NCBI GenBank assembly: GCA_021776525.1
Contig: JAJFFT010000004.1
Location: 280,499 to 344,498, forward strand
DNA length: 64,000 bases
Origin: Robiginitomaculum sp.
GTDB lineage: Bacteria; Pseudomonadota; Alphaproteobacteria; Caulobacterales; Maricaulaceae
Direction: 5' to 3'
The notes under the pieces: model-generated
Seen by the model: the letters and a program-made list of their open reading frames with translations, nothing else
The model's database searches: none
Told to the model about the DNA's origin: nothing
Shown: piece after piece, positions 1-64,000 of the stretch
Numbering within the stretch: position 1 is the stretch's first letter
Layout of the letters: each line of letters begins with the position of its first letter
Position numbers and translations under genes: made by a program

Positions 1-338
1 CTCAAGAGAAGCGTAAGCCCCAAAATTGCAAAAAAAGTACGTCGCATAATAATCCCCTGCTTGTTTAAGCGGTTATGGTCGTCCCTCGCAAAAAGGCATG
101 CACGATATCAAGCACGCGCCTAGCCAAACAATAATACATGATTCAGAGGTGATAACCTAGTCATGTTCAAAATATTATGGGCTAAACGCCTTGTTTACGC
201 CGTTTTTATAAAAGACCTTTGCTTTTGAAATGATGGGCGGTAGTTTGCTAAAACTTGAGTCCAAAGGCGTGAGTTTATCAACGTTACAAGAGTAGATTCA
301 TAAAATCAGGTATCGCCAGAACTGTGTAAGGATTATTG

Positions 339-3300
339 ATGTTTTACCGCACACTCGCTTTCATTTTGCTGCTGCTGTCCAGTGCCACCATGGCATGGGC
401 GCAATCTGATAAAATCGCTCTGGAGGGTAAAACCCAGACGCGCGCAGCAGCAGGGGAGCGGGTGAGGGTCATTGTTGATTACGTCATGCCGGCCCAGGAC
501 CTGCCGATTGGTGTCGCTGGCGCGCCGGCGCGCCGTACAATGGTCTCTTCGACACGGGTATCAGTTTTAAAGCGGGCCTTTGGCGATAAAATCACAGCGT
601 ACAAGGCGTCTGATGCACAGCCTCAGACTGATCAGCCGCGTATCGTGAGGCAACTTGAAAACGCTCCCTCGATGGCCATGATGCTGACCCGCGCGGAAAT
701 GGAAAAATTGGCGGCGGACCCGATGGTCAAAGGGATCTATACTGACCGGATTTCGCATGCATACTTGGATGATTCAACTGTGTTGGTCGGCGCTCCGGTT
801 GTCTGGAACGCAGGCAATGATGGTGCTGATTACGCCGTGGCCGTTCTTGATACCGGATCAAACCACGATCATATCATGATGAGCGGTAAAGTTGTTGGCT
901 CGGCGTGCTTCTCAACTACTAATGTTAGCGAGCACGCAGTGTCGCTATGCCCGGACGGGTCCGAGCTGCAAACTGGCGCACCGGCGGGGACAAACTGTCC
1001 TGTCGATGATCCGGCAACCGATGACAATAACCCGCTGACAGATGTGGATGTTGAAGGTATCTCCGGCTGTGATCACGGAACGCATGTGGCCTCGACGGCT
1101 ATGGGGTCATCATTTTCGCTGTCCTCCGGCACAACCATTTTGGGTGTTGCCAAAGGCGCAAACCTAGTCGCCGTTCAGGTGTTCACCAAATTTACCGACA
1201 ATGAGAGCTGTGATGACAGCCCGCCTTGTGTGGCCTCTTTTAACTCCGACCAAAATGCCGGGCTGGACTTTGTCCTGACCAATGCAGCGACCATGAAAAT
1301 TGCCTCGGTCAATATGAGCCTGGGCGGCAGCAGAAGGTTTCCTGATACCTGCGATGGTGGCAGTAATGCCACCATGAAGGGGCTGATTGACCAGTTGCGG
1401 GCCGCCGGTGTGGCAACGGTTATTGCGTCAGGCAATGACAGTTTTACGAATGGGGTGGGCAGTCCAGGGTGTATCTCTTCGGCTGTAACCGTGGGCGCCA
1501 CATCTAAACAGGACGCCGTGGCTGGTTTTTCAAACTCATCATCTTTGGTGGATCTACTGGCCCCCGGGGTCAGCATTCTTGCCGCTTACCCACAAGTGGC
1601 GGGGGTCAATTATGGCGCAACGCTGAGCGGAACATCAATGGCCACCCCGCATGTGGCTGGTGCGTTTGCGCTTCTCAAATCAGCGCATCCAACAGCCAGT
1701 GTTCAGGATATTGAAGATGCCCTCAAAGCAACAGGCAAGGCCGTACTAGATACCAAGAACCAATTGTTCAAACCGCGTATTCGGGTTGACCTGGCCAGTG
1801 CACTCTTGGCCAATGGCGGTGGTGCCGGGATCGGCCAATTGGCGATTGCACCTGCGGATGGTTTTTTCAGTATTGGTGATCCAGGCGTATCGGCCAGTTT
1901 TGGCACGAAAACCTATACGCTGACCAATAATACCGGGGCCAGTGTGTCTTGGACTGCGGCGGCTGATCAGACATTTATTCTTTTGACCAAGACCTCCGGA
2001 ACTTTGGCTGCAGGCGCTACGGATACCGTTATTGTATCCGTCGATGCCAGCAAAATAGCTAATGGCGGCGAAGGTGCCGAGGATGGCACAATTACCTTTA
2101 GCGTTGGTGCGGATACAACTATCCGTGCCGTTGGCGCATCCGCCTTTATTCCGCCTCCACCACCAGTCAATAACGATTTTAATAATGCCCTGCCGCTTTC
2201 TGGTGCACAGCCAACAATTACTGGCTCCAGTGTTGCAGCGAACAAGGAAGCGGGCGAGCCAAACCATATTGGTGGCTCGAACGCCGGCGGCGCGTCGATA
2301 TGGTATAAATGGACAGCTCCTCTTTCGGCGGCTGTTAAAGTCTCGACCAAGGGTAGCAATTTTGACACGGTATTAGGTGTTTATACCGGCACCAATGTCG
2401 GAGCATTGACGGCAGTTGGCAATAATGATGACGAAGATAATCCCAATGGGCTGTTAACGTCTCTGGTCAGCTTTAATGCTGTCAAAGGCACCACTTACTT
2501 TATTGCTATAGATGGCTTTGATGGGGAAGCGGGCAATGCGGTGCTTGCCTTGACCGTTTCCGGTGTCCCCACCAATAATGATTTTGCCAATGCGCAGACA
2601 ATCTCTGGTGCCATGGGCAGTACTTTTTCAAACAATATCAACGCCACGGCACAAGTTGGCGAGCCGAAGCATGCCGGTAGTTCTGCATCTGCAAAATCAA
2701 TCTGGTTTGATTGGACCGCACCATCTGCGGGTGATTTTTCGTTCAACACCGACGGTTCTGACTTCGATACGGTTCTGGCCGTATATACCGGCACAGCACT
2801 GAACGCGCTGAGCGAAGTAGTCTCTAACGACAATAATGGTGTGGCATCAATTACTGTGTCCAAACCGGCCTTCACGCCCAGTGCCAGTCAGGTCACGTTT
2901 AGCGCAACTTCTGGCACGATTTACCACATTGCCGTTGCTGGCCAGTCTACGGCCTCCGGTCTGGTCAATCTCGGCTGGTCGGCGGCTGGGACGGCTTTGC
3001 CAAACCTGGTCACTGCGGTTCTGCCTTATGCCCGTTCAGTCAAGGTGGGTACACAAGCCACAGCCTTTATGACGGTGATCAATGCAGGCACAGTCGAAGG
3101 TACAAATTGCCTGATTGAACTCGCTCCCGGTGATTTCCAGGGTGGTTTCACCTATCAAGCCACTGATGGTGCAAATGCCCCGACGGACCCCGCCGATACG
3201 CCTGTTACAATTGCTGCGGGTGCTGCGCAAAACTTTATCTTTGCGGTTACGCCGTCCACGGTGATCAGTCAAAAGGAATTGGGCATTCAGGCCCGTTGCG

Positions 3301-3761
3301 GCGAGGGAACGTCCTCGAACGTGGTGACGGGCGTGAACAGTTTCATCCTGTCATCCGCAGCGGTTGATCCGGCGGATATGCTGGCCATTGGTGTCACATC
3401 TCCCGCTGGTGGTATCGTCTCGATCCCTGGGGCCTCCGGCGCTGCGGCCGCTTCAATTGCGACCTCGGCATTGGGCGGCGATGCTACGTTGACGGCCAGC
3501 GCCGATGATGGCGGTTTGGGCCTGCCTCTAGTGCTGAACGTCTGTGAAACCAACTCTGCGACGGGGGCCTGTCTGGCCACTCCGGCGGCTGGCGTCACTA
3601 TTAATTCTGTTGGCGGGGAAACGCGTACCTTTGGGCTGTTTGTCACGGCGACGGGGGATATACCGTTTTTGCCGGGTGTGAACCGTATCTTTGTTCGTTT
3701 CAAAGATGCCAATGGTGTCGTGCGCGGTGCCACAAACTTTGCGGTCCGTACAGACGAATAG
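339..3761 (+). CDS. Secreted subtilisin-like (S8) serine protease with two tandem PPC-like beta domains and a long C-terminal region
   Basis: Signal peptide (MFYRTLAFILLLLSSATMAWAQ); catalytic motifs AVLDTG, CDHGTHVAS, SGTSMATPHVAG; duplicated NNDF.NA...SIW..WTAP...FDTVL.VYTGT module. ORF track starts at TTG 336; ATG at 339 is likelier. Confidence 0.93.
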   Translation: MFYRTLAFILLLLSSATMAWAQSDKIALEGKTQTRAAAGERVRVIVDYVMPAQDLPIGVAGAPARRTMVSSTRVSVLKRAFGDKITAYKASDAQPQTDQPRIVRQLENAPSMAMMLTRAEMEKLAADPMVKGIYTDRISHAYLDDSTVLVGAPVVWNAGNDGADYAVAVLDTGSNHDHIMMSGKVVGSACFSTTNVSEHAVSLCPDGSELQTGAPAGTNCPVDDPATDDNNPLTDVDVEGISGCDHGTHVASTAMGSSFSLSSGTTILGVAKGANLVAVQVFTKFTDNESCDDSPPCVASFNSDQNAGLDFVLTNAATMKIASVNMSLGGSRRFPDTCDGGSNATMKGLIDQLRAAGVATVIASGNDSFTNGVGSPGCISSAVTVGATSKQDAVAGFSNSSSLVDLLAPGVSILAAYPQVAGVNYGATLSGTSMATPHVAGAFALLKSAHPTASVQDIEDALKATGKAVLDTKNQLFKPRIRVDLASALLANGGGAGIGQLAIAPADGFFSIGDPGVSASFGTKTYTLTNNTGASVSWTAAADQTFILLTKTSGTLAAGATDTVIVSVDASKIANGGEGAEDGTITFSVGADTTIRAVGASAFIPPPPPVNNDFNNALPLSGAQPTITGSSVAANKEAGEPNHIGGSNAGGASIWYKWTAPLSAAVKVSTKGSNFDTVLGVYTGTNVGALTAVGNNDDEDNPNGLLTSLVSFNAVKGTTYFIAIDGFDGEAGNAVLALTVSGVPTNNDFANAQTISGAMGSTFSNNINATAQVGEPKHAGSSASAKSIWFDWTAPSAGDFSFNTDGSDFDTVLAVYTGTALNALSEVVSNDNNGVASITVSKPAFTPSASQVTFSATSGTIYHIAVAGQSTASGLVNLGWSAAGTALPNLVTAVLPYARSVKVGTQATAFMTVINAGTVEGTNCLIELAPGDFQGGFTYQATDGANAPTDPADTPVTIAAGAAQNFIFAVTPSTVISQKELGIQARCGEGTSSNVVTGVNSFILSSAAVDPADMLAIGVTSPAGGIVSIPGASGAAAASIATSALGGDATLTASADDGGLGLPLVLNVCETNSATGACLATPAAGVTINSVGGETRTFGLFVTATGDIPFLPGVNRIFVRFKDANGVVRGATNFAVRTDE

Positions 3762-4262
3762 CTATTCCTGCGCCCCAACGGGTAATTGCCAGCGTTCGGC
3801 GTCTTGTGAAACGGTGACGTTCTGGGCTGTGATCTTATCTATGGTCCAGCCTTGAATGCTCTCGCCGGTGTAATAGCGCTTTATGGTGTTACGGTTTTCG
3901 CGGACCAAAACGGCGCTGTTTGTGGGACCCAGAGCGACACCAACAATGGTAATATCTGGCGGTTGGTCACTGGCTGATGTCGCGCGGGATTGTGTGCGCG
4001 GCGTGGCAATGATAGCGGCGGGTTCGCGTGTCGGCGTAAAAAGCGGACGTCCCCACACATCATTAAACTGCGCCAGTTTCGGCAAAAAATCCTGAGCCGG
4101 CGCCTGAACCTTACTGCGTACACCGGGGGCGCGATTTTGTGCGCGCGATACAGGTTCTGCAAGGCTGTTATTATCTGGCGGGTTGAGCACAAACCGATCC
4201 AGCAACATCAGGGCGGCCAGCACGCCCATGACCAACAAGAGTAAAGATAGCCGCTTGCTCAT
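3762..4262 (-). CDS. gspC: T2SS GspC-like inner-membrane protein
   Basis: N-terminal TM, 'FNDVWGRPLFTPTREP' and 'ITIVGVALGPTNSAVLVRE' HR-domain-like text; last gene of the gsp operon. Confidence 0.6.
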   Translation of the reverse strand: MSKRLSLLLLVMGVLAALMLLDRFVLNPPDNNSLAEPVSRAQNRAPGVRSKVQAPAQDFLPKLAQFNDVWGRPLFTPTREPAAIIATPRTQSRATSASDQPPDITIVGVALGPTNSAVLVRENRNTIKRYYTGESIQGWTIDKITAQNVTVSQDAERWQLPVGAQE

Positions 4263-4750
4263 GGTGCACTCCGCTGGTAACTGGCGCGCGCCGTCAACAG
4301 AATATCAAGCGACACGGTGGTACCATCTTCACTGCTCAGCCGCGCCCGCTTGACGGTCAGGGCCGGTGCCTTGGCTTCGATTTCATAAAGAAACGCTGCA
4401 ATCGCCTGCGTAGAGCCGCTGGCCTGTGCAGAAATACTGAGGTTGTGCGGATCAGAAGGATCAGCGGGGCGTGGCTCGGTGCGTTCCAACGAAACGCCGG
4501 CCAGGCGTGCACTGGACCGCAAACGCGTCAACAGGGCTGCCCCGGCTGCCCCGTGCGATGGGGCCTGAACCAGATACCGTTGGGGCAGGGCTTGTGCATC
4601 GTCGTGCGGGCTTTGATCTTGCTCTGCGGTGATGATCTGTTGATGTAACCGCCAGGCATTTGTGCTGGTATGCAGAACGGCAAAGACGCACACCAACAGG
4701 GCCAGCGCACCGCCGCCCAGGGCCAGGGCGTTGGTCTGGCGGGCGTTCAT
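4259..4750 (-). CDS. gspM: T2SS GspM-like protein
   Basis: Short single-TM protein between gspL and gspC, 4 bp overlaps at both ends. Confidence 0.65.
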   Translation of the reverse strand: MNARQTNALALGGGALALLVCVFAVLHTSTNAWRLHQQIITAEQDQSPHDDAQALPQRYLVQAPSHGAAGAALLTRLRSSARLAGVSLERTEPRPADPSDPHNLSISAQASGSTQAIAAFLYEIEAKAPALTVKRARLSSEDGTTVSLDILLTARASYQRSAP

Positions 4751-5727
4751 GGTTGCACCGCGTTCTGTACGCGGGTTGTCAGGTCAAAACTTTCTTTGCC
4801 ATCGTCTTCTTTGAGCGATGCAGCCGCAAAGGTAGTGCCTGTGAAAATCGGTTGTGATTCTATGGCGCTGACTAATTGGGCGGCGTTGTCGGCTTTGCCA
4901 GAGATCCGCAACTGGCCTTTTTCATAAAGCAGATATTGCGCATAGGCGGTGTCTGGCAAGGCGCGTGTGGCGGCCTGCCAAATTGCTAACATTGAAGGGG
5001 TTGATGCTTTGGCCTGTTTTTGCATGGCCGCCTGGTCAGTGGCGACGGGTTGCACTTTGTGGTTCAGACGGTCGGCTTTGGGTGACAATGACAATGCTGA
5101 CCACAGACCAAGCGATGCCGCCAGAACCAGCAAGCTGGCGCACAGTCCGACAAGGATCTGGCTGGCGCTTTTTCCGCCGCCGGCTTTGCCGCCAGTGCGT
5201 AAATCGGCGCTGACCGCCTGTGATGGATCATCGCCCAGCGCATCGACGGCGAGCGGCGAAATACCAAAACCCGCGGCGCGCTGTAACACCTCATTGATGT
5301 GTGACCGCCGTGCAAAGCTGACCCGAAAAAGGCTTTGCTGGTCTTTGTCCGGGCCAACCGGGCCGTGAACGGCAAAGGCGGTGTCATCCTCTGGAAATGG
5401 AAAATACTGCGACAGGGATAAGGCAATCATGGCGGCGGGCTTATGGCGCGCCGCATGGGGCAGGGCAATGTCGCGTTGTTGGCCAAGGCCAGTGCCAAGG
5501 CGCAGGTTGATGCGTTTGTTTTGTGCAAACTGGCGCAGCTCATCATCCAGAAGAACCCGTTGCCCTTGATCCCCATCGGGAACACAAAAGCGGCCATCAC
5601 GGTGGACAATCAAAATGGACCAACGCGGCGCAAACCAGCCCCCCAGAACCGGGACTTTTCCCATGGCTTGGTCAAATGGATGTGCCCAGCGTGCCCAGGC
5701 TTCGTAAAGGGGGCTAAAAAGTGACAT
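4747..5727 (-). CDS. gspL: T2SS GspL-like / PilN-fold protein
   Basis: Cytoplasmic domain, TM, periplasmic domain; position in operon. Start at internal Met (MSLFSPLYEAW) gives a short overlap with gspK. Confidence 0.7.
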   Translation of the reverse strand: MSLFSPLYEAWARWAHPFDQAMGKVPVLGGWFAPRWSILIVHRDGRFCVPDGDQGQRVLLDDELRQFAQNKRINLRLGTGLGQQRDIALPHAARHKPAAMIALSLSQYFPFPEDDTAFAVHGPVGPDKDQQSLFRVSFARRSHINEVLQRAAGFGISPLAVDALGDDPSQAVSADLRTGGKAGGGKSASQILVGLCASLLVLAASLGLWSALSLSPKADRLNHKVQPVATDQAAMQKQAKASTPSMLAIWQAATRALPDTAYAQYLLYEKGQLRISGKADNAAQLVSAIESQPIFTGTTFAAASLKEDDGKESFDLTTRVQNAVQP

Positions 5728-6625
5728 CTTGAAGTTTTTGTCCATAAAGCTGTGCTGCCGCACCCATTGATAACGGCCGTCTGGAAAGAATGGCATACTC
5801 ACCGGGGCGCGGTCCAGTTGAGAAGACAAGACGCAAGGCTTGTTGTGTCCCGCCGGGCTGGGTGGCTTCGATCAATAGAATATATGTACCGCCTATGACG
5901 GCGGCATCCTTTCCTGCTTTGGTCCTAGCACTGCTCTTCGTGTCGGCCTGCGAAGGCTGTTCACCTGCGCGCCGACGATCCAGAATATCATTGCGTTCTG
6001 CGTTGCTGAGCGACAAAAGGCCCAAAACCAGTGGTGGTGCGATCTGTGCGTCAGGTTTTTCCATGGTGCTGTGAGTCGTTAAAAACGGTGCGGCGGCGTG
6101 GTAAAGGCTGGCATCCATGCCCAACACGCCGCGCAATTCACTGACATCCACAAAAGGCCTGTTGCCCGGACCTTGTAGGTTTGCATTTTGATAAGCGGGT
6201 TTCTCGCCGCCATTATTGCGGGCCGTATTATCAGTATCTCGCCAGTCAGCAATGGCCGCAGCCAGTGCTTCGGCTTCAGGGCGACTGAGTTGCAACTCAG
6301 AAAATAAAGCACTCAGCAGCTCTTCATTCGCTGTATTCAGGTCAATCAAGCCGCGGACATTGATCAAACGATATGTCAGGTTGATGTCAGCAATTGAAAA
6401 ATCATAGGCGCGGCCATCAGCATACAGCGGCACGGACTGGTTTAACCCTAGAATGGCCCGCGCCAGAACCGCGTCATGGGCGGCGCTGATCTGGGCCAGG
6501 TCAATGCTGACCCGTATGCCTCTGGCGTTTTGACGTGCCGATAAAGACGCCAGCGCCAGCGTTGCCGAAGCTGCGGTCAGTACGGCGATGACCAATAATA
6601 ATATGAAGCCATTATTGCGCTTCAT
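5714..6625 (-). CDS. gspK: T2SS minor pseudopilin GspK
   Basis: N-terminal hydrophobic pilin-like segment 'NGFILLLVIAVLTAASATLAL', 'LIDLNTANEELLSALFSEL' helix-hairpin-like region typical of GspK. Confidence 0.85.
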   Translation of the reverse strand: MKRNNGFILLLVIAVLTAASATLALASLSARQNARGIRVSIDLAQISAAHDAVLARAILGLNQSVPLYADGRAYDFSIADINLTYRLINVRGLIDLNTANEELLSALFSELQLSRPEAEALAAAIADWRDTDNTARNNGGEKPAYQNANLQGPGNRPFVDVSELRGVLGMDASLYHAAAPFLTTHSTMEKPDAQIAPPLVLGLLSLSNAERNDILDRRRAGEQPSQADTKSSARTKAGKDAAVIGGTYILLIEATQPGGTQQALRLVFSTGPRPGEYAILSRRPLSMGAAAQLYGQKLQDVTF

Positions 6626-7299
6626 GGCGTGGCCTTTTTGGCATCGGTGCTGGCGTTTATATCTGTGTTGCTATTTTTCTGGTCTGTGTCCTGCTTTTCA
6701 GTCTTTTCGGCGCGCCGGGGGATAGCAATGCTTAAGGGTGGCCAGCCGTCGACCGCGAACTGTACCAATGCCGGCGGGGCCCTTCTTATTGTCCAGTCAT
6801 CCTGCCAGGATGTACCATCAGTATAGGTGAAAACAGGGGCGAAATTGCCGCTGTAAAGGCGCAACCGTGCCGGGTCTGACAGAGTGCCAAAGGCATCTGG
6901 CGTGGTTAAAAGCGCGCGTTCCAGCATAAATGCCCACTGTCCGTCTGCGGTTTGTTCGCTGAACAGATGGTATTGATATATGCCAGCACGCGAGGGATAT
7001 CCTGGCTCGACCCTGACAAAATGTACGGCATCGGGCGTCCCTTTGAACAAGGTCACCGGGGTTTCCTCGACTATGGCCGGCATGGCCAAAGCACTGGACA
7101 GTGTGTTTTGCACAAAACTATAAAGCTCAGAAGTTGCATTGAGCTTTGTTTCTGCCTGTGCAAGGCGCGATGCCCAACGTCGCACATTGGTTGATGCCTG
7201 TCCGACAATCACCAGGGTCATGCCGCCAATGAGCAGAGCAATCATCAGTTCAGCCAGTGTCAGGCCGGCCCGACGATCTATGAACGGTTGGGTTTTCAT
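6622..7299 (-). CDS. gspJ: T2SS minor pseudopilin GspJ
   Basis: Prepilin-like 'RRAGLTLAELMIALLIGGMTLV' N-terminus; operon position. Confidence 0.8.
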   Translation of the reverse strand: MKTQPFIDRRAGLTLAELMIALLIGGMTLVIVGQASTNVRRWASRLAQAETKLNATSELYSFVQNTLSSALAMPAIVEETPVTLFKGTPDAVHFVRVEPGYPSRAGIYQYHLFSEQTADGQWAFMLERALLTTPDAFGTLSDPARLRLYSGNFAPVFTYTDGTSWQDDWTIRRAPPALVQFAVDGWPPLSIAIPRRAEKTEKQDTDQKNSNTDINASTDAKKATP

Positions 7300-7652
7300 G
7301 GTGCGGCAACACGTTCGCTGATCAGCCGGACTCTGCGCCCACCTGGCCCTTCGGCCAGAACATTGATGCGTAACAAGGCCATGCCATCTTCTCGTTCGGT
7401 GATAACATTGGCATCAAGTGTCCAGGCGATACCGTCGGTTATCCCCTGTATGTGCATATCGTGCGGGTCCAGAGTGTTTTCCGCCAGAACTGACTGTGCC
7501 ACCAATACCGCACGGGTGCTTTGCGTACTGGCTTTGCTAAGCCGGGCGGCGCCGCCCAGTCCTTGAAAAACCAGTGCAAAACCAATTGAAGCCAGCGCCG
7601 TGGCAATAATGGTTTCTATTAGGGTGAAGCCAGCTTTATTGTGATTGTGCAA
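7296..7652 (-). CDS. gspI: T2SS minor pseudopilin GspI
   Basis: 'KAGFTLIETIIATALASIGFALVFQG' type IV prepilin motif. TTG 7652 (HNHNKAGFTLIE) is my preferred start; ORF track extends to 7706. Confidence 0.78.
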   Translation of the reverse strand: MHNHNKAGFTLIETIIATALASIGFALVFQGLGGAARLSKASTQSTRAVLVAQSVLAENTLDPHDMHIQGITDGIAWTLDANVITEREDGMALLRINVLAEGPGGRRVRLISERVAAP

Positions 7653-8127
7653 AACGGACCTCCCCAGTGGCCCAGATGATCTCGATGGTCCGCTCTGTAC
7701 CGCCAAGGCCCAGCTTGACCTCTCCGCCTGTGCTCATGCCGTCTGCGAAAAATGAAATACCAATGGCATTGTCCAATGATTCAATTTCGGCGCCTATGGC
7801 ATTGACGTCCAACTTGGGATCAAGCCGTAAAATATCGCCCTTGCCCTCTATCCATGCAGTTTTCTCAAGAGGGTTGATATAGGCTTTGGCGGCTTGTCCT
7901 GTACGCCGGGCGCTGACCTTTGCGGTCCGCAACAAAGTCACAAGGCGTGCCGTGTTGGCCCGCAAAACCGAGCTATCCGAACGCAAGGTTATGCGCGGTG
8001 CCGCCAATGCTGTAACCAGGCCCAGGATCATCAGGACCACCAGGAGCTCGGCCAGCGTATAGCCGTGATGGGCGCTGTGCCTAAAGGTCGGCAGAGGAAA
8101 TATCGGCGTCTTCGCCATCTCCACCAT
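7636..8127 (-). CDS. gspH: T2SS minor pseudopilin GspH
   Basis: 'HGYTLAELLVVLMILGLVTALAAPR' prepilin motif, GspH-like size and order. Confidence 0.8.
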   Translation of the reverse strand: MVEMAKTPIFPLPTFRHSAHHGYTLAELLVVLMILGLVTALAAPRITLRSDSSVLRANTARLVTLLRTAKVSARRTGQAAKAYINPLEKTAWIEGKGDILRLDPKLDVNAIGAEIESLDNAIGISFFADGMSTGGEVKLGLGGTERTIEIIWATGEVRFAQSQ

Positions 8128-8518
8128 CCCGTTTATCTGCGCCCAGAGTTCTCACAACAAAACCACCCGTTCCATCAGGCTGGTACAGATACGGATTGCC
8201 CCATGGATCATTTGGAATGCGTTTGGTTTTCAGATATGGGCCGCCCCAGTTTTCAGTGTTGGGGGGCGGCGTGATGAGCGCCGACAGGCCCGTACTGGCT
8301 GCGGGAAAACGCCCTGTATCCAGCTGATAGTATTCTAGTGCGGTGCTCAAATTAGAAATTTGCACCAGCGCAGTTTTGGTGCGTGCCTTGCCGATCTGCC
8401 CTAAAAAACGCGGCGCAATAAGTCCGATCAACAAGCCGAGAATAACCAGCACCACCAATAATTCAGTAAGCGTATACCCGTGTTGCGATTTGTGATTTTC
8501 AGAAAATTCATCAGACAT
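8081..8518 (-). CDS. gspG: T2SS major pseudopilin GspG
   Basis: 'HGYTLTELLVVLVILGLLIGLIAPRFLGQIGKARTKTA', 'LDTGRFPAASTGLSALITPP', 'DPWGNPYLYQ' are classic GspG. Confidence 0.95.
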   Translation of the reverse strand: MSDEFSENHKSQHGYTLTELLVVLVILGLLIGLIAPRFLGQIGKARTKTALVQISNLSTALEYYQLDTGRFPAASTGLSALITPPPNTENWGGPYLKTKRIPNDPWGNPYLYQPDGTGGFVVRTLGADKRDGGDGEDADISSADL

Positions 8519-8520
8519 AT

Positions 8521-9717
8521 CTAAATTCCAATATCATTGACGCTGACCAAGGCAAGCAGAATGGAAACAATAATAACACCAACCACCAGGCCAACAAAGC
8601 CAATCAATGCGGGCTCGGCAAGGTGCAACGCAGTACGCGCCCCGCGTTCAAGCCGGTTTTCCAGCAATGTAGCCAGACGTTCTGTGGCTTTACCCAACTC
8701 GCCCGTTTGCTCGCCAACCCGGATGATCTCTACCGCCAGCGGCGGCAACACCCCCGTGGTGGCAATCTGATCGGGCAGGGATGCACCACGACGTACCTCG
8801 GTCAAGGCATCTTCCAGCTGTGCCTTGGCATAGACATCAGACAGGCTGGCGCTGGCCAGCCGAAAGGCCGGAACAGCCGAAAGGCCATTTTGCAACAAAA
8901 CCGCTAAGACTCGGCAAAACCGGGCCGCCAACATAGAGCGTAATAAAGGGCCTATTCCGGGCAGTTTATGGGCAAAGGCAAAGGCCCGTCTTTGCGCACC
9001 TGTACTTCTCAGCCACAGGCCGGTTAAAAAACTGACGCCAATACCAAAGACGATCAAAAATGGTGCGGCTTTGGCTAGCCAACGCGCTGTTGCAAAAACG
9101 CCAGCGGCAAAGGCTGGCGGGGCAGCGCCCATATCGGCAAACACTTGTTCAAAACGTGGCACCACAAAAATCAACAAACCGCCGACAGCAAAAAAGGCCA
9201 GCACCAACAGAATGACCGGATAAATCAATGCGCCTTTTATTTCACCATCAAAGGCGGCGCGGCGCTCCTGCCAGTCGGCCAGATCGTTCAGCGCAGCGGG
9301 CAATGCACCAGACGCTTCACCGGCTTCGGCGATTTGGGGAAAAGGCGGCGGAAAGATTTCGGGTCTGGCGGCGAAGCCTTCTGCAAGGCTCATCCCGGCG
9401 CGGATATCTTCGCGCAATGCGATGGCTACCGATTGCATCAATGACGAGCTGACATAACGGGACAGGGATGAAAGTGCCTGTTCAACGGTCAGGCCGGCGC
9501 CGGTGAGAGCCCCCAATTCACGTACAATACGCGAAGCCGCTGTACTCGCACCGCGTGGCGGGCGCTTTTTTCTGGGCGGATTACCGGGCTTGGCTGATAC
9601 GGGGGTAAGGCCTTTTGCCCGAACCATCGCGGCCGCATCACTTTGGCTTGCGGCCTCGATAAATAGGTTGTGTTCCTGGCCATCCGGCCCAACGGCATGG
9701 ACCTGGTATCCGCTCAT
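8521..9717 (-). CDS. gspF: T2SS inner-membrane platform protein GspF
   Basis: Duplicated GspF domains, 'GEASGALPAALNDLADWQERR', 'VGEQTGELGKATERLA'. Confidence 0.95.
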   Translation of the reverse strand: MSGYQVHAVGPDGQEHNLFIEAASQSDAAAMVRAKGLTPVSAKPGNPPRKKRPPRGASTAASRIVRELGALTGAGLTVEQALSSLSRYVSSSLMQSVAIALREDIRAGMSLAEGFAARPEIFPPPFPQIAEAGEASGALPAALNDLADWQERRAAFDGEIKGALIYPVILLVLAFFAVGGLLIFVVPRFEQVFADMGAAPPAFAAGVFATARWLAKAAPFLIVFGIGVSFLTGLWLRSTGAQRRAFAFAHKLPGIGPLLRSMLAARFCRVLAVLLQNGLSAVPAFRLASASLSDVYAKAQLEDALTEVRRGASLPDQIATTGVLPPLAVEIIRVGEQTGELGKATERLATLLENRLERGARTALHLAEPALIGFVGLVVGVIIVSILLALVSVNDIGI

Positions 9718-11357
9718 GATGATGCGTCCACACGTGTGCCCAACACCCGCCAGATTTCGTCGCTGTCGGTGATGCCAGCCTTGATTTTCGCCCGGCCATC
9801 ATCCTCTAAAGACAGAGCCCCGGACTCGCGCGCGGCGTGTTCAAACTCCAGCGCAGAAAGACCAGGCTGAATGATTTCCAGCAGGGCGGCATCCAGATCA
9901 ATGCTTTCAAATAGACCGCTGCGGCTCAGATAACCGGTGCCGGCACATGTTTCGCACCCGGTTCTGGTCCAGCGCCCTTTAACTTTTTTACGGCAGGACG
10001 GACACAATACCCGGATCAGCCTTTGTGAGAGGATGAGACGCAAGGTTGAGCGCAACAAAGATGGGTCAATGCCCATATCGATCAGGCGTGCCGGAGCACC
10101 AGCCGCAGTGTTGGCATGCAGCGTGGCCAGCACCAAATGCCCGGTTAGAGCTGCATTAACAGCAATCTCGGCGGTTTCACGATCGCGCAACTCGCCAACC
10201 ACAATCACGTCCGGGTCCTGACGCAATACCGAACGCAGGGCATTGGCAAAGGTCAGGCCAATGTCGGGGCGTACGGCAATCTGAGTGACCCCGTCGATTT
10301 GATATTCCACCGGGTCTTCTATGGAAATGACTTTGCGCTCTGGCGTGTTCAGCGTGCTGATCGCCCCGGCCAGTGTGGTGGTTTTGCCACCGCCGGTGGG
10401 GCCAACCACCAAGATCAGGCCAAAGGGTGCAGCCAGCCTTTTGCGCAACAAAGCCTCGTCCTTATCGCTGAGGCCCAGTGTTTGCAGACTCACTTCGGAA
10501 TCGCGATCTTCCAGCAGGCGGATCACGACGCTTTCGCCGTGGGCGCTGGGGGTGGTGGCAATCCGCAAGTCCAGCGGGGTCCCTGATATGCTGACCCTGG
10601 CTCGTCCATCCTGGGGACGGCGGCGTTCTGCAATATCCAGATCGGCAATAATTTTAATACGGGACACCACCAGCTGGGCCAATGATGCATCGGGGGCATC
10701 GCGGTCATGCAACACCCCGTCTATACGCAAACGAATGCGCAGTCTGTCGCGATAAGGTTCAACATGAATGTCCGAGGCTCGGTTCACCAAGGCATCTTTG
10801 ATCAGGTCATTGACCAGACGCACCACCGGGGCCTCGCTGGCCAGATCGCGTAAATGCTCGGCATCGGCATCATCAACGCCCATAGTGTTTTGGGCGTCAT
10901 TTTTGCGGTCCGGTGCCCCAAAGTACCGTTCCAGCGCGGTTTCAATATCCGCAAGTGACGCCAGCCCCAGAGCGACCGGCTTGCCCGTGGCCAGCGCGAT
11001 GGCATCGGCAATGCTGGCAGCAGTGGGATCGGCCAGGGCCAGAAGAACGTGATGCTCTTCTGAGCGGGCAATGCAGGCCTGATTAGCCTGCAAAAAATCA
11101 GGGTTGATGGCGCCGTCTGTCGGGTCCTCCTGATCAAAGTCACTGGTGCTGAGGCGGGGCAGGTCATGAGCCTGTGCCAGAGCATCGGCAATGGCAGCAT
11201 CGCTCAACAGGCCCAAACGCCGCACAATCGAGGCCAGTGGCTCACCGCTGTCTTTGGCGGCGCGCATGGCCCGGCGCTGATCCGCATCGGAAAGACCGGC
11301 GCTTTGCAACCAGTTGCCGGCGTCTCTGTGCTTTGCTGGTATTTCTGCCGTACTCAC
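9714..11357 (-). CDS. gspE: T2SS secretion ATPase GspE
   Basis: Walker A GPTGGGKTTTL, 'ISIEDPVEYQIDGVTQIAVRPDIGLTFANALRSVLRQDPDVIVVGELRD', tetracysteine CPSC...CETC. Confidence 0.97.
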   Translation of the reverse strand: MSTAEIPAKHRDAGNWLQSAGLSDADQRRAMRAAKDSGEPLASIVRRLGLLSDAAIADALAQAHDLPRLSTSDFDQEDPTDGAINPDFLQANQACIARSEEHHVLLALADPTAASIADAIALATGKPVALGLASLADIETALERYFGAPDRKNDAQNTMGVDDADAEHLRDLASEAPVVRLVNDLIKDALVNRASDIHVEPYRDRLRIRLRIDGVLHDRDAPDASLAQLVVSRIKIIADLDIAERRRPQDGRARVSISGTPLDLRIATTPSAHGESVVIRLLEDRDSEVSLQTLGLSDKDEALLRKRLAAPFGLILVVGPTGGGKTTTLAGAISTLNTPERKVISIEDPVEYQIDGVTQIAVRPDIGLTFANALRSVLRQDPDVIVVGELRDRETAEIAVNAALTGHLVLATLHANTAAGAPARLIDMGIDPSLLRSTLRLILSQRLIRVLCPSCRKKVKGRWTRTGCETCAGTGYLSRSGLFESIDLDAALLEIIQPGLSALEFEHAARESGALSLEDDGRAKIKAGITDSDEIWRVLGTRVDASS

Positions 11358-12403
11358 ATAAACCGTCCGCGCATGGTGAATTCCAGGTGTCTGATGATCA
11401 GGCTTGTATCATAATCGCTGGCAGCATTGATAATGTTTTCCCAGCGATAAAGGCTGGGCAAGCCCGAGGGATTACGTTGCAAGACTTCGCGTTTGATGAA
11501 GGGATAGCCGAATTTAACAATCAGCCGGTCCCAAAAGAAATGCGTGACATTCAGGGGGTGACCTTGTTCGGCATGCTCGAAAATACGTTTCAGAAATTTA
11601 CGATGCGCGGGCAATAGAGCTTTGTTTTCCAAAATCGATGCATCGCCTATGCGATCAAAAAAATCACTGAGCAAGACCCGGTAAGGAAAAACTGCCTGGA
11701 CCTTCAGGCCGACTTTGCGCATGTCCGTTGAAATACCAATTTCATGCTTGCGGATGACCCATGATTTTGACGGGACATGAACATAGGTCTTCCAGCGTTT
11801 TTGAAACGCCGGGTGTTTCAGAGCGGCGGCGTGAAACACCAGAAAATAGCTTTGTAAATGGTGCGCACTGTCCCAGCTGTCTGTCAGGCCCCAAATGTCC
11901 GCAACATCGGGGTCCATGCGGTCATAGGTTTCGGACAGTGAAAAGAGCGGCCCATAGGCGCTGTCATTGCACAGAGTGATTGTGGAAAATCGCGATAATT
12001 CACCCAAGGATTTGAGGCCATCGGCATAGGCCCCAAAATCGTAACCCTTATTTTTGCGCCAGAGAGTCTGGATACACAGATCACCCAGCTTTTGGCGTTC
12101 TTTCTCTGGAAACTTCGGGCTATTGGTTACAAAGACCACCGTGCGCCCGGCCTCGCGCAAAGCTTTAATGTAATCAAGAACGTAATCGTGCACACGGCCA
12201 TATTGATCGTAATGAACAAAAATCGCGACGTGCTTGTGTTTTTCGGGAGTTGGCGCAACGCCCCAGCTTTTGCGGATAAAGGTTCCACGTCCAAAGATCA
12301 GCGCCCATGCAAATTTGATATATTGCACCACATAGTCGCTGCGCTCGCGGGCGCCAAAAAATAGCATCCAAATGCGCCGTAATACGTTTTGTATTTTTTT
12401 CAT
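11354..12403 (-). CDS. Rhamnan synthesis F (RgpF)-like glycan protein
   Basis: 'HVAIFVHYDQYGRVHDYVLDYIKALREAGRTVVFVTNS', 'KGYDFGAYADGL', 'NDSAYGPL' resemble the RgpF family; 4 bp overlap with gspE. Confidence 0.8.
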   Translation of the reverse strand: MKKIQNVLRRIWMLFFGARERSDYVVQYIKFAWALIFGRGTFIRKSWGVAPTPEKHKHVAIFVHYDQYGRVHDYVLDYIKALREAGRTVVFVTNSPKFPEKERQKLGDLCIQTLWRKNKGYDFGAYADGLKSLGELSRFSTITLCNDSAYGPLFSLSETYDRMDPDVADIWGLTDSWDSAHHLQSYFLVFHAAALKHPAFQKRWKTYVHVPSKSWVIRKHEIGISTDMRKVGLKVQAVFPYRVLLSDFFDRIGDASILENKALLPAHRKFLKRIFEHAEQGHPLNVTHFFWDRLIVKFGYPFIKREVLQRNPSGLPSLYRWENIINAASDYDTSLIIRHLEFTMRGRFM

Positions 12404-12409
12404 GCTCTT

Positions 12410-14719
12410 CTATGCTGCGTCCACAATGGCGGCGTCAAGTTCTGCCTCTCTGTTGCCAATCAGTTCATTCACTAAATCAGCCTGGGGGTGTGCTCTGTTA
12501 TAAAGCCCATCCTTGGTGTGTTGTGCATCCACTGTCTGGCCTTGTCTGGCTTGAACCAGCACCAGATGAAAGGTCCCCTGAATGGCCATTTCTGTGTGCG
12601 TTTGTTGTGCGCATAAGGCCCCGAAATAATAGGCAGCATCATCCAGATCGCTGCGCCGCTTCAAAGCATCCAGGCCCAGTGCAAATTGCAAGCCGGGGTC
12701 TTGATTGTCTGAGGCCAGAGCCTTGACAGTGCCAAGGTATTGCGCGGCGATTTTTGTATCGCCGACATTCACTGCATTCAGAAAAATATGGGCCTTGGCG
12801 GCGTTAATGCGGGCCTCGGTGTCGGCGCGATGATCATCGTCAGACAGTGCCAGAGCTTTCTCCAGCCAGCCCAGCGCCTTTTGCGGCTGGTCAGCCAGAT
12901 AGGCCAGCCCCAGGGCTTCGGCAATGGCAAAGTCTTTTGGTTTTAGTGCCCGGCTCTGCAAAGCCGTGCTGATAATGTCGCGTTTGGTGGCAAAGGCGCT
13001 CTGACCACCCTGTACCAGCAGCTCGACCCCATGAGCCGCAGCATGGCTGGCCCAAATATCACGCATCGCATTGCTTTGTGTATCATTTGGGGCATGTTCC
13101 AGCGCTTTTTGGAGCCAGGCAACGCCACTGGCCCGGTCAAAGTCGTAGTTTAGGGCCATCATGGCGAGCCCCATGGCGGCGGCACGCTCGAAGGCGCTGG
13201 TACAATTTGTGGTCTGCAAGGCGCTGATAACGTTGGGGCGCAGTGTCGCTGCGGCTGAATACTCCCCGTTATTCGCAGCGGCGGCAAACACCTCAAAGTG
13301 GGTTTTATTGAACTGTTCTGGCAAAGAGAGGCGAATGGTATCATCAAGGTTTTCGAACGCACTAATGGCTTGGGGCAGGTCGGATCGGATCAGCAGGCTG
13401 ATGATCAGAAGCTGTGCGGATTGCGCCAGTTTGCGACTGTCCAGATCCGAAGCATTGACCATGGTCAGGGCAGGCTCAATGATCTGGTAACTGCGTGTAC
13501 AAGCCCTGAAATAGGCCAAAGCCTGATCATGGTCCTGCGCATGGTTCAGGGCTTGTATGCCGCCGCAATAAAGCGCGCTGGTCAGATTAAACGGACGTGT
13601 GTCTGCATACGCAATAAAATCGGGCCGGGCCTGCGTATCGGTTTCGATGCTTTTGGGGTCATTAAGATCAAGGCCGTAAACCTTGGTCCAATGGGTGTGC
13701 AGCTTGGCAAAGGTTTGTTGTGCCGGTTCATAGTCTCCGGCATCAATCTGGGCGCGTAACAATCGCCCGGCATAGCCAGAGGTCAGATGGTGAGGCAGAT
13801 CTTGACGACGCAACCCTTCTTGCAGATAGCGTAATAAAACCGGCCGATCTATTGGCCTGTCGAAGTCCACATTCAGCGGTTCGCTGGAGGCAAAGGCATA
13901 AAGCGTATCTCCGGTGGATTTGACCTCGGTATGAGAGAATCCGGCGCGTTGTAAACAGGCCTTCAGGCCGCCTTCGCTGAACAATACCAGATGTGATCCG
14001 GGCGAGAGCAGCGGTATAACCTCTTCGATGGGGCGCTCTTGGCGCAGGCCACCAATATCGGGGGTGGTTAGCAATACCGTTCCATGGGCTCCGGCGGCAT
14101 GTGCCAGAACCCCAACAAAGGGATCGGGGTCGGCGATATGCTCGATAACTTCAGACGAAAAAATTAAATCAAAGGGCCCGTTATCCAATTTGGTGTCGGC
14201 ATCAAGATAGCCATCCATAATGGGGATGCCCAATTCTGATGATCCGGTGCGCGCTATATGAGAGGGGTCAATGCCCTGAACCGTCCACCCCAAAGCGCTC
14301 GAAGCGAAATCAAGAGAAAACCCGTATCCACATCCGACCTCCAGCAAAGAGGAGGTATTATCTTTCTGCGCCCAGAAGAATGGCGCAATCATTGTTTCCA
14401 GGCCCGCGCCTTGCTCCACGTAAAACTTTTTGGGCGCGTCATAACCGTCTACTTGCCCGCCATGTGACTGGTTTTCATAAATCGGCGCGGATACGTCCGG
14501 GCAATGTGCCGTCTGGCAAGCCGGGCAGTCATAAAGACGATAGCGGCGAATCCGAGAGTAGGGCGAGGCGATAGATCGTACCGTTTGCATTGTTGAGTGT
14601 ATATGACAGGCCGGACAGCGTAGCTGTCGAGGCAGGCCTTTTTCCCAACACAGCCAGCCTTTTTTGTGGGCCAAAGGTGTCAGGCTTTCAAGAAAATGCA
14701 ATACGGTCATAATGTTCAA
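12410..14719 (-). CDS. SAM-dependent methyltransferase with N-terminal zinc-ribbon-like cysteines and long helical-repeat (TPR-like) C-terminus
   Basis: 'CPAC...CPAC', methyltransferase motif I 'LLEVGCGYGFSLDFAS', 'FDLIFSSEVIEHIADPDPF'; ~450 aa Ala/Leu-rich helical C-terminus. Confidence 0.8.
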   Translation of the reverse strand: MNIMTVLHFLESLTPLAHKKGWLCWEKGLPRQLRCPACHIHSTMQTVRSIASPYSRIRRYRLYDCPACQTAHCPDVSAPIYENQSHGGQVDGYDAPKKFYVEQGAGLETMIAPFFWAQKDNTSSLLEVGCGYGFSLDFASSALGWTVQGIDPSHIARTGSSELGIPIMDGYLDADTKLDNGPFDLIFSSEVIEHIADPDPFVGVLAHAAGAHGTVLLTTPDIGGLRQERPIEEVIPLLSPGSHLVLFSEGGLKACLQRAGFSHTEVKSTGDTLYAFASSEPLNVDFDRPIDRPVLLRYLQEGLRRQDLPHHLTSGYAGRLLRAQIDAGDYEPAQQTFAKLHTHWTKVYGLDLNDPKSIETDTQARPDFIAYADTRPFNLTSALYCGGIQALNHAQDHDQALAYFRACTRSYQIIEPALTMVNASDLDSRKLAQSAQLLIISLLIRSDLPQAISAFENLDDTIRLSLPEQFNKTHFEVFAAAANNGEYSAAATLRPNVISALQTTNCTSAFERAAAMGLAMMALNYDFDRASGVAWLQKALEHAPNDTQSNAMRDIWASHAAAHGVELLVQGGQSAFATKRDIISTALQSRALKPKDFAIAEALGLAYLADQPQKALGWLEKALALSDDDHRADTEARINAAKAHIFLNAVNVGDTKIAAQYLGTVKALASDNQDPGLQFALGLDALKRRSDLDDAAYYFGALCAQQTHTEMAIQGTFHLVLVQARQGQTVDAQHTKDGLYNRAHPQADLVNELIGNREAELDAAIVDAA

Positions 14720-15422
14720 TCGCTGTGTCTATCGGTCCTGAATACAGAGACTTTCCGTCATTGAGAACCAGACCGTCATCACATAAGTCACGTAAGACAG
14801 CAGTGGCGTGGCTGACCATGACAAAGGCCTTGCCTTGTGCTTTGGCGGCATAGAAAAAATCAAAGCATTTCAGTTGAAAAGCCGCATCGCCTGCGCCTAG
14901 CGCCTCATCTATGAGCAAGATGTCTGTGGGGGCCATGGCCGCCATGGAAAAGCCAAGGCGAGCATATTGCCCGGCCGAATACCACCGTGTTGGTTCATTC
15001 AACTTGTCACCAAGTGCGCTAAACGCGGCGGTGCGGTCATAATATTCATCACGCTTGTCAGTGGGAACGTGCAACAACCGGGCGACAAGGCGCAGGTTTT
15101 CCCATCCGGTCAGATCAGGATGCGCTCCGGCACCAACTTCCAGTAAGGCGCCAATCTGGCCACGCAAGATGGCCTCGCCTTCGCTGGGGTCCACAATCCC
15201 GGCTAGAATTTTCAAAAGGGTACTTTTGCCAGAACCATTACGTCCCATCACCGCCAGCGCCTTGCCCGGTTCCAGGGTGAAGCTGATCTGATCGAGAGCC
15301 GTGCGGGTTTTCTTCGTCTCGCCGCCAAGGCGGTGGTAAAGCGGGCGATCGCCACCAGTATTGATCAGGGCAAAGCGTTTGGTCAGGTCACGTGCTTCAA
15401 TGGCCAAAGATTTAGAGCTCAT
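14688..15422 (-). CDS. wzt: Polysaccharide ABC exporter ATPase (Wzt/TagH/KpsT type)
   Basis: Walker A GRNGSGKSTLLK, signature YSAGQYARLGFSMA, Walker B DILLIDEALGAGD; H-loop VSHA. Start set at MSSKSLAIEARDL. Confidence 0.88.
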   Translation of the reverse strand: MSSKSLAIEARDLTKRFALINTGGDRPLYHRLGGETKKTRTALDQISFTLEPGKALAVMGRNGSGKSTLLKILAGIVDPSEGEAILRGQIGALLEVGAGAHPDLTGWENLRLVARLLHVPTDKRDEYYDRTAAFSALGDKLNEPTRWYSAGQYARLGFSMAAMAPTDILLIDEALGAGDAAFQLKCFDFFYAAKAQGKAFVMVSHATAVLRDLCDDGLVLNDGKSLYSGPIDTAIEHYDRIAFS

Positions 15423-16233
15423 CCGCGGCACGTCCTTCCAGCGCAAGGAACATCCACAAGCCAATCGCCCCCAGCGTGAACGCCGCCAGTGCGGATATAC
15501 CAAAATGCCCCCAATGGGGCGCAGGGGCACCCAAAAGGGACCAACGCAGGGCGCTGATCAGACCTGAAAACGGGTTGAGGGCGTAGAGTGCTTGCCATTT
15601 GTCCGGGATCAGTGAGGCCGGGTAGATGACCGGTGAGGAAAACATCAAAATTTGCAGGCCCAGAGGAACCATTTGGCGCATATCGCGCCAGACCCCGCAC
15701 AGCGCCCCTAAAATGGCTGATAAGCCAAAAGTGGCAACCATGGTTATGGCAACAAAAACCGGTGCCATCAGAAGTGGCCATCCCGGTTGTGTACCGAACA
15801 ACAAACCTGCAATTACGGCCACGGTGAGGGCGATACTGCTATCGACCATTGCACTTAAGTTGGCGGAGATGATCGGGTAAAGTCTTGGCATGGGGGTCTG
15901 GCGTAAAAGCGGCGCTGCCGACAGGAACGCATTGGCCCCCTCCGCGGCACTGTTGGCCACCAATGACCACAAGGCAACGCCGGTAAAGACCATGGCAGGG
16001 TATGGGGTGCCGTCACTGGGCACGCGCACCAACATGCCAAAAAAAACAGAAAACACCACCGCTTGGGCGGCAGGTTGCAAGATTAGCCAGCCAAGGCCAA
16101 TGGCCGGTTTGGCAAAGCGCCCGCGGATATGGCGAAATGTCAGGGCCCACAATGCTTCGCGCTGTGCCCAAAGGTCGAGCAGGCGGCCTGCGGGGCGCGC
16201 TTTTCGAATGGTGATGTGATGTTCCATCGACAT
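15412..16233 (-). CDS. wzm: Polysaccharide ABC exporter permease (Wzm/TagG/KpsM type)
   Basis: 'LWAQREALWALTFRHIRGRFAKPAIGLGWLILQPAAQAVVFSVFF', 'FSSPVIYPASLIPDKWQALYALNPFSGLISALRW' are ABC-2 polysaccharide permease hallmarks. ORF track extends to 16305. Confidence 0.9.
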   Translation of the reverse strand: MSMEHHITIRKARPAGRLLDLWAQREALWALTFRHIRGRFAKPAIGLGWLILQPAAQAVVFSVFFGMLVRVPSDGTPYPAMVFTGVALWSLVANSAAEGANAFLSAAPLLRQTPMPRLYPIISANLSAMVDSSIALTVAVIAGLLFGTQPGWPLLMAPVFVAITMVATFGLSAILGALCGVWRDMRQMVPLGLQILMFSSPVIYPASLIPDKWQALYALNPFSGLISALRWSLLGAPAPHWGHFGISALAAFTLGAIGLWMFLALEGRAADEL

Positions 16234-16259
16234 GACTGCCTTGTGCCTCACCATGTGCC

Positions 16260-17045
16260 TCACAGCAAGGCGAAATTGGTTCCTGTAAAGCCGGACCAGA
16301 GCCACAGCACATAAATCGAAAGCGCCAGAGCCGGGCCAAACGGGATTTGGGTATCGCGACGTAAAGACTTGCCTTTACTGCCCACGATTAAAACCGCCAA
16401 AGCGGCCGAGGCGGCCATCAAAATAATCCAGGGCAGGGCAAAAACGCTCATCCAGGCTCCGCCACCAGCCAAGAGTTTGGCATCGCCAAGCCCCAGGCCT
16501 TCATGGCCGCGCAACATGCGATAAGTAAAGGCAACGCTCCAGAAGATGCCATACCCAAAGGCCGCGCCGATGATGGCACTGAGCAGCCCCGCATTGCCGT
16601 GGGTCAGATAGAAGACAACGCCGCCGCTGGTTATGATGAAATATGAGGCCCCGTTGGGGATCAGTTTGGTTCGGTAATCGACCAGAGCAATGAACAACAG
16701 AACCGCGCCAAGGGTGGCACTGACCAGCATCATCCAGCCATGAAACACATAGACCGCGCTCAGTGCAATAAGTGTGCTGGCTAGTTCGGCAACAATATGC
16801 TGGCGATTGATCGGCGTGCCGCAGTTTTTGCAGCGGCCATGCAGGATGAAAAAGCTGAGGAGCGGGATGAGATCAAGCAAGCCAAGAGCACGGCCACATT
16901 GTGCACAGGATGAACGCGAGGCCCCCAGATTGGAACGGCGTGGCCAATCCAGAGCACTGGCGCTGATAAAACTGCCCATAAAAGGCCCGGTCAGAATGAG
17001 AAACAGGCTCAACCAATTGTCGTTGGCCAAAACCGGTAATGTCAT
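16260..17045 (-). CDS. gspO: Prepilin peptidase (A24, GspO/PilD-like)
   Basis: CAQC...CKNC tetracysteine, 'VDYRTKLIPN', 'GHEGLGLGDAKLLAGGGAW'; 4 bp overlap with gspD. Confidence 0.92.
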   Translation of the reverse strand: MTLPVLANDNWLSLFLILTGPFMGSFISASALDWPRRSNLGASRSSCAQCGRALGLLDLIPLLSFFILHGRCKNCGTPINRQHIVAELASTLIALSAVYVFHGWMMLVSATLGAVLLFIALVDYRTKLIPNGASYFIITSGGVVFYLTHGNAGLLSAIIGAAFGYGIFWSVAFTYRMLRGHEGLGLGDAKLLAGGGAWMSVFALPWIILMAASAALAVLIVGSKGKSLRRDTQIPFGPALALSIYVLWLWSGFTGTNFALL

Positions 17046-19219
17046 TGAGCGCCAGTGTCCGCGTCGCCTTTGCCCGCGTCTTCGTCTTTGTTGGCCTCAC
17101 GCAAAATCAATGTCATGCGCTCGCGTAATTCGTCCAATATTGCCTCGGCACCAGTGTCAGGATCAATGATTCTGGGGGTTAGGAAAACCAGTAATTCAGT
17201 ACGCTTTGTTGTGGTTTCATGACTGCCAAAAGCATCGCCAATCAGTGGGATGTCCGATAAAACCGGCAATCCGGTGTTGCCGATCTGTTTGGAATCACTG
17301 ATCAGACCACCCAGAACAATGGTTTGACCGCTGCGCGCAGAAATAGTGCTTTCCAGCACGCGTTTAGAAATGGTCGGCGTCAGTTCGCCGGTTGAGGCGG
17401 TGGTCGAAACGTTACTGACTTCCTGTTTAACATCCATGGTCACCATGCCGGTGGAGCTGACCCGCGGGGTGACGTCTAGAATGACGCCTGTGTCCAAAAA
17501 CTCGACTGAATTGACCAAAGGCGCGTTGACATTGATCACATCTGTGGACTGGCGAGTGATCACCGGCACCTGATCGCCAACTTGTAAATGTGCGGACTGG
17601 TTATCCAGCACCACCACGGATGGCGCCGAGACCACTTTCAGGTCGGTGACATTGTCCAGAGCATCCAGAGCAAAGCGGGCGCTGTCACCCTTGTTCAGAA
17701 CAAAGTTGAAGCCCGGAAATGTACCACTGGCATTAAAGCTGTTCCCATTGGAAAAACCGCCTTGCCCACCGCCGCCATTGGGGCCGTTGCCAATGCCCAA
17801 TATGCTGCCGGTTTCGAAGAAATACTGAACCCCGTAACGCAACACATCATTCAGTGTGACTTCGGCAATAACCATATCGATCAGAACCTGAGCGGGCGGA
17901 TGGTCAATTTCGCGCAAGGCCTGCGCCACCAGACGCTGTCCTTGTGGTGTCGCCAGAACCACCAGAGTGTTATTGATCGGGTCACCAATGATACGCGGAG
18001 CGCTGGATAAGCCGCTGCCCAGTACAGAGCCTTTGTTTCCTGTACCGCGGGATGCCGTCTTGGTGCGCTTGGCCGATGCCCCAGGGCTGGACACGCTGCG
18101 TTGGGACAGACCCGGTGATACCGAGGACGAGCGGGTCGTCGGACCGCTGCCGCCAAAAAGCTGTTGCAGGAGATCGGCAGTTTCCAGTGCTTTACCATTA
18201 TCAATTTTATAGGTGCGCAGGCTGACGTCACTGGGCCCCCCAAGGTCCAGTCGATCAACCCAGCGTTTGGTCCGTTCCAGAATGGCCATGCTGGGAGCAA
18301 TCGCCAAGACCGCGTTGATGCGTGCCATCGCCTGAAGTTTCAGGGCACCATCAAGGCCGCCGCCTTCCCCGGTTTGCATGATCAGTTCCAGCTCGCTGAT
18401 TACATCTGCGGCTGAGGCGTTTTTGAGGCGAAAAATCGCTGTGGACATGCCCGCAAGCCAGTCAACATCAAAGGCCGATATAGCGGACAGGGCATTTTCA
18501 CGTTCGCGGGCTGTACCGGTGATGAAAATCAGGTTTCGGGCCGTGTCGGCGCGCAAGGCGCCTGGGCGGCTTATGGTGTTCTCTAGCAAGGACATCATGT
18601 TTGTTGCGGAAACATGGTCGAGGGGCATGATGGTGATACCAAGGCCGGGGGCGCTGGCGCTTTTCAGGCGAACCTGGCCTCCGGACAGGGCTTCGCCTGC
18701 CGGACTGATCAGATAGCGCCCGGCTTCGTCAATCAATCGTGCTGAGCTGTTACCCAAAACTGTTTCAAGAAGAGATAGCAAAGAGCGCCGGTCGACCGGG
18801 CCACCGGTCGCTGCGGTAACCTTGCCTTGCACCCGTGGGTCCAAAACAAATGGAACTTCCAACAGATCGCCCAAAATTGTCTGAACAACTTCGGGGAGGC
18901 TGGCGTCCTGAAAATTGACGTTAAAGCCGCCCGCAATGGTCTTAGTACCAGCACTGCGCAGCGGGCCTGTCTTGCGACCTGTTCCCGGAAAAATCTGTGA
19001 TGGGGTTTCATCAGTGCCGCGATAACCAGTGTCTTGTTCAGGCGCAGGTGTGTTTTCTTGCGGGCCATTTGAACCGGGCGATGTTTGAAAGACCCGCGAA
19101 AACGGGTTGCCCAGCCCTTTTGTCTGCGATCCTGTCTGACAGGCCGACAAAGCAAGCACAGCACCAACAAAGAGTGGCACCGCCATCGAAATTCTACTTT
19201 TCGTTATACTGGGTTTCAC
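17042..19219 (-). CDS. gspD: T2SS secretin GspD with predicted lipoprotein signal
   Basis: Secretin domain ('VPVITRQSTDV...VEFLDTGVILDVTPRVSSTGMVTMDVKQEVSNV', 'GQTIVLGGLISD'), N-domains, lipobox 'LALSAC'; GTG start with AAGGAG upstream. Confidence 0.95.
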   Translation of the reverse strand: MKPSITKSRISMAVPLFVGAVLALSACQTGSQTKGLGNPFSRVFQTSPGSNGPQENTPAPEQDTGYRGTDETPSQIFPGTGRKTGPLRSAGTKTIAGGFNVNFQDASLPEVVQTILGDLLEVPFVLDPRVQGKVTAATGGPVDRRSLLSLLETVLGNSSARLIDEAGRYLISPAGEALSGGQVRLKSASAPGLGITIMPLDHVSATNMMSLLENTISRPGALRADTARNLIFITGTARERENALSAISAFDVDWLAGMSTAIFRLKNASAADVISELELIMQTGEGGGLDGALKLQAMARINAVLAIAPSMAILERTKRWVDRLDLGGPSDVSLRTYKIDNGKALETADLLQQLFGGSGPTTRSSSVSPGLSQRSVSSPGASAKRTKTASRGTGNKGSVLGSGLSSAPRIIGDPINNTLVVLATPQGQRLVAQALREIDHPPAQVLIDMVIAEVTLNDVLRYGVQYFFETGSILGIGNGPNGGGGQGGFSNGNSFNASGTFPGFNFVLNKGDSARFALDALDNVTDLKVVSAPSVVVLDNQSAHLQVGDQVPVITRQSTDVINVNAPLVNSVEFLDTGVILDVTPRVSSTGMVTMDVKQEVSNVSTTASTGELTPTISKRVLESTISARSGQTIVLGGLISDSKQIGNTGLPVLSDIPLIGDAFGSHETTTKRTELLVFLTPRIIDPDTGAEAILDELRERMTLILREANKDEDAGKGDADTGAQ

Positions 19220-19310
19220 GCAATTCGCTCCTTATGGCCAATTGGTTAGCAGATCAGGCCGCTTCACCCAAGCATTGTTCGGATAAAATACTCATATTCA
19301 CGCTTGGCGT

Positions 19311-20864
19311 TTAGCGCGCCCATTTTTGCAGATAAGCCGCATCGCGGGCCAGCGGTGCAAAACCCTGCGTATCATAAAGCCTAAAGCACCTCTTTTTATT
19401 GCCACCAAGGCCCACACATGATGCGCTTATCGGGGTAAATATTTTGAAATCCTGGGCCATGCGCAGGGTAAATTCAGGGCGCGCATTGATGACCAGAATG
19501 TGGCCTGCTTGATCTGGGTTTATGGGATTCATCAGTTCTATATGAGAGTGTGGAGCAGCGTCTTGGGGCCAAATATACATGTCAGGCAAATCCATATCTC
19601 GTCCATAATACTGTACAGCATAATAAAACAGGCGATTATCAAAAAGAAGGGCATCGAAAGTCCCTTGGCCCGCGCGCGCATAGATGATCTGCGCGGTTTC
19701 GCGCCAGCCATGAACCCGCTTAAAGGCGTTGTGTGCCCCCATACGGGCTGTCAGCGTGGGAGACATCGCCAACATGGCAAAAGCTGTGCCCGTCATAAAA
19801 TTAACCGTCAAAACAGCCCCCATCACTCTTTTTGCGGGGGCAGGCCGAAGATGTTGTGCCCAAAGCGCCAAAAGCAGGGAGGCCGGAAGATAAGCACTAA
19901 CGGCCCAATTCGCATTGGCCCGATTGATCAGAGCTTGGATTGATACGACCAACAGAGGCAGCGCCGCAAAGACCAAAAGACGGCGGGCATTTTGCGGCGC
20001 CGTCTTGCCCAAGGCCCAGCCTCCGGCAAAAAGAAAAGCAGGAATGGCTAAAATGCCAAACAGCCCCAACTGGCCACCCCAGAATTTGAGCAGGCTGACC
20101 GGATTAAAGCGGATATTTTGCCAGTTTGCATTTTGAGCAGTGTGGGAGAGGGTGGCAAAGTGGTGGTTTGCATTCCAGAAAATATTTGGCAGCACAAGCG
20201 CAAAGGCAACCAGACCAGCCAGCGCTCCGTACCGGCTGAACAAAAAACGTCGTGTGGCCTTATCGAACAATCCCACAGCGCCGATTCCAAGGCAAAAGTA
20301 AATCATCGCGTATTTGGCCAAAAAACCCAGCCCGATTGCCAAACCCAGAAGAGCAGCGGTTGGCAGGCTGGGCTTGCGCAATATGGCGAAATAAGCGGCC
20401 AATCCCCCGGCAATTGCCGGCAATAAAAGCGCATCGGTGGTTATAATGCCTGAGGAAAACCAGACGCCAGGCATCAGGATGTAAACCAACCCGGCCAGAG
20501 CGCCCACAGATTTGCCCGGGGCAAGCACCTGTCCGGCCGACCAGAGGAAAAAGGCGGCCAGAGCATGTAGCAAAGGCGCTGCTATGCGCACGGCCCATTC
20601 GGCATGACCAAAAAGGCTGGTGCTGAGGCCGATAACCCAGGCAATGAGCGGCGGTTTTGAAAAATACCCAAAATCTGGTGTGAGGCTCCAGGACCAGTAT
20701 TGGGCCTCATCACCCCCCAATTCCAGAGGAGAAAAAAAGAGCGCCAGAATACGCACCGCCGTCAGCACAAGAACAATGCCAACATACAGGTAGGGTGACA
20801 AGACGGGGTATGGCGTTTTAAGGGGCACAAAAGGGCTCATAGAGAATGGAAAAAGACGGGGCAA
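19311..20864 (-). CDS. GT39/ArnT-like polyprenyl-phosphate-sugar glycosyltransferase, multi-TM
   Basis: 'GGDEAQYWSWSLTPDFGYFSKPPLIAWVIGLSTSLFG' is the PMT/ArnT N-terminal signature; many TM helices. Confidence 0.85.
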   Translation of the reverse strand: MPRLFPFSMSPFVPLKTPYPVLSPYLYVGIVLVLTAVRILALFFSPLELGGDEAQYWSWSLTPDFGYFSKPPLIAWVIGLSTSLFGHAEWAVRIAAPLLHALAAFFLWSAGQVLAPGKSVGALAGLVYILMPGVWFSSGIITTDALLLPAIAGGLAAYFAILRKPSLPTAALLGLAIGLGFLAKYAMIYFCLGIGAVGLFDKATRRFLFSRYGALAGLVAFALVLPNIFWNANHHFATLSHTAQNANWQNIRFNPVSLLKFWGGQLGLFGILAIPAFLFAGGWALGKTAPQNARRLLVFAALPLLVVSIQALINRANANWAVSAYLPASLLLALWAQHLRPAPAKRVMGAVLTVNFMTGTAFAMLAMSPTLTARMGAHNAFKRVHGWRETAQIIYARAGQGTFDALLFDNRLFYYAVQYYGRDMDLPDMYIWPQDAAPHSHIELMNPINPDQAGHILVINARPEFTLRMAQDFKIFTPISASCVGLGGNKKRCFRLYDTQGFAPLARDAAYLQKWAR

Positions 20865-21208
20865 GTAAACCTTAGAGCGAAGAGCGCCGTGATTCGACCC
20901 TTAAAGTTGATTCGATGGATACTGTGCACCCAAACGGGAGAAAACAGGCGCAGATTGTCACCAAAGAGCCACAAACCTGATAAAAAGGTCAAGAATTGGG
21001 CGGACTCACTGGATTTTCCGTTAAACCGTGTGTATGCGAGTGCGGGGTCTTATCACGAGATCTCACAGGCGCGTTATCAAGAGGGTTAATGGACTCTTGG
21101 GCGCAAGAATTGGGTATCGACCCAAACGCATGGGTTATTGCGGGGTCGATGGTATTGGGGCAGGGGCTGATCGCTTTCTGTCTATTATGGTTTCTGAGGG
21201 GAACTTAT

Positions 21209-24200
21209 ATGATCAGTTTAAGACAACTCGCGGGCGGCGTTGCCGCAGTCGCAATAGTGGCTTCGTTTGCCGGTCAGGCAGCAGCGCAACAAACAACATC
21301 AAATCTTCGCGGCACAGTGACAAACTCCACTGGCGCTGGCGTATCAGGTGCTCAAGTCACAATTTTGCACGTTCCTTCCGGGTCGGTTCGTCAAATCTCG
21401 ACCGGTTCAGATGGCAGCTATACAGCTCGTGGTCTTCGCCCGGGTGGTCCTTACATACTGACGGTTGTTGCACCGGGTAACGCGGCTTATCGTGTCGAAG
21501 ACCTGTTTTTAAGCCTTGCAGACACCAAACGCCTGAATGTCTCGCTTGATGATGTTATTCGTGAAGACGCCATTGTGGTTACGGCCAGCTCAATCGTTAC
21601 AGGCAATCTGACCATGGGTGCCGGTTCCCGGTTTGGTCTGGACACCATTCAGGGTGTGCCAACCACCACGCGGGACTTTAAAGATGTTCTGAAGCTTGAC
21701 CCTTCTGTGTATCTTGATCCAACCAACCAGAATGCCATTTCCATCTCTGGCGGTAACAATCGCATGCTCTCCATCACTGTTGATGGTGTGCAACAGAACG
21801 ATAAATTTGGTCTGAACGGTTCAGGTTTCCCAACTTTGCGTTCGCCGATTTCCATTGATGCCATTGCCGCCATCAACGTGGAAAAAACGCCTTTTAACGT
21901 TGAGTTTTCTGGTTTTGAAGCTGGTTCAGTCAACGTTGTAACCAAATCTGGTACAAACGATTTTCATGGTTCTGCCTTTGGTTACCGTCGCAACAGCAGC
22001 TTCACCGGTGGTGGTCTGAATGTTGACGAATGGTCCTATGGCGGCACTTTGGGTGGCCCGATCATCAAAGACAAGCTGTTCTTCTTTGCCAGTTATGACC
22101 GTTTCGAAGCCACCAACATCTTTACACGTGGCCCGGCTGGGTCTGGTGCTGTTGATGAGGTTTCTGAAGTTACTTTGAACGACATTTCCGAAGTTCAGCG
22201 TATTTCGCGTGATGTTTATGGTTTTGACCCACTTGGGTTTAATGCCAATAACCTCAAAGAAATCGATGAAAAGATGTTGTTCAAGCTGGACTGGAACATC
22301 AACGAAAACCACCGGGCCAGCCTGACCCACCAACGGGCCAAGGGCAACCAATTGCGCCCGCAAAACAGCTTTGCCAACCGTATTGGCTTGTTGTCAAACT
22401 GGTACAACAACTCGCAAAAATTGCGCTCTACGTCCTTCCAGTTGTTCTCTGACTGGACAGACAAGTTGTCGACTGAAATCAAGGTGGCGTTCAAAAATTC
22501 ACCGACTGATCAGGCTCCTCTGGGCGGGCTCGACTTTGCCCAGTTCCGTATTGACACGCCAGGTGGTGGTCGCATTTACCTTGGTCCCGATGTGTTCCGT
22601 CAAGCCAATGACCTGGATAACGATACTTGGACCTATAAGTTCAATGCCGATTATTCTACGGGCAACCACCTGCTGACATTTGGTGCCGAGCGTGAAAAAA
22701 CAGATATCCAAAACCTGTTTGTACCGTTTTCACGCGGTGATTATACGTTTAGCTCAATAGCCGATTTTGAAAATCAAGTTGGCAGCATTTTCTATATTAA
22801 CGCTGTGTCCGGAAATCCATTGGATGCCGGTGCCGACTGGAGCTTCAGCATCAACTCGCTCTATATACAGGACGAGTGGGACGTCTCCGACCAGCTGACT
22901 TTGCTGTTTGGCGTACGTTATGAAGATTATGGTTCGACAGACAGTATCACCGAGAACCCCAATTTTGTTTCCCGTTTTGGTTTCTCCAATACGGCAACAC
23001 TCAGCGGGCGCGACATTATTCTGCCGCGCGTAGGCTTTACCTGGACACCAGACGACACCACAAAAATCTTTGGTGGATTTGGTCTGTTCTCAGGCGGCGC
23101 ACCTTCCGTGTGGGTTTCCAACAACTACTCCAACGACGGTGTAACGCAGGATTCGATCTTCGTTTTCCGTCCGGCAGTTGTTGACGGGTTCAATATTCCA
23201 ATTGAAGCCAGCTCTGGCCTGGTTGCAGGTGACGGTAACGTCAATGCTCTGGACCCGAACTTCAATATCCCGTCAAACTGGAAGTTTACTCTGGGCATTG
23301 AAAAAGAAGCTGACGTTCCATTTGTTGGTGACTTCCTTGGTAGTGACTGGACGTTCAAAGCTGATGCGATCTACACATCTGTTAAAGATGCCAACTTCTG
23401 GCAGGACATTGCATGTTCTGTCACTGGTACCGTGTCTGATGGTCGCCCGCTGAACACCTGTGACCCGGATCGCTTTGACGTTCTGTTGACCAACACAAGT
23501 GTTGGTCATGGTACGGTGTTGTCATTCCTGGCGGCCAAATCGTTTACGGAAAACTTTGATTTCCGGACCACGTATTCGCATCAGAACATCAAAGATGCCA
23601 ACTCAGGTGTTTCCTCAACGGCTACATCAAACTTGGGTCGTAATGCTGCTTTTGATCGCAATACCCCGATCGCTTCTACGGCGAACTATGAACGCGAGCA
23701 TCGCTTCACGTTTAACTTCGATTATCGCAAGAGCTTCTTTGGTGACAACCAGACACGCTTCACCTTGTTTGGTGAAACCAAATCTGGTCAGCCATTCAGT
23801 TATACTTTCGATGATCGTACCAACCGCGGCAGCTTGAGCGAGTTTGGGTTTAACCGTGAATTTGCACGGCGCGATTCTCAACTGTTCTACGTGCCAACGG
23901 GCGCTGGCGATTCAAATGTTGATCTTTCCGGCATTTCCGATCTGAATGCGTTCTTCTCCTTCCTGGAAAGCTCAGGCCTGAACAAATACGCCGGTGAAAT
24001 TGCACCACGTAATGCGTTCCGTACCAAATGGGTTGCGCGTTGGGATCTTGGTATCAAGCAGGAAATTCCGGGCATCTTCCCGGCTGCTGCCAAAGGCATC
24101 TTGTCAATGGATATCCGCAATATCGGTAACCTGATTGATGGTGGCTGGGGCAATCTGCAACAGATCAGTTTCCCATATGTAGAGCCGCTTGTCAGAGCTA

Positions 24201-24319
24201 CAGTGGATGCAAACGGTCAACTGGCCTATAGCAATTTCAGTGCTGGTCCAAACCGGCTGACAACCTTCTCACAAGCGTCAAACTGGTCCGTTCAGTTTGG
24301 CTTGAAATACCAGTTCTAA
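21209..24319 (+). CDS. TonB-dependent receptor, Oar-like with carboxypeptidase-regulatory-like N-terminal domain
   Basis: Signal peptide (MISLRQLAGGVAAVAIVASFAGQAAAQ), 'LRGTVTNSTGAGVSGAQVTILH', plug 'ITVDGVQQNDKFGLNGSG...VEKTPFNVEFSGFEAGSVNVVTKSGTNDFHGSAFGYRR', C-terminal aromatic F. GAGGGGA SD precedes ATG 21209. Confidence 0.92.
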   Translation: MISLRQLAGGVAAVAIVASFAGQAAAQQTTSNLRGTVTNSTGAGVSGAQVTILHVPSGSVRQISTGSDGSYTARGLRPGGPYILTVVAPGNAAYRVEDLFLSLADTKRLNVSLDDVIREDAIVVTASSIVTGNLTMGAGSRFGLDTIQGVPTTTRDFKDVLKLDPSVYLDPTNQNAISISGGNNRMLSITVDGVQQNDKFGLNGSGFPTLRSPISIDAIAAINVEKTPFNVEFSGFEAGSVNVVTKSGTNDFHGSAFGYRRNSSFTGGGLNVDEWSYGGTLGGPIIKDKLFFFASYDRFEATNIFTRGPAGSGAVDEVSEVTLNDISEVQRISRDVYGFDPLGFNANNLKEIDEKMLFKLDWNINENHRASLTHQRAKGNQLRPQNSFANRIGLLSNWYNNSQKLRSTSFQLFSDWTDKLSTEIKVAFKNSPTDQAPLGGLDFAQFRIDTPGGGRIYLGPDVFRQANDLDNDTWTYKFNADYSTGNHLLTFGAEREKTDIQNLFVPFSRGDYTFSSIADFENQVGSIFYINAVSGNPLDAGADWSFSINSLYIQDEWDVSDQLTLLFGVRYEDYGSTDSITENPNFVSRFGFSNTATLSGRDIILPRVGFTWTPDDTTKIFGGFGLFSGGAPSVWVSNNYSNDGVTQDSIFVFRPAVVDGFNIPIEASSGLVAGDGNVNALDPNFNIPSNWKFTLGIEKEADVPFVGDFLGSDWTFKADAIYTSVKDANFWQDIACSVTGTVSDGRPLNTCDPDRFDVLLTNTSVGHGTVLSFLAAKSFTENFDFRTTYSHQNIKDANSGVSSTATSNLGRNAAFDRNTPIASTANYEREHRFTFNFDYRKSFFGDNQTRFTLFGETKSGQPFSYTFDDRTNRGSLSEFGFNREFARRDSQLFYVPTGAGDSNVDLSGISDLNAFFSFLESSGLNKYAGEIAPRNAFRTKWVARWDLGIKQEIPGIFPAAAKGILSMDIRNIGNLIDGGWGNLQQISFPYVEPLVRATVDANGQLAYSNFSAGPNRLTTFSQASNWSVQFGLKYQF

Positions 24320-24343
24320 TCTTATTAGACACGGTTAAAGATT

Positions 24344-24375
24344 ACGGGGTGGCCCTTGGCCGCCCCGTTTTTTTT
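24344..24375 (+). terminator. Rho-independent terminator after the TonB receptor
   Basis: ACGGGGTGGCC-CTT-GGCCGCCCCGT followed by TTTTTTTT. Confidence 0.9.
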
Positions 24376-24546
24376 GCGCATTTCTTTATGATGTCCAATT
24401 TCTGATAATAAATCCTCATCCAGCTACACATAAGGCCTTGCTCTTGGCGAAACCTGCGTCAAAATCCTCTCCCGAGTCGCAGACGGTTATGATGCACGTA
24501 AAAGGCCGCCGTCATTGCTCCTAGGGCGCTTCTGGCGCTGGAGAAT

Positions 24547-25389
24547 ATGATGGGGAGGCTAGGGATGGCCAGGACTGCAAAACACAAACTTCCAGATGAG
24601 AATGCGCCGGCATTAACGGCGCAAAATACCAACGTATCATTTGGTGCATTCAAGGCGCTGGATGGTGTCGATCTGAAAGTCGAACGCGGCGAAATGGTTG
24701 CTCTGATCGGGGCATCAGGTTCCGGTAAATCAACTTTGCTGCGGACCATTGATGGTTTGCAACAGGCGGATCCCGGCTCTGGGCGCCTGGAAGTTTTTGG
24801 ACGTAAATTGCAACGTGACGGGCGGCTGGCCAAGGGGCTGCGCTACCGGCGTCGTGATATCGGGTTTATTTTTCAATCCTTCAATCTGGTCGGGCGGCTT
24901 AATCTGTTCACCAATGTGTTGATTGGCTGTCTGGGCCGCATCCCCACCTGGCGCGGTATCTTTGGTGCTTTCCCGGACGAAGACAAAGTGCGCGCCATGG
25001 CGGCACTGGAACGTGTCGGCGTTGCCGAGTTTGCCGGGCGACGCACGTCAAAACTCTCCGGCGGCCAAAAACAACGCGCAGCAATTGCCCGCGCGCTGGT
25101 GCAACGGGCCCGCATGGTGTTGGCCGACGAGCCGATTGCCTCGCTGGACCCGGTATCGGCCCGCAAGGTAATGGAACTTCTTCAGGAATTGAATGACCGC
25201 GACGGGCTGACCGTGGTGGTCTCTTTGCATCAGGTGGATTACGCCATGCGCTATTGCCAGAGGGTTGTGGCGCTCAAAGCCGGCAAGATTATTTTTGACG
25301 GTCCGGCCAAAGGTTTGGACCGCAAAACCCTGATCAAGATTTATGGTGAAGAGTATGAGGACGCCTTCTGGACGGCGGAGGCGGTATAA
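24547..25389 (+). CDS. phnC: ABC transporter ATPase, PhnC-like
   Basis: GASGSGKSTLLRTIDGLQQ, LSGGQKQRAAIARAL, 'VLADEPIASLDPVSARKVMELL', 'VVVSLHQVDYAMRYCQRVVALKAGKIIFDG'. Exact start uncertain (Met at 24547, 24565). Confidence 0.9.
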   Translation: MMGRLGMARTAKHKLPDENAPALTAQNTNVSFGAFKALDGVDLKVERGEMVALIGASGSGKSTLLRTIDGLQQADPGSGRLEVFGRKLQRDGRLAKGLRYRRRDIGFIFQSFNLVGRLNLFTNVLIGCLGRIPTWRGIFGAFPDEDKVRAMAALERVGVAEFAGRRTSKLSGGQKQRAAIARALVQRARMVLADEPIASLDPVSARKVMELLQELNDRDGLTVVVSLHQVDYAMRYCQRVVALKAGKIIFDGPAKGLDRKTLIKIYGEEYEDAFWTAEAV

Positions 25390-27326
25390 TGAAAAATCGA
25401 ATTCTTCTGCTTTTAGCAACACTCATTTTAACCCTTGGGGTGTTCAACACGCCATCGGTCATGGCCCAAGTGGATAATGACGAGCCTTTGCCTGAACTGA
25501 ATTTTGGTGTCCTGACGACCGAAGCCAGCGATAATTTATCGGTATTGTGGACGCCGTTTTTGGAAGACATGGGCAAAATGACCGGCATGAAGGTCAACGC
25601 CTTCTTTTCTGCCGATTATTCGGGCCTGATCGAGGCCATGCGCTTTGAACGTATTGAGGCATCATGGTTTTCTAATAAATCAGGCCTGGAGGCTGTGCGC
25701 CGCTCTAATGGTGAAGTGTTTGCCAAGGCCACCTATCCCGATGGTGCACCGGGATATTACTCGGTTCTGCTGGTTCCGGCTGATAGCCCCTATAAAACTC
25801 TGGATGACATTCTGGTTTGTGACCAGACCATCAATTTTGGCATGGGGGATCCTAATTCAACCTCTGGGTCGTTAATGCCGATGGCTTATGTGTTTGCACC
25901 GCGCGGGATTGTGCCCAATGAGTGCTTCAAGAACGTCACCAATGCCACCCACGAAGCCAATGGCTATGCAGTGGCCAACAAACTGGTTGATGTGGCCACA
26001 AATAACACCACCAATCTTAAACGTCTGGGCCGTACCCAACCTGAAATTCTGGCTCGTATGCGGGTGTTATGGCAATCGCCATTGATCCAAACGGACCCGA
26101 TTATCTGGCGTCGGGATCTATCGCCCGAAGTGAAACAAAAGCTTCTGTATTTCTTTATGACCTATGGGCGCCGCGCCGACAGTCCGGAAGAATTGCAGCG
26201 CCAGCGCAAAATCTTGGCCGAGCTGGATTTCGGGATGTTTTTACCGGCTTCAGATGCACATCTTGACCCGATCATTCGTTTGGAAATCGTTCGCGATATG
26301 GCGACGACACGCAATGATTATTCCCTCAGCGATGAAGAACGGGCTGCCAAACTGGCGGAGTTGCAAACGCGACTTAATGAGGTCGGTGCCGGCGAAGGCG
26401 AAGTTGTTGAGGCGGTCGGTATTGTTGCCAATAACAACCGCAGCTCGCGCAGCAAAGCAAAGGCCCTGCCGTGGAAACGGGTCGGCTTTACGCTCAGCAT
26501 TGGCCTGATCGCCTTTGGTTTATTCTTCTGGAGTTCCGCCACCCGTGGTGCGGGGCCGGTCAAGCCGGTTCGCGAGCGCCTGTTTGATTCCGCGGTCTGG
26601 TCAATCTTTCTGGCCTTGTTGATCTGGGCCTATGTGGCCGCCGAAATTTATAAAACCCCCGATCTGGTCAACAATGCTGACAAGATGGGCGAGTATGCGG
26701 CCGGCTTCTTGAAACTCGACTGGAAAGAAGGCTGGCTTTATCTGCAACAAATGTCAGTGACCATCCAGATCGCACTCTGGGGGACATTCCTTTCGATCTT
26801 GTTCGCCATTCCTTTTGGTCTGCTTTCATCGCGTAATGTTGCACCTGCGCCCGTGGTATTCTTTGTCCGCCGGCTTATGGATGCATTTCGCTCGATCAAT
26901 GAACTTGTCGTCGGGACCATGTTTGTGGTGACCGTGGGTCTTGGCCCGTTTGCCGGTGTTATGGCGCTGGCGGTGCATACCACCGGTGTGTTGGCCAAAC
27001 TATTCTCCGAGGCCGTTGAGGCCATGGACCCTGGCCCGGTAGAGGGTGTGCGGGCCACTGGCGGGCGTCCCATACACGAGGTTATTTGGGGTGTTATTCC
27101 CCAGGTGGCGCCGCTCTGGACATCCTATGCGCTATATCGATTTGAAACCAACACCCGTTCGGCGACCATATTGGGATTGATCGGTGCAGGCGGTATCGGC
27201 CAGTTATTGTTCGAACAAATCCGGTCTTTCCAGTATGGGAAAACTGCGGCTATTTTGCTGATCATTATTATTGCCGTGACCATGGTTGATATGCTCAGCC
27301 AGATTTTGCGCAAACGCTTGATGTAA
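25389..27326 (+). CDS. Fused phosphonate/phosphate-type substrate-binding protein (PhnD-like) and permease (PhnE-like)
   Basis: N-term signal peptide then 'LNFGVLTTEASDNLSVLWTPFLEDMGKMTGMKVNAFFSADYSGLIEAM'; C-term permease 'LDAFRSINELVVGTMFVVTVGLGPFAGVMALAVHTTGVLAKLFSEAVEAMDPGPVEGVRATG'-like PhnE text. One continuous ORF; stop/start overlap with phnC (ATAATGA). Confidence 0.9.
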   Translation: MKNRILLLLATLILTLGVFNTPSVMAQVDNDEPLPELNFGVLTTEASDNLSVLWTPFLEDMGKMTGMKVNAFFSADYSGLIEAMRFERIEASWFSNKSGLEAVRRSNGEVFAKATYPDGAPGYYSVLLVPADSPYKTLDDILVCDQTINFGMGDPNSTSGSLMPMAYVFAPRGIVPNECFKNVTNATHEANGYAVANKLVDVATNNTTNLKRLGRTQPEILARMRVLWQSPLIQTDPIIWRRDLSPEVKQKLLYFFMTYGRRADSPEELQRQRKILAELDFGMFLPASDAHLDPIIRLEIVRDMATTRNDYSLSDEERAAKLAELQTRLNEVGAGEGEVVEAVGIVANNNRSSRSKAKALPWKRVGFTLSIGLIAFGLFFWSSATRGAGPVKPVRERLFDSAVWSIFLALLIWAYVAAEIYKTPDLVNNADKMGEYAAGFLKLDWKEGWLYLQQMSVTIQIALWGTFLSILFAIPFGLLSSRNVAPAPVVFFVRRLMDAFRSINELVVGTMFVVTVGLGPFAGVMALAVHTTGVLAKLFSEAVEAMDPGPVEGVRATGGRPIHEVIWGVIPQVAPLWTSYALYRFETNTRSATILGLIGAGGIGQLLFEQIRSFQYGKTAAILLIIIIAVTMVDMLSQILRKRLM

Positions 27327-27359
27327 GCTTGGGGCCTCGCATTTTCTGAATTTTTCACG

Positions 27360-27377
27360 CTGTCACGGGCGTGTCAC
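27360..27377 (+). promoter_or_regulatory. Pho-box-like direct repeat upstream of OprP-like porin
   Basis: CTGTCAC-GGGC-GTGTCAC: TGTCAC repeated with exactly 11 bp periodicity, matching the 7+4 Pho-box architecture. Confidence 0.6.
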
Positions 27378-27385
27378 ATTCCTTT

Positions 27386-27439
27386 CCTAGAGAAGCGCTG
27401 TCGAATGCAATTGTATGCGTTCAGCATTCTCTAGGAGGG
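27386..27439 (+). promoter_or_regulatory. 5'-leader inverted repeat overlapping the Shine-Dalgarno of the porin gene
   Basis: CCTAGAGAA (27386-27394) ... TTCTCTAGG (27427-27435), inner GCTG/CAGC extends the stem; AGGAGGGG SD at 27433-27440, ATG 27445. Confidence 0.5.
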
Positions 27440-27444
27440 GATAA

Positions 27445-28584
27445 ATGAGAAAAACTTCTCTTATGGCACTGGCCGTGACGTTGGCCGCACCAGGTGCCGC
27501 ATTAGCCGATAGTGAATTTTCCATTGCGCCGCGTGGTCGGGTTTTGTTGGACTTCTCAGATATCGATTATGATCTTGCGGGGCTGAAAACCTCAAATTCA
27601 GATACAGAATTTCGTACGGCCCGGCTCGGCATTTTTGGCAAAATGGGCAGCCGGATTAAATACGTCGCCGAATTTGACTTTGTGAATGGCGGCGATATCG
27701 CCTTTCACGACCCCAAAGCCAAGGATGTTAAATTGTCGTTCAAGGTGAACAGCAATACATCATTGACGATTGGCAATCAGAAAACGCCCAACTCATTGGA
27801 GGAGCAAACTTCTGGCCGCTTTACCACATTTTTGGAACGGGGCAGCGTCACCGACGCGTTTCGGCTGTCGCGCCGTTTTGGTGCCGTGCTGTCAACACAT
27901 GGTGATCGTTATTCATTGTCCGCCGGTGTGTTTGGCAATGATTTGAACGCTGTGCTTTACAGCCATGAAGGTTTACTCTCAAACGAGCATTCCTATGCGG
28001 CACGAGGCACTTTCACGCCGATCAATGATGATAACCACACTGTGCATTTGGGCGGCAGCATACGGCGCTTTACAGGCAATGCGGGGGATCAAATCCGGGT
28101 GCGCGCCCGCCCACGTATTCACTTATCCCAACGTCTGGTTGACGCCAATAATCAGGGTAAAAATTCGACCGTCTATGGACTCGAGGCGGCCTATGTTTCT
28201 GGCCCGTTTCATGTCGAGGGCGAATGGATGCGCGAAGATGCTCTCAATGCATCCGATGGTTTTTTTGTTCAAGCCGGCTGGTTCCTGACGGGCGAAAAAC
28301 GGACCTATAGCGTCAAGAAAGGCGCCTTTGGCCGGATCAAGCCCACCCGCGCGGTTGGAGAAGGCGGTGCCGGAGCTTTTGAAATTGCGGCACGTTTTGA
28401 CACATTGGATTTAACCTCTGCCAATGCGGGTAAAATGAATACATGGGCGGCTGGTCTGAACTGGTATCCGCAAAGCCATGTCCGGGTCATGCTTAATGCC
28501 ATTCACGCGACCGCACGCGGCGCGGCTAAATTTGGCGTTGGAAATACGGACGGCATGCAAATGCGTCTGCAATACGACTGGTAA
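27445..28584 (+). CDS. OprP/OprO-like phosphate-selective porin
   Basis: Signal peptide; 'FRTARLGIFGKMGSRIKYVAEFDF', 'LTIGNQKTPNSLEEQTSGRFTTFLERGSVTDAF', 'GPFHVEGEWM', terminal 'MQMRLQYDW'. Confidence 0.85.
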   Translation: MRKTSLMALAVTLAAPGAALADSEFSIAPRGRVLLDFSDIDYDLAGLKTSNSDTEFRTARLGIFGKMGSRIKYVAEFDFVNGGDIAFHDPKAKDVKLSFKVNSNTSLTIGNQKTPNSLEEQTSGRFTTFLERGSVTDAFRLSRRFGAVLSTHGDRYSLSAGVFGNDLNAVLYSHEGLLSNEHSYAARGTFTPINDDNHTVHLGGSIRRFTGNAGDQIRVRARPRIHLSQRLVDANNQGKNSTVYGLEAAYVSGPFHVEGEWMREDALNASDGFFVQAGWFLTGEKRTYSVKKGAFGRIKPTRAVGEGGAGAFEIAARFDTLDLTSANAGKMNTWAAGLNWYPQSHVRVMLNAIHATARGAAKFGVGNTDGMQMRLQYDW

Positions 28585-28628
28585 GGCGCGTGTTCGCGGC
28601 CTTACAAAAAAAAACAAGGAATGAAACC

Positions 28629-29762
28629 ATGAAAACCACACAATTAATGATCGCGGGCCTGTTGGCCGGGGTTTGCAGTTTTGCCGCACCGGCGCTATCT
28701 CGCGATACGCTGCACATTGTTGGCTCATCTACCGTCTATCCGTTCTCGACGGCGGTAGCGGAAAACTTTGGCGCGCAAACTGATTTTCCAACCCCGATCG
28801 TCGAATCTACCGGTTCCGGTGGCGGTATGAAGCTGTTTTGTGCCGGCGTTGGCGAAGGTACGCCAGACATCACCAATGCCTCACGGCGGATGAAGGCCAA
28901 TGAATGGACATTGTGCCATCAAAATGGTGTTACGGATATTGTCGAGGTCAAAATCGGCTTTGATGGGATTGTTTTTGCCAATGCCACCGACGCCCCGACA
29001 TTTGACCTGACTTTGAAACAGGTGTTTCTGGCCTTTGCCGCGCAAGTGCCCGTTGCGGACGATAATTGCGTTCTCAAAGACAACCCCTACACTAAATGGT
29101 CACAAATTGATCCGTCTTTGCCTGATACAAAAATCGAAGCCTATGGCCCGCCGCCAACATCGGGTACCCGTGATGCATTTGTTGAAATCGCCATGGAAAA
29201 AGGGGCCAAGCAGATATCTTGCCTAAAGGCACTTCGTTCTGCCAAACCGGGCGATGAGGCCTATCAGAGCATAACCCCCGTTTTGCCCGAAGGTATGGGA
29301 GCTTCCGCTGATGGAACTGCTTTGGCGGGTAAAAAAATATTCAAATACATTGCCCATCGTCTGCGTGAAGATGGGGCCTGGATTGATGCTGGTGAAAATG
29401 ACAACGCCATTGTGCAAACTCTTGAAAAAACACCCGCGGCACTCGGTATTTTCGGGTTTTCTTTTCTGGACCAAAATGGTGACCAGATCAAAGGCGCCCA
29501 TATTGATGGTGATGAACCCAGTTTTGAAAACATTGCCAGCGGTGCCTATCCTGTGTCCCGCGATCTGTTCTTCTATGTGAAGAAACAACACACATCACTG
29601 GTCCCTGGCATTGCCGCTTTTGTGGCTGAATTTACCAATGATGATACCTGGGGTGAGTTTGGTTATCTGGGCGATAAAGGTCTGATCCCACTGCCCGAAG
29701 AAGATCGGGTCCGCCTTGGTGAAAGCGCCCGCGCTCTTGCCATTATGACACAAAGCCCCTGA
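28629..29762 (+). CDS. PstS-like phosphate-binding periplasmic protein
   Basis: 'LHIVGSSTVYPFSTAVAENF', 'VESTGSGGGMKLFCAGVGEGTPDITNASRRM', 'GPPPTSGTRDAFVEIAM' are PBP_like/PstS hallmarks. Start placed at ATG 28629 (MKTTQL) rather than 28590. Confidence 0.88.
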   Translation: MKTTQLMIAGLLAGVCSFAAPALSRDTLHIVGSSTVYPFSTAVAENFGAQTDFPTPIVESTGSGGGMKLFCAGVGEGTPDITNASRRMKANEWTLCHQNGVTDIVEVKIGFDGIVFANATDAPTFDLTLKQVFLAFAAQVPVADDNCVLKDNPYTKWSQIDPSLPDTKIEAYGPPPTSGTRDAFVEIAMEKGAKQISCLKALRSAKPGDEAYQSITPVLPEGMGASADGTALAGKKIFKYIAHRLREDGAWIDAGENDNAIVQTLEKTPAALGIFGFSFLDQNGDQIKGAHIDGDEPSFENIASGAYPVSRDLFFYVKKQHTSLVPGIAAFVAEFTNDDTWGEFGYLGDKGLIPLPEEDRVRLGESARALAIMTQSP

Positions 29763-29768
29763 TCGAGT

Positions 29769-30914
29769 TTATGCCTGATCCGTGGGGGGCGTATTGCTAC
29801 TGTCCCTTGCGGATCGGCGCATGCGTTTGGGCAGGCGCGGGCGAACCTTTCCGCCCAGGCGTTTCAGGCGTTTCCAGAACCGCCGCCGTTCCGGCCCCGG
29901 TGGCACCTCCAGGTTTTTGACGAAATCCTCGGCGCACGCTGTCCAGGAATAGGTCAGAGCGTGTTTGCGGGCCACTTCCCGGTCCAGATCCAGACAGGCC
30001 AGACTGGCGGCCTGTAAATCTTCGTCAAAGGCCCCGGCCCCTGATGTGCCGATAATGTCTTGCGGCCCCGGCACTGGGAAAGATGATACCGGTGTTCCAC
30101 AAGCCATAGCTTCCAGATTAACCAGCCCGAAGGTGTCAGTGCGACTGGGGAACACGAACACATCTGCATCGGCAAAATGACGGGCCAATTCCTCGCCGTG
30201 TTTGACGCCGGTAAACACTATATCAGGATATTTGCGTCTTAATTCTTCTAATTGCGGGCCATCGCCGACAACCACTTTGGTGCCTGGCAGGTCCAGCTCC
30301 AAAAAGCCTTCGATGTTTTTTTCAACGGCGATGCGGCCGACATTAACAAAAACAGGGCGCTTCAAACCGGCATAAACGCCGTTTTCAACATCGCGCAGTT
30401 CAGGGTTGAACAACTCTGTATCAACACCGCGCGCCCAGGCGCTGATATTGCCAAAGCCCTTGGCCAGCAACTCTTTGCTCATGCTGGGGGTGGTGACCAT
30501 CATGCGTCCGCCGGAATTGTGAAACCGTCGCATAAACGCATAACCTAAGGACAGCGGGATAAACGGAAAACGGGCATGCACATATTCGGGGAACTGGGTG
30601 TGATAGCTGGTGGTGAAGGGCCAGTTCCATTTCAGACACAGGGACCGCGCTGTTTGTCCGATACTGCCTTCGGTGGCGATATGGATGGCGTCCGGTTCAA
30701 ACTTTTCGATGCGCCGCTGAATATCCTTTTTGGCAAAAAATGCCAGACGGATTTCTGGATATGTCGGCAAGGGCAGGGTGAAATACCCGTCTCCCGGACT
30801 GATGACTTCAACCTCATGGCCCATGGCGCGGCATTCATCGACTGTGCGGCTGAGGGTCCTCACCACACCATTGACCTGGGGCTCCCAGGCGTCGGTCACC
30901 AGAATAATGCGCAT
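29769..30914 (-). CDS. GT4 glycosyltransferase (glycolipid mannosyl/glucosyl-transferase-like)
   Basis: 'MRIILVTDAWEPQVNGVVRTLSRTVDECRAMGHEVEVISP', 'FVFPSRTDTFGLVNLEAMACGTPV' GT4 motif. Confidence 0.85.
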   Translation of the reverse strand: MRIILVTDAWEPQVNGVVRTLSRTVDECRAMGHEVEVISPGDGYFTLPLPTYPEIRLAFFAKKDIQRRIEKFEPDAIHIATEGSIGQTARSLCLKWNWPFTTSYHTQFPEYVHARFPFIPLSLGYAFMRRFHNSGGRMMVTTPSMSKELLAKGFGNISAWARGVDTELFNPELRDVENGVYAGLKRPVFVNVGRIAVEKNIEGFLELDLPGTKVVVGDGPQLEELRRKYPDIVFTGVKHGEELARHFADADVFVFPSRTDTFGLVNLEAMACGTPVSSFPVPGPQDIIGTSGAGAFDEDLQAASLACLDLDREVARKHALTYSWTACAEDFVKNLEVPPGPERRRFWKRLKRLGGKVRPRLPKRMRRSARDSSNTPPTDQA

Positions 30915-31092
30915 CATGTGCTCCAAACGTTTTTCAACAAATGCCTTAGCCTACCCACCCTCACTTGGCGAGCATGTTGTCATGCCAGAGCTCGAAAAAT
31001 ACTCTGACTTGAACAGCGCGATATATCGGTGCAGTTTGTCAATGCAACCCGGTTGATCCAGGCAAAAGAGACAAGGCGAGGCCACGCGCACG

Positions 31093-32772
31093 ATGACATC
31101 TCCCTCATCTGATAAGACGAGCGCCGCACATCACCACCACCATCACCATTCGCGTGCCGTGTGGCAGCGTTGGGTGGTCCGCCGCATTCGCTACCATGCA
31201 GATCATCCGGTCTGGTTGTGGCTGACAGCTGCATTGGTGGGGACATTAGCGGGCTTTGCCACCTTGGGCTTTCGGCTGTCTATCTTGGGCGTGCAGGGCT
31301 TGCTTTATGGCAGCTCCGAAGAGCGTCTGGCGAGTACCGCAGCAGCTTTGCATTGGGGGCATATATGGATTGCCCCGGTGATCGGCGGGCTGACCGTCGG
31401 GGCGCTTTTATATCTGGCAGAGCGGGCCAAAGCGCTTGGCGAAGTGCGGGCGCAAAGCGTTGCCGAAGTGATCGAGGCCCGCGCCGTCGGCAAGGGGAAT
31501 ATCGGCTTTGGTCCGGGATTGTATTCGGCGGCAATTACCGCTGTCTCGCTAGGCTCTGGGGCCAGTGCTGGGCGGGAAGGCCCGGCGGTGCATCTGGGTG
31601 CCGCATTGGCATCTTTGTTGTCGCGCACTCTGAACCTTGGAGAGCGCAACGCGCGCACATTGCTGGCCTGTGGTGCGGCGGGTGCCGTGGCGGCGTCTTT
31701 CAATGCGCCACTGGCCGGGTTGTTGTTTGCGCTTGAGGTTGTGCTTGGCCATTACGCCTTGCGGGTGATTGCCCCAACCGCGGTGGCGGCAACGGCCGGG
31801 GCCGTGGTCACCCGGTCATTCCTTGGTGCGCAACCGGCCTTTGATCTGCCGCCTGTGCCAGGGGCTAGCCTGATTGATTACCCTGCCGCTGTGCTTCTGG
31901 GTCTTCTGTGTGCCGGTTTGGCCATTGTGTTTGTAACCCTGATGGTCAAAGGACCATACCATGTGCAAAAGCTGGCGGCGCGTTTTGGGGTGCCGCTGTG
32001 GGCTTTGCCCCCCATGGGCGGCGTATTGATTGGTCTGATCGGCATTGTCTTTCCCCAGGTTCTGGGTGTCGGTTACGAGGCCACCAGTACGGCGTTGCAC
32101 GGCGGTTATGGACTTATTTTATTGCTGTTGCTGTTGTGCGCAAAAATTATTGCCACCATGGTGTCTTTGTCATTTCGCTTTGGCGGCGGAATGTTCTCCC
32201 CGTCGATTTATCTGGGCGCCATGGTTGGTGCGGCGTTTGGGGCGCTGGTTGGTATGCTGCTTGGCGAAGCGGCGGCCCCGGCATTTTTCGCCATTGTTGG
32301 TATGGGGGCATTGTCCGGCGCTGTGTTGGGCGCACCTATATCGACCACCTTGATTGTTTTTGAACTGACGCAATCATACGAAGCCTCGGTAGCGGTGTTG
32401 TTGGCGGTGTCTCTGGCTACGGTAGTCACTCAGGCCATCACCCGCGGCAATATCTTTCAAAAACAGATCGAGCTGCGCGGCTATACCTTACGCGATGGTC
32501 CGCAAAGGTTGATCCTTCAAACTGTGCGAGTCCGCGATTTCATGACCCCGATCAGCCGTCTTAAAAAAGAAATCAGCATGGCCGGGGCGGTGCTTTATGC
32601 CGATGACACGCTGGGCAAGGCTCTGGGTCTGTTGAAAGCAGAAAATCTGGATGGTGCGCCGGTCAAATCGCGCTTTGGCGAACAAAAGGTCATTGGCTAT
32701 ATCTCCCGCGAGGATGCGTTGTTGGCCTATAATCAACGCCTTGTCGAAGAACATGAGGAACGCAGCGGCTAA
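31093..32772 (+). CDS. ClC-family chloride channel/antiporter with C-terminal CBS-like domain and N-terminal His7 run
   Basis: 'SLGSGASAGREGPAVHLGA' selectivity motif, 'FRFGGGMFSPSIYLGAMVGAAFGALVG', CBS-like 'VRDFMTPISRLKKEISM'. Confidence 0.93.
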   Translation: MTSPSSDKTSAAHHHHHHHSRAVWQRWVVRRIRYHADHPVWLWLTAALVGTLAGFATLGFRLSILGVQGLLYGSSEERLASTAAALHWGHIWIAPVIGGLTVGALLYLAERAKALGEVRAQSVAEVIEARAVGKGNIGFGPGLYSAAITAVSLGSGASAGREGPAVHLGAALASLLSRTLNLGERNARTLLACGAAGAVAASFNAPLAGLLFALEVVLGHYALRVIAPTAVAATAGAVVTRSFLGAQPAFDLPPVPGASLIDYPAAVLLGLLCAGLAIVFVTLMVKGPYHVQKLAARFGVPLWALPPMGGVLIGLIGIVFPQVLGVGYEATSTALHGGYGLILLLLLLCAKIIATMVSLSFRFGGGMFSPSIYLGAMVGAAFGALVGMLLGEAAAPAFFAIVGMGALSGAVLGAPISTTLIVFELTQSYEASVAVLLAVSLATVVTQAITRGNIFQKQIELRGYTLRDGPQRLILQTVRVRDFMTPISRLKKEISMAGAVLYADDTLGKALGLLKAENLDGAPVKSRFGEQKVIGYISREDALLAYNQRLVEEHEERSG

Positions 32773-32833
32773 AGGCCTCGCCGCTCGCTGCTGAGAGTGG
32801 CATAAAGCATCATTGAAAACGTGTGATTCGCTT

Positions 32834-33439
32834 ATGCCTCATTCCTCCGCCGGACCAGAAATTGAACGCCTGATTACCCTGTTGGCCCGGCTTCCGGGTC
32901 TGGGGCCGCGCTCTGCACGACGGGCTGCGCTGCACCTGATCCGCAAAAAAGAAGCCTTGATGGCTCCGCTGGCCGATGCTCTGGGCGAGGCGGCAACCCG
33001 CATCACCACATGCCAGCAGTGCGGCAATATTGATGTCAGTAATCCATGCGCCATTTGCGCTGCGCCAGGCCGGGCTCAAAACAGTATTTGCGTGGTCGAA
33101 CAGGTGGGTGATCTTTGGGCGTTGGAACGGGCCGGGGCCTATCGCGGGCGCTACCATGTGCTGGGCGGGGTGCTCTCGGCGCTGGATGGGGTGCGGCCCG
33201 AAGACTTGCGCATTGGCGCGCTGGTCAATCGTGCCGCAGAGGATGGCGTGAGCGAAATTATACTGGCGCTGAATGCCAATGTTGATGGGCAAACAACGGC
33301 GCATTACATTCATGATGCCCTGGCGCAAACGGGCGTGCAAATCACCTCGATCGCGCGCGGTGTGCCGGTGGGCGGCGATCTGGATTATCTGGATGATGGC
33401 ACTCTGACAGCGGCGCTTAAAGCCCGTAAATCGCTATAA
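32834..33439 (+). CDS. recR: Recombination protein RecR
   Basis: '[20 protein letters not shown]', Cys motif C..C...C..C, Toprim '[28 protein letters not shown]'. Confidence 0.96.
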
Positions 33440-33469
33440 TCCAGACGCCTTTTACAGACAGAAAGACCG

Positions 33470-35809
33470 ATGATGATGGACAGCCAACATTCTGATGATT
33501 CCAGGACTGACATTAAGGCGCTGAGCGCCATAGAGCGCAAAGTGCGCTGGCTTTCGGCCTGGATGATCCATAACGCCAACCATGTGCGGCCAAATCGCGA
33601 CGGGTTGAAAGTTGGTGGCCATCAGGCCAGTTGCACCTCTATCTCGACCATTATGACGGCGCTTTATATGCAGGTGCTCAGGCCCAATGACCGCGTTGCG
33701 GTCAAACCCCATGCCGCACCGGTCATGCACGCTATTGAGTATCTGTTTGGCCATCAAAGTTTGGACAAGCTGGAAAATTTTCGTGGGCTTGGCGGGGCGC
33801 AATCCTATCCGTCGCGGACCAAAGACGGGGCCATGGTTGATTTTTCAACCGGATCAGTGGGCCTTGGCGCAGCGATGACCAATTTTGCGGCCCTGACACA
33901 GTCTTATCTGGACCTCAAAAACCTGTTGCCCGAAGGCCAGAAACCGGGCCGCATGGTGGCGCTGGTTGGCGATGCAGAGCTGGACGAAGGCAATGTTTAC
34001 GAGGCCTTGCTGGACACCTGGAAACACGATGTACGCAATTTGTGGTGGATCATTGATTACAACCGGCAAAGTCTGGACGGTACAGTCAATGAAAAGCTGT
34101 TTCGCATTATCGGACGATTTTTCCGTGCTGTAGGCTGGAATGTCATCACTCTGAAATATGGCCGCACCCTGTTTGAAGCCTTCAAACAACCCGGCGGTGC
34201 GAGCCTGAAACGATGGTTTAACCAGTGCCCCAATGATCTTTATTGCGTGTTGACCTATAAGGGCGGCGCGGCATGGCGTGAACAAATCCTTGCCGATCAC
34301 CCTGATGATACTGACCTGCAAGGCCTTCTGTCGCGCTATGATGATGCGGCGCTGGCAGACTTGATGACCGACCTTGGCGGGCATTGCATGGAGGCTGTTC
34401 TGGACGCCTTTGCACAGGTGAAGAACGACAAGCCGACGGTGTTTTTGTGCTATACTATCAAAGGCCATAGCCTGCCTTTGCAGGGCCATAAGGACAATCA
34501 TGCCGGTCTGATGACCCCCAAACAAATGGCTGGTTTTCAAGCGGCCATGAATGTGCGCCAGGGCCATGAGTGGGAGCGCCACGAGGCACTGGATATTCCG
34601 GACGCACAGTTTGATGCCATGCTGCGCACCGCGCCCTTTAATCAGCCTCTGGATCGTCGTGTGTCCAAGGCCGCCGCGATCAACATTCCAGATGTCCTGC
34701 CTTTGGAACACGTTGCCAAATGCAGCACCCAGGAAAGCTTTGGCCGTATTCTTAATGATATTGCTAAAGGCGGCGGACCGTTGGCCGAACGTATTGTCAC
34801 CACCTCGCCCGATGTCACTGTGTCGACCAATCTTGGCGGCTGGGTTAATCAGCGCGGCCTGTTCCATCGCCGTGAAATCAAGGACACCTTTCGGGCTAAT
34901 AAAGTGGCCTCTATTCAAAAATGGGGCCGGGGACCATCGGGCCAGCATATCGAACTGGGCATTGCCGAAAACAATCTGTTTATCAATCTGGCGGCGCTGG
35001 GCCTGTCGCATCTTTTGTTCGGCCAGCGGTTGTTTCCTATTGGTACGTTGTATGATCCCTTCATTGCCCGTGGTCTGGATGCGCTCAACTATGCCTGTTA
35101 TCAGGATGCGCGCTTTATGCTGGTGGCCACACCGTCGGGCATATCGCTCAGCCCCGAAGGCGGCGCGCACCAGTCTATATCATCGCCCCTGATCGGTATG
35201 GGGCAGGCGGGGCTGACCTCGTTTGAACCGGCCTATGCGGACGAACTGGCGCACATCATGCGTTGGGGGTTTGTGCATATGCAGGACGAAAATGACGGCG
35301 GCTCTGTGTATTTGCGGTTGTTCACACGGGCGCTGCAGCAACCCGATCGCCAACTGGATGATGTACAGGTGCAGGCGATTCTTCAGGGCGGCTATTGGCG
35401 CCATAAACCAGACGGGCCGGTAGAGCATCTGATCGTTTATACGGGTGTTATAGCGCCTGAGGCCGAAGCCGCTTTTGAGGCATTGAACAAAGACGTTAAG
35501 GGCCTTGGCCTGTTGGCGATCACTTCGGCTGACCGGCTGTATCACGACTGGCAAAGCGGCGCGGTTAAGGCGCGGAGCAGGGCCTCGCACTGTGAAGAAT
35601 TGCTCGATGATTTAAGCCCTGGTGCACGCATTGTAACGTTGCATGACGGGCATCCGGCGGCGCTTTCTTGGCTGGGCGGTGTGCATGGCCACAAAGTACG
35701 GGCTTTGGGCGTGCATGAATTTGGCCAGTGCGGTGATCTGACCGATCTGTACCGCCACCACCAGATTGATACACAGGCCTTGTGCGACGCTGTGCGCCGG
35801 TCGTGGTAA
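33470..35809 (+). CDS. ThDP-dependent transketolase / homodimeric E1 (AceE-like) enzyme
   Basis: 'ALVGDAELDEGNVYEALLDTWKHDVRNLWWIIDYN' ThDP motif; 'GIAENNLFINLAALGLSHLLFGQRLFPIGTLYDPFI'. Confidence 0.8.
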   Translation: MMMDSQHSDDSRTDIKALSAIERKVRWLSAWMIHNANHVRPNRDGLKVGGHQASCTSISTIMTALYMQVLRPNDRVAVKPHAAPVMHAIEYLFGHQSLDKLENFRGLGGAQSYPSRTKDGAMVDFSTGSVGLGAAMTNFAALTQSYLDLKNLLPEGQKPGRMVALVGDAELDEGNVYEALLDTWKHDVRNLWWIIDYNRQSLDGTVNEKLFRIIGRFFRAVGWNVITLKYGRTLFEAFKQPGGASLKRWFNQCPNDLYCVLTYKGGAAWREQILADHPDDTDLQGLLSRYDDAALADLMTDLGGHCMEAVLDAFAQVKNDKPTVFLCYTIKGHSLPLQGHKDNHAGLMTPKQMAGFQAAMNVRQGHEWERHEALDIPDAQFDAMLRTAPFNQPLDRRVSKAAAINIPDVLPLEHVAKCSTQESFGRILNDIAKGGGPLAERIVTTSPDVTVSTNLGGWVNQRGLFHRREIKDTFRANKVASIQKWGRGPSGQHIELGIAENNLFINLAALGLSHLLFGQRLFPIGTLYDPFIARGLDALNYACYQDARFMLVATPSGISLSPEGGAHQSISSPLIGMGQAGLTSFEPAYADELAHIMRWGFVHMQDENDGGSVYLRLFTRALQQPDRQLDDVQVQAILQGGYWRHKPDGPVEHLIVYTGVIAPEAEAAFEALNKDVKGLGLLAITSADRLYHDWQSGAVKARSRASHCEELLDDLSPGARIVTLHDGHPAALSWLGGVHGHKVRALGVHEFGQCGDLTDLYRHHQIDTQALCDAVRRSW

Positions 35810-35958
35810 GAGATCCGTCAGGGGGAGGCTTTTCCTGCACACGGACGCTTGCTTAAGGCGCAAACATCGCCTATAGACCGCGCTCGAATTTACCGATGCG
35901 TTTTACGTGCGCGTACTGTTGTGCCCGCGTATCACCTAAAAATTTAAGGACCGGACCA

Positions 35959-36630
35959 ATGGCCGATATTCTTCTTTCTGTTGACGTGCGCGAACGTACT
36001 GGCACCGGCGGTGCTCGCCAAACGCGCCGCGAAGGTATGATCCCGGGCATCCTTTATGGTGGCAAGCTGGGCAATGTGGCTATCAGTCTCAAAGAGAACG
36101 AAGTGCGCAAGGCACTGAACTCCGGTGACTTTATCGCGCAAACGGTGACCATCGACCACAAGGGCGAAAAGCAACTGGTTCTCACCCGTGATGTTCAGTA
36201 CCACCCGGTTACCGATGTCCCGATGCACGTTGACCTGTATCGCGTTGATGCCGATCAGATGATTGAAGTTGAAGTTGCTGTGCGCTTTACCAATGAAGAA
36301 GAATCGCCAGGCCTGAAACGTGGCGGCGTTCTGAACGTTGTGCGTCACGAATTGTTACTGCTGTGCCCTGCCGGCTCTATCCCTGAAGTCATCGAGATTG
36401 ACCTGACCGGTTATGACATTGGTGATTCGGCTCACATCTCTTCGGTAGACCTGCCAAAAGGTGTAACCTCAGCCATTACGGATCGCGACTTTACCATCGT
36501 CACGCTGGTTGGCTCACGTGCCGCGATCTCGGAGGCCGATGAAGAGGCCGAAGCAGAAGCAGCAGCAGAGGCCGCCGCAGAAGCCGGTGAAGGCGAAGAA
36601 GGCGAAGCAGCTGAAGGCGGCGAGGAATAA
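35959..36630 (+). CDS. rplY: 50S ribosomal protein L25 (Ctc/TL5 form) with acidic Glu/Ala tail
   Basis: 'VRERTGTGGARQTRREGMIPGILYGG', C-terminal TL5 domain, EAEAEAAAEAAAEAGEGEEGEAAEGGEE end. Confidence 0.95.
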   Translation: MADILLSVDVRERTGTGGARQTRREGMIPGILYGGKLGNVAISLKENEVRKALNSGDFIAQTVTIDHKGEKQLVLTRDVQYHPVTDVPMHVDLYRVDADQMIEVEVAVRFTNEEESPGLKRGGVLNVVRHELLLLCPAGSIPEVIEIDLTGYDIGDSAHISSVDLPKGVTSAITDRDFTIVTLVGSRAAISEADEEAEAEAAAEAAAEAGEGEEGEAAEGGEE

Positions 36631-36687
36631 ACCATTCCCGTTTCTCTCTTCTGGCATAAATTATTTTCGCGCCAGCGGGAGGATGTC

Positions 36688-37260
36688 ATGCTGTTAATCG
36701 TCGGTCTGGGTAATCCTGATCCTAAATACGCACTGAACCGCCATAATGCAGGCTTTATGGCGGTCAGCGCCATTGCGCGCGCCCATGGGTTTGGGCCATG
36801 GCGGTCAAAATTTGGCGCGCTGGTGGCAGATGGCGTTCTGGAGACAGAAAGCGGCCGGGTCAAAACCCTGTTGATGAAGCCACAAACCTATTACAACGAA
36901 TCGGGTCGGGCGGTTCAGGCTGCTGCCAGTTTTTATAAAATTTCCAAAGACAAAATCATGGTCTTTCATGATGAGTTGGATCTGGAACCGGGCAAGTTTC
37001 GCGTTAAAACGGGCGGCGGTGCAGCCGGCAATAACGGGATCAAATCCATCATCGCGGCTTTGGGGCCAGATTTTCGCCGCGCCCGTATCGGCATTGGCCA
37101 TCCGGGGGATCGGGCCAAAGTGGTGCCTTATGTCCTCAAAGACTTTGCCAAATCGGATGCGACCTGGCTGGACCCTTTACTCGACGCCATTACCGATGCT
37201 GTGCCGCTGTTGGCAGAAGGAAAAGACAACGCATTTCAAACGCGCGTTAATCACCGCTGA
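36688..37260 (+). CDS. pth: Peptidyl-tRNA hydrolase
   Basis: 'LLIVGLGNPDPKYALNRHNAGFMAV', 'MKPQTYYNESGRAVQ', 'VFHDELDLEPGKFRVKTGGGAAGNNGIKSI'. Confidence 0.97.
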   Translation: MLLIVGLGNPDPKYALNRHNAGFMAVSAIARAHGFGPWRSKFGALVADGVLETESGRVKTLLMKPQTYYNESGRAVQAAASFYKISKDKIMVFHDELDLEPGKFRVKTGGGAAGNNGIKSIIAALGPDFRRARIGIGHPGDRAKVVPYVLKDFAKSDATWLDPLLDAITDAVPLLAEGKDNAFQTRVNHR

Positions 37261-38236
37261 GGCCCAAAAACCGCACTGTCATGCGCTGTGCGTCGAAATC
37301 CATATTGGTCGGGCCGAGCAGTCGCTTGCGCATGGTCAGTTGCTTATTTCGTTTTTTGCTCACGCGGCCGGGGGCGTTATGGCCACCCCCATAAACTCGA
37401 ACCATATGAACTTTGGTTTCACCTGTGCAGCCTTTGGCAACCTTTAATGTGGCATGGGACTGGTCTGTCTTGTCGCGATTGGGCATCGGCATTACACGGG
37501 CCTGCCCAGTACATCCCAGCACATTTTTCCAGTGGGCAAAGGTGTTCTGGCCGGACAGGACGGTGCCGCGCGCTTTGCGGAATCCAACATGACCGCCATT
37601 CCACGGCATGATCGGGTCTGCATCGCCATTGATCAATAAAATTGAACGAGGGTGTGATGGCTTGCAATTTTTTAGCGCGGTGGGCAAACCTGCAATGATG
37701 CTGGATCCGCCAGAAAAAATATCGCTAGCCTGGCACATCAGGCGTTGGGTCATCATGCCGCCGTTTGATACGCCGGTGACCAAAATGCGTGCCTCATCGC
37801 CCTGTCCGCTCCCGATCAGGCGACCAGCAACAGCACGTAAAAAGCCGACATCATCAGGCGTTATACCTTTAAAAAACGGTGTAATGCTATCATTGCGGCC
37901 ATCATTCCAGTGCCGCTTTACGGCGTCTGGATAGATCACAATAAAGCCGTTCCGCCGCGCATACGTGTCATATGACATGGTATTGTGGACCTGCCTGGCG
38001 CTGCCACCGCCGCCGTGTAGCACAAACAACACCGGTGCACCGCGTTTCGCGCTTTTGGGGGCAAACACTGTATAGCTTCGTTCAAGCCCGTCAGGTGCGA
38101 CGATGGTGTCGGCCTGTGCCTGTGATGGCGAGATCAAAATGCCAAGCGTAATAGCGGTTATGATGAGGTATAGCGTTACTGCATTGCGATCGCCAAAGGT
38201 CAGCATGGTCATTCTCCTCACCCTGTTTGCCGGCAA
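37247..38236 (-). CDS. PHB-depolymerase/LpqC-like secreted esterase
   Basis: 'VLFVLHGGGGSARQVHNTMSYDTYARRNGFIVIYPDAVKRHWNDGR', nucleophile elbow 'TGVSNGGMM', 'VYGGGHNAPG'. Confidence 0.85.
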   Translation of the reverse strand: MPANRVRRMTMLTFGDRNAVTLYLIITAITLGILISPSQAQADTIVAPDGLERSYTVFAPKSAKRGAPVLFVLHGGGGSARQVHNTMSYDTYARRNGFIVIYPDAVKRHWNDGRNDSITPFFKGITPDDVGFLRAVAGRLIGSGQGDEARILVTGVSNGGMMTQRLMCQASDIFSGGSSIIAGLPTALKNCKPSHPRSILLINGDADPIMPWNGGHVGFRKARGTVLSGQNTFAHWKNVLGCTGQARVMPMPNRDKTDQSHATLKVAKGCTGETKVHMVRVYGGGHNAPGRVSKKRNKQLTMRKRLLGPTNMDFDAQRMTVRFLGLSGD

Positions 38237-38458
38237 TGTTCACTGTACAACAGGGGGATGCATAAGGGGAGGCGATAACTAAAATTTAATAAAACCCTGA
38301 CCAGCTTGTATCCAGAAAATGTTGACGATTACATCGCAGTGATATGCGGGGTCATTGCATCGCAACGATGCGTTGACTTGCCCAATGAGAAGCGTAACTT
38401 TCGCCCATCTGGCAGCTGTTGTTGCTGTGAGTCGGCTGACAATTAAAAGAGGCAGGGC

Positions 38459-38875
38459 ATGAGCGCAAACTGGTCTGATCCGCGGCCATTATCGCCATTT
38501 ACATCCGTGTGGCGTTGGCACGTAACCATGGTGACATCCATCTTGCATCGGGCAAGTGGTGTGGCACTGTATGGTGGGGTTTTTGTGATTGTGGCCTGGC
38601 TTGCTGCTGCGGCCGAAGGGCCAAAAACCTATATGAAGCTGATGAGTGTGATGGGGTCTATACCTGGCCGGGCGCTGCTTTTTGCCTTCACATTGGCGCT
38701 CTCTTTTCACTTGCTCAACGGTGTGCGTTATCTGATGTGGGGCAAGGGTGTCGGCTATGACAAGGAAACCGCAGACCGAACCGCATGGGTGGTCCTGGTA
38801 CTGAGTGTGCTTCTGACCCTCGCCATTTGGGCAACAGCCTATTGGGGCCTTAATCTTTTGTCGGTGGGGGGCTGA
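38459..38875 (+). CDS. sdhC: Succinate dehydrogenase cytochrome b556 subunit
   Basis: 'RPLSPFTSVWRWHVTMVTSILHRASGVALYGG', 'HLLNGVRYLMWG'. Confidence 0.95.
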   Translation: MSANWSDPRPLSPFTSVWRWHVTMVTSILHRASGVALYGGVFVIVAWLAAAAEGPKTYMKLMSVMGSIPGRALLFAFTLALSFHLLNGVRYLMWGKGVGYDKETADRTAWVVLVLSVLLTLAIWATAYWGLNLLSVGG

Positions 38876-38878
38876 TCC

Positions 38879-39250
38879 ATGCGTACGTCCTACAAGAATG
38901 TAACTGGTCTTGGCTCGGCCCATAAAGGGGTTGAGCATTATGTCAAACAAAGGGTCACTGCGGTGGCGCTACTCGTCCTCATTCCGCTGTTTTTATTGCA
39001 GTTTTTGTCCAGTTTTACCTCCGGTTACAATGGTGTGATGGCGTGGCTGGGTTCGCCCTTTGGTGCCGCGGTGACGTTTTTATGCATCAGCGCCATGGTG
39101 GTGCATATGCGCCTTGGGGTGCAGACCGCCATTGAAGATTACTTTGGCGGGTTTTTGCGCACACTGGGCTTGTGGCTCAATAATCTTTTCTCTTTGGCGC
39201 TCTGGCTGACGGCCGTGTACGCGCTGATTTCGATCAATTTTGGGAGTTAA
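38879..39250 (+). CDS. sdhD: Succinate dehydrogenase membrane anchor
   Basis: 'GLGSAHKGVEHYVKQRVTAVAL', 'HMRLGVQTAIEDYFGG'. Confidence 0.95.
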   Translation: MRTSYKNVTGLGSAHKGVEHYVKQRVTAVALLVLIPLFLLQFLSSFTSGYNGVMAWLGSPFGAAVTFLCISAMVVHMRLGVQTAIEDYFGGFLRTLGLWLNNLFSLALWLTAVYALISINFGS

Positions 39251-39256
39251 CGCGTA

Positions 39257-41038
39257 ATGGCGTATGAATGGATTGATCACACTTTTGATGTGGTTGTCGT
39301 AGGCGCTGGCGGCGCTGGGCTTCGTGCAGCGCTGGGCGCGGCACAGGGCGGTTTGAAAACTGCATGTATCACCAAAGTGTTCCCCACACGCAGCCATACG
39401 GTGGCGGCCCAGGGCGGCATTGCGGCGTCATTGGGCAACATGTCTGACGACAGCTGGCAATGGCATATGTATGACACGGTCAAGGGTTCGGACTGGCTGG
39501 GTGATCAAGATGCCATCGAGTATATGTGCCGCGAAGCACCGCAAACGGTGTATGAGCTGGAACATTGGGGCCTGCCGTTTTCACGCACCGAAGAGGGCAA
39601 GATTTATCAGCGCCCGTTTGGCGGCCACATGAAGGAATTTGGCAAAACCCCGGCCCAGCGTGCCTGCGCCGCGGCTGACCGGACTGGCCATACACTGATC
39701 CATACACTTTATGGCGAATGCGTGCGCGCCCAGACCGATTTTTATATCGAATATTTTGTGCTTGACCTGATTATGGAAGACGGCGAATGCCGCGGCGTTC
39801 TGGCTTGGAAGCTGGATGACGGTACCTTGCATCGCTTTAAGGCTCAGGCGGTGATTCTGGCCACTGGCGGCTTTGGACGCTCTTACTTTTCATGCACGTC
39901 TGCCCATACCTGTACGGGCGATGGCGGCGGCATGGTGTTGCGCGCTGGCCTGCCTTTGCAGGATTTGGAGTTCATTCAGTTCCACCCGACCGGCATTTAT
40001 GGCGGCGGTATGTTGATTACCGAAGGGGCCAGAGGCGAGGGCGGCTATCTGGTTAATTCCGAAGGTGAGCGGTTTATGGAGCGCTATGCCCCGACCGCCA
40101 AGGATCTGGCCAGTCGCGATGTGGTTAGCCGTGCCATGACCATAGAAATACGTGAAGGGCGCGGTGTTGGTCCCAAAAAAGATCATATTTATCTGCACCT
40201 TGACCATTTACCGGCTGATCTTTTGCATAAACGTCTGCCGGGAATTTCCGAAAGCGCCAAAATCTTTGCTGGTGTTGATGTGACCAAAGAGCCGATCCCG
40301 GTTCTGCCCACCGTGCACTATAATATGGGCGGCATTCCGACCAATTTTAATGGCGAAGTGGTGTGCCCCAAAGACGGTGACCAGGATGCCACCGTGCCGG
40401 GTTTGTATGCCGCTGGCGAGGCCGCTTCGGCCTCGGTTCATGGGGCCAATCGTCTGGGCTGTAACTCGCTTCTCGATATTGTGGTGTTTGGCCGCTCGGC
40501 CGGTCTACGTTGTGTTGATACCTTGAAAGCAGGCGCCCGCCAGCGTGAATTGCCAAAGGATGCCGGTGAGGCTTCGCTAAAACGTTTTGATGCGATCCGT
40601 AACGCCAATGGTAAAACCTCAACCGCCGATCTGCGCTTGCATATGCAAGAAACCATGCAGACCTTTGCCGCCGTGTTCCGTACCGGCGACAGCCTGTCCG
40701 AAGGCGCTGGCGAGGTGGCCAAAATCTGGTCCATGGCCAAGGATATGAAGGTCACGGATCACTCAATGATCTGGAATTCAGACCTCGTGGAAAGCCTCGA
40801 ATTTTATAACCTTCTGGAACAGGCCACCGTATTGATCAATGCGGCTTTGGCCCGCGAGGAAAGCCGCGGCGCCCACGCCCGCGAAGACTTCGCCGATCGC
40901 GATGACAAAAAGTGGATGAAGCACACATTGGGCTGGGTTGATGAGACCGGCAAGGTCAAACTCGATTACCGTCCGGTGCATACCTACACCATGACCGACG
41001 AGATTGATTACATCGAACCAGCAGTACGGGTGTATTAA
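39257..41038 (+). CDS. sdhA: Succinate dehydrogenase flavoprotein
   Basis: FAD motif [12 protein letters not shown], '[17 protein letters not shown]', '[26 protein letters not shown]'. Confidence 0.98.
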
Positions 41039-41039
41039 G

Positions 41040-41828
41040 ATGGTCCAGCTAACCCTACCCAAAAACTCCACCATCAAAAAAGGCAAGCACTGGCCAGCGC
41101 CCAAAGGTGCCGACCCCAAAAATGTGCGCGCCTTTCGCATTTATCGTTACGACCCCGATAGCGGCAAGAACCCGCGCTGGGATACCTTTGATCTGGACAC
41201 CAGCCAGTTCGGCCCGATGGCCCTGCACGCGGTGATCTATATCAAGGACAATGTCGATGCGTCGCTGACCTTTCGCCGCTCTTGCCGCGAGGGCGTGTGC
41301 GGCTCCTGTTCAATGAATATCGACGGGCGCAACACAATCGCCTGCACCAAACCGCTGGACGAGATTAAATCCAAAGTGGTCAATATCTCGCCTTTGCCGC
41401 ATATGGCGGTGATCAAGGATCTGGTGCCGGACCTCAATAATTTTTATGCCCAGCATGCGGCCATGCAGCCCTATTTGAAAACCACCACGGCGGCCCCGGA
41501 CAAGGAATGGAAACAGTCCATCGAGGATCGGGAAAAGCTGGATGGTCTGTACGAGTGCATTTTGTGCGCCTCATGCTCGACCGCCTGCCCCAGTTACTGG
41601 TGGAATGGCGATAAATATCTTGGCCCTGCGGCGCTTTTGCAAGCTTATCGCTGGTTGATCGATAGCCGCGATGAAGCCACCGGCGAGCGCCTTGACGAAC
41701 TGGAAGACCCGTTTCGCCTTTATCGCTGTCACACCATTATGAATTGCACACAAGTGTGCCCCAAAGGGCTGAACCCGGCCAAGGCCATTGGTGAGATCAA
41801 GAAAATGCTGGCAGAGCGCGCTGGTTAA
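41040..41828 (+). CDS. sdhB: Succinate dehydrogenase iron-sulfur protein
   Basis: '[19 protein letters not shown]', '[17 protein letters not shown]', '[17 protein letters not shown]'. Confidence 0.98.
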
Positions 41829-41832
41829 GCCG

Positions 41833-42423
41833 ATGGCGCTGATCCCGCCCGTCGACGATCAGGACCTTGGCGATATGGCCGCGACCTTCGAGCTGGTCGC
41901 CGCCCATATGGGCTTTGTGCCAAACTCGCTTAAAACCATGGCGCACCGTCCCGAAATCGCCAATGCCTTTATGGGCCTCAGCTTTGCGGTCATGGGACCG
42001 GGCGGGGTTTTGCCGCCGGACCTGCGTTCCCTGATTGGCTTCGCCGCCAGTGCCGCCCATGGCTGTCGCTATTGCCAGGCCCATACAGTGCACAGCGCCA
42101 AGAATGCAGGCATAGAGCCGCAAAAGCTGGCGGCGCTGTGGGATTATGAAACCAGTCCGCTGTTTAGTGACAAAGAACGCGCCGCAATGCGCTTTGCCCA
42201 ATGCGCTGCGCAAACCCCGTCTATGGTTGGCAAGGCAGAAGGCAAAGCTTTACGGGTGCATTTTGATACGCCTGAAATTGCCGAGATCACGGCGGTGATT
42301 GCCCTGTTTGGCTTTTTAAACCGCTGGAATGACACTATGGGTACGGCACTGGAAGACATTCCCACCGCCTTTGCAGACACAACTCTGGCCCCCCAGGGCT
42401 GGGACGCTGGCAAACACGCATAA
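41833..42423 (+). CDS. AhpD/carboxymuconolactone decarboxylase-like protein
   Basis: 'ASAAHGCRYCQAHTVHSAKNAG' CxxC...H motif. Confidence 0.85.
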   Translation: MALIPPVDDQDLGDMAATFELVAAHMGFVPNSLKTMAHRPEIANAFMGLSFAVMGPGGVLPPDLRSLIGFAASAAHGCRYCQAHTVHSAKNAGIEPQKLAALWDYETSPLFSDKERAAMRFAQCAAQTPSMVGKAEGKALRVHFDTPEIAEITAVIALFGFLNRWNDTMGTALEDIPTAFADTTLAPQGWDAGKHA

Positions 42424-42529
42424 GCGACTTATCATCTAAATTGCACCATTATACCGGACCTGTTGCAGGCGGGTACAAGTGCGCATTATCCCCGTTTTGC
42501 GCAGGGGCAAAAAGGGCATAAAAGCCTCA

Positions 42530-42960
42530 TTTCAGGGTCACAAGAGTATCATTATAGGGGCCAATAAGGGGTAAAGAGGGTCAATCCATAGGGGTAAGCA
42601 GGGTCATTGTTGACCCGAGGATTGCCCCTTGGCGGCTATCCTCGGGACTACTCCTTCTCCCATGGGGAGAGGGTTGGGGTGAGGGAGTAGTGAGCAGGAA
42701 ACCAGATGTTACAGCGCCATTCCTTATAAGGCCTCATCCCCTCACCTTATTCCTCTCCCTCAAGGAGAGGAAAGAGACTGGACTATGCCAGTGGGGAATA
42801 CATAACCTTATCCCACACCGGGGCGGTTGAGGTATAGTTTACCAAGATGAGCCATCCATGCTTCGGGACGATTGCGAAGGCGCAATCCCTCAGCATGAGG
42901 CGGAGATTAAAACGATACCCTCATCCTGAGGTGCGAACGAAGAGAGCCTCGAAGGATGGA
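42530..42960. repeat. Intergenic array of palindromic/hairpin repeats between two convergent genes
   Basis: Hairpins at 42601-42616, 42614-42646, 42647-42691, 42857-42897, 42922-42959; inverted partner motif of the 'CTCCTTCTCCC..GGGAGAGGG' element around 42733-42772; 'agggtca' at 42534, 42577, 42600. Confidence 0.8.
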
Positions 42961-42999
42961 TAATCACACAGTCATCCCGGGCGTCAGGAAAAAATGAGC

Positions 43000-44688
43000 T
43001 TAACCGGCCTCGCCTATCATTTTTTCACGCAAGGCTTTTTTGGCAATTTTGCCAGAGGCAATGCGGGGCAATGGCTCATTCATAAACTCGACCAGGGACG
43101 GAATTTTATAAGCGGCCAGATGTTCGGCCAGGTCCTGGATCAGTTTTTGGGCATCGAGATCACTGCCGGGGCGCGGATAAACAACACAAGCCACCACCTC
43201 GCCAAGGCGGTCATGAGGCACACCAAATACGGTGGCTTCCAATACGTCTGGATGGGCGCAAATGGCGGCTTCAACTTCCAGCGTGGCAATGTTCTCGCCG
43301 CCGCGAATGATAATGTCCTTGATGCGATCAACGATATACAAAAAGCCTTCTTCGTCGAACAGACCAACATCGCCGGTGTGCAACCAGCCATCGGTAAAGG
43401 CTTCGGCTGTGGCATCTGGCTGGTTCCAGTAACAACGGATATTGGCGGCAGATTTCAGGCAGATCTCGCCGCGCTCACCGGTGGGCATCACATTGCCTTC
43501 TGGGTCACGAATTTCAATCTCGACGATTGGACGGGCCACCTTGCCAATACTGCTTGGCCGTTTCAGGTAATCATCACCGGCATTAAAGGCCCCGATGCCC
43601 TGGGTTTCAGTAAGGCCATAACCGGCCAGCGGACGGGCACCATCCAACATGTCATTCAGTGGTTTGACGTGGTCAGGCGGGCGAGCCGCGCCGCCTGCAC
43701 CAATATCGGTCAGGCTAGACAGATCATAATCATCGCGATTGGGGGCATTCAAAAGGTCGGCCCCCATGGTCGGCACCCCGGTCAGCGAGCTGACCTTCTC
43801 TTTTTCAATCAGGCGCATGGCCTCGGTAATGTCCCATTTGCGCATCAACACGACTTTGCGCGCCGCAACCACAGAAACCAGAAAAATGACCACGCATCCG
43901 GTAACATGAAACAATGGGATGGTTTGCAAAATAACCGGCTGTGGGCCGCTGCCGGGGGCTTCGCCGCGCGAATTTTGCATGGCCAGACCCATCAGGGCAT
44001 ACCCCAAAATGCCGGTGATCACCTGCCGGTTGGTGGACAACGCCCCTTTGGGATGGCCGGTTGAGCCAGATGTATACATCAAAGTGGCATTGTCTTCAGG
44101 GCCAATGTCGACCGCCGGCGGTGTGCTGTCTGTGCTGGCACTCATCAGGGCGTCATAATCCAGGGCGCGGGGGTGCGTTTGGTCAAAATCACCGCTGACG
44201 ATCAGGGTTAAATCCTGCGTATCCAAAAGCGGCATGAAATGTTTGGCCCGGCGTGGATCGACCAGAATAATTTTCGCGCCGCTGTCTTCCAGCGCATAGG
44301 CAATCTCTTCGGTTCCCCACCAGGAGTTAAGCGGCGTGGCCACGGCACCGGCCATCAATGTGCCAATAAAACCGATCACCCATTCCGGGCGATTGCGCAT
44401 CGAGATTGAGACACGGTCGCCTTTTTTAACGCCAAGTCCAATCAGGACGTTGGCATAGCGGGCGGCGGCATCATAGGTTTCACGAAAGCTGAGGCGGGTT
44501 TCATCCTCGACCAGAAACGGCACATCCCCGTGCTGCATCATGATCATGAACAAGTCGCGCAAGCTGTCCGGTGCTTTGGTAAATACCGAATATTCAATGC
44601 CGTCGACGACTTCGCGACCGACCGCCAAGTCGGCGTTCGGTGCGGTTGCTGCGCTGACAAATGCCTCAACGGTATCGAAAAAGCTCAT
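43000..44688 (-). CDS. AMP-dependent acyl-CoA synthetase
   Basis: 'NATLMYTSGSTGHPKGALSTNRQV', 'GWLHTGDVGLFDEEGFLYIVDRIKDIIIRGGENIATLEVE'. Start at MSFFDTVEAF; ORF track extends upstream. Confidence 0.93.
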   Translation of the reverse strand: MSFFDTVEAFVSAATAPNADLAVGREVVDGIEYSVFTKAPDSLRDLFMIMMQHGDVPFLVEDETRLSFRETYDAAARYANVLIGLGVKKGDRVSISMRNRPEWVIGFIGTLMAGAVATPLNSWWGTEEIAYALEDSGAKIILVDPRRAKHFMPLLDTQDLTLIVSGDFDQTHPRALDYDALMSASTDSTPPAVDIGPEDNATLMYTSGSTGHPKGALSTNRQVITGILGYALMGLAMQNSRGEAPGSGPQPVILQTIPLFHVTGCVVIFLVSVVAARKVVLMRKWDITEAMRLIEKEKVSSLTGVPTMGADLLNAPNRDDYDLSSLTDIGAGGAARPPDHVKPLNDMLDGARPLAGYGLTETQGIGAFNAGDDYLKRPSSIGKVARPIVEIEIRDPEGNVMPTGERGEICLKSAANIRCYWNQPDATAEAFTDGWLHTGDVGLFDEEGFLYIVDRIKDIIIRGGENIATLEVEAAICAHPDVLEATVFGVPHDRLGEVVACVVYPRPGSDLDAQKLIQDLAEHLAAYKIPSLVEFMNEPLPRIASGKIAKKALREKMIGEAG

Positions 44689-44776
44689 ACTCTCACCCCA
44701 TTTATGTTTTGCTATTTTTGGCAGGAATTTATGCCGGGCGAAAGCTGTTTTGATGCTTTTTTGGCAAAATATGCCT

Positions 44777-46207
44777 TTATCCGCCGATGACCGCCTTGGT
44801 TTCCAGGTATTCGGCAAAGCCGTGCTCGCCCCATTCGCGGCCATTACCCGATTGTTTATAGCCGCCAAAAGGCGCCGCCATATCAAGGCTGGCCCCGTTG
44901 ACCACCACCTGTCCGGCGCGCATTTTCCCGGCGATTTGGGAAACCCGTTTGGGATCAGAACCCGAAACATAAGACGACAGACCATAAGGGGTGTCATTGG
45001 CAATCTGTACCGCCTCTGCATCGTCCTGATAACCAATCAGCACCAGAACCGGGCCAAACACCTCTTCGCGGGCGATGGTCATATCATTGGTCACATTGGC
45101 AAAAACGGTGGGGCGAACAAACCAGCCCCGGTTCAGGTCTTCGGGCCGGCCGGGACCTCCAGCGGCCAATGTGGCACCTTCTTTCATGCCGGTCTCGATC
45201 AGGCCCTGAATTTTGGTCCACTGATTACCTGAAATCACTGGCCCCATGACCATGCCTTCCGTCTTGGGTTCGGCGACCACAACGGCATTGGCAACGGCGG
45301 CGGCAATACCCGCGGCCTCGTCCATGCGGTCCATCGGCACCAGCATGCGCGACGGCGCATTACAGCTTTGGCCAGAATTCAAGCACATGGTCTGCATGCC
45401 CCCCGATACCGCCTTGGTAAAACCTTCGCCGTCCAGATCATCCAGAATGATATTGGCAGATTTACCGCCCAGTTCCTGACTGACCCGTTTGATGGTTGGC
45501 GCGGCGGCGCGGGCAACTTCGATCCCGGCGCGGGTCGAGCCGGTAAAGGACACCATATCAATGCCCGGATGCGCAGAAATTGCAGCCCCCACCGTGGGGC
45601 CATCGCCATGGACCAGATTGACCACACCGGCAGGCACACCGGCATCAATCAGCACTTCCATAAACACTTGCGCGGAATAGGGGGACAGTTCGGATGGCTT
45701 CCAGACACTGGTGCACCCTGTGGCCAGCGCCGGGGCCAGTTTACAGGCGATCTGGTTGACCGGCCAATTCCACGGCGTGATCAGGCCACACACACCAATA
45801 GGTTCGCGGCGCAAAGCATGACCGCCATGTGCGGCTTCAAATGCGAAGTTTTCCAGAATCTTAGCCGCTTCGGCAAAATGCCCAAGGCCAGATCCGGCTT
45901 GTGCAGTACCGGACAGCCAGGCCGGGGCGCCCATTTCAAGGGTGATGGCCTCGGCAATATCGCCCATGCGGGCTTGATAGGCGGCAATAATGGCATGCAA
46001 AAGCGCCAACCGGTCTTTTCTGCTGGTGGTGCAAAACGACTCAAAGGCGGTGTTTGCGGCGGCAACGGCCCGATCCACGTCAGTGGTATCACCCAGAGCA
46101 ACACTGCCGCTGGGGTCCTCGGTGGCAGGGTTGATCACCGCCATGGTGCGTGTGCCTGATGGGGAAACCCACTTTCCATCAATATAAAACTTCGTGATAT
46201 CACGCAT
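44777..46207 (-). CDS. Aldehyde dehydrogenase family protein
   Basis: 'FTGSTRAGIEVARAAAPTIKRVSQELGGKSANIILDD', 'NSGQSCNAPSRMLV', 'REEVFGPVLVLIGY'. Confidence 0.95.
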   Translation of the reverse strand: MRDITKFYIDGKWVSPSGTRTMAVINPATEDPSGSVALGDTTDVDRAVAAANTAFESFCTTSRKDRLALLHAIIAAYQARMGDIAEAITLEMGAPAWLSGTAQAGSGLGHFAEAAKILENFAFEAAHGGHALRREPIGVCGLITPWNWPVNQIACKLAPALATGCTSVWKPSELSPYSAQVFMEVLIDAGVPAGVVNLVHGDGPTVGAAISAHPGIDMVSFTGSTRAGIEVARAAAPTIKRVSQELGGKSANIILDDLDGEGFTKAVSGGMQTMCLNSGQSCNAPSRMLVPMDRMDEAAGIAAAVANAVVVAEPKTEGMVMGPVISGNQWTKIQGLIETGMKEGATLAAGGPGRPEDLNRGWFVRPTVFANVTNDMTIAREEVFGPVLVLIGYQDDAEAVQIANDTPYGLSSYVSGSDPKRVSQIAGKMRAGQVVVNGASLDMAAPFGGYKQSGNGREWGEHGFAEYLETKAVIGG

Positions 46208-46444
46208 TTGCATTGCTCCAGTCGTTGATTGTTGTCTACATTTCGCCGCCAGAGTAACGCCCATTGAGCAAGGTGCAAGCGCGGCTGTACTGATCGCTTC
46301 ACCTTGCGTTGACTTAGGGGTCTGCATGGCTATAGTGCGCCGCTTGTTGCCGGGGGCCATGCCCTGTGGGCAGCGACGCTATGAGATTTATGAAAAACCC
46401 GATACGGTCGGCCAAGGCCTCACCGTTAGAAAAACGAGATAAAC

Positions 46445-46945
46445 ATGTTTGCGGTGATTAAAACCGGTGGCAAGCAGTACAAAGTCGCCAAAGGCGATGT
46501 GCTGATCATCGAAAAGCTGGACGTAACGGACGGCGAAGCAGTTACATTTGATCAGGTTCTGATGCTGGGCGATGGTGATGATATCACTGTTGGATCGCCA
46601 ACCATCGAAGGCGCTCAGGTGCGTGCTGAACTTCTTGAAACCCGCAAGGGCGCCAAGATACTTGTATTCAAGAAAAAGCGTCGCAAGAATTACCGTCGCA
46701 CCCATGGCCATCGTCAGGTGGAAACGGTTGTGCGGGTTACGGACATTCTGGCCAAAGGCGCAAAGCCTGCTGCTAAGAAAGCGGCGGCTAAGCCAGCGGC
46801 TGCGAAAAAAGCAGAAGCCAAACCAGCGGCTGCGAAAAAGGCTCCGGCTAAAAAACCAGCTGCGGCCAAAAAGCCGGCTGCTGCGAAAAAGCCCGCCGCT
46901 GCTAAAAAGGCACCGGCCAAGAAAACTGCTGCTAAGAAGGACTAG
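46445..46945 (+). CDS. rplU: 50S ribosomal protein L21 with Ala/Lys/Pro-rich histone-H1-like C-terminal extension
   Basis: '[25 protein letters not shown]...[16 protein letters not shown]' followed by repeated [11 protein letters not shown] units. Confidence 0.97.
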
Positions 46946-46951
46946 AGATCA

Positions 46952-47215
46952 ATGGCACATAAAAAAGCTGGCGGTTCATCCCGCAACGGGCGCGATAGCG
47001 CCGGCCGTCGTCTCGGCGTTAAAAAGTTCGGCGGCGAAAGCGTCATTCCGGGCAATATTATTATTCGCCAACGCGGTACAAAAGTGTATCCAGGCGACAA
47101 TGTCGGCATGGGCAAAGACCACACGCTTTTTGCGCTCGAAGAAGGCAAAATTCAGTTTTCGCGCAAAAAGAACGATCGCTCCTATGTTTCGGTTGTCCCG
47201 GCAGCTAAGAAGTAA
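46952..47215 (+). CDS. rpmA: 50S ribosomal protein L27
   Basis: '[29 protein letters not shown]'. Confidence 0.98.
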
Positions 47216-47261
47216 AGCGGCATACCATGCCGCCCAAAAGGTGGCTTGACGTTTTCAATAG

Positions 47262-47290
47262 GGGAGATGGCCAGGCCATCTCCCTTTTTG
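47262..47290 (+). terminator. Rho-independent terminator after rplU-rpmA
   Basis: GGGAGATGGCC-A-GGCCATCTCCC followed by TTTTT. Confidence 0.9.
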
Positions 47291-47311
47291 TTTGGCCTGA
47301 TGGAGGCTTTT

Positions 47312-47851
47312 ATGGATTACACAATAGAAACCAAACGTCTGGTCATGGGGCCATTTGTTGATGACGATATTGATCGGCGTGTTGTGCTGGCTAATGATAT
47401 TGATGTGGCACGCATGGTCACCCGCATGCCGCACCCATACACCCGCAAAGATGCCATCGACTGGGTCGCCACCCACGATGCGGGCCGCGAGGCAGGCACC
47501 GATTATGCCTTTGCCATAAACCGCAAAGGCGATGGGCTGATCGGGTCTGTGGGACTGCACAAAAAAGGCAATACGCTGTTTGATCTGGGCTATTGGATCG
47601 GCAAGCCCTATTGGGGCCATGGTTATGCCAGCGAGGCGGCCATTGCGGTTATGGATTGGGGCCGCAAAAGCCTGGGTCTGCGTGAAGTCACGGCTTGTTA
47701 TTTCACGGACAACCCGGCCTCTGGCCGAGTGTTGGAAAAGGCGGGCTTTGTGCACACCGGCACAGATGGAAATTGCCACAGCATTGGTCGGGGCGAAAAG
47801 ATGCGCAGTTTAAATATGATCTGGCGCGACGGCGCACAAAAACAGGGATAG
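47312..47851 (+). CDS. GNAT acetyltransferase (RimJ/RimL-like)
   Basis: 'IETKRLVMGPFVDDDI', 'DLGYWIGKPYWGHGYASEAAIAVMDWG', 'NPASGRVLEKAGF'. ORF-track start 47246 would overlap the terminator, so start set at MDYTIETKR. Confidence 0.9.
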   Translation: MDYTIETKRLVMGPFVDDDIDRRVVLANDIDVARMVTRMPHPYTRKDAIDWVATHDAGREAGTDYAFAINRKGDGLIGSVGLHKKGNTLFDLGYWIGKPYWGHGYASEAAIAVMDWGRKSLGLREVTACYFTDNPASGRVLEKAGFVHTGTDGNCHSIGRGEKMRSLNMIWRDGAQKQG

Positions 47852-50051
<2,200 letters not shown>

Positions 50052-50055
<4 letters not shown>

Positions 50056-51317
50056 GCAAGCCAATTGATATTATGATGCAGCAGATGGGGCAGGCAGCGC
50101 GCACCGCCGCCGCGTCGTTGGCGCATCTGGATGCAGCGCAAAAAACCAATGGTCTGCATGCCGCTGCTAATGCCATTCGTGATGCTGCGCCTGATATTTT
50201 GGCCGCCAACGCCCGCGACATGCAAGCCGCCAGTGCGCGCGGTCTTTCCGATGCCCGCCTCGACCGGTTGATGCTGGATGCGGACCGTATTGAGGCAATG
50301 GCCAAAGGCGTCGACCAAGTGGCCGATCTGCCTGACCCCATCGGTGAAGTGGACCAGCAATGGACCCCTGCCAATGGCCTGAACATTAGCCGTGTGCGCA
50401 CGCCTTTGGGGGTGATCGGGATGATTTATGAAAGCCGTCCCAATGTGACCGCCGACGCCGGGGCGATCTGCGTCAAGGCTGGCAATGCGGTGATATTGCG
50501 CGGCGGTGCCGACGGGTTTCATTCGTCAACGGCGATTGCAAGGGCGTTTCGCGCCGGTCTGCAAACCCAGGGTCTGCCCGCCGACGCGGTGCAATTGGTG
50601 CCGGACACCGACCGCGCCGCCGTCGGGGCGATGCTGGGCGGTCTTGGCGGGACCATTGATCTGATTATTCCGCGCGGCGGCAAAAGTCTGATCGCCCGTG
50701 TGCAGGCCGATGCCCGCGTACCGGTGCTCTCGCATCTCGAAGGGTTATGCCATGTTTATGTGCATGAACATGCCGATGCCGATATGGCCCGCGCCATTGT
50801 GGTGAACGCCAAAATGCGCCGTACGGGTATTTGCGGCTCGGCGGAAACTCTGTTGATAGACCGTGCCTGTGCCGCAAATTTGCTGCCGCTGATTGCCAAA
50901 GACTTACAGGCGGCGGGCTGTGTTTTGCGCGGCGATAAGGCATCACGTGCCATTGTCGACGATATGGAGGCGGCCAGTGAAGAGGATTGGCGCACCGAAT
51001 ATCTGGATGCGATCCTCAGTATCCGTGTGGTCGATGATCTGGACGCCGCCATGGCACACATTGCCCAATACGGCTCGGCCCATACCGACAGCATTATCAC
51101 CAATGATGAGCCAGCGGCGGTGCGGTTTCTCAACGGTGTTGATTCTGCCATTGTCTTGCACAATGCCTCGACCCAATACGCCGATGGCGGCGAGTTCGGC
51201 TTTGGGGCCGAGATCGGCATAGCCACGGGAAAGTTACACGCGCGCGGCCCCGTCGGTGCGGCGCAATTGACCTCTTATCATTATGTGGTGCGCGGCCATG
51301 GCCATATCCGCCCATAG
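50052..51317 (+). CDS. proA: Gamma-glutamyl phosphate reductase
   Basis: 'PLGVIGMIYESRPNVTADAGAICVKAGNAVILRGG', 'IIPRGGKSLI', 'NASTQYADGGEFGFGAEIGIATGKLHARGPVG'. Confidence 0.98.
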
Positions 51318-51921
51318 TCATAAAGCGGCGTTTCCGCCGCTTAGCGCAGGTCTGCGCGTTGGCTTGTTTGGCGGCTCGTTCAATCCGGTGCATGCTGGCC
51401 ATATACATGTGGCCAAATGCGCCAAAAAACGCCTGGGGCTGGATGCGATCTGGTGGCTGGTTTCGCCCGGCAATCCTTTGAAAGGCGAAGCTGGTAAGGC
51501 CGATTATGCGGCCCGTCTGGCCGGGGTGCAAAACGCGGTGGGCGGATTAAATGGGCATTTTACCTGCACCATCGAGGCGGCCTTTGGTACACGTTATTCA
51601 ATAGATCTGATGACCCGCGTTTTGGCCATTCGCCCGGCCATCCGTCCGGTGTGGATTATGGGCGGCGATAATCTGTCGTCCTTTCATCTTTGGAAAGACT
51701 GGCAGGCCATGGTCATGGCCCTGCCGATCGCGGTTATTGCCCGCCCGCAAGACGAGGTCAGGGCGCGGTTTTCGCCTATGGCGCGGCGTTTTGATTTTGC
51801 CAGATTACCGGCCTCTTATGCCCCTGTTCTGGCTGATCAGCGCAGCCCAGCCTGGGTCTATCTGACCGCGCCATTGCATGCACAATCCTCGACCCAAATC
51901 CGCCAAAGCGATGCTGGTTGA
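51298..51921 (+). CDS. nadD: Nicotinate-nucleotide adenylyltransferase
   Basis: 'VGLFGGSFNPVHAGHIHVAK', 'WIMGGDNLSSFHLWKDW'. Confidence 0.95.
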   Translation: MAISAHSHKAAFPPLSAGLRVGLFGGSFNPVHAGHIHVAKCAKKRLGLDAIWWLVSPGNPLKGEAGKADYAARLAGVQNAVGGLNGHFTCTIEAAFGTRYSIDLMTRVLAIRPAIRPVWIMGGDNLSSFHLWKDWQAMVMALPIAVIARPQDEVRARFSPMARRFDFARLPASYAPVLADQRSPAWVYLTAPLHAQSSTQIRQSDAG

Positions 51922-52025
51922 ACCTGCTGCGTTTAGTGCGCATTTCGGGCATGGCGTGATGCGCGCTGACGTGCTATGTCTGGGGTATAATACGTTCCTG
52001 TGATTGGAGAGAAAGGATACCTCCG

Positions 52026-52463
52026 CTGAGTACCAAATCGGCCAAACAGCGCCCCGAGGACGACCAAAGCGTCCCACAGCCTGGCCAACAGACATTGTCA
52101 ACGAAGCAATTGCAAACGTTGATCACGTCCACCCTTGATGCAGACAAAGCCGAAGATATTGTTTGTATTGATTTGCGCGAAAAATCATCTGTCACCGATA
52201 TTATGATCATTGCCAGCGGGCGTTCCGTACGCCACGTCAACGCATTGGCGGATCATATATTGCGCGAGCTTAAAGAAAATGGACTTGGCCGTGTCGCGGT
52301 CGAGGGTCTGCCAAGCTGTGACTGGGTACTGATTGATGCTGGCGATGTGATCCTGCATTTATTTCGTCCCGAAGTGCGCGAATTTTATAATCTTGAAAAA
52401 ATGTGGTCAGCCGCCATGGCCGGTTCAACGGATGATGCGGCGCAGGACGGCGCTCAGGCGTGA
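52026..52463 (+). CDS. rsfS: Ribosomal silencing factor RsfS (start uncertain: CTG 52026 or TTG 52095)
   Basis: 'KAEDIVCIDLREKSSVTDIMIIASGRSVRHVNALADHI', 'VEGLPSCDWVLIDAGDVILHLFRPEVREFYNLEKMW'. Confidence 0.93.
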   Translation: MSTKSAKQRPEDDQSVPQPGQQTLSTKQLQTLITSTLDADKAEDIVCIDLREKSSVTDIMIIASGRSVRHVNALADHILRELKENGLGRVAVEGLPSCDWVLIDAGDVILHLFRPEVREFYNLEKMWSAAMAGSTDDAAQDGAQA

Positions 52464-52933
52464 AGCTGACGCTGGGCGTTGTCGGGCGATTACGATCCGG
52501 GCCGGAAAAAGATCTGGCTGCGGATTATATTGCGCGCGCGTCTGCACTGGGTCGCGGATTGGGTTTTCCCACCGTTGACCTTGTGGAATATCACCCCAAA
52601 GGCAAAGCCGATAAAAGCGCGATGACCACACAGGTGATGGCGGCCTTGCCGCCGGGCGCGTTACGCATTGTGCTTGATGAGCGCGGCAAGGATATTACCT
52701 CAGTCGAATTTAGCCGCCGTCTGGCCCGTTGGCGCGATGATGGCCATGCCCATGCGGCGGTGCTGATCGGCGGGGCCGATGGCTGGGATCATAGCATGCG
52801 CGATGGCGCGGCCATGGTGTTGGGCTTTGGGGCGTGGACCTGGCCGCACCGTCTGGTGCGTATTATGGCCGCTGAACAAATCTATCGGGCCTTGTCGATT
52901 TTGGCGAAATCGCCTTATCACCGGGAAGGCTAG
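52460..52933 (+). CDS. rlmH: 23S rRNA pseudouridine1915 N3-methyltransferase
   Basis: 'LRIVLDERGKDITSVEFSRRLARWRDDG', 'FLIGGADG'-like 'VLIGGADGWD', 'WPHRLVRIMAAEQIYRALSILAKSPYHREG'. GTG start. Confidence 0.97.
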   Translation: MKLTLGVVGRLRSGPEKDLAADYIARASALGRGLGFPTVDLVEYHPKGKADKSAMTTQVMAALPPGALRIVLDERGKDITSVEFSRRLARWRDDGHAHAAVLIGGADGWDHSMRDGAAMVLGFGAWTWPHRLVRIMAAEQIYRALSILAKSPYHREG

Positions 52934-52935
52934 GT

Positions 52936-54171
52936 ATGGCCCGGCTGTGGACAATTGTGTTTGTGATGCTGGCTCTGGCCGTTCCGGGCTTGGCGCAACA
53001 GGCACCGGGCCGTGACGCGGCGGAAAAACTGGATGCCCAGCATGAAGCTGCGGAACAGCAGGCCAGCAACCTTTTAAAAAGCTCTGCCGAAGTGCGCGGC
53101 GAAATTACTTCTTTGCAACAACAATTGATCACGCTGGGGGCCAGACGTGATACGCACCGCCAAAAGCTTAACGCCACACAGGACCGTCTGGAAAACCTGA
53201 GGTTTCAGGAAACCGCCATTCTGGCCAAGTTGGACGAAGAGCGGGCCGGGTTGATGGATTTGCTGGCCGCCTTGCAACGCTCGCAAATGAGCCACCCCCC
53301 CGCACTGGCAGTTTCGCCGGGGGACATTAACGAAGCGGCGCGGGCGGCACTGTTGCTTTCGGGTGCTGCGCCGCAATTGCGGGCGCGTGCTGACAAGCTG
53401 TCCCAAACGCTGGAAAGCCTGAATACAGTGCGCACCGGGATTACCGAGGAACAGGCGCAGTTGAAAGTGCAGGATCAGGCCCTGCAAACCAGCACGCAAG
53501 CCTTGCAGAATTTGCTGGATCAGCGCCAGGTGCTGGAACGTTCCTTGCGCCAAGATGCCAACGCGGCCAGCCGCCAGGCGGCGGCCTTCGCTGCGCAGGC
53601 CTCCAACCTTCGCGAGCTGATTACCCAGTTGGAAACTGCGGCAAGCCAGCTTGCGCCAAGGCGTAAGCCCAGCCGTAATGCAACGAACAAGCCGGCCAGG
53701 GGCACCGAGGGGCGCGTCAGTCCCCGCCATAAACCAAACCCCGGCAATGTGTCGCGTAACAATCCTTTTATTGCCCCCACGGCACGATTCGCAGACAGTC
53801 GCGGCCTGTTGCGCCTGCCCGTGAAGGGGACAATTTTGCACGCCTTTGGCAAGGCCGATGACAAGCCGCGCCGCGCCGGTCTGGTCATCAAGGCGGCCCG
53901 CGGAGCACAGGTGACCGTGCCCTTTGATGGACAAATATTATACTCCGGGCTGTTCAGAAACCTCGGTCGTCTCTTGATCCTGAGCGTCGGGAATGGTTAC
54001 CATATCATTATCGCAGGATTAGAGCGCTCCTATGTTGTCTCGGATCAGCTTGTTCTTGCGGGTGAGCCAGTGGGTGAATTGGCGGATCGGACGCGGCCAG
54101 CGCCGGAACTTTATCTTGAGTTCCAGAAGGATGGTCGGTCCATTGACCCGGCACCCTGGCTTGAGAAGTAG
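52936..54171 (+). CDS. EnvC-like murein hydrolase activator: coiled coil plus degenerate LytM (M23) domain
   Basis: Signal peptide, long coiled coil, LytM fold text 'AGLVIKAARGAQVTVPFDGQILYSGLFRNLGRLLILSVGNGYHIIIAGL' without the catalytic HxxxD / HxH residues. Confidence 0.88.
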   Translation: MARLWTIVFVMLALAVPGLAQQAPGRDAAEKLDAQHEAAEQQASNLLKSSAEVRGEITSLQQQLITLGARRDTHRQKLNATQDRLENLRFQETAILAKLDEERAGLMDLLAALQRSQMSHPPALAVSPGDINEAARAALLLSGAAPQLRARADKLSQTLESLNTVRTGITEEQAQLKVQDQALQTSTQALQNLLDQRQVLERSLRQDANAASRQAAAFAAQASNLRELITQLETAASQLAPRRKPSRNATNKPARGTEGRVSPRHKPNPGNVSRNNPFIAPTARFADSRGLLRLPVKGTILHAFGKADDKPRRAGLVIKAARGAQVTVPFDGQILYSGLFRNLGRLLILSVGNGYHIIIAGLERSYVVSDQLVLAGEPVGELADRTRPAPELYLEFQKDGRSIDPAPWLEK

Positions 54172-54237
54172 TCATATGAGGACCATAATAGTGTCCCATA
54201 TAGAGTGGCCCGGGTCTTGAATAGGAACGGGTAACTT

Positions 54238-55599
54238 ATGAAAAGGTGGATCAATATGCGGTATTTTTCTTTGGTATTGGTGGGTGTAGCAGGCTTGCTG
54301 GCCGGCGGTGTGGGGCTGACCTTCACGATGGCTTCTGCAGAGTCCGGCAATCGGGCAACCTTTCAGGAACTGGGCCTTATGGGCGACATCCTGAATCGGG
54401 TCAAAGCCGACTATGTCACCGAAACTGAAGGACCAGAATTGGTCGAAGCGGCCATTCAGGGCATGCTCACCTCGCTTGATCCGCATTCAAGCTATCTGCC
54501 GCCCGAAGGGTTTCGCGACATGCAGGTGCAATCCAGCGGTGAATATGGCGGTCTGGGAATTGAAGTGACCACTGAACGCGGTGTGGTCAAAGTGGTCTCC
54601 CCGATTGATGATACCCCGGCCGAGCGCGCCGGCATTAAACCCGGCGATTATATTACCGGCATCAATGGAAAATCCATTATTGGCGAATCACTGGATGATT
54701 CTATCGACCAGATGCGTGGCCCGGCCGGTGCTGCGATCACGCTGACCATCGCCCGCAAAGGCGTTGATGAGCCGCTGGATATTGAAATTGTCCGCGCCGT
54801 CATCACCGTGCGTTCGGTGACCTGGCGTGTTGAGGGTGACGATCTGGGTTATATCCGCGTTGCCACATTTAACGAAAACACCGATGACTTGCTGGACAAG
54901 GCCTTTACCGGACTAAGCGAAAAGCTTGGCGATAATCTGCGCGGCATTATTTTGGACCTGCGCAATGATCCGGGCGGTCTGTTGGACCAGGCCATAGCCG
55001 TTTCAGATGCCTTTCTGGATGGCGGCGAAGTCGTCTCGACCCGTGGCCGCGACCCCGATGACATTGAACGCTATAACGCTCGTCGTGGCTCTCGTGCCGG
55101 CAATTTGCCCGTGGTTGTGTTGATCAATGGTGGCAGTGCCTCGGCTTCTGAAATTGTTGCCGGTGCCTTGCAGGACCGCAAACGCGCCACGCTGATTGGC
55201 ACCACATCGTTTGGCAAAGGTTCTGTGCAAACAGTGATCCCGCTTAACGGTGGCCGTAATGGCGCCTTGCGCCTGACCACGGCGCGTTATTACACTCCGT
55301 CGGGACGGTCTATTCAGGCAACCGGGATTGAGCCGGACATTGAAATTGCAGCCGAGCGCACAGAAGATCATATCGAACGTCTGAGCGAAGCCGACCTGCC
55401 CAATGCCTTGCGCAACGAGCTGGAAAGCCGCGAGAAAGAAGAAGCGTTGAAAAGCGGCGACGATGCAGAAAAAGACGTTGCCAAAGCTGAAATGCCACCC
55501 GCAGATTATCCAGAAGACAAGGATTTTCAGCTGGAACGGGCCAAGGAAATTCTTGGGAAAATGGTGCTCAGCGGAAAACTGTTGTCCAACGCCGGTTGA
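54238..55599 (+). CDS. ctpA: S41 C-terminal processing peptidase (CtpA)
   Basis: PDZ 'GGLGIEVTTERGVVKVVSPIDDTPAERAGIKPGDYI', catalytic 'NGGSASASEIVAGALQD' and 'GTTSFGKGSVQTV'. Confidence 0.96.
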   Translation: MKRWINMRYFSLVLVGVAGLLAGGVGLTFTMASAESGNRATFQELGLMGDILNRVKADYVTETEGPELVEAAIQGMLTSLDPHSSYLPPEGFRDMQVQSSGEYGGLGIEVTTERGVVKVVSPIDDTPAERAGIKPGDYITGINGKSIIGESLDDSIDQMRGPAGAAITLTIARKGVDEPLDIEIVRAVITVRSVTWRVEGDDLGYIRVATFNENTDDLLDKAFTGLSEKLGDNLRGIILDLRNDPGGLLDQAIAVSDAFLDGGEVVSTRGRDPDDIERYNARRGSRAGNLPVVVLINGGSASASEIVAGALQDRKRATLIGTTSFGKGSVQTVIPLNGGRNGALRLTTARYYTPSGRSIQATGIEPDIEIAAERTEDHIERLSEADLPNALRNELESREKEEALKSGDDAEKDVAKAEMPPADYPEDKDFQLERAKEILGKMVLSGKLLSNAG

Positions 55600-55680
55600 T
55601 CAACACAGACCCTGCGACGTTACCGCTTTCTTAACCCGCCGGACGCTATGCGTTAACCATGATTTGGTGAGCGATATGTC

Positions 55681-56985
55681 ATGGCGATCAGTGCAAGTAT
55701 ATTCAGCAAGGTAAGTGTCTTAAGCAAGATTCCACTGCCCCGGGTCAATCCCCATGTGTTGGGGGCCGGGGTGTTGGCTGGCGTGCTGGTCATTGGTGCC
55801 ATCCGGGTGCTGGTCTTTGGTGATCCGACCGCCGGGCAGATTGAACAGGTTCTGGCCATTCCCCCCGCTCAGGGGCCATCGCCGCTGACCTCGCATTTGC
55901 GGGTTGATAACGGGCATGGAAAATCCACAGAGCTTACGGTGCAGACAGGTCACGCAGAGCCGCGCCTGAACGGTGTTGCCGATCCCGGCATGATCCAGAC
56001 AGCGTCGCATCGCCAACCGGCATCACACGGTGCACCGGCCGCCACACGCGGCCCATCGCCGGACCATGCATTGGTCGAAAATGGCCCAGGCGGTCTGTTG
56101 CCGATCATTGCCGCCGACGGTCGCCGCCCCGCCGAGGTTTATGCACGTCCCTTTGCCCATCCAGCCAAATCCCCGGCCATTGCGTTAATTGTTGGTGGGT
56201 TGGGTTTGAAAAAATCAACCACCATGGCGGCCATTCATGATTTGCCGCCCGAAGTGACGCTGTCCTTCGTGCCTTACACCCGCGATTTGCAAAACTGGGT
56301 CAATCAGGCCCGCGCCGCCGGGCATGAGGTCATGCTGGAATTGCCGATGGAGCCATTTGATTATCCGCAAAATGATCCCGGCCCACAAACCTTGCTGGCC
56401 TCGGCCAGCTCTGCAGAAAATACGCGCCGTCTAGAATGGTTGCTCAGCCGGGCCTGGGGCTATTTTGCTGTGACCAATTATATGGGGTCAAAGTTTACAG
56501 CGTCCGAATCCGCTATGGCGCCGGTTTTTCGGCAATTGCGTCAACGGGGGGTGGACTTCGTTTATGATGGCGAGGCACGACGCTCATCGCTGAGCAATGT
56601 AGCCAACGCCGAACATCTGCGCTGGACCACTGCGGATCGTATCGTTGATGCAGAACCATCGGCCAGTGCCATCGAAGAACAGCTTTTACATCTGGAGGCC
56701 TTTGCCATCCAAAACGGCACAGCCCTGGGGGCCGGGTTTTCGTGGCCGATTACCATTGAGCGTTTTGCCAAATGGACCAAAACCCTTTCCACCAAGGGAT
56801 ATGTGCTGGTTCCTGCATCCGAGGTCTTGAGGTCTCGCAATGGAAATGTCATTTTTGAAGCACCAACAGCGCAAGCACCACAAATGGTTGCACAGGCGGC
56901 CCATTCCGAAAAGTCATCGCGTAAAAGTAAGAAGTCTAGCCATGGGTCAAAACCGGCTCGCAAGAGTAAGAAATCAAGCCATTAG
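55681..56985 (+). CDS. Divergent polysaccharide deacetylase (YibQ/DUF610-like) with Ser/Lys-rich tail
   Basis: 'PAIALIVGGLGLKKSTTMAAIHDLPPEVTLSFVPYTRDLQNWVNQARAAGHEVMLELPMEPFDYPQNDPGPQTLL'. Confidence 0.9.
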   Translation: MAISASIFSKVSVLSKIPLPRVNPHVLGAGVLAGVLVIGAIRVLVFGDPTAGQIEQVLAIPPAQGPSPLTSHLRVDNGHGKSTELTVQTGHAEPRLNGVADPGMIQTASHRQPASHGAPAATRGPSPDHALVENGPGGLLPIIAADGRRPAEVYARPFAHPAKSPAIALIVGGLGLKKSTTMAAIHDLPPEVTLSFVPYTRDLQNWVNQARAAGHEVMLELPMEPFDYPQNDPGPQTLLASASSAENTRRLEWLLSRAWGYFAVTNYMGSKFTASESAMAPVFRQLRQRGVDFVYDGEARRSSLSNVANAEHLRWTTADRIVDAEPSASAIEEQLLHLEAFAIQNGTALGAGFSWPITIERFAKWTKTLSTKGYVLVPASEVLRSRNGNVIFEAPTAQAPQMVAQAAHSEKSSRKSKKSSHGSKPARKSKKSSH

Positions 56986-57000
56986 TGTTGCGACAGTTTC

Positions 57001-57516
57001 ATGATCAAACGCAAGAAAAGTGAGCTGGACAAACACCGCCCTAATGCAGCGGTGGTGTTGTTCAATAAAAAAGGCAAGGTCTGGATGGGACGACGCGCCC
57101 ATACTGACGGCACCAATGTCTGGCAATTTCCACAAGGTGGCATAGATGAGGGCGAAAAGCCTCTGGATGCTGCCATTCGAGAGCTGGAAGAAGAGACCGG
57201 CATACGGCCAGGTTTGATCAAGAAGCTTGGCAGGGTCAAAGGCTGGTTGGCCTATGATTTTCCTGATGATGTTATGCAAGCCCCTAATAAGCGTTTGTTA
57301 TGGGATGGGCAAAAGCAAAAATGGTATGCGTTTTTGTTTTTGGGAAAAGATAGCGACATTCATCTGGATGCCCACCAGCCACCAGAGTTCGACGATTGGC
57401 GCTGGGTTAAATTAAAAGACGCCCCAAAGAAAATCATTCCGTGGAAACGCCCGGTCTATGACGAAGTGGTGCGCGAATTTTCACAGTTTTGCAAAGGCCG
57501 GAAGAAAAACTTGTGA
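57001..57516 (+). CDS. rppH: RNA pyrophosphohydrolase (Nudix)
   Basis: 'RPNAAVVLFNKKGKVWMGRR', Nudix box 'GGIDEGEKPLDAAIRELEEETGI', 'WRWVKL'. Confidence 0.93.
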   Translation: MIKRKKSELDKHRPNAAVVLFNKKGKVWMGRRAHTDGTNVWQFPQGGIDEGEKPLDAAIRELEEETGIRPGLIKKLGRVKGWLAYDFPDDVMQAPNKRLLWDGQKQKWYAFLFLGKDSDIHLDAHQPPEFDDWRWVKLKDAPKKIIPWKRPVYDEVVREFSQFCKGRKKNL

Positions 57517-57705
57517 AGGGCAATATGCCCCGCCTTTAAGAAGCCATTGGCCTGCGGAGACTTTCTCTTGATATAAGTATTGACTGTTATTGCTCATCTT
57601 ACCAAGAATATTAGCTTCGAAGTTGTATTTTAAGTGTGGTGTATAAGGGGTTGAGTAAAAATTCTTATGCAAAACAAGTCTGGGCTCTCTAGGTGTTCGT
57701 TCCAT
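57481..57705 (-). CDS. Hypothetical 74 aa ORF, AT-rich context (possible)
   Basis: ATG 2 bp after the stop of the upstream ORF; overlaps the 3' end of rppH antisense. Confidence 0.3.
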   Translation of the reverse strand: MERTPREPRLVLHKNFYSTPYTPHLKYNFEANILGKMSNNSQYLYQEKVSAGQWLLKGGAYCPSQVFLPAFAKL

Positions 57706-57707
57706 CT

Positions 57708-58094
57708 CTAGGGTTTTGTAAATAACCTCAAAAGGGTGATAACGCTTGGAATTATATACCCACGAAGATAAGAAAATGCATTCCTACTACTCTCTAAAAA
57801 AACATCTGTATTATTAAAATATGACCAATATTGACTGGCTATAAGTAGCGAAATGCTGGCCCACATACCCCAAAGCGCCTTACGGTTGCCAAAAATGACA
57901 AATATAGAACTGATGATAATGCACGTTCTAAATAAGGCTTGTAAAGTCAGGAGAGTGGATACCGCTTCATTGGAAGCGCCAAAAAATAAATTATAAAGTA
58001 TGGTCGTATGATACAGGCATAAGAACCCTGCGAGTATAGCAATTATAATGTGTAGGCTGAGACGAAGGCCACGGTAGTTTTTAGTCTTTGTCAT
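57708..58094 (-). CDS. Small orphan multi-TM protein
   Basis: 128 aa with 3-4 hydrophobic segments; visibly AT-richer than flanks. Confidence 0.55.
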   Translation of the reverse strand: MTKTKNYRGLRLSLHIIIAILAGFLCLYHTTILYNLFFGASNEAVSTLLTLQALFRTCIIISSIFVIFGNRKALWGMWASISLLIASQYWSYFNNTDVFLESSRNAFSYLRGYIIPSVITLLRLFTKP

Positions 58095-58237
58095 TATTCT
58101 TCCTTTTGGGGATTTTGTGAAAAATAGTGTGGTGGCGTTCAGTCGTTAGAGATGAGATTTGGTCTTATGCAAATGCGTGCCTTATAATGGCACCGACGTC
58201 GCATCTGCGACACCGGTGACGTTATAAGCCGGGCGGC

Positions 58238-58564
58238 TTAGCTGGCGCAGCTTTTGCCTGCGCTGAGGGCGTTTAACTCGGCCAGGCGCGCATCGGCGGT
58301 TTTTCTGGCGGCGTGTTTTTCCTGAGTATTGCCAATACCAAAATCACCAATAACGCCGGCGATGGATTTGGTGTTGGTTTTGGTGCCGTCAGTGACTTGT
58401 TTTTGAAACGCTTCGACCTTGCTGATCTCAATCGCTATTTCGCGGCACGTATAGTTTTCTTTTTCGGCATGAGACAGTGGTTGCATGCGGCCATAGCGTT
58501 TGGTGGCACAGGCCGATAAAGCCAGACCGGCAACCAGTAAGATGATAATGGGTTTTTTTGTCAT
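58238..58564 (-). CDS. Small lipoprotein
   Basis: MTKKPIIILLVAGLALSAC lipobox; ORF track start 58588. Confidence 0.7.
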   Translation of the reverse strand: MTKKPIIILLVAGLALSACATKRYGRMQPLSHAEKENYTCREIAIEISKVEAFQKQVTDGTKTNTKSIAGVIGDFGIGNTQEKHAARKTADARLAELNALSAGKSCAS

Positions 58565-58845
58565 AATATTGTCCTGCAATTTTAACATGTTAAGACGTCC
58601 CTCCCGGTCGTCTTTGTAAGGCAGAGTGTGGCAAAATTGAGGAATTGGATAATTTTCCCGCTTAACACGAAAAAATCAACCAGAGGCTGATATTTTAATT
58701 ATGCTCAAAATGAGTAAAATTGGCTGAAATGAACATTGCCTCATGTGGCGAAACTGCTTAAACGCTAAGGGTCTGTTTACTATGATGGCAGCACAGTGTG
58801 CGTATCATTGTGATTTGCTGATTCAAGCATACCCTGAGAGGCTCC

Positions 58846-60015
58846 ATGAATATTCATGAATATCAGGCCAAAGCCGTGCTGAGCGGGTTTGGTGCACCGG
58901 TCCCGCAAGGCTATCCGGTTTTTTCCGTTGACGAGGCTGTTGAGGCCGCCAAAAAATTACCTGGACCCGTTTATGTGGTCAAAGCCCAAATTCATGCCGG
59001 TGGGCGTGGCAAGGGCGGCGGTGTCAAGATTGCCAAAAGCATTGACGAAGTGCGCGCGCACGCCGAGGCGATTTTGGGCATGACTTTGGTCACCCACCAG
59101 ACCGGCCCAGCGGGCAAGGAAGTGCGGCGCCTGTACATTGAAGATGGTGCCGATATCGCCTCCGAGTTTTATCTCTCCATGCTGGTTGATCGTGAAAAAT
59201 CACAAGTTGCCTTTGTGGTTTCCACCGAAGGCGGCATGAATATCGAAGAAGTCGCCGCCGAGACGCCGGAAAAGATCATTACATTCAGCGTTGATCCGGC
59301 AACGGGTCTTCTGCCTCATCATGGCCGTGCCGTGGCGCGGGCGCTTAAACTTTCTGGCGGTGCTGCCAAACAGGCCGGCAAGCTGGCTGGTATTCTCTAT
59401 AAGGCCTTTACCGCCAAGGATATGAGCCTGTTGGAGATTAACCCACTGGTGCTTACCGGGGCAGGGGATTTGATCTGCCTTGACGCAAAAATGGGTTTTG
59501 ATGGCAATGCACTGTATCGTCACCCGGATATTATGGAATTGCGCGACGAAAGCGAAGAAGATCCTAAAGAGCTGGAAGCTGCCAAATACGACCTTTCTTA
59601 TATCGCACTTGATGGCCAAATCGGCTGTATGGTCAACGGGGCCGGTCTGGCCATGTCGACCATGGATATTATCAAGCTATATGGCGCCGAGCCTGCAAAC
59701 TTTCTCGATGTGGGCGGCGGCGCGACGGCTGAGAAGGTTACGGCCGCGTTCAAAATCATTACCTCTGACCCACAGGTCAAAGGCATATTGGTCAACATCT
59801 TCGGCGGAATTATGCGCTGTGATGTGATCGCCGAAGGGGTGATCACTGCGGTGCAGGAAGTTGGACTGAAAGTGCCGCTGGTGGTTCGCCTTGAAGGCAC
59901 AAATGTTAAACGCGGCAAGGAAATCATCGCCCAGTCTGGCCTCAATGTGATCTCTGCCGATGATCTGGACGATGCGGCGCAAAAAATTGTCGCGGCGGTG
60001 AAGGAAGCCGCCTAG
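58846..60015 (+). CDS. sucC: Succinyl-CoA synthetase beta subunit
   Basis: '[26 protein letters not shown]', '[17 protein letters not shown]', '[17 protein letters not shown]'. Confidence 0.97.
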
Positions 60016-60717
60016 GTGATTGTCTCGCACAAATATCGTTTTATTTTTATGCGTACGGAAAAAACCGCTGGGTCAAGCCTGACGGAAGCCATGGGCGCTG
60101 TGCTTGGCGATGGGGATATGACGGCAGATTTGCGCCGCCCGGCCTGGGCCAAGTACTCACCCATTCATCATGGGGCGTTAAAGCGTAAAATCCCTGATGT
60201 GTTTGGGCTTCATCCTCATGCCACGGCCCGTCAGGCGCGGCGGGTCTTAGGTAAAAAGGTGTTTGATTCTTACCTCAAATTTGCTGTCGAGCGAAATCCA
60301 TGGGACCGCCAGGTGTCGTTGTATTTTCATCGGGCGTGGAAGAAAAAAACGCTTAAGCCAAATTTTGATCGGGACATACAATCGTTTTTTTATCGCAATA
60401 GTGAATATGTCCGTCTGAACAATTGGTCGATGTATACCATTGCTAACAAAGTGGTTGTCGATCGGGTTTTGCGTTATGAAAATTTGTTCGAAGATATCAA
60501 GAAACTGGCCCAGGACTTAAAGCTGAAAAGCCCGATCCAATTGCCAAATTTACGGAAATACACGGCGGACCGTCCGCATTATTCAACATTTTATTCAGAC
60601 CAGAGCCGTCGTCTTATTGCCAAATGGTATGCGCGGGAAATTGATGCTCTGGGCTATCAATTCGAGCCTTTAACGGCCGGAGAAAACCATCCTAACCTTG
60701 TGGCGTGGCCATCATGA
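60016..60717 (+). CDS. Sulfotransferase family protein (carbohydrate-type)
   Basis: 'FIFMRTEKTAGSSLTEAM' (5'-PSB-like loop), 'LKFAVERNPWDRQVSLYFH' (3'-PB-like). GTG immediately after the sucC stop, or ATG 60049. Confidence 0.8.
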   Translation: MIVSHKYRFIFMRTEKTAGSSLTEAMGAVLGDGDMTADLRRPAWAKYSPIHHGALKRKIPDVFGLHPHATARQARRVLGKKVFDSYLKFAVERNPWDRQVSLYFHRAWKKKTLKPNFDRDIQSFFYRNSEYVRLNNWSMYTIANKVVVDRVLRYENLFEDIKKLAQDLKLKSPIQLPNLRKYTADRPHYSTFYSDQSRRLIAKWYAREIDALGYQFEPLTAGENHPNLVAWPS

Positions 60718-60804
60718 CCCGGCAGGATACAGGATATGTACAACCCAAATGCGGTGCGGCTTTGTCTTCGCCGGTGATCATAAATGGAAAAAGGGGTGGC
60801 GGAA

Positions 60805-61680
60805 ATGTCAGTTCTCGTCGATAAAAATACCAAAGTTATTGTGCAGGGCCTGACGGGCAAAAACGGCACATTCCATACCGAACAAGCGCTGGCATACGGC
60901 ACCCAAATGGTTGGCGGCGTGACGCCGGGCAAAGGCGGGACCGAACATATCGGCTTGCCGGTGTTTAACACGGTCATCGGGGCCAAAGAGGCCACCGGGG
61001 CCACGGCCAGCGTGATTTATGTGCCGCCGCCCTTTGCCGCCGACGCCATTGCCGAGGCTATCGCCGCTGAGATCGAGCTGGTGGTTTGCATTACCGAAGG
61101 CATTCCCGTGCAGGACATGGTCAAGGTTAAACGGGCCTTATGTGGCTCAAACACACGGTTGGTCGGGCCAAACTGCCCGGGCGTGATCACACCGGGCGAA
61201 TGTAAAATTGGCATTATGCCGGGCCATATTCACATGCGCGGCTCGGTGGGCGTGGTTTCGCGTTCTGGCACGCTGACCTATGAGGCCGTGGGGCAAACCA
61301 CCGCCGTCGGTCTGGGCCAAAGCACCTGTATTGGCATTGGCGGCGATCCGGTCAACGGTACCAACTTTATTGATTGCCTTGAGATGTTCTTGGGCGATCC
61401 GGAGACAGAATCAATCGTCATGATTGGTGAAATTGGCGGGTCTGCCGAAGAAGACGCCGCCGACTTTTTGAAACACAATAAAGTCAAGAAACCGGTTGTT
61501 GGCTTTATCGCCGGCAGCACCGCCCCTGCGGGACGGACCATGGGCCATGCCGGTGCTATTGTGTCGGGCGGCAAAGGCGGCGCCCAGGACAAAATCGAAG
61601 CACTGAAATCAGCGGGCGTAACGGTATCGCCATCCCCGGCGGGGCTTGGCTCTACTCTGGTTGAGGTTCTCAAGGGCTAA
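60805..61680 (+). CDS. sucD: Succinyl-CoA synthetase alpha subunit
   Basis: '[45 protein letters not shown]', '[41 protein letters not shown]'. Confidence 0.97.
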
Positions 61681-61718
61681 TTCAAGAGCGCGCAAGCCAA
61701 ATACTGAAGGACAAAACC

Positions 61719-64000
61719 ATGGCGGACCCCGATTTTCTTTCCGGAACAAATGCCCAATATCTGGAGATGATGGCCGCACGGTTTGCCGCCGATCCGATGA
61801 GCGTATCAGAGGATTGGCGGGCGTTTTTTGCTGATGAGGGCGATGCGGCTGCGGCCACACAACCATCATGGGCGCGCGGTGATTGGCCCTTGCCGACCAA
61901 TGGCGAACTGACCTCGGCCTTAACCTCGGACTGGCCCGAAGAGGCCGTTGTTGCTGACAAGATTAAGTCGCGCACGCCGGGGGCCAGCGAAGCCGACATT
62001 CGTTCTGCGACCATGGACAGCATCCGGGCGCTGATGATGATTCGCGCCTATCGTATCCGTGGGCATTTGGCGGCCGACCTTGATCCTTTGAAGATTGAAA
62101 AACGTGGCCCTTGGCCGGAGCTGGACCCGGCCACCTATGGCTTTGGCCCCGAAGATATGGATCGTGAGATCTTTATTGATCATGTGATGGGGCTGGAAAC
62201 CGCCACGCCGCGTCAAATGCTGGATATTCTGAAACGCACCTATTGCGGCACCTTTGCCATTGAATTCATGCATATTTCCAACCCGGAACAAAAATCCTGG
62301 GTGCAACAACGCATTGAGGGCAAAGACAAGGACATTCATTTTACGCCCGAAGGTCGCAAGGCCATTTTGCGTAAATTGATCGAAACCGAAAGCTTTGAGA
62401 AATTTCTGCACAAACGCTATCCAGGCACCAAACGCTTTGGCATTGATGGCGGCGAATCGCTGGTTCCGGCGATGGAACAGATCATCAAGCGCGGCGGTGC
62501 GCTGGGTGTTGACGAGATTGTGCTGGGCATGCCGCACCGGGGTCGCCTAAACGTGCTGACCGCAGTGATGGGTAAACCGTATCATCAGGTCTTTAACGAA
62601 TTTGCCGGCGGCCACAGCTGGGGCGCCGATGATTATGCTTCGGGCGATGTAAAATACCACCTTGGGGCCTCATCAGATCGTGAATTTGACGGCAATTCTG
62701 TGCATTTGTCGCTGACGGCCAATCCATCGCACCTTGAGGCCGTTAATCCTGTGGTGCTGGGCAAGGCCCGCGCCAAACAGGAACCCACAGCCCCGGATGA
62801 TGGCCATACAGACCGCACGCATGTGATGCCGATTCTGCTGCATGGGGATGCGGCCTTTGCGGGGCAGGGCATTGTCGCTGAATGTTTTGCGATGTCTGGC
62901 CTGGTGGGCCATTGTACCGGCGGCACTATACATTTTGTGGTCAATAACCAGATCGGCTTTACCACTGCGCCGCATTTTTCGCGGTCCTCGCCATACCCCA
63001 CCGATATTGCCCTGATGGTGCAACCGCCGGTGTTTCATGTGAATGGCGATGACCCGGAGGCTGTGGTTTATGCGTCTAAAATCGCCACTGAATTTCGCCA
63101 AAAATTCGGCGTTGATGCGGTCATTGATATGTTCTGCTATCGCCGCTTTGGCCATAATGAGGGCGATGATCCGTCTTTTACCCAGCCCATTATGTATCGC
63201 CATATCAAAGGACATCCGACGACGCGGGCGATCTATGAAAAACGCCTGATCGATGAAGGTGTGATCACCGCCAACGAAGTCACCGACTGGATGACCGAGT
63301 TTGAAACCTTTTTAGATGCCGAGTTTGATCGCGGTAAAACCCACGAGCCGAAAAAGGCCGACTGGCTGGATGGTCACTGGTCTGGCCTTGGTGTTGCGCC
63401 CGATGGCGAAGAACGCCGTGGGCGCACAGGCGTCTCTTTGAAGCGCCTGAAAAGCTTGGGTGATAAAGTCACCACGTTTCCAAAAGACTTTGCGGTGCAC
63501 AAAACCTTGCAACGGGTGATCGGTGCACGGCGCAAAGCGATCGAGAGCGGCAAGAATTTGGATTGGGCCAGTGCAGAAATGCTGGCCTATGCAACGCTGG
63601 TCGACGAAGGTTTTCCGGTGCGCCTTTCCGGCCAGGACAGTGGACGGGGTACGTTTTCGCATCGCCACAGCCGCGCCATCGATCAAAATACCGAAGAACG
63701 CTATACGTTTTTGCATCACATTTCCGAAAGTCAGGGCAGCTTTGAAGTTATCGATTCGCTACTCTCCGAAGAAGCGGTTCTGGGCTTTGAATATGGCTAT
63801 TCGCTCACCGTGCCTAATACGCTGACCCTTTGGGAGGCGCAATTTGGTGACTTTGCCAATGGCGCGCAAATGGTGGTGGACCAGTTCATTTCCGCTGGCG
63901 AGCGCAAATGGTTGCGTATGTCGGGCCTCGTTATGCTGTTGCCGCATGGTTATGAAGGCCAAGGACCGGAACACTCCTCGGCGCGGCTTGAACGCTATTT
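61719..64000 (+). CDS. sucA: 2-oxoglutarate dehydrogenase E1 (truncated by window end)
   Basis: 'FLSGTNAQYLEMMAARFAADPMSVSEDWRAFF', 'GLVGHCTGGTIHFVVNNQIGFTTAPHFSRSSPYPTDIA'. Open frame to the last base. Confidence 0.96.
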   Translation, partial: MADPDFLSGTNAQYLEMMAARFAADPMSVSEDWRAFFADEGDAAAATQPSWARGDWPLPTNGELTSALTSDWPEEAVVADKIKSRTPGASEADIRSATMDSIRALMMIRAYRIRGHLAADLDPLKIEKRGPWPELDPATYGFGPEDMDREIFIDHVMGLETATPRQMLDILKRTYCGTFAIEFMHISNPEQKSWVQQRIEGKDKDIHFTPEGRKAILRKLIETESFEKFLHKRYPGTKRFGIDGGESLVPAMEQIIKRGGALGVDEIVLGMPHRGRLNVLTAVMGKPYHQVFNEFAGGHSWGADDYASGDVKYHLGASSDREFDGNSVHLSLTANPSHLEAVNPVVLGKARAKQEPTAPDDGHTDRTHVMPILLHGDAAFAGQGIVAECFAMSGLVGHCTGGTIHFVVNNQIGFTTAPHFSRSSPYPTDIALMVQPPVFHVNGDDPEAVVYASKIATEFRQKFGVDAVIDMFCYRRFGHNEGDDPSFTQPIMYRHIKGHPTTRAIYEKRLIDEGVITANEVTDWMTEFETFLDAEFDRGKTHEPKKADWLDGHWSGLGVAPDGEERRGRTGVSLKRLKSLGDKVTTFPKDFAVHKTLQRVIGARRKAIESGKNLDWASAEMLAYATLVDEGFPVRLSGQDSGRGTFSHRHSRAIDQNTEERYTFLHHISESQGSFEVIDSLLSEEAVLGFEYGYSLTVPNTLTLWEAQFGDFANGAQMVVDQFISAGERKWLRMSGLVMLLPHGYEGQGPEHSSARLERY

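Follow-up and report, generated by a model that had tools for sequence, protein, structure and literature searches.

Gene content of the island

We analysed a window of 64 kb from a marine alphaproteobacterium, corresponding to positions 280499-344498 of contig C4 in a 2.96 Mb genome whose genus sits in Maricaulales under NCBI. Since this genome is 94.7% complete, absences from it are not final. A first-pass annotation had named a run of phosphorus-related genes within the window, and all of them were recovered in place by open reading frame analysis combined with Pfam and NCBIfam profiles. The features, with window coordinates, are as follows.

20996..24319, plus strand: TonB-dependent receptor, Oar-like, with an N-terminal carboxypeptidase-regulatory domain (Pfam OMP_b-brl_4); a doubtful island member
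24547..25389, plus strand: phnC, phosphonate-type importer ATPase (TIGR02315, 285 bits, above cut-off)
25389..27326, plus strand: phnD-phnE fusion of 645 aa, a single ORF (TIGR03431 and TIGR01097, above cut-offs)
25479..26384, plus strand: PhnD-like binding domain, residues 31-332 (phmmer against E. coli PhnD 3p7i, E 1e-85)
26481..26537, plus strand: extra transmembrane helix linking PhnD to PhnE, residues 365-383 (hydropathy)
26583..27323, plus strand: PhnE permease domain, residues 399-645 (TIGR01097, PF00528)
27360..27377, plus strand: PHO-box-like site CTGTCACGGGCGTGTCAC, 67 nt 5' of oprP
27445..28584, plus strand: oprP, porin of the OprO/OprP family (Porin_O_P PF07396, 195 bits)
28590-29762, plus strand: pstS ORF, PstS-like periplasmic binding protein, likely start at 28629 ahead of a signal peptide (PF12849, 155 bits)
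29769..30914, minus strand: agt-type GT4 glycosyltransferase (Pfam GT4 domains)

The PhnC, PhnD and PhnE domains all exceed their curated cut-offs, PhnC and PhnE comfortably (for PhnE, TIGR01097, 281 bits vs 216.7) and PhnD barely (TIGR03431, 261.3 bits vs 261.1). The probable start of the TonB receptor lies near 21209. The island PstS scores below the TIGR02136 cut-off, and its best solved homologue is 9jwy (E 2e-82).

Type II secretion genes (PilN-like, GspG, GspF, GspE, GspD and a prepilin peptidase) occupy positions 4747-19219 on the minus strand, just upstream of the island, and in several loci of genus g7 a prepilin-peptidase-like gene adjoins phnC and is divergent from it. At positions 31093-31152, a ClC-type channel contains seven consecutive histidines close to its beginning (MTSPSSDKTSAAHHHHHHHS).

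Conservation of the island among relatives

The neighbourhoods of phnDE relatives were retrieved and the window proteins were mapped onto them (L denotes a locus and G a genome). The order phnC, phnD-phnE, oprP, pstS, followed by a convergent agt-type GT4 gene, recurs at 40-90% identity in several genera of the host's family and partly in a second family. Within the host's genus it is found in L015, L016 and L018. Because the same order persists at 40-70% identity in other genera (L059, L063, L064, L065, L071 and L072), the grouping of these genes exceeds what chance would produce. Reduced versions also occur: L062 has the island without oprP, L060 has it without the GT4 gene, L068-L070 consist of phnC-phnDE-pstS only, and L014, L017 and L019/L058 have kept phnC-phnDE alone. 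In another family, L073 reads plcP-GT4-pstS-oprP-phnE-phnD-phnC.

The TonB receptor had been counted among the island genes. It does adjoin phnC in the host's genus; however, no TonB receptor was found beside phnC in the neighbourhoods from other genera, and its membership is weakly supported. The phosphorus-starvation island itself is genuine, conserved and built of known parts. Most of it is a system of a familiar kind; the exception is one protein in which the binding protein of a phosphonate-type importer is fused to its membrane channel. Its novel aspects are how the genes are packaged, the tethering of PhnD to PhnE and the changed binding pocket. In one aquatic lineage, genes for taking up phosphate, for a further phosphorus importer and for remodelling lipids are packed together.

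PHO-box-like sites precede island genes

We scanned the window with CTGTCAYNNNNCTGTCAY, the consensus of the PhoB box. The site at 27360-27377, with one mismatch where 0.07 matches were expected, is the best PHO-box-like match of the whole 64 kb, and an equivalent site lies 66 nt ahead of oprP in L015, L016 and L018. Related sites are located about 50-60 nt ahead of phnC in most loci of genus g7 and 60-72 nt ahead of pstS in L068-L070. In total, 18 of 26 loci possess a PHO-box-like site (two mismatches or fewer) 5' of phnC, oprP or pstS, compared with 13 of 1000 random stretches (1.3%), where the random stretches were 265 bases long, between one and five upstream stretches were tested per locus, and the gene starts of the relatives are approximate. 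Within the window, the same scan gave no strong PHO box ahead of phnC, pstS or agt, nor was there a clear one upstream of pstC. The form of the window site is shared by E. coli PhoB sites such as that of phoA, TGTCATAAAGTTGTCACG (PMC10294691).

The proposal that these genes form a phosphorus-stress island was borne out by the conserved synteny together with the PHO-box-like sites, which suggest that the island would be induced by PhoB. Separately, a weak PHO-box-like element was noticed 5' of the TonB receptor, at approximately 20954-20971 on the plus strand. In the window it has four mismatches, and comparably placed elements in L015, L016 and L018 have three to four (three in L018); L058 has one with two mismatches.

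PstS presence tracks PstCAB

The first-pass annotation had remarked that no PstCAB is encoded near pstS and had proposed a genome search. This remark is correct for the window but not for the genome, as the search recovered a pstC-pstA-pstB-phoU-phoB operon on contig C6 (locus L020), with an Lrp-type regulator in front and no pstS. All five products score above their cut-offs (TIGR02138, TIGR00974, TIGR00972, TIGR02135 and TIGR02154, respectively). PhoR was not located in the host genome, and the only PF12849 protein found there is the island PstS. In Caulobacter crescentus, pstS likewise lies apart from a pstCAB-phoU-phoB operon (PMC11208175); the host differs in that its pstS lies within a phn/oprP/agt island. 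The island therefore appears to hold the pstS that this split Pst system lacks in its operon.

We then surveyed PstS across 29 genome handles, one of which (G155) is apparently G004 again. The rule is a single clear PstS per genome; two genomes show a second, weaker match besides, and in two others no PstS was found. It is encoded in the island in 17 genomes, in the pst operon in G004, G153, G093 and G019, and in neither place in G126, G037, G013, G003 and G034. In G014 and G150, neither PstS nor PstCAB (PstC/PstA) was found, and PhnC-PhnDE is kept. These two genomes are sisters by PhnDE, so the loss counts as one evolutionary event and an independent double loss was rejected. We also considered whether PhnCDE is the sole phosphate importer of this Pst-less lineage, and rejected this since both genomes carry a Pit transporter, which is present in G000 as well.

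These data reveal that the presence of PstS tracks PstCAB rather than PhnE or PhnCDE. Since genomes have a single clear PstS whose location varies and which is lost jointly with PstCAB, PstS most likely feeds PstCAB. In the Pst-less G014, genes that we named by eye as a CPBP-like membrane protein and a TetR-like regulator (L057:5662-7203) stand between agt and oprP, where pstS would otherwise be; in L014, genes resembling this pair come after phnDE.

A fused PhnD-PhnE with an altered pocket

PhnD and PhnE are fused in every PhnDE locus that we examined from the host's family (four genera), whereas in the families examined besides this one start-to-stop ORFs showed PhnD and PhnE to be encoded by two genes. 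Stop-to-stop frame lengths had pointed to fusions in other families as well; these were rejected, as the start-to-stop ORFs are separate in the loci checked. All the fused proteins carry one additional hydrophobic helix ahead of the first PhnE helix, with no counterpart in split PhnD or PhnE. This helix would allow the periplasmic PhnD domain to be joined to a permease whose N-terminus stays inside. An AlphaFold2 model of the fusion, built from seven sequences, reached a pLDDT of 38 and was not used. In L073 (9135-10997, minus strand), phnD and phnE are separate yet in frame, with one stop and one codon between them, a likely route to fusion.

The domains are those of E. coli PhnCDE (PhnT family 3.A.1.9), and the window PhnD keeps the phosphate-head ligands Y47, Y93, S127, T128, S129 and H157 as well as D205 (E. 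coli PhnD numbering). In E. coli PhnD, Glu177 and Asp205 bind the amine of 2-aminoethylphosphonate (2-AEP) (PMC5908839, PMC12718374, PMC10284923). Of this pair, the host's protein retains the Asp and has Thr in place of the Glu, and every relative examined has either Thr or Val at this position; we do not claim 2-AEP specificity for this reason. The host also differs from E. coli in its fusion through an extra transmembrane helix and in C-P lyase, for which a search had been suggested: PhnJ was not found in the host genome, and the E. coli control was detected. The protein GlnPQ similarly has a binding domain N-terminal to a permease domain in one chain (PMC8025302); unlike GlnPQ, the host's fusion has a single PhnD-type domain and belongs to a Gram-negative bacterium. 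No report of a PhnDE with a tethered domain was found in the literature searched.

The PhnD domain matches E. coli PhnD (E 1e-85) far above PtxB, HtxB and GpxB (E 1e-8 to 1e-12). Glycerol-phosphate binding of the GpxB kind was rejected because the domain is much closer to E. coli PhnD than to 9lf9, which we call GpxB-type by inference. E. coli PhnCDE is able to import phosphate (PMC6469041). Since no PhnJ was found and the E. coli system has this capacity, we favour a role in taking up phosphate or small phosphorus compounds, and PhnC-PhnDE is likely a tethered importer of such substrates. A natural fusion with a changed pocket makes the cargo of PhnCDE in bacteria without C-P lyase directly testable.

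The porin and the glycosyltransferase

The porin gave a profile match to OprP 2o4v (E 1e-36). The central phosphate site of OprP comprises D94, Y62, S124, S125, K121, K126, R34 and R133 (PMC5877670). The host's porin is a family match to OprP and OprO of Pseudomonas aeruginosa. Aligned with OprP, it has R34, D94, S124 and R133 identical and K126 replaced by Arg, and differs in that K121 is Glu, Y62 is Arg and S125 is Gly. Anion selectivity is plausible on this alignment; phosphate selectivity is unproven because of the Glu at Lys121.

In L015, L016, L066 and L073, the GT4 gene has a metallophosphoesterase gene as its neighbour on the same strand. The product of this neighbour matches Metallophos, falls far under the LpxH cut-offs and shares 54% identity with a protein of Sinorhizobium meliloti, and we infer that it is PlcP. 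The plcP-agt pair is established in lipid remodelling (PMC9239053, PMC4796936). The adjacency in relatives supports the suggestion that the GT4 enzyme is of the kind that makes phosphorus-free glycolipids, and it is best read as Agt. Compared with the pair in Pelagibacter, Agrobacterium and Methylosinus, the host has a putative homologue of the GT4 enzyme, with PlcP adjoining it in near relatives, but PlcP was found neither in the host genome nor in most members of the family, with a query that matches in L015, L016 and the f3 genomes. Agt would therefore depend on another source of diacylglycerol, or the pathway would be a reduced one.

Proposed model and alternative readings

We consider it highly probable that the whole is a PhoB-controlled phosphorus-starvation island of a Caulobacterales/Maricaulales type. 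Under phosphate scarcity, PhoB would turn on the island genes, among them that of the OprP-like anion porin. PstS, together with the PstCAB encoded elsewhere, would carry out high-affinity phosphate import and signal through PhoU, PhoR and PhoB. PhnC and PhnD-PhnE would constitute a second ABC importer, its binding domain tethered to its own permease, and most likely carrying phosphate, phosphite or small phosphonates and esters rather than 2-AEP. Agt would convert diacylglycerol to phosphorus-free glycolipids.

For PstS, the first-pass annotation had suggested an orphan role, either passing phosphate on to the PhnE permease or serving as a periplasmic scavenger or stand-alone sensor. The position of pstS immediately 3' of phnDE and oprP, away from any pstCAB, speaks for such a role. 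However, PhnE has a PhnD domain of its own, this is the only PstS found in the genome and a pstS-less pstCAB-phoUB exists elsewhere, the single pstS shifts between island and pst operon among relatives, and the lineage without PstCAB has lost PstS while retaining PhnC-PhnDE; we regard the orphan role as very improbable. The importer itself is harder to assign. That PhnD-PhnE is a distinct, family-specific tethered importer, its pocket shifted from 2-AEP towards phosphate, phosphite or a small phosphate ester, and a second PhoB-linked importer that outlasts the loss of Pst, is a reading that we hold tentatively, at slightly under an even chance. Import of true phosphonates including 2-AEP, to be broken down by enzymes encoded elsewhere, would agree with the placement of the domain on the E. 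coli PhnD branch rather than with PtxB, HtxB or GpxB and with the retention of Asp205; it is nevertheless rather unlikely given that Glu177 is lost from all members of the order examined, that PhnJ was not found in the genome and that the island has no recognised phosphonate-degrading gene.

The glycosyltransferase could instead act outside lipid remodelling of the Agt kind, in envelope polysaccharide synthesis or in sphingolipid glycosylation comparable to Caulobacter Sgt1/2. GT4 enzymes do make glycosphingolipids in Caulobacter under phosphate starvation (PMC6445935), and PlcP was not found in the host genome or in the majority of family members with a retained GT4 gene. We judge this improbable and prefer the assignment to Agt, since the GT4 orthologues that adjoin PlcP in L015, L016, L066 and L073 are 62-87% identical, and in Roseomonas mucosa a GT4 homologue (54%) and a PlcP homologue are encoded by consecutive genes.
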